Part shown: positions 1 through 64,000 of the stretch, piece by piece
How positions within the stretch are numbered: position 1 is the stretch's first letter
Layout: the number at the start of each line of letters is the position of its first letter
Assembly: GCA_963922205.1 (NCBI GenBank)
Contig: CAWUHX010000062.1
Span: 496,001-560,000, forward strand
Source of the DNA: Romanomermis culicivorax
Taxonomy: Eukaryota; Nematoda; Enoplea; Mermithida; Mermithidae
Direction of reading: 5' to 3'
DNA length: 64,000 nucleotides
Notes under the pieces: generated by a model
What the model was told of the DNA's origin: nothing
Database searches by the model: none
Seen by the model: the letters and a program-made list of their open reading frames with translations, nothing else
Made by a program: the position numbers and the translations under genes

Positions 1-60
1 GATCAAATCCAGTATTCAAAATTGAAATGAAAAAGTTCAATTTGATCTAAATAGTGGAAA

Positions 61-2860
61 AAAAGAAAGAGCAAAAAACTGATTAAAAACAGTAGAAACA
101 AACAAAAATTGCAAAAAAATTAAAAATAAAACAAACAAACAAAAAGCAGCGAAAAAAGAGAAAAGGCAAAAAACTGATGAAAAACGACAGAAACAAACAG
201 AAACAGCAAAAAACTATGGAAAAACAGCAAAAACAAATGGAAATAGCAAAAAATGATGAAAAAATGCAGAAACAAACAAAAATGACAAAAAAATAAAAAT
301 AAAACAAACAAAAAAAAGCAGCGAAAAAAGAGAAAAAGCAAAAAACTGGTGAAAAACGACAGAAACAAACAGAAACAGCAAAAAACCATGGAAAAATAGC
401 AAAAACAAATGGGAATAGCAAAAAATGATGAAAAACAGCAGAAACAAACAAAAATGACAAAAAAAATAAAAATAAAACAAACAAAAAAAAAGCAGCGAAA
501 AAAGAGAAAAAGCAAAAAACTGATGAAAAACGACAGAAACAAACAGAAACAGCAAAAAACTATGCAAAAATAGCAAAAACAAATGGAAATAGCAAAATAT
601 GATGAAAAACAGCAGAAACAAACAAAAATAGCAAAAAAAATTAAAAATAAAATAAAACAAACAAAAAGCAGCGAAAAAAGAGGAAAAGCAAAAACTGATG
701 AAAAACGACAGAAACAAACAGAAATAGCGAAAAATGATGAAAAATAAAACGAACAGACAAAAAACAGTGCAAAAAACAGAAACAGCAAAAAACTAATGAA
801 AAACAGCAAAAAAATGGAAATAGCAAAATATGATGAAAAATGGCAGAAACAAACAAAAATAGCAAAAAAAATTAAAAATAAAACAAACAAACAAACAACA
901 GCGAAAAAAAGGGAAACAGCAAAAACTGATGAAAAACTACATGAAAAACAGCAAAAACAAATGGAAATAGCAAAAAAAATTAAAAATAAAACAAACAAAC
1001 AAAAAACAGCGAAAAAAGAGAAAAAGCAAAAAACTGATGAAAAACGACAGAAACTGACAGAATCAGGAAAAACTAATGAAAATAAAACAAAGAAACAAAA
1101 AACAGTGGAAAAACCAGAAACAGAAAGAGGAAAAAACTGATAAAAAACAGCAGAAACAAAAAGAAATAGCAAAAACTAACGAAAAATGGAACAAACGAAC
1201 AAAAAACACTGGAAAAAAACAGAAACAGCAAAAACCTATGGAAAAAAAGCAAAAACAAATGGAAATAGCAAAAAAATTAAAAATAAAATAAAGCAAACAA
1301 GAAGCAGCGAAAAAAGAGGAAAAGCAAAAACTGATGATAAACGACAGAAACAAACAGAAACAGCAAAAAACTATGGAAAATAGCAAAAACAAATGGAAAT
1401 AGCAAAATATGATGAAAAAATGCAGAAACAAACAAAAATAGCAGAGAAATTAAAAATAAAACAAACAAAAAAAAGCGGCGAAAAAAGAGAAACAGCAAAA
1501 AACTGATGAGAAATGGCACAAAAAAAGCGAAAAACAATTGAAAGAAATAGAAACAGGAAAAAAGTGATAAAAAACAGCAGAAACAAAAAGAAAAAGCAAA
1601 AACTAACGAAAAATAAAACAAACGAACAAAAAACAGTGGAAAAAAGAGAAACAGCAAAAAACTAATGAAAAACAGCAGAAACAAACACAAATTGCAAAAA
1701 TTGATGAAAAATGCCCAAAAAACGAAAAACAGTGGAAAAAACCAGAAACAGCAAAGAACTGATCAAAAACAACAGAAACAGAAAAAAACTGACGCAAAAA
1801 AAACAGTTGAAAGAAACAGAAACAGAAAAAAACTCATGAAAAACAGCAGAAGCAGAACGAAATAGCAAAAACTAACCACAGAAAACAAAAACAAACAAAA
1901 AACAGTGGAAAAAACTGAAACAGATGAAACTGCTGAAAAAGAGCAAAAACAAACAGAAATAGCAAAAACTGACGAAAAAACACAAACAAACAAAAAACAG
2001 TGGAAAAAAACAGAAACAGCAAGAAACTAATAAAAAAAGGCAGAAACAAAAAGAAATAGCAAAATTTAATGAAAAATGAAACAAACAAACAAAAAACTGT
2101 GGAAAAAACAAAAACAACAAAAAACTTATGGAAAACAGCAGAACCGAAAACTGACGACAAAAAACACAAACAGACAAAAAACAGTCGAAAAAAAAACAGA
2201 AACAGCAAAAAACTAATGAAAAGCAGCAGAAAGAAACAGAAATAGCAAAAAATGATGAAAAATAAAAAAAAAACAAACAGAAAACAGTGCAAAAAACAGA
2301 AACAGCAAAAACTGATGAAAAAAAGCAGAAAAAGCAAAAAACTGCTGAAAAACGACAGAAACAAACAGAAATAGCAAAAAATGATGAAAAATAAAAAAAA
2401 ACAAACAGAAAACAGTGCAAAAAACAGAAACAGCAAAAACTGATGAAAAAAAAGCAGAAAAAGCAAAAAACTGCTGAAAAACGACAGAAACAAACAGAAA
2501 TATCAAAAAATGATGAAAAATAAAAAAAACAAACAGAAAGCAGTGCAAAAAAGCAGAAAAAGCAAAAACTGATGAAGAAAAGCAGAAAAAACAAAAAACT
2601 GCTGAAAAACGACAGAAACAAACAGAAATAGCAAAAAATGATGAAAAATAAAAAAAACAAACAGAAAGCAGTGCAAAAAAGCAGAAAAAGCAAAAACTGA
2701 TGAAGAAAAGCAGAAAAAACAAAAAACTGCTGAAAAACGACAGAAACAAACAGAAATAGCAAAAAATGATGAAAAATAAAAAAACAAACAGAAAACAGTG
2801 CAAAAAAGCAGAAAAAGCAAAAAACTGCTGAAAAACGACAGAAAGAAAAAGAAATTATTG
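61..2860. repeat. A-rich tandem array, unit about 128-175 bp
   Basis: The plus strand is A-rich with recurring blocks such as CGACAGAAACAAACAGAAA, AGCAAAAAATGATGAAAAA and CAAACAAACAAAAA. In the right part (about 2239, 2367, 2496, 2624, 2752) the block AGAAATAGCAAAAAATGATG returns every 128 bp or so. In the left part the CGACAG block returns about every 175 bp. Long open frames on both strands are by-products of a composition that rarely makes stop codons, and their predicted proteins are Phe/Leu/Cys- or Lys/Gln/Thr-only. I regard this as non-coding satellite-like DNA. Confidence 0.85.
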
Positions 2861-3534
2861 GAATAATTAAAAATTAATAACATCAAAAATATGTCATTTG
2901 ATTTGTTGAATATTAAAATTAGCTTAGGGATCAAAAGTAAGATGTTTGGAATCAAATTTCAAAACGAAAATTGTGTATACAAATTCAGATTATCCACACA
3001 GAGTATTGAATCAAGTGTGATCCAAATTAATTAAACTTTATCTCGTTAATCACATCTATTAGAATCCAAGTATATCAAAAAATATACAGGATCAAAACTT
3101 GATCTGATTAAAAATGATTTTTGTAGCTTCTTAATTATTTTTCTGATTTGATTCAAAAAGACGTCAAATTTTTTAATTGGAAATCAAGAAAATTAAATTT
3201 TATGTAAACATTGTTTTAATACCCCTTTTTTGTCTATTTTTAGAAAATAAGCTTATTTTCTTGCACCCTAGATTTTTATCTTTCAAAATAAGCTTATATA
3301 TAGCTGATTAGCAAATTTCTCACGCTCGGTTTAGAATTGCGCCGTGTTCTTCGAGGTGTAGAATCGACAACACTAGTTCTAGAAGCAATCAACTGATACT
3401 ATTATTGCTGCTTAAAAGCTTATCTCTTCTTCTCGGCCCACTGAGCTCTTATTATGCGCTTTTCGAGCAGTAAATGAGAGCAGACACAGAGATAAAATGC
3501 ATCTTACACAGCTACAAAACATATGTCTGCAAAA
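2861..3534. other. AT-rich intergenic DNA, nothing recognised
   Basis: Unique-looking sequence between two arrays. Positions 3320-3500 are more GC-balanced than the surroundings, but I see no open frame, RNA fold or repeat here that I can name. Confidence 0.5.
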
Positions 3535-6445
3535 CTACAGTATACTTGATGATCATGATTGATGAGAAAAAATGAAGCTACAGTAAATAGACTTTATCTG
3601 CAAAACTACAGTATACTTGATGATCATGATTGATGAAAAAAATTAAACTACAGTAAACAAGATTCATCTGCAAAGTTACAGTATACTTGATGATCATGAT
3701 TGATGAAAAAAATGAAGCTACAGTAAATAGACTTTACCTGCAAAGCTACAGTACACTTGATGATCATAATGAATGAAAAAAATTGAGCTACAGTAAATAG
3801 AGTTTATCTGCAAAGCTATAGTATACTTGATGATCATGATGAAGGAAAAAAATTGAAGCTACAGTAAACAAGATTCATCTGCAAAATTACACCATACTTG
3901 ATGATCATGATTGATGAAAAAAATTAAGCTACAGTAAATAGACTTTACCTGCAAAGCTACAGTATACTTGATGATCATGATTGATGAAAAAAATTGAAGC
4001 TACAGTAAACAAGATTCATCTGCAAAATTACACTATACTTGATGATCATGATGAATGAAAAAAAATTAAGCTACAGTAAAAAGAGTTTATCTGCAAAGCT
4101 ATAGTATACTTGATGATCATGATGAATGAAAAAAATTGAGCTACAGTAAATAGACTTTATCTGCAAAACTACAGTATACTTGATGATCATGATCAATGAA
4201 AAAAATTGAAGCTACAGTAAACAAGATTCATCTGCAGAATTACACTATACTTGATGATCATGATTGATGAAAAAAATTAAGCTACAGTAAATAAAGTTTA
4301 TATGCAAAGCTACAGTATACTTGATGATCATGATTGATGAAAAAAAATGAAGCTACAGTAAACAAGATTCATCTGCAAAATTACACTATACTTGATGATC
4401 ATGATCAATGGCAAAAATTGAAGCTACAGTAAATAGACTTCATCTGCAAAGCTACAGTATACTTGATGATCATGATGAAGGAAAAAAATTAAGCTACAGT
4501 AAACAAGATTCATCTGCAAAGTTACAGTATTCTTGATGATCATGATGAATGGGAAAAAAATGAACCTACAGTAAATAGACTTTATCTGCAAAACTACAGT
4601 ATACTTGATGATCATGATTGATGAAAAAAATTAAACTACAGTAAACAAGATTCATCTGCAAAATTACACTATACTTGATGATCATGATTGATGAAAAAAA
4701 TGGAGCTACAGTAAATAGAGTTTATCTGCGAAACTACAGTATACTTGATGATCATGATGAATGAAAAAAATTGAAGCTACAGTAAACAAGATTCATCCGC
4801 AAAATTACACTATACTTGATGATCATGATTGATGAAAAAAATGAAGCTACAGTAAATAGACTTTTTCTGCAAAACTACAGTATACTTGATGATCATGATT
4901 GATGAAAAAAATGAAGCTACAGTAAATAGACTTTTTCTGCAAAACTACAGTACACTTGATGATCATGATTGATGAAAAAAATGAAGCTACAGTAAATAGA
5001 CTTTTTCTGCAAAACTACAGTATACTTGATGATCATGATTGATGAAAAAAATTAAGCCACAGTAAATAGAGTTTATCTGCAAAGCTACAGTATACTTGAC
5101 GATCATGATGAATGGGAAAAAATTCGAGCTACAGTAAACAAGATTCATCTGCAAAATTACACTATACTTGATGATCATCATTGATGAAAAAAATGAAGCT
5201 ACAGTAAATAGACTTTATCTGCGAAACTACAGTATACTTGATGATCATGATGAATGAAAAAAATTGAAGCTACAGTAAACAAGATTCATCCGCAAAATTA
5301 CACTATACTTGATGATCATGATTGATGAAAAAAATGAAGCTACAGTAAATAGACTTTTTCTGCAAAACTACAGTATACTTGATGATCATGATTGATGAAA
5401 AAAATGAAGCAACAGTAAATAGACTTTTTCTGCAAAACTACAGTACACTTGATGATCATGATTGATGAAAAAAATGAAGCTACAGTAAATAGACTTTTTC
5501 TGCAAAACTACAGTATACTTGATGATCATGATGGATGAGGAAAAATTGAAGCTACAGTAAATAGACTTTATCTGCAAAATCACAGTAAACTTGATGATCA
5601 TGAAGAGAAATTAAAAGCTACAGTAAACAGAAGTTATATGCAAAGTTACAGTATACTTGATGATCTTAATGATGCAAAAAAATTAAAGCTACAGTAAAAT
5701 CGTTGATCTGCAAACTTACAGTATACTTGATGATCGTGATCAAAGAAAAAAACTAGAGTTACAGTAAATAGACTTTATCTGCAAAATTCGTTTATACTTG
5801 ATGACCATGATGGAAAAGTAAAAGCTACTGTAAACAGGATTTATCAGCAAAGTGACAGTATACCTGATGATCATAATGAAAAAAATTAGAGCTACAGTAA
5901 ATAGACTTTATCTGCAAAGCTGTAGTATACTTGATGATCATGATTGATGAAAAAAATGAAGCTACAGTAAATAGAAAATGTCTGCAAAGCTACAGTATAC
6001 TTGATCATCATGACGAATGGGAAAAAATTCCAGCTACAGTAAACAGCATTGATCCATAAAGTTACAGTACACTTGATGATCATAATGAAAAAAATAATAG
6101 CAACTGTAAACAGGATTTATCTGCAAAGTTACGGTATACTTGATGATCATGATTGAAGAAAAAAATCAGAGTTACAGTAAATAGAATCTATCTGATCTGC
6201 AAAATTACAGTATACTTGATGATCATGAAGAAAAATTAAAAGCTACAGTAAACAGAAGTTATAAGAAAACTTACAGTATACTTGATGATCATGTTGGATA
6301 AAAAAATTCGAGCTACAGTAAACAGAATTTATCTGCAAAGCTGCAGTATACTTGATGATCATGATGAATGGGAAAAAATTGAAGCTACAGTAAATAGACT
6401 TTATCTGCAAAGCTACAGTATACTTGACGATCATCATAAATGGGA
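3535..6445. repeat. CTACAGTA minisatellite, unit about 71 bp, about 40 copies
   Basis: The unit reads roughly: CTACAGTATACTTGATGATCATGAT, a short A-tract (GATGAAAAAAATTGAAG), CTACAGTAAATAGACTT, then TATCTGCAAAG. TTGATGATCATGAT recurs every 70-72 bp (about 3545, 3616, 3688, 3759, 3830 and onward). Each unit carries two CTACAGTA or near-identical octamers and a TGATCA palindrome. Variant units alternate (AACAAGATTCATCTGCAAAATTACACTATA against AATAGACTTTATCTGCAAAGCTACAGTATA), suggesting a dimeric higher-order unit. The right end decays from about 5600 on. A related short array lies at 32998-33370. Confidence 0.95.
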
Positions 6446-7320
6446 AAAAATTTGCTTTTTCAGTTTTTGCAAAGCAAGTATGCTAAAACATATTGTTTAG
6501 AACAATGGTCTGCTGTTTTACTGTAGCACGACTCGCAATGATTTTCAAATTTATGCTTCACGCTTAAAGCCCCTCAAATCTTTCCGTTTAGGTAAAATTA
6601 TCGGGAATAGCAAAAAAAATTTAAAAAGTAAAAAACAAGAAAAATAAAAGAAAAACAACTCAAAGAAATGAAAAAAGCAACAAAAAAATTATGAAAAAAG
6701 TGACATAAATCAGAGAAAAAAAAACAAAAAACAAATGGCGAAAAGAAAAAGCAGATAAAAAGAAAAAAAAATAGAAAAGTTTTCTTGAAATTTGTCAAAA
6801 AAAGAAAGTGAAAAGCAAGTGCCAAAACTTATGAGCATACTGTAACATTTATTCAATAATCAACAAATTCTACAGTAAAACCGTCTTATGAGCGAGATGC
6901 AGCGATCGCATGAAAGCAAGTTCAATAGAGGAAAAATGAAAAAAAAAGCTCATTACTGTAGCCAAAAGGATAATTTTTTTCGTCATAATACCTAAATTTG
7001 CAGTTTTTACGAAGTTCAAGATTAATTGGAGGTTACTACAGTAACCCTAGGTGATTTCATGGAAGCACCATCATTCACTGCATGTGACATTATATGACTA
7101 TCTCTTGATCATCATATCATTCCCAACGTCAGATAGGGTCATGACCACGCGCACGCGAGTTTGTTGCTCACAACTAATCATCATACAGTATACTTTGATA
7201 ATTTGATAGTGTGTAAAGTCTCGAACCTGCGTGCACACTGAAACAATATTACTGTATGCAAAGAGTTCGATTCATACAAAATTAGATGTAAGAGAACTTA
7301 CAGTAAGCTACAAATCTTCA
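6446..7320. other. AT-rich spacer with scattered TACAGTAA motifs
   Basis: An A-rich patch occupies 6600-6800. The rest is intergenic with several isolated CTACAGTAA / TTACTGTAG words (for example near 6515, 6870, 6955, 7035). No gene is recognised. Confidence 0.5.
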
Positions 7321-7541
7321 AGGCTTAGGCTTAGGCTTAGGCTTAGGCTTAGGCTTACGCTTAGCCTTTGGCCTAGGCTTAGCCTTAGGCTTAGGCTTAG
7401 GCTTAGGCTTAGGCTTAGGCTTAAGCTTAGGCTTACGCTTAGGCTTACGCTTAGGCTTAGGCTTAGCCTTTGGCCTAGGCTTAGGCTTAGGCTTAGCCTT
7501 AGGCTTAGGCTTAGGCTTAGGCTTAAGCTTAGGCTTACATT
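7321..7541 (+). repeat. Interstitial telomeric repeat, degenerate (TTAGGC)n
   Basis: About 36 hexamers of TTAGGC on the plus strand, the telomere repeat of chromadorean nematodes such as Caenorhabditis and Ascaris. Variants TTACGC, TTAGCC, TTAAGC and TTTGGCC are interspersed and partly arranged in a repeated order, so the block has been internal long enough to diverge and re-duplicate. Both strands stay open here only because the hexamer is a multiple of three. Confidence 0.93.
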
Positions 7542-7599
7542 CTTCTAAAAATAACGTTACATCCATTTTGTAATAGTGACTTTACATCATGTTGCAATT

Positions 7600-8878
7600 A
7601 AAAATTAAGAAATTTGAAAAAAATTTAAAAAAATCATGACGAATTCAATCCAAAAATTTTTCCAAAATTCTAATTTTTTTAAACTTTTTCCAAGCATTTT
7701 TTTTGAAAATTCTAAATTTTTTTTAAATTTTTCCATTTGTCTTTTTCTATTTTTCCATTTTCTACTTCAAGTTTTTCTGGCATTCCGTAAAAATCCCCCA
7801 AAAAATTCAAAATTTTTTCATTTTTTCAGTAAAATACATTTGATGAAAATTTTGAAAAAAGTTCTGCGACAACCAAAAACAACAATTTCTCTTCAAGAAT
7901 TGAAAAACTGTAGAAAACAATAAAAATACTGAACCACGAAATATTTCTAGAAAAATTTTTTTTGTAAAATTTCAAAAGAACCACAAAAACCAAAAAACAA
8001 AAAAGAAAGCACAAAGCAAAAAAAATCTACGAAAAAATAGACAAAAAAAAAGAAAAAACGAAAGAGCAAGAAACCGAACAAGACAAAAAAGCAACAAAAA
8101 AGCAGAAAAAATATAAAAAAACAAAAAATAAGCAAAAACAAAAACGGAAAAAAATGGAAAAAGAAAATATATACAGTTTTCATTCTTTTTGAAGTATTTC
8201 TTTTTGAATTTACACTTTTTGTAAAATTCTACAAAGCCGAATAGGTGAAAAAACACAGAAAAAAACAAAAAAACAAACAAACAAGTAAAACAGCAAAAAA
8301 GCGAAGGAAAGCAACAAAAAAAGCAGAAAATTAACATTAAAAACAGAAAAAATAAAAGAGCAAAAAAGAAAAAAAGGCAAAAAAGCCACAGCAAAAAGGC
8401 AAGAAAGCAAAACAACAAAACAAAAAAAAAACAGAAAAAGTAAAAAACACAAAACGAAGCAAAAAAGCAAAACAAAGCGAGAAAATAAAAAAATCCAAAA
8501 AAGCCGAAAAAATGAAAAACCTATAAAAGTAACAAATAATCAAATAGAAACGAAAAAAAAACAAAAAAGACATTAAAACAAAATAAAGCAACGAAGAAAG
8601 GAAGAAAGCAAAAAAATCAGAAAAAAAGAGCAGAAGAAGCGGAAATAATCATAAAAGGAAAAAATTAAAAACACAACAAAAACAAAAAAGCAAAGAAAAA
8701 ACAAGAAACAATTTCGAAAAAGTCAGACACAAATATACAGTCTTCTTCCTTTTTTAAAATTTCTTTTTTACTTTACACTATAGTGAAATTTAAAGAAGCA
8801 AAAAACTAATTTAAACCAAATTAAAAAAATTAACAAAAAAGCAAAAAAAAGAAGAAATTAATAAACAAAAGAAACACA
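7600..8878. repeat. Low-complexity A-rich DNA (plus strand)
   Basis: A/T tracts to about 7930, then purine-rich sequence dominated by AAAAAGCAAAA, ACAAAAAAGC and GAAAAAA words. No regular period is visible by eye. The minus-strand open frames are Phe/Leu-rich artefacts. Confidence 0.7.
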
Positions 8879-8970
8879 AAAAGAAAAGAAAAGAAAAGAA
8901 AAGAAAAGAAAAGAAAAGAAAAGAAAAGAAAAGAAAAGAAAAGAAAAGAAAAGAAAAGAAAAGAAAAGAA
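8879..8970. repeat. Microsatellite (AAAAG)n
   Basis: About 18 perfect copies of the pentamer AAAAG (plus strand), ending in a pure A tract. Confidence 0.97.
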
Positions 8971-9039
8971 AAAAAAAAAAGAAAAAACAAAACAGAACAA
9001 AACAGAAAAAACTTTGCATGATTTTTTTTATTCATTTCT

Positions 9040-9730
9040 CCAAAAAAAATCTACTTTGATTTTTTGTGTAATTTCAGAATTGTTTGTTAATTGCCTTTTT
9101 CTTGCTGTTCAAAACGTTTTGTTCATTTTTTGTTTTTTCTATTTGTTTCTTGTTTTTTTACTTGATTTCACGTCATTTTTTTAGTTTTATTGATTATAAT
9201 TGCTTTTTTTGCTGTTTGTTGATTATTGTTTTTTTGTTGTTATTCCTTTGATTTTGGATATCTTTTTTTGCTTAATTTTAGTTTTTGTTTTTTTATATTT
9301 TGATTCTTGTTTTCTTTGCTTTTCTCTGTTTTTTCAATTTTGTTTTCCTCCAAATTTTTTTTGTTGGTTGATATTTCTTGCTTTTTTTGTTATTTTTTGT
9401 TTTTTTGTTTGTTTCTCTACTTAGTTTTCTCATTATTTTATTGCTTTTGTTAATTTTTCTTGTTTTTATTGGTTTTTCGAATTTTCTTGTTTTCTCTTGC
9501 ATTTTGGTGTTTTTTTAGATTTTGTTGATTTTTATTTTTTTCTGTTTAAAATTTTCTTGCTTTGTTTGTTAAAAAAATTTTTTGCCTCTCTGTTGCTTTT
9601 TTCTCGTTTTTTGTTTTTTACTTTTACATTTTTTTTGCTGTTTAGTGCTTCATTTCGCATTTTTCTCCATTTTTTGCTTCATTTTTGGGTGTTGTTTTTT
9701 ATTTTCCTTCTTTTTTCAAAAACGAACAAA
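9040..9730. repeat. Low-complexity T-rich DNA
   Basis: Directly after the A-rich block the composition flips to T-rich with TTTTTTGTTTTT and TTGCTTTTTTTG words, giving a strand-composition switch near 9030. Confidence 0.65.
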
Positions 9731-9972
9731 AATACCTTTAATGTCGATATCCAACAAATAAGCATCAATCATCATCATCATCATGAACATTATTCGCTCG
9801 TTTCACAGGCTTGCATCCATGGCAAAAGCACGTGTTGTCCATGGCCCAATGACCCCGGCTGCTGCATGGCACAGTGATACTGTCTACTTTGTGGTAAGTC
9901 AGAGCCAAACAAATGTCATTGATGCAATGTCGTCTGCTATTTTGATCTGGAAATAAAAATAACATCAATGCT
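9731..9972. other. Short unique spacer between simple repeats
   Basis: Contains a short (CAT)n run near 9768 and balanced-composition sequence, then leads directly into the second TTAGGC array. The open frames across it are mostly repeat-encoded, and I do not support a gene here. Confidence 0.4.
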
Positions 9973-10171
9973 AGGCTTAGGCTTAGGCTTAGGCTTAGCT
10001 TGGGCTTAGGCTTAGGCTTAGGTTTAGGCATAGGCTTAGGCTTAGGCTTAGGCTTAGGCTAAGGTTTAGGCTTAGGCTTAGGCTTAGGCTTAGGCTTAGG
10101 CTTAGGCTTAGGCTTAGGCTTAGGCTTAGGCTTAGGCTTAGGCTTAGGCTTAGGCTTAGGCTTAGGCTTAG
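9973..10171 (+). repeat. Interstitial telomeric repeat, nearly pure (TTAGGC)n
   Basis: About 32 hexamers in the same orientation as the block at 7321. It is much more homogeneous, with fewer than ten variant positions (TTAGCTTGGGC, GGTTTAGGCA, GGCTAAGG). It abuts dispersed element C at about 10172 with the junction word TTAGGGGGTTTATACAAAGG. Confidence 0.95.
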
Positions 10172-11060
10172 GGGGTTTATACAAAGGAAGCTGCAATAGT
10201 TCTGACCACAGGCTAACAAAAACACAAAGACACCAAAACTCTCTCACACAGATTCTTGGATACCATCACCAGTACTTCACTAAACGTCAGGCAGAAAACC
10301 TGAGTACATACCTCCAGAGATCCTACCCAAGTCTCCAATCCTACTGTTAAAAATCGTTCCACTATGCTCACAAAACAATACAAGTTACCACCAGAACCCT
10401 GTATGGGGAATGAAGAGTGATGCCATCAATCATATAGCAAAATAAATATAGGGGTCGATGCAAAAACATATCGATAATCCAATAATGAAAAATAAACCAA
10501 AAACAGGCGAAACAGTAGCATCACAAATTTATGTAAATTTCTTCCTTGGGCCGTCTTGGTCTAGTGGTTATCACCTCTGACTGCTAGCCTCAAGAACCAG
10601 GTTGGATTCCGGGTGTAACCCAAAATTGAATTTCTGGTAGCTGGCCCAGGCAGACATCCTCTTGGAGTAGATAAAGTGTGTAGGCGAGCTTGGAACGCTG
10701 CTTGCAGGGGTCCACTCAGCCCAGTTAGCATGTTGGCGATAGTGCCACGAATGAGGAGGTAGGCCTATTCCATTATGAGGTAGGTAGCTGATCAAGTCCT
10801 GCTTGTAAGGTGATTGCCAGCCTGTGGAATGTGTCCTCCACTAGGTGGTAAAAAGCACCTGAAGAGCACCTCTCAAATAAGGTGGGCACTTATATGACCG
10901 TATAGTCCTGTAAAGCCAGCCTTTCCGGCTATAGGAAAATGGGTAAGTGTACCCGCAAAAATCTAAAAAAAAATTTGTTCTTTCTTTTCTGCCACTTTTC
11001 GCCGCCTCCACGGCTTGCGAGCTGAGCACATGCACCTACAGTAACCCTGACGAAAATTTC
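10172..11060 (+). mobile_element. Dispersed element C, copy 1, interrupted by a SINE
   Basis: The left part (10172-10545) matches 18595-18613 plus 19187-19370 and then 19962-20115: shared words include AAAGGAAGCTGC, GACCACAGGCTAACAAA, CCAAAACTCTCTCACAC, CAGTACTTCAC and CACAAAACA. The right part (about 10985-11060) matches 20110-20180 (GCTGAACACGTGCACC against GCTGAGCACATGCACC, then TACAGTAACC). The two parts are separated by the SINE at 10546. No coding capacity is seen, so the element is probably non-autonomous; its class is unknown. Confidence 0.75.
10546..10974 (+). mobile_element. tRNA-derived SINE nested in element C
   Basis: The head (10548-10621) is tRNA-like. It has a pol III A box (TGGTCTAGTGGTTA, like tRNA-Glu/Asp) and a B box (GGTTGGATTCC), though the cloverleaf is imperfect. 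A unique body of about 330 bp follows, ending in an A-rich tail (AAAAATCTAAAAAAAAA). The flanks AAATTTCTTCC on the left and AAATTTGTTCT on the right may be a diverged target-site duplication. Copy 2 of element C lacks this insert and so acts as the empty site. No other copy is in the window. Confidence 0.65.
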
Positions 11061-13109
11061 CTCAAAATCCAAAAGGTCAAATATCTGCTCAAAATCATAT
11101 CACTGCTATTAGATCAATGCTGAAAATATTCTTTAATGCTATGTGTGACAAAGTTGCGGAAGAAATTCCTGAAAAGGAACAAGTGAGCACTTTAAGCCAA
11201 ATTGAAGAAACTGAAGTCGGGAGATTAGATTGGCTGCTTCAAACTGGCCCGAACCAACTTAAAAATTGTAAGATTGTGATTTTGGAGCTGGGTGAACTGA
11301 TCTTACTAGTCACTGCAGCTTCCATCGCTCAATTGTCAACAATAAGTTGCTGAACAAATTTTTCCTGAACTGCATGCACAAAACGTATAAACTGAAGGCA
11401 TGAGGAGCCGAATGAGTAATACTCATACGCACACCTACCAAATCTCAAAGTACAGTAATTACCTTGCAATGGTTTACTACATGCGATGGGGTACATACCT
11501 GCAGTTGGCTTTCAACAATAGACACAAAATTACAAAATGGCATTAAATCAGCAGAAACACAATAACATCAGCGATGGACAATGCTCACCTTAATTCATCA
11601 ACAACATGTTACATTCCAATGAAATTATTTCTGTTGTAAAACACATGTCTGTGGCTGTTTCGTCTCTGCATATGCACTTTCAAATGCTGCACCCAACTTT
11701 AACCTACCCAACCATGAAGCAGCAGTGCCAAACAAATGCCTGCCTCATCACTGGGACAAACAAAAACTGAAATAGGCATTGAACCATATGACTGAATATG
11801 CCTTCTTTACACTCTTCAGTGGTAAGTGAAGGCCTTCTATATGCTTTGTCACGTGCTGATCAATTTTGCCCAACAGCACATGATTTACATCACGTTGATA
11901 CTTTATGTTTTTCGCCACTTTTTATTTGACAGTTACTTACATTTATTTTGTTTTGTTCATTTTGCTTTACATGTGTCATTTTGTTGCCTTTTGTTGTTTT
12001 TTCCATTCCACACGTAGCCTACAGTGTGACCCCTTTATTTAGAATTTCCGCTAGATAAGCTCTACGAGCTCATGAACATAATCGGAGCATCAGGTGCACC
12101 TCTTATCAGTAAAAACTAGCGACCATTTGCAACGCCAAATGACTAGTTTGGAAGTTCTCATTAAAAAATGTTTATATGTTTAGCATGGGAGTGAAAGTCA
12201 GTCCCAATGCCTAATGTATTCGAACTCGAAAATGTCTATGTGACCATAGGCATCTTCTGCACTGATTTCTGCTGCAAAAGTTAGCTTGAACATCATAAGC
12301 TCCACCCAGTCCATACTATAGGCCTACGAGGTCCTTAAAAGGACCTGTTTTGTTAGTTTTACGCTCATTCTCTGGGTTTTTCAGCTCACCTCCGAACTTA
12401 TACTTAATCTGTGTCCACCATCATTTATATTAAATAATAAATTTGAATATTCACATTTGACTTGTGCTTCCACGCTGAATTTACATATTCACTGCATCCA
12501 TTGCATCCGCTGCCCCGCCCATACAAAGAAAGAATACCCGTCACCCCTTAGCCCCTGGTCTACCCCCCTGTATGATACTAGAGCACCTCCTGAGTCACCT
12601 ACCCCCGGACCAAGTGGATCATTTACCCCCATTTGCTGACCGTCATCCACATCCACAGGGACCAGCCGCCCTTGTGCCAAATTGTACTTGAGAACATTAC
12701 TAGGTAAGTCTTCTCAGGGGATTATTGTTGTTGAGCCTGTTTGTGGAATTGGAGACATGGGTGGGATTTTCTCCATCACGAGTCACAGCGTCCTGCTCAG
12801 GACTTGAGGAGTTTCCGGGTGAGGTATCCTTGCACCCAGAGTCTCATCTGGCCATATACCCAGCCACCTTACAGTCATAACATATCATAGGTGCATTCTC
12901 TCAAATGCTGAAACAAGGTACAGTAATTTTAAAAAGTTCTTCAAATCCCGGGGGATTGGATACATTGACATCATCAGCATATTCCTAGTGAAGAAAAGTA
13001 ACATAAAATTTAATCAATTTTGTTGCCTGGCATAGTTTTAAGTTACCGTAGTTACTTTTGGTGAGGCAATAGAAGAATGCTGCCAATTCCAAACACTGAC
13101 ATATAAAGC
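11061..13109. other. Unassigned intergenic DNA upstream of the channel gene
   Basis: Balanced to AT-rich, apparently unique sequence. Short open frames at 11117-11353 and 12457-12639 (Pro/Ser-rich) resemble nothing I recognise. A small hairpin, AGGTCCTT-AA-AAGGACCT, lies near 12330. The stretch could hold an old retroelement remnant or upstream regulatory DNA of the gene starting at 13110, but I cannot show either. Confidence 0.4.
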
Positions 13110-13469
13110 ATGGTATCACTCAGCGGAATTGGTCGTGGTAGCAATATTAACATATTTAAAAATAAACTATCAAACAAGCATTTAAAGTTGAGCCGATGCT
13201 GTCATTGCCTACTAGTATCGACACTTATCTTGTTTAGTCTAGCCATCACTGCCGGAAACATCAAGCTCTATTTCAGTAACGCCATCAAAAATAAAATAAT
13301 TACCAATGTGGTAAAGCAACTAGAATTCCCGTCAATTACCATTTGTAATCAGTTGATAGCCAAACGTGTACCTACGTGCGAGATTCCAGCTTCCGGCTAT
13401 TTTTGGCGGTATTTTTCTCTATCGCCCAAGCTGGAAGGCGGCTTTTGGAGCAAAAAATTTGCCGACGAA
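13110..13469 (+). CDS. DEG/ENaC exon 1: N-terminus, TM1, FPSITICN
   Basis: 120 codons from ATG to GACGAA, followed by a perfect donor GTAAGT at 13470. It carries the cytosolic N-terminus, TM1 (HCLLVSTLILFSLAITAG) and the diagnostic FPSITICN. The usual N-terminal His-Gly gating motif is not evident, so an upstream exon cannot be excluded. Confidence 0.85.
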
Positions 13470-16400
13470 GTAAGTCATTTGAATTTTTTTTCAAGATAAA
13501 TGTTAGCTCTATTGCAAAACTGTGCATTCCTCGTACCCATTTCGACGATTATAAACCAAAATTTTCAATTTGTGGACAGAAAATGTGAAACAACATGCGA
13601 AAGTTTGGTGAAATGCTATTGCAGCCATCACAATGGGGGGGGGGGTTGAGTTATATTTGAGAATAAGTCGAGGCGTGGCAAGGAGAAAGGGATGGACTTT
13701 AATGCAAAAGATGGACTTTAATGCAAAAACCTTTGGTTTCCTAATTTGAATTCTCGATGCTTAACCAAAAGAGGGGACGTTTCTCCTATACAAATTTTAC
13801 ATGATAAACTGAAGAACTTACCCAACAATGGGAACAATTAGGAAAAATGGGCGGAGTTAAACAATGATGGATCCTAAAGGCACACTTAGCCCTGACTAAT
13901 ACGAAATATATATAATAACAAGAATGAACGCAGCTCAACTGCATGTGTACCGAATTTGTGCTACAGTAAGACACTTTGAAATGGTCCATTTTACCTGACA
14001 TACATGTTGTGACATACATGCCCTTTCAAAAAATGTGCCCGCATTAATATGTTCACACATGCGACATATGTGTTGCAGTGTGTTTTCCACCGATTTTCGT
14101 TATTTTGTCAAAGCACGTATGAGGCCCGCAGGTACCAAGTGGAGTGAGCAATGCGAACCATCAGCAGCCGTCTTACTGTAGCACACGTCGGTATGCGTTG
14201 CCCTGATCTCTCTCTATTATTATTATTATTTTTATTATTGTTACATGTTTGTGTACTAAACGTGCGCTCCATCGGCCACTACTATATTCGCCACTCGTGG
14301 CCTCCCACCAGGCAGCCTTTCTTTTTCTCGTCCTAGTGCATGGGAGTTAATCATTTATTTTTCTCGCCCGTTTCCATTTTGTACGTAAGCGTTCTTTGTT
14401 TATGCATAATATAAAGGTAGAAAATTCTCTCCTTTCTGTTTCACGCAATTAGGGAGACAATTAAGGAAAGCACCTATTCCTTAATTGATGGGATATTAGT
14501 GTCAGGTTTAAGTACAAGTAATTAAGTTCATCGGGTAAACGTGGGCGTGGGAAACACATACATTAAGGACGAACCCTGGAATCCCAATCCTGCCTGTGAC
14601 TCATCAGCGCCCGACTCAACAAGAAATACAACATATGCTATGACATACAGTGTGACATTTTCCACATCGGTACTGTTTTTCAATGTCAGAAAGAAAGTCT
14701 GTTGCCATTGTCGGTCTTTCCGTATTTTCAGCAAGCACGCAAATAGTACCAAAAGTTACGCTTTTCATCCACTAAAGTGAAAAAGCGAACTGTATGTCAT
14801 GTGCATGTTGCTCATATGTTGTACTCATTTCTTAATTAACATACATATGTCGCTTATATGTTGTGACGTGTATGTATTTTAGTGTATTTCCACCAATTTG
14901 TTGTTCATTCATATTTTTTGTCGATTTTTTGAAGAGGCCCGCAGGTATAAAGTGGAGTGAGCGACACAGACCATAGAGAGACGTCTTACTGTAGGGCATA
15001 TCGGCACGCGTGTGTTAGGGCTCTCTCACTATTGTTGTTGTTATAAAATTGTTATATGTATTGCATACTCGCCTGTTTCTTTGTGCGCCCGTCATTTTTG
15101 GGCTATTTTCCTTAGCACAATGGAGTGATTATATTCTTGACTGTCGAAATTTGTATTAGTAAGTTTTTCTTTGTGATTGGTAAAATTGGAGGAAATTCTC
15201 CTCATCTCTTTATATTTAATTGCAAGATGGACTAAGGGATCAGTTTTCCTTAGTCTGTGGGTAATTATTGTCGGGTATAAGTACATTAATTAAGTATTTA
15301 ATCGGGTAAGCGTGGCTGTTGGAAATACGTGCATTAAGGACGAATTCTGGAATCCCACTCCTGCCTCCTCTTTAAAAACCCCTGACCAAAATCAAATATA
15401 ACATATGTCAGGTATATGTTATCTCACCGTGTGAATCATCCTTAATTCTTGGCTCCTGTGTACCATACCAATTTATAACATGACAATAAATGTCAATTTT
15501 TGTTTAGTTTGCCAAATTTTGTCCATGCCCTAAAAATTACGACAAGCGTACGGTGGGGTTAGTATTGGAGAATTTAAAAAACGCCGACTTCTTCAAAGTT
15601 GTCAAAGAATACTGTCCATCTATTGATGATCAATTCGTCTTTTGCCAACTGTTTGGTAACCCGTCAAACTGCAGCGACCTATTCTCCCAAGTCATGTCTG
15701 ACATTGGATTGTGCGTAAATTTTAATGGAATGGATTTTGCACCCATTGCCAGCCACGCCTCTGATTTGGGTAAAAATTAAAATTTTCTTAATCTTGACCT
15801 AATTTCTTCAATTGTGCAATTTTTCTAGGAAAATTTGGAAGCTTTTTTAGTGCTTCAAAAGTTGGCGGGATAAAGGTTAATCGATCAAACATTCATTCCC
15901 TATTGACCATTGCTTTGAAAGTGAACAAGAAAGATTATTGCGGCAATTTGCGGAAATGGACTGGCGATGGATTCCATTACTCTGTTCATCAGCCAACCAA
16001 ACCCATACCTCTATATCTATTCAGCCACTTTCAGCTGAAGTTGCATGCTGGGTATATTTTCGATGTAGGAATCAAGGTAACGAACATCATTCGCCATACA
16101 GCCCACTTTGGTCGTTGCGTCAATAGATACTTAATGTTGCCGGGAATAGGTAGTTCGGGAATACCGTTCGATAAATCCATTTGCTTGGTTAGTTGCCTGG
16201 CAAAAGTGGTATATATTGAATGCCGCTGTTTCACCAGAACCATCGAGTCACTGGATTCAGTGTTCAGCACTGAAAATGTTGATTTAGATTACATAAATAT
16301 GTCTACACCTTGGTGTAGGACGAGCCCGGAAATGGATGCCTGCGACTCGAAGCACATTATGTTAGCACATGCCGACGAATTCATGTCTGCAACTTGCCCC

Positions 16401-16688
16401 AAATGCCTGCCTGTTTGCATAGAAACGGAATATTCCATGATGGTAAGCAGCAAGAAGCTAAGGCGTGCGCCACATTACATGCAAATTGACACTAATGTCG
16501 ATGACCTAATTGTCGCCAATTTTTTCGCTGATTCTTCCCTGGTCACTACTGTTTATGAAAATCCAGCTTTCACCACTGAGGATTTTGTTATCTATATTGG
16601 GAGCGTATTCAGTTTGTTTTTTGGTATATCTTATATTGCCATTTTGGAAGCAGTATTTAGATTTTTTATGTACATCAGGGGACTTTAG
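13110..16688 (+). CDS. DEG/ENaC (amiloride-sensitive) sodium channel subunit, possibly frameshifted
   Basis: Spliced gene of roughly 530 residues in four blocks: 13110-13469, about 13496-13607, 15508-15769 and 15829-16688. The product should be a two-pass plasma-membrane cation channel subunit acting as a trimer, with a large cysteine-rich extracellular loop. Visible signatures: TM1 at about residues 30-55; the post-TM1 motif FPSITICN (73-80; family FPAVTICN); GLCVNFN (family GLCYTFN); the cysteine cluster C-x3-C-x8-C-x-C; CLPVCIETEY (family CLPxC...Y); and TM2 ending SLFFGISYIAILE with the G-I-S selectivity-filter position. The TM2-distal tail is only about ten residues. Block 2 needs a one-base correction in the run AAAA at 13580-13583 to stay in frame. 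The gene is therefore either a recent pseudogene or carries a sequence error. The subfamily cannot be told from this sequence alone. Confidence 0.88.
13496..13607 (+). CDS. DEG/ENaC block 2 with apparent one-base frameshift
   Basis: Reading from ATA at 13496 gives about 29 codons (INVSSIAKLCIPRTHFDDYK, then PKFSICGQ) and a stop at 13586. If one A of the run at 13580-13583 is discounted, the frame continues as KCETTCESL, a typical cysteine-rich channel segment. It then reaches a phase-0 donor GTGAAA at 13608 that joins in frame to 15508. The gap to exon 1 (13470-13495) is only 26 nt although it starts GTAAGT and ends TTTCAAG. Without an intron, a one-base insertion in the T8 run would also keep the frame open. 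Confidence 0.6.
14072..14632 (+). mobile_element. TIR element family A, copy 1 (MITE-like)
   Basis: About 561 bp. It starts (T)GTTGCAGTGTGTTTTCC and ends AAATACAAC, so the termini form a short inverted repeat of the type TGTTGTA...TACAACA. ATATG flanks both sides as a probable 5-bp target duplication. The interior shares, with four other copies, CCCGCAGGTA-CAAGTGGAG, GTCTTACTGTAG, AGGGAGACAATTAAGGAA and ACATTAAGGACGAA. There is no coding capacity. Confidence 0.85.
14860..15402 (+). mobile_element. TIR element family A, copy 2 (MITE-like)
   Basis: Same family and orientation as the copy 230 bp upstream: GTTGTGACGTGTATGT... to ...CAAATATAAC, again flanked by ATATG. It carries GCCCGCAGGTATAAAGTGGAG, GTCTTACTGTAG, and GGTAAGCGTGGCTGTTGGAAA near the right end. 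Confidence 0.82.
15508..15769 (+). CDS. DEG/ENaC exon 3: GLCVNFN segment
   Basis: Acceptor TTTGTTTAG at 15507; the donor GGTAAAAATT leaves phase 1. It encodes FAKFCPCPKNYDKRTV at the start and DIGLCVNFNGMDFAPIAS near the end. GLC-[VY]-x-FN is a DEG/ENaC hallmark of the extracellular loop. Confidence 0.85.
15829..16688 (+). CDS. DEG/ENaC exon 4: cysteine-rich loop, TM2, stop
   Basis: Acceptor TTTTTCTAG at 15828, phase 1, running to TAG at 16686-16688. It carries the conserved Cys ladder (GRCVNRY, ICLVSCLAKVVYIECRCF, WCRTS, CPKCLPVC), the segment YSMMVSSKKL after the CLPxC motif, and TM2 (FVIYIGSVFSLFFGISYIAI). Internal GTAA words at 16078 and 16443 are read through, because the family motifs continue across them. 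Confidence 0.88.
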
Positions 16689-16984
16689 AATGCTAAACGG
16701 TGGAATATGATGTAATTGTTGCTGATTTTTCAGATAATAAATTTTGGAATCAGTGTTTGTTGACCCTAATGCAAAGCCAAAGTGTATTACACTTTTCCAC
16801 ATTTCCTGCAGAATTATGAAAAACTGATCTTTTTCCAGAATTTTGCAGATGGACCTCTACCCAGGCTTTTTAGGATTATACAGTCATATAAGTGGCCATG
16901 TTATATAATGAACACTCATTTGGGAGCTCTCACCATATAGTAGAGGCGACGTTTCGCAGGCTAGCTCAGGACCTTTTTGATTTT
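16689..16984. other. 3' flank of the channel gene
   Basis: A likely 3' UTR with AATAAA at about 16736-16741, then spacer. No further gene is seen. Confidence 0.45.
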
Positions 16985-17170
16985 GTTGAGAGTGGCCAAA
17001 GCAGCCACCTCAACTACGAATTGTTGCAAAAAGAGAGCGCCTTTCCTGCTGCTCGGTTGGTTCAGTTGGTTAGAGCGTGCGGACGGTAGCCGCAAGGTCC
17101 TGGGTTCAAGTCTCAGACCGAGCCTAACTTTTACTGAAGCCCGAGTGGTGGGAAAAGGTTGTCACAACAA
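16985..17170 (+). mobile_element. Composite tRNA-like element, copy 1
   Basis: A 5' module of about 65 bp precedes a 73-nt tRNA-like cloverleaf and a short 3' module (CTAACTTTTACTGAAGCCC, GTGGTGGGAA). The same three modules occur inverted at 27925-28115, with high identity across all of them. The 5' module starts with a hairpin: GTTGAGAGTGGC, loop CAAAGCA, GCCACCTCAAC. An internal pol III promoter suggests a SINE, but the upstream module is unusual for a simple tRNA SINE. Confidence 0.75.
17051..17123 (+). tRNA. tRNA-like cloverleaf, loop ACGGTAG (would-be anticodon GGT)
   Basis: All four helices pair. Acceptor GCTCGGT/ACCGAGC is perfect, D stem GTTC/GAGC has one G-U, anticodon stem TGCGG/CCGCA is perfect, and T stem CTGGG/CTCAG has one G-U with loop TTCAAGT. 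The 7-nt anticodon loop ACGGTAG has C instead of the invariant U33, and GGU is not a normal eukaryotic tRNA-Thr anticodon. I read it as the tRNA module of a repeat, not a working tRNA. Confidence 0.4.
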
Positions 17171-18594
17171 TTACATTCAGCAAAAAATAAAATGAGCCCA
17201 CCTCCTCATCCAGGGCACCCTACCACTAAGATGCTATCTGGGCTGTGTGGAACCTAGAATGAAGTGCTTCAAGCTTGCCTACTTTTGTGTTTTGAATAAG
17301 AAAAGAATAAAATAGATTAATCTTAAGATACTTTGTGAATATTCAAATGGAATACTGGGTTGGGAATAGCTAAATTCAATTAGGCTGGATAACGCAATAT
17401 ATAATAGTGGGTGTACTGAATAAAAAATGATATTATGAATGACTATGTAAAATAAGGCCCCTTATATACAATCATGGAAAATCACGGAATATTCTAGAAC
17501 ATTGTAGAATATGCATTAACAGAATATTATCCAATGCTATGCTAGCTTCTGGATTTTTTCCAAGAAAATGCAGTACATGTAATGTACCTGCACATCATGT
17601 TACGTGATCATACTGTAAGATGTGTGTCACTTAGATTCATATATCCACCCTGAAAAGATGAAAAGGAGTCTGCCTAGGTTATATGGGCTTGTACAGAGGG
17701 TACCTAAAAGATACCCATGTACAAAACATGTACATGAAATTTTACCATCTTAACTGTGTGTGGGGTGATACGGGGTGTATAGAAAGTATAGCCAATGACC
17801 CAAATTTTTATAATGCGCAGGGTGATACAGGGGGGTGTAGAAAGTATGGTCAATGATGTAATATAATACAAATTTCATTGAGTGTGCTGGAAAATACACA
17901 GGGTGTACAAAGAACGCCCGAAACTCCAGTGTCTGAAATTTGGCTTCAATGTAGAAAGTACATCCAAAGCTTCAATAACTAAAACTCAGCTTCCATGTAC
18001 AAAATACGCCTCCTGAAGCTTTAACATGTAAAATTCGACTTCCATGCTGGAAGTAGGCCCTAATCTTCGATGGGTACATTCTGACCTCAACGTTCCTTGA
18101 TTGGCTCAGATGTTGAAATTGATGACTCAATTTCTCCCAAAAAAATTGAAAAAACGCCTGAGGGTCCTAGAATCTAATGATTTAACAGTTTTAGTCATTT
18201 TTTATAGAATGTTTACAACAAATTTTGGTGTGTCACACATTTTTTACATATTTGGGACATATTTTTCGATGATTCTATATGCTTAAAGACTGTCTTTGGG
18301 ACACGTTTTTCACTGTTTGGGATACAATTTTCCATGCATTTTGTAAAGAATCACGTCCCGAGACAGTGAAAAAGGTAAAACTACATGTTAAAATTTAAAA
18401 CCATTCTGGGATTTTTCCATTGATTTTCCCATTGTTGAATCAAAACTAGTGAATCAAGCTCAAATCCCTGAGGCATCAATATCAAAAATCTTGAGTGCAA
18501 TTTACTCAATTGAGTGATTAGTTAACTTACTCTAGAAATATATAGTTATTGCTTTGCGTTAGGCAGCTGTGGGGTAAAGATGGTGCAACTGACA
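17171..18594. other. Intergenic DNA with degenerate dispersed repeats
   Basis: 17460-17640 is related to 27350-27475 (ACAGAATATT, GTACCTGCACATCAT, GTGATCATACTGTAAGA). 17745-17850 has a twofold repeat of GGGGTGATACGGGGTGTATAGAAAGTAT. 17930-18060 has a degenerate repeat of about 45 bp (AAATTTGGCTTC, AAACTCAGCTTCCATGTA, AAATTCGACTTCCATG). No gene is recognised. Confidence 0.5.
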
Positions 18595-18613
18595 TTTGGG
18601 TTTATATAAAGGT

Positions 18614-19186
18614 GTTGTATTCGTAGGTTTGGTGGGGGCGATGAATCGTGGGCAGGATTGGGATTCCGAGGTTGCGTCCTTAATGTACGTGTTTCCCACA
18701 CCCACGTTTACCCGATAGCCTAATTACTTGTAATTAAACCCCGACGCTAATTATCCCACCAATTAAGGAAAAGTCTAATTTCCTTAATTGTCTCCCTTAA
18801 CACGTAAGATCAAAAGGCGAGAGTTTTCTACCTTTTTATATTACGCAATAAAAACAAGAAAAGACACTTACGTACACAATGCGAAAATGGGCGAGAATAA
18901 TAAAAGGATCTACTCCCACGCACTGGGACAAAACGAGAAAAGAGTTGCATGGTGGGAGGCGGCTAATGACGAACTAGTGGTGGCCGGCGAGGCGCACAAC
19001 TAGTGTATAAAAACGAACGAAAATACAAATCAATAATAATGAGAGAGAGAGACCAGCGCACGCGTACCGACGTGCCCTACAGTAAGATGACTGCTTATGG
19101 TTCGCGTTGCTCTCTCCACTTGCCACCTGCGGGCCTCAGACGCGCTTTGACAAAACGATAAAAATCGGCGGAAAACACACTACAAC
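18614..19186 (-). mobile_element. TIR element family A, copy 3, in element C
   Basis: From GTTGTATTCG to ACACACTACAAC, inverted relative to the copies at 14 kb. AAAGG on the left and AAAGG after TACAAC on the right fit a 5-bp duplication of the site that is single in element C copy 1 (TATACAAAGGAAGC). The internal CTACAGTAAGA lies near 19078. Confidence 0.88.
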
Positions 19187-19369
19187 AAAGGAAGCTGCGA
19201 GAGTTCCGACCACAGGCTAACAAAATACAATAAACCAAAACTCTCTCACACGTTTCACCAGATATACTCCAGTACTTCACCAAATCTCAGGCAAAACACC
19301 TTCACACGTGCCTTAGGAGCTCCTACCCAAGTTTCCACTCCTATTCCTAAAAAATCTTCCTCTAGGCTC

Positions 19370-19961
19370 CATTTCCGCCCATTTTTCAGGATTTTCTCAA
19401 TAGTTCGTCAATTCTGTAGAAACGCCCATAGGTACAAATGTGCAACCATGCCCGACCTGGCACAGCATGACAGTTACTGTAGAAGATGGTTTTGGGAATT
19501 AAGAAGTGTATATTATTGATTATTCTCGTGCACCTCACCTTATATAATGTAATTAGTATTTTGCCTGTGCATAATTCTCCTTGCTTTTATGTTAGTAAGA
19601 TGTCGGCTTTTTGGAAGGGGCGATTTTTAGGTAAGTTTTATAAATAAATGCTTAATTAGAAAAGCATTTTATTCGTGTTCAAAAGTGTGTTACCTTGTCT
19701 GACTAGTTTTAGCCGGGCATTTCTTGGGCAGGTAGTATTCTTGTACTGGACTTCTTGACTCTGAGTTAGGAGTCATTCCGAAGTTTAGGGCAGGCAGAGG
19801 GAAGCACTGGCGTTAAGGTCGATCCCTGGCTATTTCTCCTGCATAACAACTCCCCTTGCCGATTTTATCCTTCTTCCTCCAACCCCACGAATCAAGGAGG
19901 CAAGATATGCATTAGAGCCGCCCCAAACACCCAAGATCAATCAAAATTTTTCGGATACAAC
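19370..19961 (+). mobile_element. TIR element family B, copy 1, in element C
   Basis: Shares most of its length with the inverted copy at 29765-30357: CCCATAGGTACAAATGTGC, TATTATTGATTATTCTCGTG, AAGTTTTATAAATAAATG, GTGTTACCTTGTCTGA, GTATTCTTGTACTGGACTTC, GGCAAGA. It ends GGATACAAC. The left 15 bp of the terminus are diverged. It shares its overall plan and terminus with family A. Confidence 0.8.
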
Positions 19962-20180
19962 ATTCACAAAACAGTACAGGCTGTATTCGGGAAACAATGC
20001 GATGTCGTCAATAAAATAATATAGCAAAATATATAACATAATGATAGACGGTGACGCTGCCATAACAATTTTCCAATAATTAAAAATAGCCAAAAATACA
20101 GTGTCATTACAAATGCATCCACCACCTGCCCACCAATGCCGGAAGCTGAACACGTGCACCCACAGTAACCTTAACATTTG

Positions 20181-20604
20181 CTATAAATTTGAGTAGGCTC
20201 TAGGATGCTGGATGAAAAAGAACACTGTTTACTTGATATTCCATAAGTGCAAGGATTTGTGCTATTTTTCAGATAACGAGTAATAGCCCAGTCGTAAGAA
20301 TTCTCCTCACGAGTGGAGGTATACAAATATTAATCAAATGGGATATAAATCATTTTGACATGAAGTTGATCTGCCATTCCTTGACATAATACCAATCTTT
20401 CACTGCTGAACCATTCTTTACAGAGTCGTTTCGTCTAAAGTTTGACTCAAATTCGGCCAATTTGTCGTGGAATGCTATTTCATGGATACTGGAAAGTTTG
20501 GCATTGATTCATGATCCATTTGTAAAGGGCAGCAATATCATGGAAATAAATTGTTTTGTCCTGAAAAAGGCTCATCACCGAAATACGCTGCAGGCAAAGG
20601 TATG
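20181..20604. other. Spacer, partly a dispersed repeat
   Basis: 20530-20604 (GCAATATCATGGAAATAAATTG, then TCCTGAAAAAGG and GCAGGCAAA) is found inverted at 29685-29755. That copy is not followed by the 20605 element and therefore marks its empty site. Confidence 0.55.
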
Positions 20605-21006
20605 CACTACCAGGCGAAACTAACCGTCTATGCCAGTCACATCCAGGACGTGTCCGGGACGCACCCAGGATGCGAAAAGCACACTCGGACAATAAAATTG
20701 ACAGGCCATGTGCTGTGTCACACAAAGCCAAAAAATTTTGCTGATGCTTCCTTCTTACCTCCCTATAGAAAGCACACATTATTTACCAGATATAAACGAA
20801 AGGTCAACTGTTGTCATACTGTAGGTCAAAACAAAGTGCATATCCACTACACATTATGAAAAAACCGTGATTGACAGTTATTGCATGAATGTTAATTACT
20901 AAGAAAGATGAAAGTTTTCTTTGTGCTGTGGAAAAAGACACGCTCCAGACACCCCCTGGACGCATTCGGGACGCAAATTTTTGAGCATTAGTTTCGCCTG
21001 GTAGTG
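20605..21006. mobile_element. TIR element D, 402 bp, termini CACTACCAGGCGAAACTAA
   Basis: A perfect 19-bp inverted terminal repeat: CACTACCAGGCGAAACTAA at the left and its complement TTAGTTTCGCCTGGTAGTG at the right. TA flanks both sides (GGTATG|CACTACC and GTAGTG|TAGCAATTTG). An empty site, inverted, is present at about 29660-29690 (CAGGCAAAACTATAGCAATT in reverse complement). A TA target suggests a Tc1/mariner-like source, although the CACTA start recalls CMC elements; no transposase is encoded. Confidence 0.85.
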
Positions 21007-21035
21007 TAGCAATTTGATGTGAGACATAAGAGTTT

Positions 21036-21563
21036 GTTGTATTTGAATTTAAATCGGGGGCTTTGAGTCACAGACAGGATTGGGATTCCAGGATTCCTCC
21101 TTAATGTACGTGTTTCCCACGCCCGCGCTTACCCAATCAACTTAATTAATTGTACACTAATTACCTCACCAATTAAGGAAAGATGTTTCCTTAATTGTCT
21201 CCCTAATTAAGTAAGAGAGACCTTTTCTAATTTTACCTTACGAAATCGAAAAACACTTACTTACAAACGAAATGGGGAGAGAAATAATAACGAGTCACTC
21301 CCACACACTGGGAAGAAAAGAGAATAATAATGTGCGTGCGGGGAGGCGGCGAGTAGATATAAGTGGCTAGCAGGGCACACGTTCAATAATGAAAAATGTA
21401 CGAATAATAAAATCACACTTAGAGAGCCAGCGCACGCGTACCGACGTGTGCTACAGTAAGACGACTGTTGATGGTCCGCGTTGCTCGCTCCACTTGCTAC
21501 CTGCGGGCCTCATGCGTGGTTTGACAAAAATGACTAAAATCGGCGGCGGAAACACACTACAAC
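21036..21563 (-). mobile_element. TIR element family A, copy 4
   Basis: GTTGTATTTG... to ...ACACACTACAAC, flanked by AGTTT on the left and, after one A, AGTTT on the right (5-bp target duplication). The interior carries GCTACAGTAAGACG and AAGGAAAGATG / TCTCCCTAATT in the inverted orientation. Confidence 0.88.
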
Positions 21564-21667
21564 AAGTTTAATTGTCGACAAGACAAAGTTTGTAGGCCCA
21601 AAATTACACCAAAAGATTATGTAAATTTATATGTGCTTCGTTTTCCCTGTACAAATAGTTGGGCTTT

Positions 21668-24600
21668 TGGCCAATTATTCATTCGTCTCTTTTTTTCGTT
21701 TTCGGGTTTTTTTTTGTTTTCCATTTTTTTGTTTTTCGTTCCTTTGATTTTTTTTTCTTTTTTTCTTGTTTTGGTTTTTTTCTTTCTTTTCTATTGATTT
21801 TGGTTTTTTCTTTTGTTTTCTTGTTTTTCTTTCATATTTGGTTTTTTGTTTGATTCACTTTTCTTCTTGTTATTGATTGTCTTTTGTTGTTTCTTGTTTG
21901 TTTTTTTTGTTTTCCATTTTTTTGTTTTTTGTTCCTTTGATTTTTTTCTTTTTTTCTTCTTGTTTTGGTTTTTTTCTTTCTTTTCTTTTGATTTTGGTTT
22001 TTTCTTTTGTTTTCTTGTTTTTCTTTCGTATTTGGTTTTTTCTTTGATTCACTTTTCTTCTTGTTGTTGATTGTCTTTTGTTGTTTCTTGTTTGTTTTTT
22101 TTTGTTTTCCTTTTTTTTGTTTTTCGATCCTTTGATTTTTTTTCTTTTTTTCTTGTTTTGTTTTTTTTCTTTCTTTTCTTTTGATTTTGGTTTTTTCTTT
22201 TGTTTTCTTGTTTTTCTTTCGTATTTGGTTTTTTCTTTGATTCACTTTTCTTCTTGTTGTTGATTGTCTTTTGTTGTTTCTTGTTTGTTTTCCATTTTTT
22301 TGTTTTTGGTTCCTTTGATTTTTTTTTCTTTTTTTCTTCTTGTTTTGGTTTTTTTCTTTCTTTTCTTTTGATTTTGGTTTTTTCTTTTGTTTTCTTGTTT
22401 TTCTTGTTTTTCTTTCGTATTTGGTTTTTTCTTTGATTCACTTTTCTTCTTGTTGTTGATTGTCTTTTGTTGTTTCTTGTTTGTTTTTTTGTTTTCCATT
22501 TTTTTGTTTTTTGTTCCTTTGATTTTTTTTCTTCTTGTTTTGTTTTTTTTCTTTCTTTTCTTTTGATTTTGGCTTTTTCTTCTGTTTTCTTGTTTTTCTT
22601 GTTTTTCTTTCGTATTTGGTTTTTTCTTTGATTCCCTTTTCTTCTTGTTGTTGATTGTCTTTTGTTGTTTCTTGTTTGTTTTTTTTTGTTTTCCATTTTT
22701 TTGTTTTTTGTTCCTTTGATTTTTTTTTCTTTTTTTCTTTTTGTTTTGGTTTTTTTCTTTCTTTTCTTTTGATTTTGGTTTTTTCTTTTGTTTTCTTGTT
22801 TTTCTTTCGTATTTGGTTTTTTCTTTGATTCACTTTTCTTCTTGTTGTTTATTGTCTTTTGTTGTTTCTTGTTTGTTCTTTTGTTTTCCATTTTTTTGTT
22901 TTTTGTTCCTTTGATTTTTTTTCTTCTTGTTTTGTTTTTTTTCTTTCTTTTCTTTTGATTTTGGCTTTTTCTTCTGTTTTCTTGTTTTTCTTGTTTTTCT
23001 TTCGTATTTGGTTTTTTCTTTGATTCCCTTTTCTTCTTGTTGTTGATTGTCTTTTGTTGTTTCTTGTTTGTTTTTTTTTGTTTTCCATTTTTTTGTTTTT
23101 TGTTCCTTTGATTTTTTTTTCTTTTTTTCTTTTTGTTTTGGTTTTTTTCTTTCTTTTCTTTTGATTTTGGTTTTTTCTTTTGTTTTCTTGTTTTTCTTTC
23201 GTATTTGGTTTTTTCTTTGATTCACTTTTCTTCTTGTTGTTTATTGTCTTTTGTTGTTTCTTGTTTGTTTTTTTGTTTTCCATTTTTTTGTTTTTTGTTC
23301 CTTTGATTTTTTTTCTTCTTGTTTTGTTTTTTTTCTTTCTTTTCTTTTGATTTTGGCTTTTTCTTCTGTTTTCTTGTTTTTCTTGTTTTTCTTTCGTATT
23401 TGGTTTTTTCTTTGATTCCCTTTTCTTCTTGTTGTTGATTGTCTTTTGTTGTTTCTTGTTTGTTTTTTTTTGTTTTCCATTTTTTTGTTTTTTGTTCCTT
23501 TGATTTTTTTTTCTTTTTTTCTTTTTGTTTTGGTTTTTTTCTTTCTTTTCTTTTGATTTTGGTTTTTTCTTTTGTTTTCTTGTTTTTCTTTCGTATTTGG
23601 TTTTTTCTTTGATTCACTTTTCTTCTTGTTGTTTATTGTCTTTTGTTGTTTCTTGTTTGTTTTTTTGTTTTCCATTTTTTTGTTTTTTGTTCCTTTGATT
23701 TTTTTTCTTCTTGTTTTGTTTTTTTTCTTTCTTTTCTTTTGATTTTGGCTTTTTCTTCTGTTTTCTTGTTTTTCTTGTTTTTCTTTCGTATTTGGTTTTT
23801 TCTTTGATTCCCTTTTCTTCTTGTTGTTGATTGTCTTTTGTTGTTTCTTGTTTGTTTTTTTGTTTTCCATTTTTTTGTTTTTTGTTCCTTTGATTTTTTT
23901 TCTTCTTGTTTTGTTTTTTTTCTTTCTTTTCTTTTGATTTTGGCTTTTTCTTCTGTTTTCTTGTTTTTCTTGTTTTTCTTTCATATTTGGTTTTTTCTTT
24001 GATTCACTTTTCTTCTTGTTGTTGATTGTCTTTTGTTGTTTCTTGTTTGTTTTTTTTTGTTTTCCATTTTTTTGTTTTCGTTCCTTTTATTTTATTTCTT
24101 CTTGTTTTGTTTTTTTTCTTTCTTTTCTTTTGATTTTGGCTTTTTCTTCTGTTTTCTTGTTTTTCTCGTTTTTCTTTCGTATTTGGTTTTTTCTTTGATT
24201 CCCTTTTCTTCTTGTTGTTGATTGTCTTTTGTTGTTTCTTGTTTGTTTTTTTTTGTTTTCCATTTTTTTGTTTTTTGTTCCTTTGATTTTTTTTTCTTTT
24301 TTTCTTTTTGTTTTGGTTTTTTTCTTTCTTTTCTTTTGATTTTGGTTTTTTCTTTTGTTTTCTTGTTTTTCTTTCGTATTTGGTTTTTTCTTTGATTCAC
24401 TTTTCTTCTTGTTGTTTATTGTCTTTTGTTGTTTCTTGTTTGTTTTTTTGTTTTCCATTTTTTTGTTTTTTGTTCCTTTGATTTTTTTTCTTCTTGTTTT
24501 GTTTTTTTTCTTTCTTTTCTTTTAATTTTGGCTTTTTCTTCTGTTTTCTTGTTTTTCTTGTTTTTCTTTCGTATTTGGTTTTTTCTTTGATTCCCTTTTC

Positions 24601-26876
24601 TTCTTGTTGTTGATTGTCTTTTGTTGTTTCTTGTTTGTTTTTTTTTGTTTTCCATTTTTTTGTTTTTTGTTCCTTTGATTTTTTTTTCTTTTTTTCTTTT
24701 TGTTTTGGTTTTTTTCTTTCTTTTCTTTTGATTTTGGTTTTTTCTTTTGTTTTCTTGTTTTTCTTTCGTATTTGGTTTTTTCTTTGATTCACTTTTCTTC
24801 TTGTTGTTTATTGTCTTTTGTTGTTTCTTGTTTGTTTTTTTGTTTTCCATTTTTTTGTTTTTTGTTCCTTTGATTTTTTTTCTTCTTGTTTTGTTTTTTT
24901 TCTTTCTTTTCTTTTGATTTTGGCTTTTTCTTCTGTTTTCTTGTTTTTCTTGTTTTTCTTTCGTATTTGGTTTTTTCTTTGATTCCCTTTTCTTCTTGTT
25001 GTTGATTGTCTTTTGTTGTTTCTTGTTTGTTTTTTTTTGTTTTCCATTTTTTTGTTTTTTGTTCCTTTGATTTTTTTTTCTTTTTTTCTTTTTGTTTTGG
25101 TTTTTTTCTTTCTTTTCTTTTGATTTTGGTTTTTTCTTTTGTTTTCTTGTTTTTCTTTCATATTTGGTTTTTTCTTTGATTCACTTTTCTTCTTGTTGTT
25201 GATTGTCTTTTGTTGTTTCTTGTTTGTTTTTTTTTGTTTTCCATTTTTTGTTTTTCGTTCCTTTGATTTTTTTCTTTTTTTCTTCTTGTTTTGGTTTTTT
25301 TCTTTCTTTTCTTTTGATTTTGGTTTTTTCTTTTGTTTGCTTGTTTTTCTTTCGTATTTGGTTTTTTCTTCTGTTTTCTTGTTTTTCTTGTTTTTCCTTC
25401 GTATTTGGTTTTTTCTTTGATTCACTTTTCTTCTTGTTGTTGATTGTCTTTTGTTGTTTCTTGTTTGTTTTTTTTGTTTTCCATTTTTTGTTTTTCGTTC
25501 CTTTGATTTTTTTCTTTTTTTCTTCTTGTTTTGGTTTTTTTCTTTCTTTTCTTTTGATTTTGGTTTTTTCTTTTGTTTGCTTGTTTTTCTTTCGTATTTG
25601 GTTTTTTCTTCTGTTTTCTTGTTTTTCTTGTTTTTCCTTCGTATTTGGTTTTTTCTTTGATTCACTTTTCTTCTTGTTGTTGATTGTCTTTTGTTGTTTC
25701 TTGTTTGTTTTTTTTTGTTTTCCATTTTTTGTTTTTCGTTCCTTTGATTTTTTTCTTTTTTTCTTCTTGTTTTGGTTTTTTTCTTTCTTTTCTTTTGATT
25801 TTGGTTTTTTCTTTTGTTTGCTTGTTTTTCTTTCGTATTTGGTTTTTTCTTCTGTTTTCTTGTTTTTCTTGTTTTTCCTTCGTATTTGGTTTTTTCTTTG
25901 ATTCACTTTTCTTCTTGTTGTTGATTGTCTTTTGTTGTTTCTTGTTTGTTTTTTTTGTTTTCCATTTTTTGTTTTTCGTTCCTTTGATTTTTTTCTTTTT
26001 TTCTTCTTGTTTTGGTTTTTTTCTTTCTTTTCTTTTGATTTTGGTTTTTTCTTTTGTTTGCTTGTTTTTCTTTCGTATTTGGTTTTTTCTTCTGTTTTCT
26101 TGTTTTTCTTGTTTTTCCTTCGTATTTGGTTTTTTCTTTGATTCACTTTTCTTCTTGTTGTTGATTGTCTTTTGTTGTTTCTTGTTTGTTTTTTTTTGTT
26201 TTCCATTTTTTGTTTTTCGTTCCTTTGATTTTTTTCTTTTTTTCTTCTTGTTTTGGTTTTTTTCTTTCTTTTCTTTTGATTTTGGTTTTTTCTTTTGTTT
26301 GCTTGTTTTTCTTTCGTATTTGGTTTTTTCTTCTGTTTTCTTGTTTTTCTTGTTTTTCCTTCGTATTTGGTTTTTTCTTTGATTCACTTTTCTTCTTGTT
26401 ATTGATTGTCTTTTGTTGTTTCTTGTTTTTTTTTGTTTTCCATTTTTTTGTTTTTCGTTTCTTTGATTTTTTTTTCTTTTTTCTTCTTGTTTTGGTTTTT
26501 TTCTTTCTTTTCTTTTGATTTTGGCTTTTTCTTCTGTTTTCTTGTTTTTCTTGTTTTTCCTTCGTATTTGGTTTTTTCTTTGATTCACTTTTCTTCTTGT
26601 TATTGATTGTCTTTTGTTGTTTCTTGTTTGTTTTTTTTGTTTTCCATTTTTTTGTTTTTTGTTCCTTTGATTTTTTTTCTTTTTTTCTTCTTGTTTTGGT
26701 TTTTTTCTTTCTTTTCTTTTGATTTTGGTTTTTTCTTTTGATTTTGGTTTTTTCTTTTGTTTTCTTGTTTTTCTTGTTTTTCTTTCGTATTTGGGTTTTT
26801 CTTTGATTCACTTTTCTTCTTGTTGTTGATTGTCTTTTGTTGTTTCTTGTTTGTTTTCTTTTTGTTTTTGTCTTTT
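21668..26876. repeat. 5.2 kb T-rich array with higher-order periods 392 and 481 bp
   Basis: The basic unit of about 196-241 bp runs GATTCACTTTTCTTCTTG, TTGTTGATTGTCTTTTG, a T-tract with TTTTCCATTTT, GTTCCTTTGATTTT, TTGTTTTGG, CTTTTGATTTTGG, then TTCGTATTTGG. Identical landmarks recur every 392 bp from about 22438 (22830, 23222, 23614, 24005, 24397, 24789). From 25203 they recur every 481 bp (25684, 26165). Neighbouring copies are almost identical, implying recent amplification. The long Lys/Asn/Gln minus-strand frames and Phe-rich plus-strand frames are by-products. Confidence 0.95.
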
Positions 26877-27340
26877 CTGTTTGACATTTTTCAATTTTTT
26901 GCTTTGTTTTGCGTTTTTCTTATTTTTTCTTATTTTTTCTGCTTTTTTCGTTTGGTTTTTTGTTTTTTTTTCGCTTTTTTTGTTGCTTTATTTGGCCTTT
27001 TTCTGTTTACTTTTTTGGTTTCTTGTTGTGTGTTTTTTGCTTTTTTGATTTCTTTGCTTTTTTGTTCCTTATTTTTTCTGATTTTTCGATTGTTTTTTCT
27101 GCTTTCATGCTTTTTGTTTCTCTGTTACTTTTTTGTGTTTTTTTTTGTTTTTGCTTCTATTTAGCTTTTTTGCTACTTTTATTGCTTTTTGGCTGCTTTT
27201 ACTTTTTACTTCTTTTTTTGTTTTGCTTTGTTTTTTCACATTTTTTCCTCTTTTGGGCTTTTTTCGTTTTTTTAGCTTTTTTCGCTTTTTGGTTGTTTTA
27301 CTTTTTTGTTTCTTCGTGTTTTTGATTTGTTGCCATGTTG
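26877..27340. repeat. Irregular T-rich low-complexity DNA
   Basis: Continuation of the T-rich stretch without the array landmarks: TTTTTTCTGCTTTTTTCG-like words and no clear period. Confidence 0.6.
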
Positions 27341-27349
27341 CATAACGCA

Positions 27350-27475
27350 CATGGACAGAATATTACAGAATATTGTGGAAGGCTCTAGGACTTTCTGGTA
27401 CTCTGCAGCACATTAAGTGTACCTGCACATCATATTATGTGATCATACTGTAAGAAATGTATCATTTATGACGCA
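27350..27475 (+). repeat. Dispersed repeat E, second copy of 17460-17640
   Basis: Shares ACAGAATATT, GTACCTGCACATCATATTATGTGATCATACTGTAAGA and nearby words with the first copy at roughly 80 percent identity by eye. Class unknown. Confidence 0.6.
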
Positions 27476-27924
27476 GTTTTTAACCATGAAAAAAATATTC
27501 TTTTGATTTTTGTTTTTCCTTTGTTTTCAAACAAAATGGAAAACACAAATGAAGAGAACAAAAAAGCAACAACAAGAAGCAAAAAAGCAGAAAAAGCAAA
27601 AAACACAAGACAAAGCAAAAAAATGGAACAAAGCAAAAAAGTAAAAAAAGCTGAAAAAAGAAAAACCAATAAAGGGGAAGGAATGGGAAAATTTATGTAG
27701 GATTTGGATTTGCCCGAATCCTAAATGTCAGATTTTTATTCCGATTCCGTATTTAGTAATTTCCTGGATTCGAATTCCGAAACTACATAAAACTGGATTC
27801 GTCCCATTCCTAATAGATACATTAGCAGAAAATTGCCCACCGCTGTATTATTGCATGTTATATGGTGTTATTCACTAACGGTGTTTCACTCCTAAGCCCT
27901 GCAGTAGTCTACCTTCCTCAGGTG
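27476..27924. other. A-rich patch and unassigned spacer
   Basis: 27530-27680 is A-rich (AAAAAAGCAAAAAA-type words). The rest is unassigned; no gene is seen. Confidence 0.45.
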
Positions 27925-28115
27925 ACATGTTGAGGCAACCTCTTCCCACCACTCAGGGCTTCAGTAAAAGTTAGGCTCGGTCTGGGACTTGAACACAGGA
28001 CCTTGCGGCTACCGTCCGCACGCTCTAACCAGCTGAGCCAACCGAACAGCGGGAAAGGCGCTCTCTTTTTGCAACAATTCGTAGTTGAGGTGGCTGCTTT
28101 GGCCACTCTCAACAG
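27925..28115 (-). mobile_element. Composite tRNA-like element, copy 2
   Basis: Reverse complement of the element at 16985-17170, including the 5' hairpin module (28078-28112), the tRNA-like module (27975-28047) and the 3' module. The tRNA-like part keeps loop ACGGTAG and its anticodon stem unchanged. One T-stem pair is lost (CTGTG against CCCAG), and the acceptor still pairs (GTTCGGT/ACCGAGC with a G-U). Confidence 0.75.
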
Positions 28116-28140
28116 ACAATAAACTCTTTTTATAAAATTT

Positions 28141-28211
28141 GAGGGTAGAGGGAATTGAACCCTTGTCTTGTGATTAAGAGTCTAGAGGACTACCACTGGT
28201 CCATCGGGGCC
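28141..28211 (-). pseudogene. Degenerate tRNA-like sequence (Lys-CTT-like loop)
   Basis: On the minus strand the A box TGGACCAGTGG, loop ACTCTTAATC as in tRNA-Lys(CTT), and B box GGGTTCAATTCCC are readable. The acceptor arms do not pair and the anticodon stem is broken, so this is a tRNA relic or repeat module. It lies just outside the composite element. Confidence 0.45.
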
Positions 28212-28446
28212 AGTAGTAACTTGTTTGGAAGTTCTATATATCCTGACTAAGGGGTTATAGTTTAGATTTGGGTTCCTGTCTGTTGCTTTTCTAAGGAATG
28301 CTTGGTTCCACATGTGGCCTGCCCGCTTATCTCAAATGTTTCTCTGAATTGTAGTGTATTTGATAGCCAGTTTAACCAATACAGTATAGCACTAAATTAT
28401 GCCGGGGAAACTTGTTAAAGTTAAAACATCTTGAACACTTGCAATA

Positions 28447-28932
28447 GTTGTGGTGTATTTCCACTGATTTGTAGGATTATTCCAGTGTTTGTCGTTTTTA
28501 CAAAGAGGCTTGCAAGTACAAAGTGGAGCGAGTAACGTGCACCATTGAGAGACGTCTTACTGTAGCGCAAATTTGGCACGTGTGCATTAGGTTTGCTCTT
28601 GTATTATTAGTGTTATATGTTTCACCATTAGTTCGCCTCGTATTAGCGTTTTTCGCCCAGCATGTGGGAGCCTTTATATTTTTCTCGCCCACACGCAAAA
28701 GTTTTTGTTTGTGTTAGATAAAAGATACTCTCCTAATTTTCATTACGTAATAGGGAGACAAATTAAGGAACCAAGCTTTCTTAATTTGTGGGGTAAGCAT
28801 TGTCGGGTTTAAGTACACTAATTAAGTAATTAATCTCATGAGTGTGGGTGTTGGAAATACGTGCATTTAGGACGAATTCTGGAACCCACTCGTGCCTCCA
28901 TTCTCAAAACCCCGACAACACTAAAATACAAC
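28447..28932 (+). mobile_element. TIR element family A, copy 5
   Basis: GTTGTGGTGTATTTCCAC... to ...CTAAAATACAAC, with CAATA on both sides as a 5-bp target duplication. It is shorter than its relatives because of internal deletions, and keeps GTCTTACTGTAG and AGGGAGACAAATTAAGGAA. Confidence 0.87.
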
Positions 28933-29751
28933 ACAATAGACATTAAAGCTGAGCAAAAATTCCAAAAACTAAAGCACACTAAATTACGCAACATGCTTCT
29001 TAAAAGTAGGTTAGATAGTTTTCGAATATCCAATAGAATTAGATCAGTCTTGATCACGTGAAGAAGTTTTTAGACATGATAAAAATGTTTTCAATTTGTT
29101 TTTCATATTGTTTTTTGTGCTTCAGTATAGCTTGCATTCACGCAAAGTAGTTTAAAGGAGAAAAATGGAAAAAATCTGTTAGTCTTACTCATACATGTAA
29201 TGGAGCCGTGAGGTCTGAGGGTGGGGACTCGGTCCCCTTTTTTTGGGCCGGGGGTCAGTAATTCCCAAATTTTTGGGGGAGCGGTCTCTGAAGGAAAAAA
29301 ATTGATTTTTTCACGAAAAAAGTCTGAAAAATGGTTCAAAAAATAGTAATTTTCGTCTAAAAAATGATAAAAAATGTATTTATGGCAAAAAATTGACGTT
29401 TTTGACCATTTCTTGTTCAAACGTTGAACTTTTAGATCAAAAAATAACATTTTTCAGTATTTTTCTGACCAAAAGTATGTGGGTTCCTAAGGCTACCATA
29501 TGGCTAGCCACAGAATTGGAAAATCCTGGCGGGCAGTCACCCAATGGCTAGCCCTATGGTCGATGATTTCTGGGGAGGGGGGGGTCCCATATCACTCCCC
29601 CCCCCAATTACATGTATGGTCTTACTGCTGCCCACTTTGGGCGTATTAATATAGAGTAAACTAATCAAATTGCTATAGTTTTGCCTGCGGAGTATTTCAC
29701 TGATGACCCTATTTCAGGACAGAACAATTTATTTCCATAATATTGCTCAAA
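28933..29751. other. Intergenic DNA with G tracts and inverted repeat flank
   Basis: 29200-29620 has long G runs (GGGGGAGCGG, and G10 near 29573-29582) mixed with A/T tracts, resembling 33770-34100 and 35215-35360 in style. 29640-29751 is the inverted copy of 20530-20604 and its right flank, without element D. Confidence 0.5.
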
Positions 29752-30558
29752 CCACACATTATTTGTTGTATTCGATAAGTTTGGGAATGATCTTTGGGCG
29801 TTTGGGGCGGCTCCGACCGATTTCTTGCCTCCTTGATCCATGGTATCCGAGGAAGGAGTTGAAATCAGTAAGAGGAATTGAAGTGCAGGAGAGATAGCCA
29901 GGGATTGACCTTAATGCCAGTGCTTCCCTGCATGTGCCCTAAACCTCGGAACGACTCCTCACTCAGAGTCAAGAAGTCCAGTACAAGAATACTACCTGGC
30001 CAAGAAATGTCCGTCTAAAACTATTCAGACAAGGTAACACACTTTTGGACACAAATAAAACACTTTTCTAACTAAACATTTATTTATAAAACTTGCCCAT
30101 AAATCGCCCCTTCCAAAAATATGACGTCTTACCAAAGGGGAGTAATGTACAGGCGTGAATGATAATTATGATATGAGAGGCGAGGCGCACGAGAATAATC
30201 AATAATATACGCTGCTTAATTCACAAAAGCATCTTCTATAGTAACAGTCGCGCTGGGCCAGGCCAGGCTTGGTCGCACATTTGTACCTATGGGCCTTTTT
30301 ACAAAATTGACAAATTATCGACAAAATCCTGAAAAATCGCCTGAAACACACTACAACATATCTACCAGATTTGAAGAAAAAGTCAACTATTGTTATGCAG
30401 GATATTGACACTTATTGTATGAATCTCAATTATTAGGAATGATCCAAATTTCCTTTGTTGTGCTTCCCAAAATGATGCATCCTCTCAAACACGTTGCATA
30501 TGCAACCTGGATGCATCCATTGGACACAAATTTTTGTGCGTTAATTGCCACATATAGA
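29752..30558 (+). mobile_element. Partial element D, copy 2, split by family B
   Basis: 29752-29764 (CACACATTATTT) and 30358-30558 (ACCAGAT, GTCAACTATTGTTAT, TTGACACTTATTGTATGAA, ACACAAATTTTTGTGCGTTAATTGCC) match the interior and right end of element D at 20774-20998. The left TIR is missing and a 49-nt stretch is deleted. Family B sits exactly inside. Confidence 0.7.
29765..30357 (-). mobile_element. TIR element family B, copy 2
   Basis: GTTGTATTCGATAAG... to ...ACACACTACAAC, inside element D copy 2. Flanks are TATTT and TATCT, a 5-bp duplication with one change; the empty site TATTT is at 20780-20784. It carries a variant of the internal octamer (CTATAGTAAC). Confidence 0.9.
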
Positions 30559-30580
30559 AGATCTAGCCATATGAAAAATG

Positions 30581-30626
30581 GGTCAGATGGCCTAATGGAT
30601 AGTGTCAGAGGTTACTGTAACTGATT
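30581..30626 (+). pseudogene. 5' half of a tRNA-Arg-like sequence
   Basis: GGTCAGATGGCCTAATGGAT followed by AGTGTCAGAGG resembles the D arm and A box of tRNA-Arg (TGGCCTAATGGATAAGG). No T arm follows, so it is a truncated relic at most. Confidence 0.3.
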
Positions 30627-30812
30627 GATGTGTACCTAAGCAAGTTGGGTTTTTTGACTTTACTAATTTACAACTTACAATCTTCGTACAAACATTGGTT
30701 CCACGCGAAATGTAAAACTGGTGCAAAAACGCAAACATAAAACGGGTGCCAAATTACACTACGTAAAACTCGGCGCGAAAATGCACAAACAAAATAACGG
30801 TCCAGTTGCAGG

Positions 30813-30961
30813 ACGAATCTCGTAAGGCAAAATTACTGACAGAATCCGGCGGGGGATTCAACTGCTGAGGTTGACGCAAAACCAAAGATTCTCGTAAGGA
30901 AAAATAACCGATGGAATCCGGCGCGGGATCCAACTATTCAGGTTGCTAGGAAAAACCAAAG
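30813..30961. repeat. Two-copy tandem duplication, period about 74 bp
   Basis: ATCTCGTAAGG...AATCCGGCGGGGGATTCAACTG...ACCAAAG is followed at 30888 by ATTCTCGTAAGG...AATCCGGCGCGGGATCC...ACCAAAG. Confidence 0.8.
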
Positions 30962-31126
30962 ACCGGTCACCTTTCCAAAAACAGGGTCTTCTTCTTGGTC
31001 TCAGACCCACTTGACCCACATTTCAGACATGAAAAACACCCACAGTGGTTGACGCGGACCATACTTGAGTTACTGTAGGTTCTGAAATCTACAGGGCGCC
31101 ACAATTAGCCCTGTTATGCAAATGTC

Positions 31127-31250
31127 CGTAATTAGTGTTTTGAGATGTCACCACTGTTTCCGTTGAAGTGTGCATAATTACACCAGAGTTCCTAATTAGT
31201 GTTTTTGAGTTGTCGCCACCATTTTCGTTGAAGTGTGCATAATTACAATA
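31127..31250. repeat. Two-copy tandem duplication, period about 64 bp
   Basis: TAATTAGTGTTTTGAG...CGTTGAAGTGTGCATAATTACA occurs at 31130 and again at 31193 with small changes. Confidence 0.85.
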
Positions 31251-31535
31251 AAAAGTGCTCGAGTGCATCAAATTTGTAATTCTAACGAACGAAAAATAGC
31301 TGTACAAAAAACAGGTTTTAACCGGAATTTTTGGAGGAAAAACATGGTAGAATTTTCAGAAAATATACAGTACATAACTTTACATTTTTGTCACTCCTCG
31401 TGACAATAGTGCTCTTGACTCACAAACTCGAAGCTAACAGTTCAATCCCCACACTGGTTGAAATTTAGTAGAATTTGTATAAAGCCTGAGGAAGCTAGTA
31501 GGATTACTGCTGGATGGTCCCTCATCCATATTCTT
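31251..31535. other. Spacer, nothing secure
   Basis: A tRNA B-box-like word (AGTTCAATCCCC) lies near 31440, without a matching cloverleaf. No gene is seen. Confidence 0.35.
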
Positions 31536-32230
31536 CTGATACATATGTTTGTAACGACCAGATTTGTGTGAGGTACTTTACTTCTAACCAATCGGTCGAT
31601 ACGGCAGGGACAATGGGGCGCGGGCGGTACGGTTACAATAAACAACGGATGATCAACGGTCGCTTGAATGTCGACAATACACAATTCAGACGGCGCGGTT
31701 GCTTGCAAATAAATACACGACACGGTTTAATTGCTTTCGAAGACGGTTGCTTGCAAATAAAATACGAATGGCCGCGGGTCAAAATTCGCAAAAATAATAA
31801 TTACAAGAATAATAAAATCACGCTTTGCTTCTTCTTTTATACAACGTTTTTGGCCACTCCCTGGGCGCTGCGGGAGGTCGAGCTTCTGTCCGTCTTCTTC
31901 CGCCAATCGTCGTTTCCTGCTACGCTTTTTATGCTTACTTAGTTACGCCTCTCTAATGCTTTCCTGGTACCGTATGCTTTCAGTGCTTCGCTTGCTTTCT
32001 ACGGTGGGCTTGGCCACACCTTTGTGCTTCTGTGCATGCTTCCTGTATCGGTTTCTCTGTATACACATGTTTTGTGGGGCCGCCGCTAAGGTTACACTTG
32101 AGACTACTGTCTGGCGGGGCTTCTATGTATTTTACTGTGTGCAGGTGTTGTTTACGATTTCTACGGGGGATTACGGTAGCTGTGGAATGTGTAGTTTAGT
32201 GTAGGTTCTAGGGGAACAGCTGCCGTTTGT
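31536..32230 (+). mobile_element. Possible solo LTR, weak
   Basis: A GC-richer island of about 0.7 kb starting near TGTAACGACC, a common LTR-like start, with two copies of GGTTGCTTGCAAATAAA at 31697 and 31745. Both copies include AATAAA. No second LTR, primer-binding site or pol frame is visible, so this rests on style alone. Confidence 0.2.
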
Positions 32231-32997
32231 GAAAATTAATTAGGGCATCTTAATTGGGCTACCGGGGTGTGAATGGATCAAAATAAAGTACTTCACGTGA
32301 TTTTGTAGGAATGTTTGGGTGCGAATCCCAGACACCCTTGAGACGATGAAATGTGAAAATAAAATAATATCTAATAAATGTCTATCACATACAGTATGCT
32401 ACATATTTACAGTACTGCTTTAGCAGGTACGTTACATGTTGTATTGTTGTGTTAACATGGATGGGTCGCCATGCCACATAAAATTACGTGGTGAAGGACT
32501 GCCTGTCACCTTGAACTAAGGTCGTCGAGCCTGACTCTGAAGTGTTGGCCCTCCTTTTCCCATTCTGTTGCCCAACCCACTGTGAGAACTGGCTATACGA
32601 GGAACTATAGGTACTGTGGCACTGCTCTGGGGTTTAATTACTGTAGGTAAGGATAACGCCACCAGGCGACATGTCAAAATTGGTCCAGATAATGTCGACA
32701 ACGAACAAGGCCATCCATGGGATTACCCGAGCGTTGGGACCCTGGTCATGGACGAAAAGATCATTCTTGACAATTGCTGATAAAAGAGTGGGAGCAGGGG
32801 AGGAGAAGCCACTGAGGAGGTGGAAATACCCTCAACTGCCCTGAACACTGATAGGCCCTGGAACTTACCTAGTCCGGCAGGGGAAAACGGTACAAGGTTG
32901 GATATGAAAAGGGTAAAAGGGACAGCTAGCAGTAAGATGGGGATCGGCTAACCTAAACTAGGGCGGACATGAAGAACAGCAATATACTTTTGAGCAG
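32231..32997. other. Unassigned intergenic DNA
   Basis: A B-box-like GGGTGCGAATCCC lies at 32319, with no A box. No gene, array or transposon terminus is recognised. Confidence 0.4.
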
Positions 32998-33370
32998 GAC
33001 GTTACAGTATACTTGATGATCACGATGAATGCAAAACATTAAAGCTACAGTAAGCATACTTTAAACAAAACGTTACAGTATACTTGATCATCATGATGAA
33101 TGCAAAGAATTAAAGCTACAGTAAGCATACTTTAAACAAAACAATAGAGTATACTTGACGATCAGGATGAATGCGAAAAATTAAAGCTACAGTAAGCATA
33201 CTTTAAACAAAACAATACAGTATACTTGATGATCAGGATGAATGCGAAAAATTAAAGCTACAGTAAGAATACTTCGAACAAAACGTACAGTATACTTGAT
33301 AATCATGACAAATGCAAAAATTAGACCTACAGTAAATAAATTTTATCTGCAACATTACAGTATACTCCGT
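32998..33370. repeat. CTACAGTA minisatellite, second array, about 5 units of 70 bp
   Basis: Units read TTACAGTATACTTGATGATC-A-GATGAATGC, AAA-ATTAAAGCTACAGTAAG, CATACTTTAAACAAAACG. The core matches the 3535-6445 array, but the linker CATACTTTAAACAAAACG replaces TAGACTTTATCTGCAAAG. The last unit (33300-33370) reverts to the first array's TTTTATCTGCAACATTACAG. Confidence 0.92.
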
Positions 33371-35547
33371 GTTTTCTTTTTCTCATCAAATCTGGTCGAG
33401 AAATTGAGCATTTTTCTACAGTAAACACTTTCCTACTTGATCGAAACCGCGTATAAAAACGAACCTGCTTTTCATGGTTTTCGCTCAGTCCGTATCTTGG
33501 TAGGTCCTCAAACGCTGAAAATTTTCGGTGAATGCTAAAATTATCAATTCGGACTGAAAAACTAATTTTCTCCATTTCAAAATACAAAAGTGATAGATAA
33601 ACTGGAGAAACTGTGTGTCGAGATTACTGGATTTTTCGTTTTTTGAAAAGCAAGTTTGTAAAAGCATGTCGTTTGAGACAATGATCAGTTGATTTACTGT
33701 AATGCGGATATGAATGATTTTCCCTACTCGCTACAGTATATTTTTTTTCTGTGTGTGCCAAAACCTTACCTGTACTTCGGGGGGGGGGGGACCCCCCCAA
33801 CTTGGCCAACCCTGTACCCAAAATCATTTTCCCCCCACCCCCCTCAGTTTGGAAAAAATTAAAAAAATTTTCAAAAAAGTGTATTTTTTGGCCTTTTTTG
33901 GGAAAAATTTCGACTTTTTTCTATCCCCGCCCCCCAAAATTTCGGATTTACCCCCCCCCCCCAACTGGTCGGAGGTCTTACAGGTATGGCCAAAACATGG
34001 TTTTTGGCACAAAAAAATTTGGAATGGCACAAAAAATTTTGGGCGTTTGTGCCAATTGGCACATATTTTTTGAATTTTGACCGGTCGAAGGCTGAATTTC
34101 CTTGATTTTTAGTGATTTTAGTGGCTGGAAACGCGACATTTTCTCTAAATAAGCACTGTTTTTTCCACATTTGCACTATAATGTGGAAAAAAAATCTGGA
34201 ATGTGGAAAAATTTTTTGAGGTCTTTCCACAAATGTGGAAGAAAAATTTGGGGTTTTCATATTGTGAAAAGATGCATTTTGGTGCATTTTAGGAGGTCCA
34301 AATCTCAAAATTAAAAAAAAAAAACTTTAATAATCATCATTATTCATTAAGTAGCTCAGGCGCGGCTTTATCATGTTTACCTTCATTTATCACTTAATCT
34401 ATAATAGTTTTCATCATCTTAAACGTTTTAATTGGTAATCTTCATGATATTTAAGGAAGATTCGCATTTTTTCCTTTTGAGAAAGATCAATTACGTCAAG
34501 TCTCTATGCTTTTTGATGCGATTATTTTTTTGCTAACTTAAAAAATCAATTCAAAAGCTTCTTGGAAATATCTTTCGGAAATTTATACTCTTCTTACTCA
34601 TATATTTTCGACCAAGTTCATGAGAGTTTACAAATAAATTACAGATTTTAAATTTTTCAAGTAAAATTCTAGAAATTAGGACTTTTGAACACAAAATTGG
34701 AATCTAATTCTTGAAATAAATGTTCGGAAAATTGATTTTCCAGCGTCCCAGAATGGCAATATACCCAATTTTTGGGCTTCCACTTGTCATACTTGACCAT
34801 CGATTTCTCATTTAATTCAAAGTCAATCACATGCTCCTGGATAGTTTGCTAGAAAATTTGTTCCACAATGCTTGTAGATTAGGCTTTGAAGTCGATAATT
34901 TCAATTTTTCTTCAATTTTAATGAATTGAGTTCTCTAAAAACAAGCAGTGCTTCGCTTTTCTCGCCTCCATATCCAGAACCACTCATTTTCTCCAAATCG
35001 TTGTTTTTTTTGGAAGAAAATTCTTAAAATTGAATAAAATTTTGAGGATCGGACATAGAAAATATTTTCATTGCTGCATTTTCAGAGGGTTGGCAAAAAG
35101 ACCTATTTTCAAAATTTTTGGTTTTTTTTGGTTTTTTTTCAACTTCGCAATCGTGGATTTGAACTAAGTAACAAAAAATTCGAGCTTCATTCTTCATGAG
35201 GTTCGACCAGTTGGGTGTGGGGGGTTAACCGAAAATTTTGCGTTGAGGGTCCCGAAATTTCCAAAATTTTGGGGAGGGGGTCCAACAGACCTAAAAAAGT
35301 GGAAAAAATTTCGAAAATTTTTCCAAAAAAGTCATTTTTTAATTTTTCCTAGTTTGAGAGATGGCTATGTGGTTGACCAAGTTGGGGGTGGGGGTGCGAA
35401 AAAATGAAATTTTCGAGTTTGGTAGAAGTCTCATTTACGAGCATCGTCGAACAAATTTTCCAGCAAACTATTTAAAATTTGCGCGAGGTTTTTTTAAAAA
35501 AAAACGAAAAAAAGCGAAAATTTCCCACAAAAAGGCAGTAGGTAGAT
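33371..35547. other. AT-rich intergenic DNA with C and G tracts
   Basis: 33779-33800 and 33950-33963 have G or C runs of 10-14. 34140-34260 has repeated TTTCCACA/TGTGGAAA words forming hairpins. 34311-35200 is AT-rich without features. No ORF here looks like a real gene. Confidence 0.45.
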
Positions 35548-35762
35548 GGCCTCGAGTCAATTTAGCCAAAACCCGCAAAATGGCTAAATGGACTCGTGTC
35601 CATCTAGCCAAAACCCGCTAAATGGACTCGAGTCCATCTAGGCAAAACCCGCTGAATGGACTCGATTCCGTCTAGTCAAAATCCTCAAAGTCCATTTAGC
35701 AGATTTTGACCAGATGGACTCCAGTCCATTTAGCCATTTCGCGGGTTTTCGGCTAAATGGCC
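35548..35762. repeat. Fold-back repeat with GGACTCGAGTCC palindromes, 5' of SPPL2
   Basis: Units of about 41 bp (TAAATGGACTCGAGTCCATC, TAGCCAAAACCCGC) occur in direct orientation and then inverted. The left arm 35548-35595 pairs with the right arm 35713-35762 over some 45 bp (ATTTAGCC, AAAACCCGC, AAATGGCTAAATGGACT and complements). It ends about 240 bp before the SPPL2 start codon. Confidence 0.8.
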
Positions 35763-35988
35763 TTTACTCAATCTGCCCATTGCCCCCAAAAAAAGGCTTC
35801 AAAGCTAGTTTTTTCGATTTTTTGACGGAAAAATTCCGAAATTTTTTTTCATTTCTGCCAAAATTTTTTCTCATGAAGCCTAATTTGCAGGGGAAAAAAC
35901 CAATTTCTGGTAGCATTGAAGGCCTTTTTGTCGAGCATTTTCGGCAAAAAAATTCCATTTTAAGCAATTTTGACCATAAATATGCAAA

Positions 35989-36004
35989 TTTTTCCATTTT
36001 CAGG
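35989..36004 (+). promoter_or_regulatory. Acceptor site just before the SPPL2 ATG
   Basis: TTTTTCCATTTTCAG followed by GATG. A consensus nematode 3' splice site one base before the start codon fits either spliced-leader trans-splicing or a 5' UTR intron. Which one cannot be told from DNA. Confidence 0.6.
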
Positions 36005-36061
36005 ATGAATTATTTCGTCCGAATCGGCGTCGTTTTTTCAATTTTGTGTTGTAAATTGACG
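36005..36061 (+). CDS. SPPL2: SPPL2 exon 1: start and signal peptide
   Basis: 19 codons beginning MNYFVRIGVVFSILCC; hydrophobic with a basic N-end, as expected for a signal peptide. Donor GTAAAA, phase 0. The ATG follows the acceptor at 36003 by one base. Confidence 0.85.
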
Positions 36062-39000
36062 GTAAAATTTACAAACTTTACACTACAGGTTTAAATTTTA
36101 ATTTTTTTTGTAATATATACAGTACGCCAACGATATTATCGTGACGTACGTTAAATTAGAAGCCGAAAATTTGAAAAATAACCGATCGGCAACATTGTGC
36201 GCTAATTATCAACCTTTGGACGATTTTCGGCGACCTAATTTCGTAAGTTTTACACTTTACACCACAATTTTAGTGTAAAAATTTAGTGTAATCTGTAAGT
36301 TTACACTATAAACTTATCCGGTAGTGTAATTTTGAAAATATCGGTTCCGGGTCCGGATCCGAAATTTTGAAAATATCGGGTTCGGGTCAGGATCCTATAA
36401 AATTAATCGGGTAATTCCGGATTTGTCCCGGGTCCGAAATTTTAAAAGCATCGGGTCCGGATCCAGCAAAATTAATAGGGTAATTCCGGCTCTTGTTCCG
36501 GATCCGAAATTTTAAAAGCATCGGGTCCGGGTCCGGATCCAAAAAAATTAATCGGGTAATTCCGGATTTTTCCCGGGTCCGAAATTTTGAAAATATCGGG
36601 TTCGGGTCCGGATCCAACAAAATTAATAGGGTAATTCCGGCTCTTGTTCCGGATCCGAAATTTTAAAGCATCGGGTCCGGGTCCGGATCCAACAAAATTA
36701 ATCGGGTAATTCCGGATTTGTCCCGGGTCCGAAATTTTGAAAATATCGGGTTCAGGTCCGGATCCAACAAAATTAATAGGGTAATTCCATCTCTTGTTCC
36801 GGATCCGAAATTTTAAAGCATCGGGTCCGGGTCCGGATCCAACAAAATTAATCGGGTAATTCCGGATTTGTCCCGGGTCCGAAATTTTGAAAATATCGGG
36901 TTCAGGTCCGGATCCAACAAAATTAATCGGGTAATTCCGGCTCTTGTTCCGGGTCCGAAATTTTGAAAGCATTGGGTCCGGATCCGGATCCAACAAAATT
37001 AATAGGGTAATTCCGGCTCTTGTTCCGGGTCCGAAATTTTAAAGCATCGGGTCCGGGTCCGGATCCAACAAAATTAATAGGGTAATTCCGGCTCTTGTTC
37101 CGGATCCGAAATTTTAAAGCATCGGGTCCTTGTCCGGATCCAACAAAATTAATCGGGTAATTCCGGCTCTTGTTCCGGATCCGAAATTTTAAAGCATCGG
37201 GTCCGGGTCCGGATCCAACAAAATTAATAGGGTAATTCCGGCTCTTGTTCCGGGTCCGAAATTTTAAAAGCATCGGGTCCGGGTCCGGATCCAACAAAAT
37301 TAGTCGGGTAATTCCGGATTTGTCCCGGGTCCGAAATTTTTAAAATATCGGGTTCAGGTCCGGATCCAACAAAATTAATAGGGTAATTCCGGCTCTTGTT
37401 CCGGGTCGGTCCGAAATTTTAAAAGCATCGGGTCCGGGTCCGGATCCAACAAAATTAATCGGGTAATTCCGGATTTGTCCCGGGTCCGAAATTTTGGAAA
37501 TGTCGGGTTCGGGTCCGGATCCTACAAAATTAATCGGGTAATTCCGGATTTTTCCCGGGTCCGAAATTTTGAGAATATCGAGTTTGGTTCCGGGTCAAAT
37601 TTGATCGGGTAACTCCGGGTTTTGTTCCGGTTCCACCTGTCCGACACCTACATTTCAAAGTTTACTGTAGAATTTTTTTTTCGCTCTTGCTAGTCCAAAT
37701 ACATTTTGGACACGGAATCGTCGGAAGGAGATTTTTGCCGGGACGAAAGCGCCGAAAATTTCCGAGGCCGGATTTTAGTCGCACGTTTCCGGTCCCGTTG
37801 GCTTTTTCCGTTGACGTTAGCGTGCGTACGAAACGTTCAACGTCAAAACGGGTCGGCGATTATTTTATTGGTAGAAAATTTGGTGAGCGAAATATTTTAA
37901 ATTTAAAAAAATTTAAAAGTTTAAAAGAATGTTTAAATTTTTACATTTTTGGGGTAAAATTTTAGAATTTTATTTTGAAAATTCTAATTTTTTGAATTTT
38001 GTTTCGAAAATTCTAATTTTAGAATTTTTGTCGATTTTCAAATTTTGAAATTCTAAAATATTATTTTGATAATTCAAATTTTAGAATTTTATTTTGGAAA
38101 TTCTAATTTTTTTTTTAAATTTTTCAAAAATTTTTTTTGGAATTTTCGACATTTTGAAAGTTTCGAATTTGAAAATTTTATTTTGAAAATTCTAATTTGA
38201 GAACTTCATTTTGAGAATTCAAATTTTAGAATTTTAATTTAAAAATTCTGATTTTTAGAATTTTATTTTGGAAATTCTAATTTTTAGAATTTTATTTTAA
38301 ACATTCTGATTTCTTGAATTTAATTTCGAAAGTTCAACTTTTAGAATTCCATTTTGAAAATAAAATTTGAGAATTTTTTTCGAAATTCAATTTTGAGAAT
38401 TCTATTTTAAAAAGTTTAATTTTAAAATTCCGTTTTTAATATTCAAGTTTGACAATTCTATTTTGAAAAGTTTAATTTGGAAATTCCATTTTAATATCCA
38501 AATTTGACAATTTTGTTTCGAAGATTCTAATTTGAGAACTATTTTTTGAAAATTCAAATTTTAGAATTTTATATAAAAAATACTAATTTGAGAATTTTAT
38601 TCTGAGACTTTTCATTTTTCAATTAAAATTTTAAAAATTCCAATTTTTCGAATTTCGTTTTGAAAATCCTAATTTTAGAATTTTATTCTGAAAATTTGAA
38701 TTTTAGAATTTTGTTTTGAAGATTCTAATTTGAGAACTTCATTTTGAGAATTCAAATTTTAGAATTTTAATTTAAAAATACTGATTTTTAGAATTTTATT
38801 TTGGAAATTCTAATTTTTAGAATTTTATTTTAAACATTCTGATTTCTAGAGTTTTCGTTTAACTTTTAGAATTCCATTTTGAAAATAAAATTTGAGAATT
38901 TTTTTCGAAATTCAAGTTTGACAATTCTATTTTAAAAAGTTTAATTTGAAAATTCTATTTTAATATTCAAATTTGACAATTTTGTTTCGAAGATTCTAAT

Positions 39001-42000
39001 TTGAGAACTATTTTTTGAAAATTCAAATTTTAGAATTTTATATAAAAAATACTAATTTGAGAATTTTATTCTGAGACTTTTCATTTTTCAATTAAAATTT
39101 TAAAAATTCCAATTTTTCGAATTTCGTTTTGAAAATCCTAATTTTAGAATTTTATTCTGAAAATTTGAATTTTAGAATTTTGTTCTGAAAATTCTAATTT
39201 GAGAACTTCATTTTGAGGAATTCAAATTTTAGAATTTTAATTTAAAAATACTGATTTTTAGAATTTTGTTTTGGAAATTTTAATTTTTAGAATTTTATTT
39301 TAAACATTCTGATAGAATTTAAGTTCAACTTTTAGAATACCATTTGAAAATAAAATTTGAGAATTTTTTTCGAAATTCAAGTTTAAAAATTCTATTTTGA
39401 AAAGTTTAATTTGAAAATTCTATTTTAATATTCAAATTTGAAAATTTTGTTTCGAAGATTCTAATTTGAGAACTATTTTTTGAAAATTCAAATTTTAGAA
39501 TTTTATATTAAAAATACTAATTTGAGAATTTTATTCTGAAACTTTTCATTTTTCAATTGAAATTTTAAAAATTCCAATTTTTCGAATTTCGTTCTGAAAA
39601 TCCTAGTTTTAGAATTTTATTCTGAAAATTTGAATTTTAGAATTTTGTTCTGAAAATTCTAATTTGAGAACTTCATTTTGAGAATTCAAATTTTAGAATT
39701 TTATTTTAAAAATTCTGATTTTTAGAATTTTTTTTTGGAAATTTTAATTTTTAGAATTTTATTTTAAACATTCTGATAGAATTTAAGTTCAACTTTTAGA
39801 ATTCCATTTTGAAAATAAAATTTGAGAATTTTTTTCGAAATTCAATTTTGAGAATTCTATTTTGAAAAGTTTAATTTGAAAATTCCATTTTAATATCCAA
39901 ATTTGACAATTTTGTTTCGAAGATTCTAATTTGAGAACTATTTTTTGAAAATTCAAATTTTAGAATTTTATATAAAAAATACTAATTTGAGAATTTTATT
40001 CTGAGACTTTTCATTTTTCAATTAAAATTTTAAAAATTCCAATTTTTCGAATTTCGTTTTGAAATTCCTAATTTTAGAATTTTATTCTGAAAATTTGAAT
40101 TTTAGAATTTTGTTTTGGAAATTATAATATGAGAATGTTTTTTAGTTATCCAAATTTGAGAATTCTTATTTCGAAAATTTAGGTTTGAGAATTTTGTTGA
40201 AAGTTAAATATTTGGAATTCAATTTTGAAAATTCTTGTTTTTTGAATTTTATCTTGAAAATTCAAATTTTTAGAATTTAGTTTTTAAAATACAAATTTGA
40301 AAATATTATATTGAAAATTCTGATTTGTGAATTTTATTATAAAGATTCAAATTTTTGTACATTCCATTTTGATAATTCAAATTTCACAATTTTGATTTGA
40401 AAATTCGAATGTAAGAGTTTGTTTTTTAAAATTATAATTTTTGGAAATTTTGTTTTGAAAATTTAAGTTTTAGAACTTTGTTGTGAAAATTTTAGAATTT
40501 AATGTTGAAAATTTGGATTTTTAGACTTTTGTTTCAAAATTCAAATTTGTGAATTTCATTTTAAAAATTTTGATCTGTGAATTTCATCATGAAAATTGAA
40601 TTTTTTTCTCAATTTTCGGAGATCTTTTTCGAATTTTTCAAAACTTTTTCTCTGAATTTTCAAAATTTCACTACAATTGTACAATTTTGTTTTGAAAATT
40701 CTAATTTTTAGAATTTTATTTTAAAAATTCAAATTTTCAGAAAATTAAATTTTAGAACTCGATTTTTAAAATATTAATCTCAGAATTTTTTTTTTAATAT
40801 TAAATTGTAGGATTTTATTTTAAAAATTCTAATTTAAAAATATTATTTTGAAAATTCTAATTTTTGGCATTTTATGATATAATGCTAAATTGAGAATTTT
40901 ATTTTGATAATCCAAATTTCAGAATTTTAATTTGAAAATTCGAATTTTTAGGATTTAATTTTGGAAAATTCCAATTTTTAGAATTTTATTTTGAATTTTG
41001 AATTTTTTAGAGTATTGTTTCGAAAATTATAATTTGGGAATTTTGTTCTGAAAATTCCCGTTTTTTTTGATTTTCAGAAATATTTTTTAAATTTTAAATT
41101 TTTTTTTTGAATTTCCAAATTTTTAAATTTACGCTTACATTTCAAGGTAAAATTTTTCAATTTTTCAGTACTCGACATTCTACGTACCGGATTTTAAAAA
41201 CGATTCGTCGATCGATATATCGATTTTTTATATGAATTACGCCAATTTCGAAGTTTTACATGTAAAACATATATTTTGAAAATATCGGTACCGGGTCCGG
41301 GTCCAAAAGTTCGGATTCGGGTCCGGTACCGGGTCCGAAATTTCAGGAATATTGGATTCGGTTCCGGGTCCAGATCAAAAATTTCAAGAATGTCGGTTTC
41401 GGTTCCAGGTCCAAAATTTTTGGAATATCGGGTTCGGTTCCGTGTCCGGATCCAAAATTTCAGAAATTTTGGGTTCGGTACCGACTCAGGATCCAAAAAA
41501 TCGGCTTCGGGTCCGATACCGGGTCCGAAAATTCAAAAAAGTCGGGTTCGGTTCCAGGTCCAATATTTTGAGAATATCGGGTTCGGTTCCGTGTCTGGAT
41601 CCTAAATTTCAGAAATTTTGGGTTCGGTACCGACTCGGGATCCAAAAAATCGGCTTCGGGTCCGATACCGGGTCCGAAATTTCAAAAAAGTCGGGTTCGG
41701 TATCAGGTACAAAGTTTTAGGAATATTGGATTCGGTTCCGGGTCCTGATCCAAAATTTCAAAAATTCTGGATTCGAATCTGGTATCCGGTCCAAAATTTT
41801 ATGCATATCGGCTTCGCTTCCGGGCCCGGATCCAAAATTTCAGAAATTTTGGGTTCGGTACCGACTCGGGATCCAAAAAATCGGCTTCGGATCCGATACC
41901 GGGTCCGAAATTTCAAAAAAGTCGGGTTCGGTATCAGGTCCAAAATTTTAGGAATATTATATTCGGTTCCGGGTCCTGATCCAAAATTTCAAAAATTTCG

Positions 42001-45000
42001 GATTCGAATCTGGTATCCGGTCCAAAATTTTATGCATATCGGCTTCGGTTCCGGGTCCGGATCCAAAATTTCAAAAAAGTGGGGTTCGGTTCCGGGTTCA
42101 ATATTTTAAGGATATCGAGTTCGGTTTCGTGTCTGGATCCAAAATTTCAGAAATTTTGGGTTCGGTACCGAGTCGGGATCCAAAAAATCGGCTTCGGGTC
42201 CGATACCGGGTCCGAAATTTCAAAAAAGTCGGGTTCGGTATCAGGTCCAAAATTTTAGGAATATTATATTCGGTTCCGGGTCCTGATCCAAAATTTCAAA
42301 AATTTTGGATTCGAATCTGGTATCCGGTCCAAAATTTTATGCATATCGGCTTCGGTTCCGGGTCCGGATCCAAAATTTCAAAAAAGTGGGCTTCGGTTCC
42401 GGGTCCAATATTTTGAGAATATCGGGTTCGGTTCCGTGTCCGGATCCAAAATTTCAGAAATTTTGGGTTCGGTATCGACTCGGGATCCAAAAAATCGGCT
42501 TCGGGTCTAATACCGGGTCCGAAATTTCAAAAAAATCGGGTTCCGTATCAGGTCCGAAATTTCAGGAATATTGCATTCGGTTCCGGGTCCAGATCAAAAA
42601 TTTCAAGAATGTCGGGTTCGGTTCCAGGTCCAAAATTTTTGGAATATCGGATTCGGTTCCGTGTCTGGATCCAAAATTTCAGAAATTTTGGGTTCGGTAT
42701 CGATTCGGGATCCAAATAATTGGCTTCGGGTCCGATACCGGGTCCGAAATTTCAAAAAAATCGGGTTCCGTATCAGGTCCGAAATTTCAGGAATATTGCA
42801 TTCGGTTCCGGGTCCAGATCAAAAATTTCAAGAATGTCGGGTTCGGTTCCAGGTCCAAAATTTTTGGAATATCGGATTCGGTTCCGTGTCCGGATGCAAA
42901 ATTTCAGAAATTTTGGGTTCGGTACCGACTCGGGGTCCAAAAAATCGGCTTCGGGTCCGATACTGGGTCCGAAATTTCAAAAAAGTCGGGTTCGGTATCA
43001 GGTCCGAAATTCTAGGAATATTATATTCGGTTCCGGGTCCTGATCCAAAATTTCAAAAATTTTGGATTCGAATCTGGTATCCGGTCCAAAATTTTATGCA
43101 TATCGGCTTCGGTTCCGGGTCCGGATCCAAAATTTCAAAAAAGTGGGATTCGGTTCCGGGTCCAATATTTTAAGGATATCGCATTCGGTTCCGTGTCCAG
43201 ATCCAAAATTTCAGAAATTTTGGGTTCAGTACCGACTCGGGGTCCAAAAAATCGGCTTCAGGTCCGATACTGGGTCCGAAATTTCAAAAAAGTGGGGTTC
43301 GGTATCAGGTCCGAAATTTTAGGAATATTATATTCGGTTCCGGGTCCTGATCCAAAATTTCAAAAATTTTGGATTCGAATCTGGTATCCGGTCCAAAATT
43401 TTATGCATATCGGCTTCGGTTCCGGGTCCGGATCCAAAATTTCAAAAAAGTGGGGTTCGGTTCCAGGTCCAAAATTTTTGGAATATCGGGTTCGGTTCCG
43501 TGTCTGGATCCAAAATTTTAGAAATTTTGGGTTCGGTACCGACTCGGGATCCAAAAAATCGGCTTCGGGTCTAATACCGGGTCCGAAATTTCAAAAAAAT
43601 CGGGTTCCGTATCAGGTCCGAAATTTCAGGAATATTGGATTCGGTTCCGGGTCCAGATCAAAAATTTCAAGAATGTCGGGTTCGGTTCCAGGTCCAAAAT
43701 TTTTGGAATATCGGGTTCGGTTCCGTGTCCGGATCCAAAATTTCAGAAATTTTGGGTTCGGTATCGACTCGGGATCCAAAAAATCGGCTTCGGGTCTAAT
43801 ACCGGGTCCGAAATTCCAAAAAAGTCGGGTTCCGTATCAGGTCCGAAATTTCAGGAATATTGGATTCGGTTCCGGGTCCAGATCAAAAATTTCAAGAATG
43901 TCGGGTTCGGTTCCAGGTCCAAAATTTTTGGAATATCGGGTTCGGTTCCGTGTCCGGATCCAAAATTTCAGAAATTTTGGGTTCGGTACCGACTCGAGAT
44001 CCAAAAAATCGGCTTCGGGTCCGATACCGGGTCCGAAATTTCAAAAAAGTCGGGTTCGGTATCAGGTCCAAAATTTTAGGAATATTATATTCGGTTCCGG
44101 GTCCTGATCCAAAATTTCAAAAATTTTGGATTCGAATCTGGTATCCGGTCCAAAATTTTATGCATATCGGCTTCGGTTCCGGGTCCGGATCCAAAATTTC
44201 AAAAAAGTGGGGTTCGGTTCCGGGTCCAATATTTTAAGGATATCGGGTTCGGTTCCGTGTCTGGATCTAAAATTTCAAAAATTTTGGGTTCGGTACCAAT
44301 TCGGGATCCAAAAGTTCGGATTCAGGTCCGGTCCCGGGTCCAGAATTTCAGGAATATTGGATTTGGTTCCGGGTCCGGATCAAAAATTTCAACAATGTCG
44401 AGTTCGGTTCCGGATCCAAAATTTCAGAAATTTTGGTTTCGGTACCGACTCGGGATCCAAAAAATCGGCTTCGGGTCTAATACCGGGTCCGAAATTTCAA
44501 AAAAATCGGGTTCCGTATCAGGTCCGAAATTTCAGGAATATTGGATTCGGTTCCGGGTCCAGATCAAAAATTTCAAGAATGTCGGGTTCGGTTCCAGGTC
44601 CAAAATTTTTGGAATATCGGGTTCGGTTCCGTGTCCGGATCCAAAATTTCAGAAATTTTGGGTTCGGTATCGACTCGGGATCCAAAAAATCGGCTTCGGG
44701 TCTAATACCGGGTCCGAAATTTCAAAAAAATCGGGTTCCGTATCAGGTCCGAAATTTCAGGAATATTGCATTCGGTTCCGGGTCCAGATCAAAAATTTCA
44801 AGAATGTCGGGTTCGGTTCCAGGTCCAAAATTTTATGCATATCGGCTTCGGTTCCGGGTCCGGATCCAAAATTTCAGAAATTTTGGGTTCGGTACCGACT
44901 CGAGATCCAAAAAATCGGCTTCGGGTCCGATACCGGGTCCGAAATTTCAAAAAAGTCGGGTTCGGTATCAGGTCCAAAATTGTAGGAATATTATATTCGG

Positions 45001-48000
45001 TTCCGGGTCCTGATCCAAAATTTCAAGAATTTTGGATTCGAATCTGGTATCCGGTCCAAAATTTTATGCATATCGGCTTCGGTTCCGGGTCCGGATCCAA
45101 AATTTCAGAAATTTTGGGTTCGGTAGCGACTCGGAATCCAAAAAATCGGCTTCGGGTCCGATACCGGGTCCGAAATTTCAAAAAAGTCGGGTTCGGTATC
45201 AGGTCCAAAATTTTAGGAATATTATATTCGGTTCCGGGTCCTGATCCAAAATTTCAAAAATTTTGGATTCGAATCTGGTATCCGGTCCAAAATTTTATGC
45301 ATATCGGCTTCGGTTCCGGGTCCGGATCCAAAATTTCAAAAAAGTGGGGTTCGGTTCCGGGTCCAATATTTTAAGGATATCGGGTTCGGTTCCGTGTCTG
45401 GATCTAAAATTTCAAAAATTTTGGGTTCGGTACCAATTCGGGATCCAAAAGTTCGGATTCAGGTCCGGTCCCGGGTCCAGAATTTCAGGAATATTGGATT
45501 TGGTTCCGGGTCCGGATCAAAAATTTCAACAATGTCGAGTTCGGTTCCGGATCCAAAATTTCAGAAATTTTGGTTTCGGTACCGACTCGGGATCCAAAAG
45601 ATCGGATTCGGGTCCGGTACCGGGTCCAAAATTTCAAAAAAGTCGGGCTCAATATCAGGTCCAAAATTTTAGGAATATTGGATTCGGTTTCGGGTCTTGA
45701 TCCAAAATTTCAAAAATGTCGGGTAATGTTCCGGGTCCAATATTTTAAGGATATCGGGTTCGGTCCCGAATCCAGGTTCAAAATTTTAGGAATATGGGCT
45801 TTGGTTCAGGGTCCGGATCCCAAATTTCAAAAATTTCGGGTTCGGTTCTGGGTCAAAAATTTTAGGGATATCTGGTTTCTGGTCCGGATCCAAAATCTCA
45901 AGAATATCGGATTCGGTTCCGGGTCCGAAAGTTCAAGAATATCGGTTCCGGATCCGGGTTCGAAATATCGGAAAATATTGGCTCCGGGTTCGGGTCCATC
46001 AAAATTTGTCGGATAATTTGGGATCCGGGTACCGGATACGTATCCAAAAAAATGCAAATTTCTTTCTTTTCTTTAGAATTTGTACGATAAAAAGAAATCC
46101 GAATCGAAAAATGTGGAAATTTCCCTACGGGTAATTAAACGTTCGAAAATTTTAAGCGGTACGATAATATGCCTATTTTGTATTACCCTAATTTGCATAA
46201 TTTTCGGCGGTTTATGGTCCGGATATACGATGAAAGAAATGTAAGTTTTGTTTATCGATTTTTTTTTATTTTTTTCTGTTCATTTTAGTGTTTTATATAA
46301 TATAATTTTTTTTAAATTTTGTTGTTTTTTTCGTTGTTTCCTTTTTTTACATTTTTAAAATTTTTTTTGCATTTTCTACAATTTTTTAAAATTTTTTTTC
46401 TGTCCATTTTAGTGTTTCTTTTCTTTTTTTCATATAATTTTTTTATAAATTTTGTTTTCTGTTGTTTTTTTCGTTGTTTTCTTTTTTTACATTTTTTAAA
46501 TTTTTTTTGCATTTTCTACCATTTTTTTTAAATTTTTTTCTGTTCATTTTAGTGTTTCTTTTCTTTTTTTCATATAATTTTTTTATAAATTTTGTTTTCT
46601 GTTGTTTTTTTCGTTGTTTTCTTTTTTACATTTTAAATTTTTTTTTGCATTTTCTACAATTTTTTAAAATTTTTTTTCTGTCCATTTTAGTGTTTCTTTT
46701 CTTTTTTTCATATAATTTTTTTATAAATTTTGTTTTCTGTTGTTTTTTTCGTTGTTTTCTTTTTTTACATTTTTTAAATTTTTTTTGCATTTTCTACCAT
46801 TTTTTTTAAATTTTTTTCTGTTCATTTTAGTGTTTCTTTTCTTTTTTTCATATAATTTTTTTATAAATTTTGTTTTCTGTTGTTTTTTTCGTTGTTTTCT
46901 TTTTTACATTTTAAATTTTTTTTTGCATTTTCTACAATTTTTAAAAATTTTTTTCTGTTCATTTTAGTGTTTCTTTTCTTTTTTTCATACAATTTTTTAT
47001 AAATTTTGTTTTTCTGTTGTTTTTTTCGTTGTTTTTTTTACATTTTAAATTTTTTTTTGCATTTTCTACAATTTTTTAAAATTTTTTTCTGTTCATTTTA
47101 GTCTTTCTTTTCTTTTTTTCATACAATTTTTTATAAATTTTGTTTTTCTGTTGTTTTTTTCGTTGTTTTTTTACATTTTAAATTTTTTTTGCATTTTCTA
47201 CCATTTTTTTTAAAATTTTTTTCTGTTCATTTTAGTGTTTCTTTTCTTTTTTTTTAATATAATTTTTTTATAAATTTTGTTTTTCTGTTGTTTTTTCGTT
47301 GTTTTCTTTTTTTACATTTAAAAAAAATTTTTTTCCGTTCATTTTAGTGTTTCTTTTCTTTTTTTAATATAATTTTTTTTTATAAATTTAGTTTTCTGTT
47401 GTTTTTTTCGTTGTTTTCTTTTTTTACATTTTTAAAATTTTTTTTGCATTTTCTACAATTTTTTTAAATTTTTTTTCTGTTCATTTTAGTGTTTCTTTTC
47501 TTTTTTTAATATAATTTTTTTATAAATTTTGTTTTTCTGTTGTTTTTTCGTTGTTTTCTTTTTTTACATTTAAAAAAAATTTTTTTCCGTTCATTTTAGT
47601 GTTTCTTTTCTTTTTTTAATATAATTTTTTTTTATAAATTTAGTTTTCTCTTGTTTTTTTTCGTTGTTTTCTTTTTTTACATTTTTAAAAAATTTTTTCT
47701 GTTCATTGTAGTGTTTCTTTTCTTTTTTTCATATTATTTTTTTGTGAATTTTGTTTTTCTGTTGTTTTTTTTGTTGTTTTCTTTTTTTACATTTTTTAAA
47801 TTTTTTTGCATTTTCTACAATTTTTTTCAAATTTTTTTCTGTTCATTTCAGTGTTTCTTTTCTTTTTTTCATATAATTTGTTTATAAATTTTGTTTTTCT
47901 GTTGTTTTTTTGTTGTTTTCTTTTTTACATTTTTAAAATTTTTTTTGCATTTTCTACAATTTTTTTTTGAATTCTTTTTCTGTTCATTCTAGTGTTTCTT

Positions 48001-51000
48001 TTCTTTTTTTAATATATTTTTTTTATAAATTTTGTTTTTCTGTTGTTTTTTTTCGTTGTTTTTATTTTTTACGGTTTTTAAAATTTTTTGCATTTTCTAC
48101 ATTTTTTTCTAAATTTTTTTTGGTAATTTTTCTTAAATTTTTTTTGTGAATTTTTCTTGAATTTTTTTTTCTTCGAATTTCTTTCATGAATTTTTGTAAC
48201 AATCTTTTTGTACAATTTTCTTTTTTTTTATGAATTTTGTTTCTTTTTTCTTTCTAGGCCCTTGAGTTGTTTTTTCCGCTTTTGCTGTTCCCTTTTTTTA
48301 TACAATTTTTTCTGGTTTTTTCAATTTTTATGTTTTTTGTTTGAGTTTTTTTGTTTTTTTTGTATTTTGTAGTTTTTTAAAACTTTTCATCCACTTTTTT
48401 TAGTCATTTGTTTTTTCTTTTTCCTAGTTTTTTTTAAAATCATTTTTTCATGAATTTTATCTTTCTTTGTTTTTCCAGTTTTTTTGAATTGTTTTTTTTC
48501 TCTTTCTTAATTTTTTCTTCTTTTTTGGAATTTTTTGCTGAGATTTTTAGATTTCTTCATTTTTGTTGTTGTTTATTTTTATACATTTTCGGATTTTTTT
48601 GTTTTTTTATCTATTTTTTGTCATTTGTTTTTTCTTTTCTTTTTTTATATCTTTTTTCATGAATTTACTCTGTTTTTTCCGGTATTTTGGATTGTTTTTC
48701 TTACATTGTTTTTTTTTTCTAATTTTTTTGCGAAATTTTTAAATTTTTTCATTTTCAATGTTTTTTATGGTGTTGGTTTTGTTTTTTCTCGTTTCTTACT
48801 TTCCTCCTCTTTTTTCTGCTTTTTTCTTATTTACATTCATTATCCATTTTGCTAATTTTTATACATTTTTTGTTTTTTGTTATTTTTTTTACTTCTTATC
48901 GTTTTTTTCTGTTTGTTTTTGCTCTTTTTTCATATACATTTTTTCATAAATTTAGTTTTTTTCTTGTTATTTTTCGTTTTTTTTCTCTTCTTCACGGTTT
49001 TTTCCTGATTTTTTGCATTTTTCTCTATTTTTTCATTGTTATTGGTTTTGTTTTTTCTTGTTTTTTATTTCATTTCTCTGTTTGGTTTGCGTTCTCATTC
49101 ATTATTTATTTTGCTCATTTTTTGATTTTTTTGTTTTATGTTGTTTTTTACTTCTTTTTCTTTGTTTCTTTTAGTTTTTTTCTCTTTTTTTCTTTTTTCT
49201 TTTTTGTTCTTGTTTGCTCTTGTTTTTTTTGTTTTTTTCTTCTCCTTTTTTCTTTTTCTGATTAATGTCTTTTTTTCGTCTTTTTATTTTTTCTTTTTCT
49301 CATTTTTTTCTTGTCTTTTTTCTCGCTTTTTCTTTTTTCTTTGTGTGTTTTTCTTTTTATTCTTTCTTTTTCTTTTTTCGTTTTTCGTTTTTCTTTCATT
49401 TTTTTCTCGCTTTTTTTCTTCTTTTTCTTTGTTTGTTTTTGCTTTTTTTCGTTTTATTCTTTTTTCTTCTCTTTCTTGTTTCTTTTTTGTTGTTTTTTCT
49501 TTTTCTTTTTTTGTTTTTGATTTTTTTTGTTTTTCTTCTCCTTTTTTTGTTTTCTTCTTTTTTCTATTTGTTTTTGTTTCTTTCTTTTTTTCTCATTTTT
49601 TCTTGTTTTTCTTTTTCCTTTATTCTTTTTTCTTTCGATTTTTGTTTTTGCTCTTTTTTGTCTTTCTCTTCTCTTTTTTTCTTTCTCTTTTTATTTCTTT
49701 TTCTTTTTTCCGTTTTCTTTTTCCTGTTTTTTCTTGCTGTTTTTCTTTTTCTACTTTTTTTATTCCTCTTTTTTCTGGTTCTTTTTTCGTTTTTCTTTCT
49801 CTTTTGTCTTTTTCTCGCTTTTTTCTTCTTTTTCTCTGTTCGTTTGTTTTTCTTTTTATTCTTCTTTCTTCTCTTTCTTTTTCTTGCTTCTTTTTTCTTT
49901 TTTGTTGCTTTTTTCTTCTTCTTTTGTTTTTAATTTATGTTTTTCTTCTCCTTTTTTCCGTTTTCTTCTTTTTTCTCTTTCTTTTTGTTTTTGATGTTTT
50001 GTTTTTCCTTGCTCTTTTTGTTATTTTCTTTTTTCTTTTTCTTCCTTGTTTTTGTTTTAGCTCCTGATTTTTCATCTCCTTTTTTCTCTTTTTCTTATAT
50101 CTTTTTTCTTTTCTCTTTTTCTTCTTTTTCTTTGTCTATTTTTCTTTTTTTTTCTTTTCTGTCTTTTTTTTGTTTCTTTTTTGTTGCTTTTTTCTTCTTT
50201 TTTCTTTTTTGTTTTATCACCTGTTTTTTCTTCTTCATTTTTCTCTTTTTCTTTTTATATCTTTTTTCTTTTTCTTGCTTTTTTTCTTCTTTTTTTACTT
50301 TTCCTTTTGTTTTTATTCTTTTTTCTTTTGCTTTTATCTATTCCTCGCTTTTTTCTTCTTTTTCTTTGTTTGTTTGTTTTTCTTTACTTCTTTTTTATTT
50401 TCTTTCTTTTTTTGTTGCATTTTTGTTGCTTTTTTCTTCTTTTTTCTTTTTTGTTTTATCACCTGTTTTTCTTCTTCTTTTTTCTTTTTTTCTTCTTATA
50501 TCTTTTTTCTTTTTCTTGCTTTTTTTCTTCTTTTTTTACTTTTCCTTTTGTTTCTTTTCTTTTTTCTTTTTCTTTTATCTTTTCCTCGCTTTTTTTCTTC
50601 TTTTTATTTGTTTGTTTGTTTTTCTCTCTTTCTTTTTTCTTTTGTTGCTTTTTTGTTGCTTTTTTCTTTTTTGTTTTATCACCTGTTTTTTTCTTCTTTT
50701 TTTCTCTTTTTCTTCTTATATCTTTTTTCTTTTTCTTGCTTTTTTTCTTCCTTTTCTACTTTAGATTTTGTTTTTATTCTTCTTTTTTCTTTTTCTTTCA
50801 TCTTTTCCTCGCTTTTTTCTTCTTTTTCTTTGTTTGTTTGTCTGTTTTTTCTTTTTATTCTTCTTTCTTATCTTTCTTTTTTGTTTCTTTTTTCTTTTTT
50901 GTTGCTATTTTTTTGTTTGTTTTTGATTATTTTTACTTTTCTTCTAATTTTTTTCGTTTTCTCTTTCTTTTTCTTTTTTTTGTTTTTTTGTTTTTTTAAT

Positions 51001-54000
51001 TTTTCTCCATTTTTTTTTGTGTAATGTGTATTTCATGGTATTTGGGTTATTTTCTCACTGGATGAAATTCGTTTTTCATTTTGTTCACGCAGCGTTGGTG
51101 GTTCAGTGGTAGAATGCTCGGCTGCCACGCGGGCGACCCGGGTTCGATTCCCGGCTAACGCAATTTTTTTTTTAATCTCAAAATGTTCAAAAATTACAGA
51201 TTATTAGCAAATTCTGCGAACGTCGAATCGCCGTCGACTACATTGAACGAACAGCAGGATAAAAAAGATTTACAAACCACGCCAATTAATTGGATTACAT
51301 TATGTTGCTGGTTGATGGTCGTCGTCACAGTTTTATTATTGTCGTATTATTTTTTCGATATTTTAGGTAAGATTTTTTTTTTGTAATTTTTTAAAAATTT
51401 TTTTGTAAATTTTTTAAAAATTTTTTGTAAATTTTTTTAAAAATTTTTCGTAAATTTAAAAAATTTTTTTTTTGTAAATTTTTCCCAAAAAACTTATCAA
51501 TTTTCTAAAAATTCTGTTGTAATTTTTCCTTAAAATCTTTTTTTATATTTTTCTCTAAGAATTTTGTAGTAAATTTTTCAAAATTTTTTTGAAACTTTTC
51601 TCTCAATTTTTTTTCAAAAAATCTTTTTGTGAATTTTCTAAAAATTCTATTGTAAATTTTTGCTAAATTTTTTTGTGTAAATTTTTCCTAAAATTTCTTC
51701 CAAGAATTTTATTGTAAATTTTTCCTAAAATTTCTTCCAAAAATTTTATTGTAAATTTTTCAAAAATTTTTTCTGGAAATTTTTCCCAAAAAACTTTTTG
51801 TCAATTTTCTAAAAATTCTGTTGTAATTTTTCCTTAAAATCTTTTTTTATATTTCTTTTCCAAGAATTTTATAGTAAATTTTTCAAAAATTTTTTTGAAA
51901 CTTTTTTCTCAATTTTTTTTCAAAAAATTTTTTTGTGAATTTTCTAAAAATTCTATTTTAAATTTTTGCTAAATTTTTTTGTGTAAATTTTTTCTAAAAT
52001 TTCTTCCAAGAATTTTATTGTAAATTTTTCAAAAATTTGTTTGGAAAATTTTTTCTCTATTTTTTCCAGAATACTTTTTGTTGAATTTTCTAGAAATGTT
52101 TTGTGAATTTTTTAAAAGTTTCTTGTAAATTAAAAAAAATTTTTTTTGTAAATTTTTTAAAAATTTTTCCTGCAAATTTTTTTGAAATTTTTTCTGAAAA
52201 TTTTTCCCAAAAAACTTTAGGTCAATTTTTTAAAAATTCTGTTGTAATTTCTCCTTAAAATCTTTTTTTATATTTTTTTCTAAGAATTTTATAGTAAATT
52301 TTTCAAAAATTTTTTCGAAACTTTTTTCTCGATTTTTTTTCAAAAAATCTTTTTGTGAATTTTCTAAAAATTCTGTTGTAAATTTTTGCTAAATTTTTTT
52401 GGGTAAATTTTTCCTAAAATTTCTTCCAAGAATTTTATTGTAAATTTTTCAAAACTTTGTTTGGAAAAATTTTTCTCTATTTTTTCCAGGATACTTTTTG
52501 TTGAATTTTATAAAAAATTTTTGTGAATTTTTTAAAAGCTTTTTGTAAATTTTTTTAAAAATTTTTTAAAAATTTTTTCTGTAAATTTTTTTGAAATTTT
52601 TTCAGAAAATTTTTCCCAAAAAAACTTTCTGTAATTTTTCTAAAAATTCTGTTGTAATTTTTCCTTAAAATCTTTTTTTTATATTTTTTTCTAAGAATTT
52701 AATAGTAAATTTTTCAAAAAATTTTTTGAAACTTTTTTCTCAATTTTTTTTTCAAAAAATCTTTTTGTGAATTTTCTTAAAATTCTGTTGTAAATTTTTG
52801 CTAAATTTTTTTGTGTAAATTTTTCCTAAAATTTTTTCCAAGAATTTTATTGTAAATTTTTCAAAAATTTGTTTGGAAAATTTTTTCTCCATTTTTTCCA
52901 TAATACTTTTTGTTGAATTTTCTAAAAAATTTTTGTGAATTTTTAAAAGCTTTTTGTAAATTTTTAAAAAATTTTTTTGTAAATTTAAAAAAAATTTTTT
53001 TTTAAATTTTTTAAAAATTTTTTCTGAAAATTTTTCCCAAAAAACTTTTTGTCAATTTTCTAAAAATTCTGTTGTAATTTTTCCTTAAAATCTTTTTTTA
53101 TATTTTTTTCTAAGAATTTTATAGTAAATTTTTCAAAAATTTTTTTGAAACTTTTTTCTCAATTTTTTTTTCAAAAAATTTTTTTGTGAATTTTGTAAAA
53201 ATTCTGTTGTAAAATTTTGCTAAATTTTTTTGTGTAAATTTTTCCTAAAATTTCTTCCAAGAATTTTATTGTAAATTTTTCAAAAATTTGTTTGGAAAAT
53301 TTTTTCTCTATTTTTTCCAGAATACTTTTTGTTGAATTTTCTGAAAATTTTTTGTGAATTTTTTAAAAGTTTTTCGTATATTTTTAAAAAATTTTTTTGT
53401 ATTTTTTAAAAAATTTTTTCTGAAAGTTTTTCCCAAAAAACTTTCTGTGAATTTTCAAAAAATTCTGTTGTAATTTTCTCTCAAAATCTTTTTTTATATT
53501 TTTTTCTAAGAATTTTATAGTCAATTTTTCAAAAATTTTTTTGAAACTTTTTTCTCAATTTTTTTCAGAAAACTTTTTGTGAATTTTGTAAAACTTCTCT
53601 TGTAAATTTTTCCTGAATTTTTTTTTTGTAAATTTTTCTTAAAATTTTAGTTTTTAAATTTTTTCTGAAAATTTTGTAAATTTTTGAAAATTTTTTTTGT
53701 CAATTTTTGTAATTTTTCTTTTCTTGTCTTAATTTTTCCAATAATTTTTTTTGTAAATATTTTTGTTTTTGGTTTTTTCTTTTGTTTTCTTGTTTTTTTT
53801 CTTCCGTATTTTGTTTTTTGTTTCTTTGTTTTGTTTTTTGCTTTTTTCTTTTCCTTTTGGTTTTTTCTTCTATTTTTTGTTTCTTCCTTCTTCCTTCTGT
53901 TTTTTGTTTCTTTGTTTTGTTTTTTGTTCTTTTTCTTTTCCTTTTGGTTTATTCTTTTATTTTTTCTTCTGTTTTTTCTTGTGCGTTTTGTTTTTGGTTT

Positions 54001-57000
54001 TCCCTTTTGTTTTTTTGTTTGTTCCTTTTGTTTTTTGTTTCTTTGTTTGTTTCTGCCTTTTCCTTTTTTCTTTTTCTTTTCCTTTTGGTTTTTTCTTTTA
54101 ATTTTTGTTTTTTGTTTTTTCTTCTGTTTTTTCTTGTGTTTTTTGGGTTTTCCTTTTTGTTTTTTTTTGTTTTTGGATTTTTATTTTGTTTTTTGTTTTT
54201 TCTTCTGTTTTTGTGTCTTTGGTTTTTTCTTTTGGTTACTTGTTTTTTCTTCTCCTGTTTTTCATTTTTCATCTGTTTTTTGTTTCTTTGTTTTGTTTTT
54301 TGCTCGTTTTTTCCTTTCCTTTTCGTTTTTTTGTTTTTTGTTTTTTCGCTTGTTTTTTATTGTGTCTTTTGTTTTTTGTTTTTCTTTTCGATTTCTTGTT
54401 TTTTCCTTTTGTATTTTATTTTTTATTTCTTTTGTTGTTTGTTTGTTTTCTCTGCATTTTTTTTCTTTTTTTTTCCCTTTTGATTTTTGTTTTTTGTTTT
54501 TTCTTCTGTTTATTCCTGTGTTTTTTTGTGTTTTCTTCTTTTTGTTTTTTTTTGATTCGGTTTTTTTGTTCTTGGATTTTTCTTTTGTTTTTTGGTTTTT
54601 TCTTTCGACTCTTTTTTTCTTGGTTTCTGTTTTTTGTTGTTTATTTTTTTTTTATTTTTCTCTGTTCTTGGTTTATTTTTTGTCTTTGTCTTTTGCTTTT
54701 TTGTTTTAGTCTTCTGTCTTCTTGGTTTTCTGTGGTTTATTTTTTCTTTCAATTTTTGTTTTTTTTAGTTTTTAGTTTTTTCTCTTGTTTTCTTTTTGTT
54801 TTTGGTTTTCTTATTCCACTTTTTTCTTTTTTTCTTGTTTTTTTTTATTTTCTCTTTTAATTTTTGTTTTCCCTGTTGTTTTTGCCCTTTTTTGTTTCTT
54901 TTTTCTTTTATGTTCGTTTTTTTGTTTTTTTTTCATTTCTGTTATTCTTGTTTTCTTTCTTCTTTATTCCTTTTTTCAAATTTTAAATGTTTTCTTTTTT
55001 GGTTTGGTTTTTCTTTTTTTGTTTTTGTTTTTTTTTGTTTTCTTGTTTTTTTTTCTTTTGTTTTTGGTTTTTTCTTTCGACTCTCTTTTTTTCTTGTTTC
55101 TTCGTTTTTTTCTTTTTCGTTTTTTCTTCGTCTTTTAATTTTTGTTCTTTCTGTTGTTTTTGTTTTTCTTTGTTCTTTTCTTTTGTTTTTGTTTCCTATT
55201 TTTTGTCTTGTATTTTGGTTTTTGGTTTTTTCTTTTGTTTCTTGTTTTATTTCTTTTGTTTTTATTTTTTTTTTCTTTTTTTTTTCTTTTTTTGTTTTTC
55301 TTTTGTTTTCCTGTTTTGTTCTTTTGTTTTTCTTTTGTTATGTACCAATTTTTTTGTTTTTCTGTTTTTTTCATTCCTATTTTCTGTTTTTTGTGTTTTC
55401 TTTTGTTTTTTGTTTTTTCTTTCTTGTTTTTTCTTTGTTCTTTGTTTTTCTTTTGTTATGTACCAATTTTTTTGTTTTTCTGTTTTTTTCATTCCTTTTT
55501 TCTGTTTTTTGTGTTTTCTTTTGTTTTTTGTTTTTTCTTTCTTGTTTTTTCTTTGTTCTTTTTTTTAATTCTGAAATTTTTAATTTTTAGTTTGGTTTTT
55601 CATCCTATCGTTCACTTGGGCGTGCATTTTCGCCACATACGCTTGTATAAATTTCTTATGGCTAAAATTGATTGGTCGAAATTTCGACGGCGTCAGGTTA
55701 GAATTTTTGCGTTTTTCTATTTTTAGAATTTTGCGTCTTACTGTAGAATTTTTTTCTACAAGGTTAAACTTGGGTCCGGCGATTAGAAAATTTTGTCGTT
55801 GTTTCGATTGGTCGCATGTCGAAGATTATCGATTGATTTACAGTATTCGAGAAATTATTTTGGCATCTATATGCGTTACAATCTGCGTTGCTTGGTGTAT
55901 TTTACGTAAAGAATAGTGAGTGATTTTTGAAAATTTTAGAATTTTATTAAAAAATTCGAATTTTTGAATTTTATATAAAAATTTCCAATTTTGAATTTTA
56001 TTCTAGCAATTTTAATTTTTAGAATTTTGTTTGAAATTTTTTAATTTTTAGAATTCTTTTCTGAAAATTCTAATTTTTAGGGTTTCATTTTGAAAATTCT
56101 AATTCAATAATTTTTTTTCAAAATTTAAATTTCGAAAATTCTAATTTTAGATTTTTATTTTATGAAATTTCTAATGTTGGAAGTTGTTTTTCAAAAATTC
56201 TAATTTTTCAAAATTTTATTTTGGAAATTATAATTTATTTCAAAAATTTAGAAATTTCAGAATTTTGTTCTGTTAATTCTAATTCAAAAATTTTATTTTT
56301 GAACATTCTAATTCAAGAATTTTATTTTTGAAAATTCTAATTGTTATAATTGTACTTTGAAAATTTGAATTTGAGGATGTTCAGAATTGAAAATTTTATT
56401 TTGGAAATTCTAATTTTTAGAGATTTATTTTGGAAATTGTAATATTAAATAGTAAATACGTAAAAATAGTGATTCATTTTTAAAAATTTTAGAATTTTAT
56501 TTAAAAAAATTTTAATTTTAAAAATTCTAATTTTAAAAATTTCATTTTGAAATTCTAATTTTAGAATTTTTTTCTGGAAATTGTAATTTTTTGAATTTTA
56601 TTTGAAAATTCTAATTTTTCGTAATTTTATTTTGAAAAATCCTAATTTCGGAATTTGATTTTGAAAAGTATAATATGCAAATATTTTTAAAACTGAAATT
56701 TTTAGAATTGTGTTCTTAAAATTTTATTCCGAAAATTCGAATTTGAGAATTTTTTTTTAAATTGTAATTTTGGAATTTGTTTTTGAAAATTTCTTATTTA
56801 AAAATTTTCTTTTCGGAAATTATAATTTTCGAATTTTGGTGTCAAAAATTCTAATTTTTAAAATTTCGTATTAAAAATTCTAATTTTGAGATTTTGTTGC
56901 AATTTGGAAGTCTTACTTTGAAAGATTTTAATTTTAGAATTCTATTTTGAAATTTCATAATTTTCGGATTATATTCTGAAAATTAAAATTTTAGTATTTT

Positions 57001-60000
57001 GTGTTTGAAAATTTAAATTTTGGAACTTCATTTTAAAAATTTCGAATTTGAGAATTTTATCGAAAAAATTCTATATTTTAGTATTATATCCTCAAAATTC
57101 CACAATTTGAAGAATATTCCATTGGAAATTATAAAATTTTAGAATATTCTGAAAATGCCAAAATTTTAGAGTATTCTAAAAATTGTCAAATTTGAGGATA
57201 TTGTAAAATTTTAGAATTTTAGAATATTGAGAAAATTCTAAGATTTCGGAATATTGTAAAAATGTTAAAATTTTATAATATTCAAAAAATTCGAAAATTT
57301 TAGAATATTGTTAAAATTTTAGAATTTACGCCTATTTCAGCTACGCTAATTACGTTCATTTGGCGTTGGGTATTCTATTTTGCATCTATTTGATCGCCAG
57401 TATTCGTTTGGGCAGTTTAAAAGTGAGAAAAATCGCTTTACACTTTTCTTACTGTAGTAATACTGTATATATTTCTTCTTTTCGTTGCAGTGGGCCACTT
57501 ACCTATTAAGCGCCATGTTCATTTACGATATGTTTATGGTTTACATTACGCCGTATTTTTCTTCCAACGTTAGTAACTTTACAACAGGCGTTAGTTTACA
57601 CTTTACGTCATAACTTTACACTTCATATCACGCGTTACATTACACTTTACACCACAGCTCCACCCCACGTCACAACTTTACATCACACTTATACACTTGA
57701 CGCCACAACTTTACACTTTACATCGCACTTTACCTTCAACTTTAAACTTTGCACACTTTACACTATAGTTTATACCTAAAAACACAACTTCACATTTTAC
57801 ATCTCAACTTTACACTTTACATCGCCCTTTACACTCAACTTTTAACCTTGCACTATAACTGTAAACTTTACACTATAGTTTACACCTAAAACACAACTTC
57901 GCATTTTACATCGTTATAACTTACGACTTTACATTATAACTTCGCACTTCACGCCACAATTTTACATTGTACATCTCAACTTTACACTTTACATCGCACA
58001 TTACTTTACTTTACACTTCACTCAACTACTTTACACTTTACTTGAGCACCTACCTTACAGGTTTACATAACATTTTACACCACAACTTTACACCTCACAC
58101 AACCACTTCACACCACAACTTTACACGTCACGTCACAATTTTACACTTTACACCACAACTGAACACTTCACGCAATAACTTTACACTTTCAACAACAACT
58201 TTACACTTTATATTACAACTGTACACATCGCGCCACAACCTGCACATTACACCACAATTTTACACTTCGCGCCACAACTTTACACTTGTCACCACAATTT
58301 TACATTTTATCCCAGAACCATTCACTTCACATCACGCCTTACTTTTTACTTTACACCACAACATTACACTCTACACCACAACTTTACACCCTAAACTACA
58401 ATTGTACACTTCACATGAAAATTTTACACCTCACTTTATAACTCCACACTTTACACCACGAGTTTTTCACACTTTACACCACAACTCCACACTTTACAAT
58501 ACGCGTCTTTCTTACTTTACATCACAACTTTACACTCTAGGGTTGCAGCGTTATGGTCGAAGCGGCGACGGGCCGGCCGTGCGACAACAGCGACTACACG
58601 CCCGGCCCGCCCGACCGTTCCAAAGAAAGGGTAACATGCCAAGTGTAAAGTGCAGTTTAAACTTTGACAGTGTAAACTTTACACTCTAGATTCCGGTCGT
58701 CTTTTGGATACCGGATTTTTTGGATCCGATGATTTCGTGTTACAATTTAACGACGGACGTGCAATATCCGACCGGTATGCTCGGATTCGGCGATGTTCTA
58801 GTTCCGGGTTAGTGTAAAGTTAGTTCAAACTCGTAAAGTTACTCTAATTTCGTTGTAAAGTTATTCTAAACCAGTTGAAAGGTTACTTCGAATTCTTCGT
58901 AAAGTCACATTAAACTTGTGGCAAATTACTTTGATCTTGTTTCAAAGTTACTTAGAGCTCGTTAGAAAATTGCTTTACATTCGTTGTAAAGTAACTTTAA
59001 ACTCGTTGTAAAAATATATTAAGCTAGTTGTAAAGTTGCTTCAAACGCCTGGTAAGGTTGTTCACACTGGTTGTAAAGTCACTTCGAAGTCATTGTAAAG
59101 TTACTTTGAACTCCTCGTAAAGTTACTTTAAACCCGTTGTAAAGTTACATTAACCTAGTTGTAAACTTACTCCAAACTACTGGTAAAGTTCTTCTAACTC
59201 AATGTAAAGTTATGCTGAACTCATTGTAAAGTTACTTCAAACCCGTTGTTAAGTTACATTAAACTCGTTGTGAAGTTACTTTGAACCTGTTGTAAAGTTA
59301 TTTCAATCTTGCTGTAAGGTTATTTTAAATCCGCTCTGAACTTACTTTCAACCTGTTGTAAAGTTACCCTAAACTCGAGTTACTGTAAATTAGTTGTAAC
59401 GTTACTTTGTAAATGTTGTAAAGCTACTTTAGACTCGTTGCAAAGTTACTTAAATTCTTTGTAAAGTTACTTCAAACTCGTTGTAAAGTTACTTAATATT
59501 CTTTGCGAGGTTACTTTAAACCTGTTGTAAAATTGGTTTAAACTCTAGCTAGAGTTATTCTAGGCTTGTTGTACAAGGAGTTTAAACTTGTTGTAAAGTC
59601 ACTTTAAATCTATTGTAAAGTTACCCTAAACTAGTTGTAAAGTTATTCTAAACTAGTTGTAATGTTACTTTGAAAATATTGTAAAACTACTTTAAACTCC
59701 ATGTGAAGTTACTTCTAATTCTTTGTAAAGTTACTTCAAACTCGTTGTAAAGCCACTTTAAATCTGTTGTAAAGTTACCCTAAACTAGCTGTAAAGTTAT
59801 TCTAAACTAGTTGTAATGTTACTTTGAAAATGTTGTAAAACTACTTTAAACTCCATGTGAAGTTACTTCTAATTCTTTGTAAAGTTACTTTAAACTAGTT
59901 GTAGAGTCACTTTAAATCTGTTGTAAATTTAACCTAAACTAGTTGTAAAGTTACTCCAAAATAGTTGTAATGTTACTTTGAAAATGTTGTTAAGTTACTT

Positions 60001-63000
60001 TAAAATCGCTGTTAAGTTACTCTTATACTATTGTAAAGTTATTTTAAACCTGTAAAGTTACCTCAAGCTTTTTTTATAGTTGGTAATTTTAAACTTGTTG
60101 TTAAGTTACTTCTCGCGGTAAAGTTACTTCTAACTCATTGTAAAGTTACCTCAAACTTTATTGCATAACGTTACTTTATACTCGTGGTAAAGATACTTTA
60201 AACTTATTGTAAAGTTACTTTAAACCCGTTGTAAAGTGGCTTCAAACTCATTGTAAAGTTACTCTAAAATATTTGTAATGTTACTTTGAAAATGTTGTAA
60301 AGTTACTTCAAACTCGATGTAAAGTTACTCTTATACAGTTGTAAAGTTACATTAAACCTGTAAAGTTACTTCAGGCTTTTTGTGTAGTTAGTAATTTTAA
60401 ACTTGTTGTAAAGTTATTCCGAACTCGTGGTTAAGTTACTTTAAACTCGTTGTAGAGTTACTTTAAACTCCTTGTTGAGTTACTCTAAACTCTTTGTGAG
60501 GTTAGTTCAAACTCGTTGTAAAGTCACTCCTAATTTGTCGTTAAGTCACTTTGAACTTGTAGTAAAAGTAGTTTAAACTCGTGTTAAAGTTACTTTACAC
60601 TCGTTGTGAAACTTCTTTAAACTCATTGTAAAGTTACTTCAAATGCATTTTAAAGTTAATTCAAATTCATTGTAAATGTAAAGTTACTTCAAACTTGTTT
60701 TAAAGTTATTCTAAACTCGTTGTAAAGTTACTTAAAACTCGTTGCAAATTGATGGTGTAAACTAACTTTTAGGTTTATTAATCGGCTTCAATTGCGCTTT
60801 CGATTTAACATGGAAAGTTAAATATCACGTCTATTTTTGCGTAGCTATCGTCGGTGAGTTTACATTTTTCCTTTGTTGTAAACAAACTTTACACCCAAAA
60901 TATGCAAATTTTTTTTTAACGCAGGTTACACCGTAGGATTGATGTTGACCGACGCGGCCTTGATTTTAACTTCCAAAGCTCAACCGGCTTTGGTCTTTTT
61001 GGTCCCATGCCTGCTGATTCCCACCCATCTAACGGCGTTGCTCAAGGGTCAATGGTGGGAAATGTGGAATGGAAAAATGGTGATTAAATTGAAATTTTTA
61101 TTTTTTTGAATTCGAAATTCTAAAATTTCTAGTGAAATTCTATTCTCATTAATCCAGATTTTTCCGATTCGAAATTCTAAAATTTTAACCGGAATTCTGT
61201 TCTTGAAAATCGAAATTTTCAAATTTTCGACTCGAAATTCCAAATTTGCAGTGCAATTCTGTTTTTAAAAGTTGAAATTTTGCATCTTTCGACTCGAAAT
61301 TCCAAATTTTGCAGCGAAATTCTAAAATTTTCAGGGAAAATCTCTTATTAAAAGTTCAAATTTTGAATTTTCGACTCTAAATTCCACAATATTCTGTCGA
61401 AATTCTTCAACTTTCAGTGAAATTCTGCTTTGAAGATCGAAATTTTGAATTTTTCCGTTAGAAATTCTAAAATTTCTAGTAAAATTTTATTCTCAAAATT
61501 CGAAATTTGGAATTTTCTCATTCAAAATTCTGAAAATTTTTAGTGAATTTTTGTTGTCGAGAAACGAAATTTAGAATTCTTCGAGACGAAATTCTGAGAC
61601 TTTGCAGCGAAATTCTGTTCTCAGTAGTCGAAATTTTGAATTTTTCGACTCGAAATTCTGTTTATATCTCGAAAAAGTGTGAATTCTGTCTCGGTAGTCT
61701 TGAATGTTTTTTTGAATTTTGGGCTGAAATTCCATTCTCAAAAACTGAAAATTTGAATTTTTCGACTCGAAATTTTAAAATTTTTTTAAAATTCTGTTCT
61801 TGAAAGTCAAAGCTTTGAAGTTTTCGACTCAAATTTTAAAAATTTCAGTGGAATTCTGTTCTCGAAAATCGAAATTTTGAATTTTTCCACTCGGAATTCC
61901 AACATTTTCAGTGAAATTATATTCTCAAAAATCGATATTTGAACCTTTACACTCGAAATTCTAAAATTTTAACCAGAATTATATTTTTGAAAATCGAAAT
62001 TTTCAAATTTTCGACTCGAAATTTTAAAATTTCTAATGGAGTTCTGTTCTCGAAAGTGGAAATTTTGAATTTTTCAATTCGACTTTCCAAGATTTTCAGT
62101 GAAATTCTGTTGGTTAATGTTGGAATTTTGAATTTTTCGACTCGAAATTCTAAAAATTTATAGTGAAATTCTATTCTCGAAAATCGAAATTTTGAACCTT
62201 TCGACTCGAAATTCTCAAATTTTAATCGGATTTCTGTTCTTGAAAATCGGAAAATTTCAAACTTTCGTCTCGAAATTCTAAAATTTCTAGTGAAATTGTG
62301 TTCTCGAAAGTGGAAATTTTGAATTTTCCACTCATGATTCTAAGATTTTCATTGAAATTCAGCTATTAAATCTTGAAATTTTGGATTTTTTCGACTCGAA
62401 ATTTTGAAAATTCCTAGTGAAATTCTAATCTCAAAATTCGAAATTTTGAACTTTTCAATTCAAAATGCTAAAATTTTAGCTGCAATTCTGTTCTTGAAAA
62501 TCGAAATTTTCAAATTTTCGACTCGAAATTATCAAATTTTTCAATGAAATTATGTTCTTAAAAGTCGAAGCTTTGAAGTTTTCGACTCAAAATTCTAAAA
62601 TTTTCATTGGAATTTCGTTCTCGAAAATCGAGGTTCTGAAATTTTGGATTCGAAATTCTAAGATTTTCAGTCGAATTCTGTTATTGAATGCTGGAATTTT
62701 GGATTTTTCGACTCAAAATTCTAAAATTTTAACCCGAATTCTGTTGAAAATCGAAATTTTCAAATTTTTGACTCTAAATTCTAAAATTTCTAGTGAAATT
62801 CTGTTCTCGAAAGTATAAATTTTGAATTTTTCAAATCGAAATTATAGGATTTTCAGTGAAACTCTGTTGGTTAAAGTTGGAATTTTGAATTTTTCGACTC
62901 AAAATTCGTAAAATTTATAGTGAAATTCTATTCTCAAAAATCGGAATTTTGAATTTTTCGACTCGAAATTCTCAAATTTTAATCGGATTTCTGTTCTTGA

Positions 63001-63967
63001 AAATCGGAAAATTTCAAACTTTCGTCTCGAAATTCTAAAATTTCTAATGAAATTGTGTTCTCGAAAGTGGAAATTTCGAATTCATGATTCTAAGATTTTC
63101 AGTGTAATTCTCTAATCAATCTTGAAATTTTGAATTTTTTCGACTCGAAATCCTGAAAATTCCTAGTGAAATTCTAATCTCAAAATTCGAAATTTTGAAC
63201 TTTTCAGCTCAAAATTCTAAAATTTTTAGCTGCAATGGTGTTCTTGAAAATCGAAATATTCAAATTTTCGACTCGAAATTCTAAAATTTCTAGTGAAATT
63301 CTGTTTTTTAGCCGAAAAATGTTCGAGCTTTGCCTGCATAGCATTGAATTTTTTAAAATTTTTTTCCGAAAGGTGGTCGTCAAAAAAAAATCAAAATTTC
63401 GAATTTTCAGACTCGAAATTTTGAAATTATTAGTGAAATTCTAATTTCAAATTTCGAACTTCTCGATTCGAAATGCTAAAATTTTGGCCGGATTTCTGTT
63501 CTTGAAAATCAGAATTTTCAAATTTTCGACTCGAAATTCTAAAATTTCTAGTGAAATTCTGTTTTTTAGCCGAAAAATGTGCGAGCTTTGCCTGCATAGT
63601 ATTGAATTTTTTAGAATTTTTCTGCGAAAATTTGTCGTCAAAAAAAAGCAAAATTTCGAATTTTCAGACTAGGAAATTTTAAAATTTCTAGTGAAATTCT
63701 ATTCTTCTAAAATCGAAAATTCCGAATTTTCTTTTCGAAATTAAAAAAAAATTTCATTGGAATTTTAATTTTAGAAATCGAAATTTGTAAATTTTTTTGC
63801 ATATAATTTGCATAATTTTGACGGAATTTGCATAATTTTTATGCAAATTTTGATTTTTTAAGCCTAAAAATTTGACCGATCCGGATCAATCAACCCGACA
63901 AAACCTGGAACCGGATCAAAATCCGGTTACTTTGGCTCTTCCGGAAGATGTCGAACCTTTAACCTGA
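36005..63967 (+). CDS. SPPL2: Signal peptide peptidase-like 2 (SPPL2) intramembrane aspartyl protease
   Basis: Fifteen exons with consistent phases give 1,758 nt and 585 residues, close to human SPPL2B (592). The family cleaves type II membrane-protein stubs inside endosomal/lysosomal or Golgi membranes. Order of parts: short signal peptide (1-19); lumenal PA-like domain (about 20-153, with RILVARF and SAIILLVENL as its core); nine predicted membrane helices from residue 160 on; catalytic FIYDMF (D390) in helix 6; SVMVEAATG; catalytic GFGD (465-468, D468) in helix 7; and QPAL (519-522) in helix 9. The hydrophilic tail ends EPLT. All three catalytic signatures are intact, so the gene should be functional. 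The two aspartates are 78 residues apart, longer than usual, because exon 11 and the start of exon 12 are extended. Introns make up 94 percent of the span. Confidence 0.93.
36123..36242 (+). CDS. SPPL2: SPPL2 exon 2: lumenal domain
   Basis: 40 codons, acceptor TATATACAG, donor GTAAGT, phase 0/0. Contains NRS (possible N-glycosylation) and LCANYQPL, in the place of the conserved Cys-x-Tyr-Asn-Pro segment of SPPL2 proteins. Confidence 0.82.
36243..37693 (+). repeat. SPPL2 intron 2: 75-bp GGATCC-rich array
   Basis: The first 90 bp contain TTTACACTTTACACCACAA and several AGTGTAAA words. From 36330 to 37640 a 75-bp unit repeats about 17 times: AACAAAATTAAT at 36616, 36691, 36766, 36841, 36916, 36992. 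Two unit types alternate, one with CTCTTGTTCCGGATCC and one with TTTGTCCCGGGTCC, giving a 150-bp dimer. The divisible-by-three period keeps the minus strand open (a 25-residue repeat), which is not evidence of a protein. Confidence 0.92.
37694..37882 (+). CDS. SPPL2: SPPL2 exon 3: PA-domain core
   Basis: 63 codons, acceptor TTGCTAG, donor GTGAGC, phase 0/0. FRGRILVARFRSRW and QNGSAIILLVENL match the PA-domain pattern of SPPL2 (LVARGNCTF ... GA-x-GLLIV). Confidence 0.85.
37883..41168 (+). repeat. SPPL2 intron 3: GAAAATTCTAATTTTAGAATTTT array
   Basis: Degenerate 16-18 bp units with AATTCTAATTTT / TTTAGAATTTTA. A higher-order unit of roughly 465-535 bp is marked by GAGAACTTCATTTTGAG at 38199, 38732, 39201 and 39666. 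The words are partly palindromic (TTCTAA/TTAGAA). The final 500 bp are less regular. Confidence 0.9.
41169..41261 (+). CDS. SPPL2: SPPL2 exon 4: end of PA domain
   Basis: 31 codons, acceptor TTTTTCAG, donor CATGTAAAAC, phase 0/0. Begins YSTFYVPDFKNDSS; IDISIFYMNYANFEVL fits the end of the PA domain (IPVALLSYKDMLDIF in human SPPL2B). Confidence 0.8.
41262..46076 (+). repeat. SPPL2 intron 4: 4.7 kb GGTTCCGGGTCC / GGATCC array
   Basis: From 41275 to about 46020, sub-units of about 38-40 bp of the form TCGGGTTCGGTTCCGGGTCC + GGATCCAAAATTTCAAAAA, combined into higher-order blocks of a few hundred bp (the AAAAAATCGGCTTCGGGTCC marker recurs at 41495, 41645, 41875, 42183 and onward). It shares GGGTCCGGATCC and CCGAAATTT words with intron 2 but not with intron 3. 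Overlapping open frames up to 304 codons in several frames show that openness is due to composition. Confidence 0.93.
46077..46240 (+). CDS. SPPL2: SPPL2 exon 5: first membrane helix
   Basis: 164 nt, acceptor TTTTCTTTAG, donor GTAAGT, ends phase 2. The helix SGTIICLFCITLICIIFGG is followed by LWSGYTMKE, matching the IGGYWAG-x-R turn of SPPL2 proteins. Confidence 0.88.
46241..48110 (+). repeat. SPPL2 intron 5 (part): 140-bp T-rich array with CATTTTAG units
   Basis: About 13-14 units of 139-140 bp: CTGTTCATTTTAGTGTTTC, TTTTCATATAATTTTT, ATAAATTTTGTTTTCTG, TTTTTTCGTTGTTTTC, TTTACATTTTTAAA, GCATTTTCTAC. CATTTTAGTG appears at about 46281, 46404, 46544, 46682 and 46822. Each is a plausible nematode splice acceptor. 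Confidence 0.92.
48111..51091 (+). repeat. SPPL2 intron 5 (part): pyrimidine-rich low complexity
   Basis: Almost purely T with C and G (TTTTCTTTTTC, TTTTTGTTTTT). Locally repeated at about 220-240 bp, marked by TTTTGTTTTATCACCTGTTT at about 50206, 50448 and 50669. Balanced sequence returns at about 51020. Confidence 0.8.
51092..51162 (+). tRNA. tRNA-Gly(GCC): tRNA-Gly (GCC), nested in SPPL2 intron 5
   Basis: 71 nt, the usual length for tRNA-Gly. Acceptor GCGTTGG/CTAACGC pairs with one G-U; D-arm TGGTTCAGTGGTAGA; anticodon loop CTGCCAC gives GCC; T arm CCGGG-TTCGATT-CCCGG is perfect; discriminator A. A 10-T run follows at 51164 (pol III terminator). The anticodon stem CTCGG/GCGGG has one G-G mismatch at the pair next to the loop (31:39), where C would be expected, so reduced function is possible. 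Same strand as the host gene. Confidence 0.9.
51200..51366 (+). CDS. SPPL2: SPPL2 exon 6: helix 2
   Basis: Acceptor AAAATTACAG, donor GTAAGA, phase 2 in and 1 out. A hydrophilic cytosolic loop (QQDKKDLQTTP) is followed by WITLCCWLMVVVTVLLLSYY and FFDIL, equivalent to LLYYFYDLLVY of human SPPL2B. The region upstream to the ATG at 51183 is open but belongs to the intron. Confidence 0.87.
51367..53700 (+). repeat. SPPL2 intron 6 (part): GTAAATTTTTCAAAAATTTT array, about 410 bp order
   Basis: Units of about 17 bp such as GTAAATTTTTCAAAAATTT and GTGAATTTTCTAAAAATTCT. The higher-order unit is marked by TTTTCCCAAAAAACTTT at about 51480, 51781, 52200, 52612, 53032 and 53427 (mostly 393-420 bp). The array starts within a few bases of the donor, and its unit resembles the donor (GTAAGATTTTT). 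Confidence 0.92.
53701..55590 (+). repeat. SPPL2 intron 6 (part): T/G-rich low complexity
   Basis: TTTTGTTTTTTGTTTCTTTG-type sequence. A 121-bp tandem duplication near the end is marked by TTTTGTTATGTACCAATTTT at about 55334 and 55455. Confidence 0.8.
55591..55696 (+). CDS. SPPL2: SPPL2 exon 7: helix 3
   Basis: Acceptor AATTTTTAG, donor GTTAGA, phase 1 in and 2 out. FILSFTWACIFATYACINFL is a clear membrane helix. The following 66-nt intron 7 (55697-55762) contains TTACTGTAG. Confidence 0.85.
55763..55915 (+). CDS. SPPL2: SPPL2 exon 8: helix 4
   Basis: Acceptor TTTCTACAAG, donor GTGAGT, phase 2/2. A basic/cysteine loop (IRKFCRCFDW) is followed by the helix EIILASICVTICVAWCIL, equivalent to LFCVAVSVVWGVFR in human SPPL2B. 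Confidence 0.86.
55916..57340 (+). repeat. SPPL2 intron 8: AAAATTCTAATTTTTAGAATTTT array
   Basis: 1.4 kb of degenerate 16-18 bp units. The words AATTCTAATTTTTAG and TTTTGAAAATTC are those of intron 3, in the same orientation. The right end (57100-57330) shifts to AAATTTTAGAATATT words. Confidence 0.87.
57341..57422 (+). CDS. SPPL2: SPPL2 exon 9: helix 5
   Basis: Acceptor CCTATTTCAG, donor GTGAGA, phase 2 in and 0 out. YVHLALGILFCIYLIASIRL matches the family segment LQDALGIAFCLYMLKTIRLP. The 68-nt intron 9 that follows contains CTTTACACTTTTC and TTACTGTAG. Confidence 0.9.
57491..57568 (+). CDS. SPPL2: SPPL2 exon 10: helix 6 with catalytic YD
   Basis: 26 codons, acceptor TTCGTTGCAG, donor GTTAGT. 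WATYLLSAMFIYDMFMVYIT contains the first catalytic motif, Tyr389-Asp390 (family LFLYDIFFVFITP). Confidence 0.93.
57569..58540 (+). repeat. SPPL2 intron 10: AACTTTACACTTTACACCACA array
   Basis: Units of about 20-26 bp (CACAACTTTACACTTTACAC, CTTCACGCCACAACTTTACA) fill the intron from donor to acceptor; the acceptor itself is repeat-derived (ACTTTACACTCTAG). The word AACTTTACA is the reverse complement of TGTAAAGTT, the core of the intron 12 array. Confidence 0.93.
58541..58630 (+). CDS. SPPL2: SPPL2 exon 11: SVMVEAATG and variable loop
   Basis: 30 codons, phase 0/0. GCSVMVEAATG matches the family SIMVEVATG between helices 6 and 7. The remainder (RPCDNSDYTPGPPDRSKER) is GC-rich and lineage-specific. 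Intron 11 (58631-58689, 59 nt) follows and contains the palindrome AGTGTAAACTTTACACT. Confidence 0.9.
58690..58807 (+). CDS. SPPL2: SPPL2 exon 12: catalytic GFGD
   Basis: Acceptor TTACACTCTAG, donor GTTAGT, ends phase 1. IPVVFWIPDFLDPM and GMLGFGDVLVPG match the family LPLVFIIPKF...LLGFGDILVPG; Asp468 is the second catalytic aspartate. NLT is a possible glycosylation site. Confidence 0.93.
58808..60772 (+). repeat. SPPL2 intron 12: GTAAAGTTACTTTAAACTCGTT array
   Basis: About 90 units of 20-22 bp with core TGTAAAGTTACTTTAAACTC. The array starts at the donor itself (GTTAGTGTAAAGTTAG) and runs to within about 30 bp of the acceptor AACTAACTTTTAG. Segments around 59600-60050 show a longer period of about 190 bp (AATGTTACTTTGAAAATGTTG at about 59660, 59813 and 59968). 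Inverted relative to intron 10. Confidence 0.95.
60773..60853 (+). CDS. SPPL2: SPPL2 exon 13: helix 8
   Basis: Acceptor AACTTTTAG, donor GTGAGT, phase 1/1. GLLIGFNCAFDLTWKVKYHV then YFCVAIVG matches GLLVAYCHRFD...VYFVACTIAY. The 71-nt intron 13 follows and contains AACTTTACAC. Confidence 0.92.
60925..61079 (+). CDS. SPPL2: SPPL2 exon 14: helix 9 with PAL motif
   Basis: Acceptor TTTTAACGCAG, donor ATGGTGATT, phase 1 in and 0 out. SKAQPALVFLVPCLLIPTHL contains QPAL (519-522), required for the active site in GxGD proteases. KGQWWEMWNGK follows, as WRRELGVFWTG does in human SPPL2B. Confidence 0.93.
61080..63862 (+). repeat. SPPL2 intron 14: TTTCGACTCGAAATTCTAAAATT array
   Basis: Units of about 65-75 bp: TTTTTCGACTCGAAATTC, TAAAATTTCTAGTGAAATTC, TGTTCTCGAAAATCGAAATT. 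A higher-order copy of about 758 bp is seen (TTGGTTAATGTTGGAATTTT at 62110, TTGGTTAAAGTTGGAATTTT at 62868). A 262-bp duplication is marked by GCCGAAAAATGTTCGAGCTT at 63311 and its near-copy at 63570. Units contain ATTTTCAGTG and TTTCTAGTG, which look like splice acceptors. Confidence 0.92.
63863..63967 (+). CDS. SPPL2: SPPL2 exon 15: C-terminal tail and stop
   Basis: Acceptor GATTTTTTAAG, phase 0; 34 codons then TGA at 63965-63967. Hydrophilic tail (NLTDPDQSTRQNLEPDQNPV, ending EDVEPLT), cytosolic by family topology. Confidence 0.82.
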   Translation, partial: PKNLTDPDQSTRQNLEPDQNPVTLALPEDVEPLT

Positions 63968-64000
63968 CTTGACTGTGATGTGTAAATTTGCATTTTGTAT

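Follow-up and report, generated by a model that had tools for sequence, protein, structure and literature searches.

Introns 10 and 12 of an SPPL2-type gene of Romanomermis culicivorax are occupied by arrays of short words in opposite senses, which raises the question of whether their complementarity serves to bring together the ends of exons 11 and 12, or whether it follows from the way in which repeats spread in this genome. The original prediction proposed that pairing between the two introns could loop these exons out of the transcript. The window analyzed here is a stretch of 64,000 nt (contig CAWUHX010000062.1, positions 496,001 to 560,000, forward strand), in which the relevant features are as follows.

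36005..63967, plus strand: SPPL2-type gene, 15 exons, 585 aa, with nine long, word-array-like introns (972-4959 nt) and five short introns (59-71 nt)
57491-57568: exon 10
57569..58540, plus strand: intron 10, 972 nt, a degenerate array with a period of about 20 and only 5% G
58541..58630, plus strand: exon 11, 90 nt, which holds SVMVEAATG and can be skipped alone with the frame kept
58631..58689, plus strand: intron 11, 59 nt, with the word in both senses (one TTTACAC, two GTGTAAA)
58690..58807, plus strand: exon 12, 118 nt, with the GFGD motif, aligned to GFGD of SPPL2A (PDB 9k92)
58808..60772, plus strand: intron 12, 1965 nt, a degenerate 22-nt antisense array
60773-60853: exon 13

Proteases of the Peptidase_A22B type are characterized by YD, GxGD, and PAL motifs. 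The 15 joined exons, of which those other than exons 10-13 were placed by eye using splice signals, give a reading frame of 585 aa without interruption; the encoded protein contains a Peptidase_A22B domain (PF04258, E 7.8e-57) and matches SPPL2A chain 9k92_A (E 4.1e-42) with YD, GFGD, and QPAL aligned. By these domain and motif criteria, the host gene is of the SPPL2 type of intramembrane protease. The exon and intron coordinates originally given around exons 11 and 12 are correct, as is the expectation that a transcript without both exons (90 + 118 = 208 nt) would be out of frame and lack GFGD. A genome search for the exact 22 bases of the SL1 spliced leader gave no match. Arrays of the TTAGGC type were seen.

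The words of the two introns are strictly opposed in sense, as had been described: AACTTTACA occurs 14 times in sense and 0 times in antisense in intron 10, as compared to 0 and 31 times, respectively, in intron 12, which carries TGTAAAGTT. Similarly, CTTTACA is found in 29 sense and 0 antisense copies in intron 10, and intron 12 contains 38 copies of TGTAAAG versus 2 of CTTTACA. With up to one mismatch allowed, AACTTTACA accounts for 34% of intron 10 (46% with CACTTTACA added) and TGTAAAGTT for 28% of intron 12, so that the introns may fairly be called built from these words, as degenerate arrays. The claim that the two are exact reverse complements holds for the 9-mer but not for the repeat units, which measure 20 nt in intron 10 (19.5 copies, 58104-58498) and 22 nt in intron 12 (88.3 copies, 58813-60748) in the main TRF rows, with autocorrelation peaks at 20 and 22, respectively. 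Both arrays therefore have the tandem units of intronic minisatellites (roughly 10-60 nt, inside introns). They have a core of 8-9 bases in common but not the unit, and the bases flanking the core differ. The longest exact complementary match between the introns is 16 bases, and shuffles reach up to 17; its two arms lie at the following positions.

57573..57588, plus strand: 5' arm, beginning at base 5 of intron 10
59352..59367, plus strand: 3' arm, within intron 12

In an intron-versus-intron BLAST matrix (word size 9), this was the best opposite-sense match (16/16 nt, 30.1 bits), as compared to 25.4 +/- 1.9 bits (maximum 29.2) in 12 shuffles. A genome search with intron 10 (13 candidates, all scored), using a tool that passes over very common words, returned relatives on 7 other contigs at E<=0.001 and did not return intron 12, and the same search with intron 12 returned nothing but itself (1 candidate, scored). 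An inverted duplication, by which one array was derived from the other, would agree with the opposed senses and the common core, but is scarcely credible in view of the brevity of the best opposite-sense match, and was rejected on the grounds of unit length, surrounding bases, and these genome searches.

The complementarity of the introns flanking exons 11 and 12 nevertheless exceeds chance, both in the number of complementary stretches and in cofolding gain, as would be expected of a pair of reverse complementary matches (RCMs). Complementary stretches of at least 10 nt number 162, whereas 200 double dinucleotide shuffles averaged 15.1 and never exceeded 35. Cofolding of introns 10 and 12 gave a gain of -95.0 kcal/mol, beyond all 32 double shuffles (-69.4 +/- 10.7; z -2.4) and, by a wider margin (z about -8), beyond all 12 shuffles of intron 10 alone, and a control in which intron 10 was written backwards, keeping composition and spacing and breaking complementarity, gave a gain of -20.7 with 137 pairs. 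Because the gain beats both the shuffles and the backwards control, the complementarity is, in these folding models, real and sequence-specific and not just a matter of composition. Reversing both arrays (gain -85.9) preserves complementarity and is thus not a control, and nothing was concluded from it. The number of cross pairs in the cofold (367) lies inside the shuffled range, with 1 of the 32 double shuffles reaching 379.

In the minimum-energy fold from exon 10 to exon 13 (57491-60853), 353 pairs join introns 10 and 12 and 343 lie within intron 12, so that pairing within the arrays, named originally as the outcome that would speak against looping, does not dominate the unrestricted model. 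It does so once the span is limited: cross pairs fall to 178 at a span of up to 1500 nt and to 29 at up to 600 nt, and self-pairing of intron 12 then prevails. The longest predicted cross helix between the two introns is 13-14 bp, which is short for A-to-I editing.

These results bear on whether the arrays act as RCMs, whose pairing in the pre-mRNA would join the ends of exons 11 and 12 and lead to regulated back-splicing or skipping. The excess of complementary stretches, the cofolding gain, and the cross pairs of the predicted fold all agree with such a role. Moreover, the flanking introns of C. elegans zip-2 carry matches of 7 and 13 nt, the deletion of which strongly lowered the amounts of circle and skipped transcript alike, and the 13-nt match is conserved in five species (PMC8330042). 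The arrays resemble these RCMs in that complementary stretches of similar length (16 nt here) flank an exon block, but zip-2 has one or two sites (PMC8330042), as compared to many short array matches here. By analogy with zip-2, where such short matches have been implicated, low-level circular or skipped RNA from exons 11 and 12 is possible.

Conservation of the kind reported for zip-2 is not seen in the two most similar paralogs among the matches found, which are 53% and 49% identical in their best matched exons. The paralog on contig C181 is without introns 10-12, and that on contig C33 has introns of 60, 415, and 101 nt at the corresponding positions, none with the words. The intron 10-12 match is absent from both, which at about 50% identity says little about the requirements of this gene; no recent duplicate of the gene, which could serve as a conservation test, was among the matches.

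Specificity was addressed by comparing intron 12 with other partners. When the next gene's first coding intron served as partner, intron 10 gained -120.9, versus -95.0 with intron 12, and it gained -86.0 with the array upstream of the next gene, both of these other partners having been trimmed to 1965 nt; if the next gene were co-transcribed with the SPPL2-type gene, its arrays would be competitors and not outsiders. Array segments from 7 contigs were also compared, and all 11 exceed intron 12 (155.5 per million position pairs) in the 10-mers common to them and intron 10 in one sense or the other, although these segments were all fetched for holding the word and are not a random sample of the genome. 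Within the gene, introns 10 and 12 top the five hybrids tested, the others being introns 8-14 (-21.9), 10-14 (-15.1), 2-4 (-5.8), and 8-12 (-5.1), trimmed to 972 and 1965 nt, and this lead counts against the reading preferred below. Intron 12 is nonetheless not the preferred partner of intron 10 among all those compared, preference being a standard of our own.

Longer complementary BLAST matches are found between introns 3 and 8 (60.8 bits) and introns 8 and 14 (47.3 bits), and single introns contain internal ones of up to 109 bits; direct matches of other words link introns 5 and 6 (639 bits), 3 and 8 (416 bits), and 2 and 4 (113 bits). With 39 of 719 candidates scored, the family of intron 3 has matches in either sense on at least 30 other contigs. 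Judged from these comparisons, other introns of the gene behave alike with different words, and the intron 10-12 match appears short and not special to these two introns. A dedicated RCM function is therefore improbable, given the better partners, the longer matches elsewhere, the sensitivity to span, and the paralogs; of the looping originally proposed, the predicted ability of the introns to pair stands, and these points, together with the pair count and the short cross helix, tell against the remainder. It has also been considered that nested intron stems (introns 8-14 outer with 291 predicted pairs, introns 10-12 inner with 353), together with one short word that would have spread in either sense to introns, short as well as long, of two neighboring genes, could allow array content to tune inclusion of the active-site exons, for which we see very little likelihood.

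Arrays of the word family elsewhere in the genome are mostly single-sense, with both senses occurring across loci (e.g. 78/0, 0/92, and 0/126). We consider it probable, at roughly 0.7, that introns 10 and 12 contain two separately grown arrays of this dispersed family, complementary through a common core and opposite sense, and the most likely source is a repeat family scattered in the genome rather than a built-in splicing switch. The introns are degenerate tandem arrays around one short core, ACTTTACA, the words of which are dispersed in the genome and in several other introns of the locus; each array is strand-coherent and the two are opposed, rendering the RNA complementary at the core words. 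Growth probably started from seed words that the introns contained and proceeded through slippage and tandem duplication, with the sense set by chance and no dedicated splicing function, and weak pairing in the transcript, with perhaps traces of circular or skipped RNA, may occur as a by-product. Observed directly are the opposite senses, the differing unit lengths, the common core, the family elsewhere in both senses, the lack of a long inverted match between the introns, and the two paralogs without arrays there.

The short introns fit this reading less well. The TTTACAC/GTGTAAA 7-mer is present in 4 of the 5 short introns of the SPPL2-type gene (about 0.01 expected in each), and a single 73-nt intron of the next gene has three copies (about 0.01-0.02 expected); the word also occurs at the start of intron 2 and fills the arrays of the next gene. 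Its presence in short introns is left unexplained by long-array growth and counts against the preferred explanation. Alternatively, the ACTTTACA words may be DNA- or RNA-bound cis elements kept in many introns, for which orientation would be irrelevant and complementarity a side effect. This is unlikely: the 7-mer counts lie far above expectation, but none of the three introns checked in the C33 paralog contains the 7-mer, and array sequence spreading between introns would yield an identical pattern. We know of no binding factor for this word.

Arrays of this kind have partial parallels in other genomes. The CeRep25B minisatellites of C. elegans are likewise short tandem arrays, mostly intronic, that combine a word with its near reverse complement and cluster in the genome, but their repeats are described as palindromic or nearly so, whereas each array here is single-sense; the intron of the next gene with GTGTAAAGTATTCAAGTTTACACC units is closer to CeRep25B than are the arrays of introns 10 and 12 (PMC4039745). 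The Drosophila Y-linked genes kl-3 and kl-5 similarly combine long simple-repeat introns with an intact reading frame, but on a scale of megabases, as compared to kilobases and degenerate units here, where sex linkage or spermatocyte expression is not indicated (PMC6508621). No publication dealing with complementary arrays in this gene came up in our literature search, although one may exist. Were the pairing put to use, diverged tandem arrays would be able to supply complementary intron pairs that drive circRNA formation. As it stands, the locus is a caution that dispersed intronic word families can readily give rise to opposite-sense neighbors, and that complementarity is to be judged against other arrays and not against shuffles alone. 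The gene is also convenient for asking how one word reaches so many introns of a locus.

Among the short introns, a hairpin predicted in intron 11 beside the acceptor was considered as a splicing device and rejected, its stability not clearly exceeding that of shuffles (z -1.28, not significant; 25 of 200 shuffles fold at least as well), and of the five only intron 7 has an unusually stable predicted fold (z -4.0). Introns 10 and 11 end in the same 14 nt.

The host gene of the two arrays encodes an SPPL2-type protease, and the originally predicted model proved right: its 15 exons, with limits placed by eye on splice signals, join over 36005-63967 (+) into an uninterrupted 585-aa frame, whose product matches Peptidase_A22B (PF04258, E 7.8e-57) and the SPPL2A chain 9k92_A (E 4.1e-42). 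The YD, GFGD and QPAL motifs lie in exons 10, 12 and 14, respectively. Since exons 11 and 12 measure 90 and 118 nt, skipping of both would shift the frame, as had been claimed, while skipping of exon 11 alone would keep it. The introns around them are as follows:

57569-58540 (+), intron 10, 972 nt
58631-58689 (+), intron 11
58808-60772 (+), intron 12, 1965 nt

Introns 10 and 11 end in the same 14 nt (ACTTTACACTCTAG; 58527-58540 and 58676-58689).

The opposite sense of the words AACTTTACA and TGTAAAGTT in introns 10 and 12, on which the original prediction was built, holds for every copy of the 9-mer: intron 10 has 14 in sense and none in antisense, intron 12 none in sense and 31 in antisense. 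An origin of either array as an inverted copy of the other was rejected: the repeat unit measures 20 nt in intron 10 and 22 nt in intron 12, the consensus flanking the shared core in intron 10 (...cacaACTTTACACtac...) differs from its counterpart in complemented intron 12 (...AAGTAACTTTACAAcgAg...), and the top opposite-sense BLAST match between the two covers 16 nt (30.1 bits; best of 12 shuffles, 29.2). Searching the genome with intron 12 gave intron 12 alone, and searching it with intron 10 gave nothing from intron 12, results that are supporting rather than decisive because the tool skips very common words. PF04258 has 13 matches in the genome, on six contigs, the window's own counted. The closest paralogs, on contigs C181 and C33, show 53% and 49% identity, each measured on the best matched exon; C111 and C136 carry more distant matches, and C8 carries a further one. 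In the C181 paralog a single exon covers the stretch that begins inside exon 10 and reaches the beginning of exon 13, and the C33 paralog has introns at all three positions (60, 415 and 101 nt, ends placed by eye) containing neither TTTACAC nor GTGTAAA; the arrays are therefore not common to these two relatives. The best-supported account is the growth of two separate arrays from words at the locus: each would have expanded by slippage and tandem duplication of words already present, its sense being fixed by chance.

Between introns 10 and 12 there are 162 complementary stretches 10 nt or longer, whereas 200 double shuffles (both introns shuffled) averaged 15.1 and never exceeded 35; the longest is 16 nt, with up to 17 in shuffles. 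Their cofolding gain was -95.0 kcal/mol, compared with -46.6 +/- 5.9 when intron 10 alone was shuffled (n=12) and -69.4 +/- 10.7 when both were (n=32; best -90.4). The predicted gain is sequence-specific, since reversed intron 10, which retains composition and spacing and loses complementarity, yields just -20.7 (137 cross pairs); the complement of intron 10, set against intron 12, gave -58.3 (353 cross pairs). The cofold contains 367 cross pairs, a count less telling than the gain, as the double shuffles averaged 314 and one of the 32 reached it (379). Composition accounts for part of the pairing: C makes up 31% and G 5% of intron 10, which has little structure of its own (-51.8 across 972 nt) and so pairs with whatever contains G.

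The proposed looping out of exons 11-12 found partial support in the predicted fold from exon 10 to exon 13, in which 353 pairs between introns 10 and 12 stand against 343 inside intron 12; cross helices extend to 14 bp at most. With pairing spans limited to 1500, 600 and 200 nt, cross pairs dropped to 178, 29 and none, respectively, and pairs inside intron 12 increased to 489, 580 and 592. An 8205-nt fold from exon 8 to exon 15 kept the 353 pairs, enclosed by pairing between introns 8 and 14 (291 pairs). Single minimum-energy folds at such lengths are unreliable and ignore transcription order. The short intron 7 (55697-55762) has a predicted fold far better than its shuffles (z -4.0, 0/200).

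The complementarity is not specific to introns 10 and 12. Relatives of intron 10 occur on seven other contigs (27 matches, intron 10 itself counted). Among array stretches, all picked for containing the word, the main block was compared from 11 of 20 (7 contigs, five blocks on C451; further blocks in stretches L022, L024, L031 and L032 excluded, those in L016 handled separately); their density of 10-mers shared with intron 10, in one sense or the other, lay between 228 and 1307 per million position pairs, 11 of 11 blocks exceeding the 155.5 for introns 10 and 12. The first coding intron and upstream stretch of the downstream gene, which encodes a Tim10/DDP-type protein (PF02953), are filled with the same words in both senses; their complementary 10-mer densities against intron 10 (190.0 and 332.0, respectively) also lie above 155.5, and, trimmed to 1965 nt, they gave gains of -120.9 and -86.0 with it. 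Inside the SPPL2-type gene, the intron pairs 3/14 (302.8), 8/14 (265.8) and 3/8 (199.0) are denser in complementary 10-mers than introns 10 and 12 and have longer matches. However, the four other within-gene pairs cofolded, trimmed to 972 and 1965 nt, gained less (introns 8/14, -21.9; 10/14, -15.1; 2/4, -5.8; 8/12, -5.1), the low values involving introns 8 and 14 being consistent with their strong self-complementarity.

Each of the gene's nine long introns looks like a word array, a call made from TRF rows for introns 2, 3, 4, 10, 12 and the start of 5, and by inspecting sequence and frames for introns 6, 8, 14 and the remainder of 5. Words are shared in the same sense between introns 5 and 6 (639 bits), 3 and 8 (416 bits) and 2 and 4 (113 bits). 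The intron 3 family matches at least 30 other contigs in both senses (at least 102 matches including itself, with 39 of 719 candidates scored), and CTTTACA-word arrays elsewhere, at loci selected by that word, are mostly single-sense each. The 7-mer TTTACAC/GTGTAAA, expected about 0.01 times per intron, was found in four of the five short introns (59-71 nt):

36062-36122 (+), short intron
57423-57490 (+), short intron
58631-58689 (+), intron 11
60854-60924 (+), short intron

A 73-nt intron in the neighbouring downstream gene (L016) has the 7-mer three times, also far over expectation. Growth of long arrays does not account for its presence in short as well as long introns. By eye, L025 4301-7600 and L029 3001-6800 are near-identical gene-plus-array stretches on two contigs with slight copy-number differences, representing a recent duplication or uncollapsed haplotypes.

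On these folding models, RNA pairing of introns 10 and 12 is possible. Helices of 13-14 bp are short for the dsRNA binding that A-to-I editing needs, and editing of the two introns, which had also been suggested, looks unlikely because the predicted helices reach at most that length. In C. elegans zip-2, a published study identifies between-intron matches of 7 and 13 nt, deletion of which strongly reduced both the circle and the skipped transcript (PMC8330042). Given that precedent, circular or skipped RNA from exons 11-12 would not be a surprising by-product.

Further features were observed nearby:

7321-7537 and 9972-10172, interstitial arrays of the six-base TTAGGC, about 2.4 kb apart (reported as AGGCTT and TAGGCT)
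13107-16688 (+), pieces of a DEG/ENaC amiloride-sensitive sodium channel gene (PF00858), with neither TTTACAC nor GTGTAAA present within these limits
17051-17124 (+) and 27974-28047 (-), tRNA-Thr-like sequences called by ARAGORN and not by Rfam at gathering score, possibly tRNA-derived repeats
51092-51162 (+), tRNA-Gly (GCC) gene carried by intron 5 of the protease gene, oriented like its host and 37 nt from the intron's end
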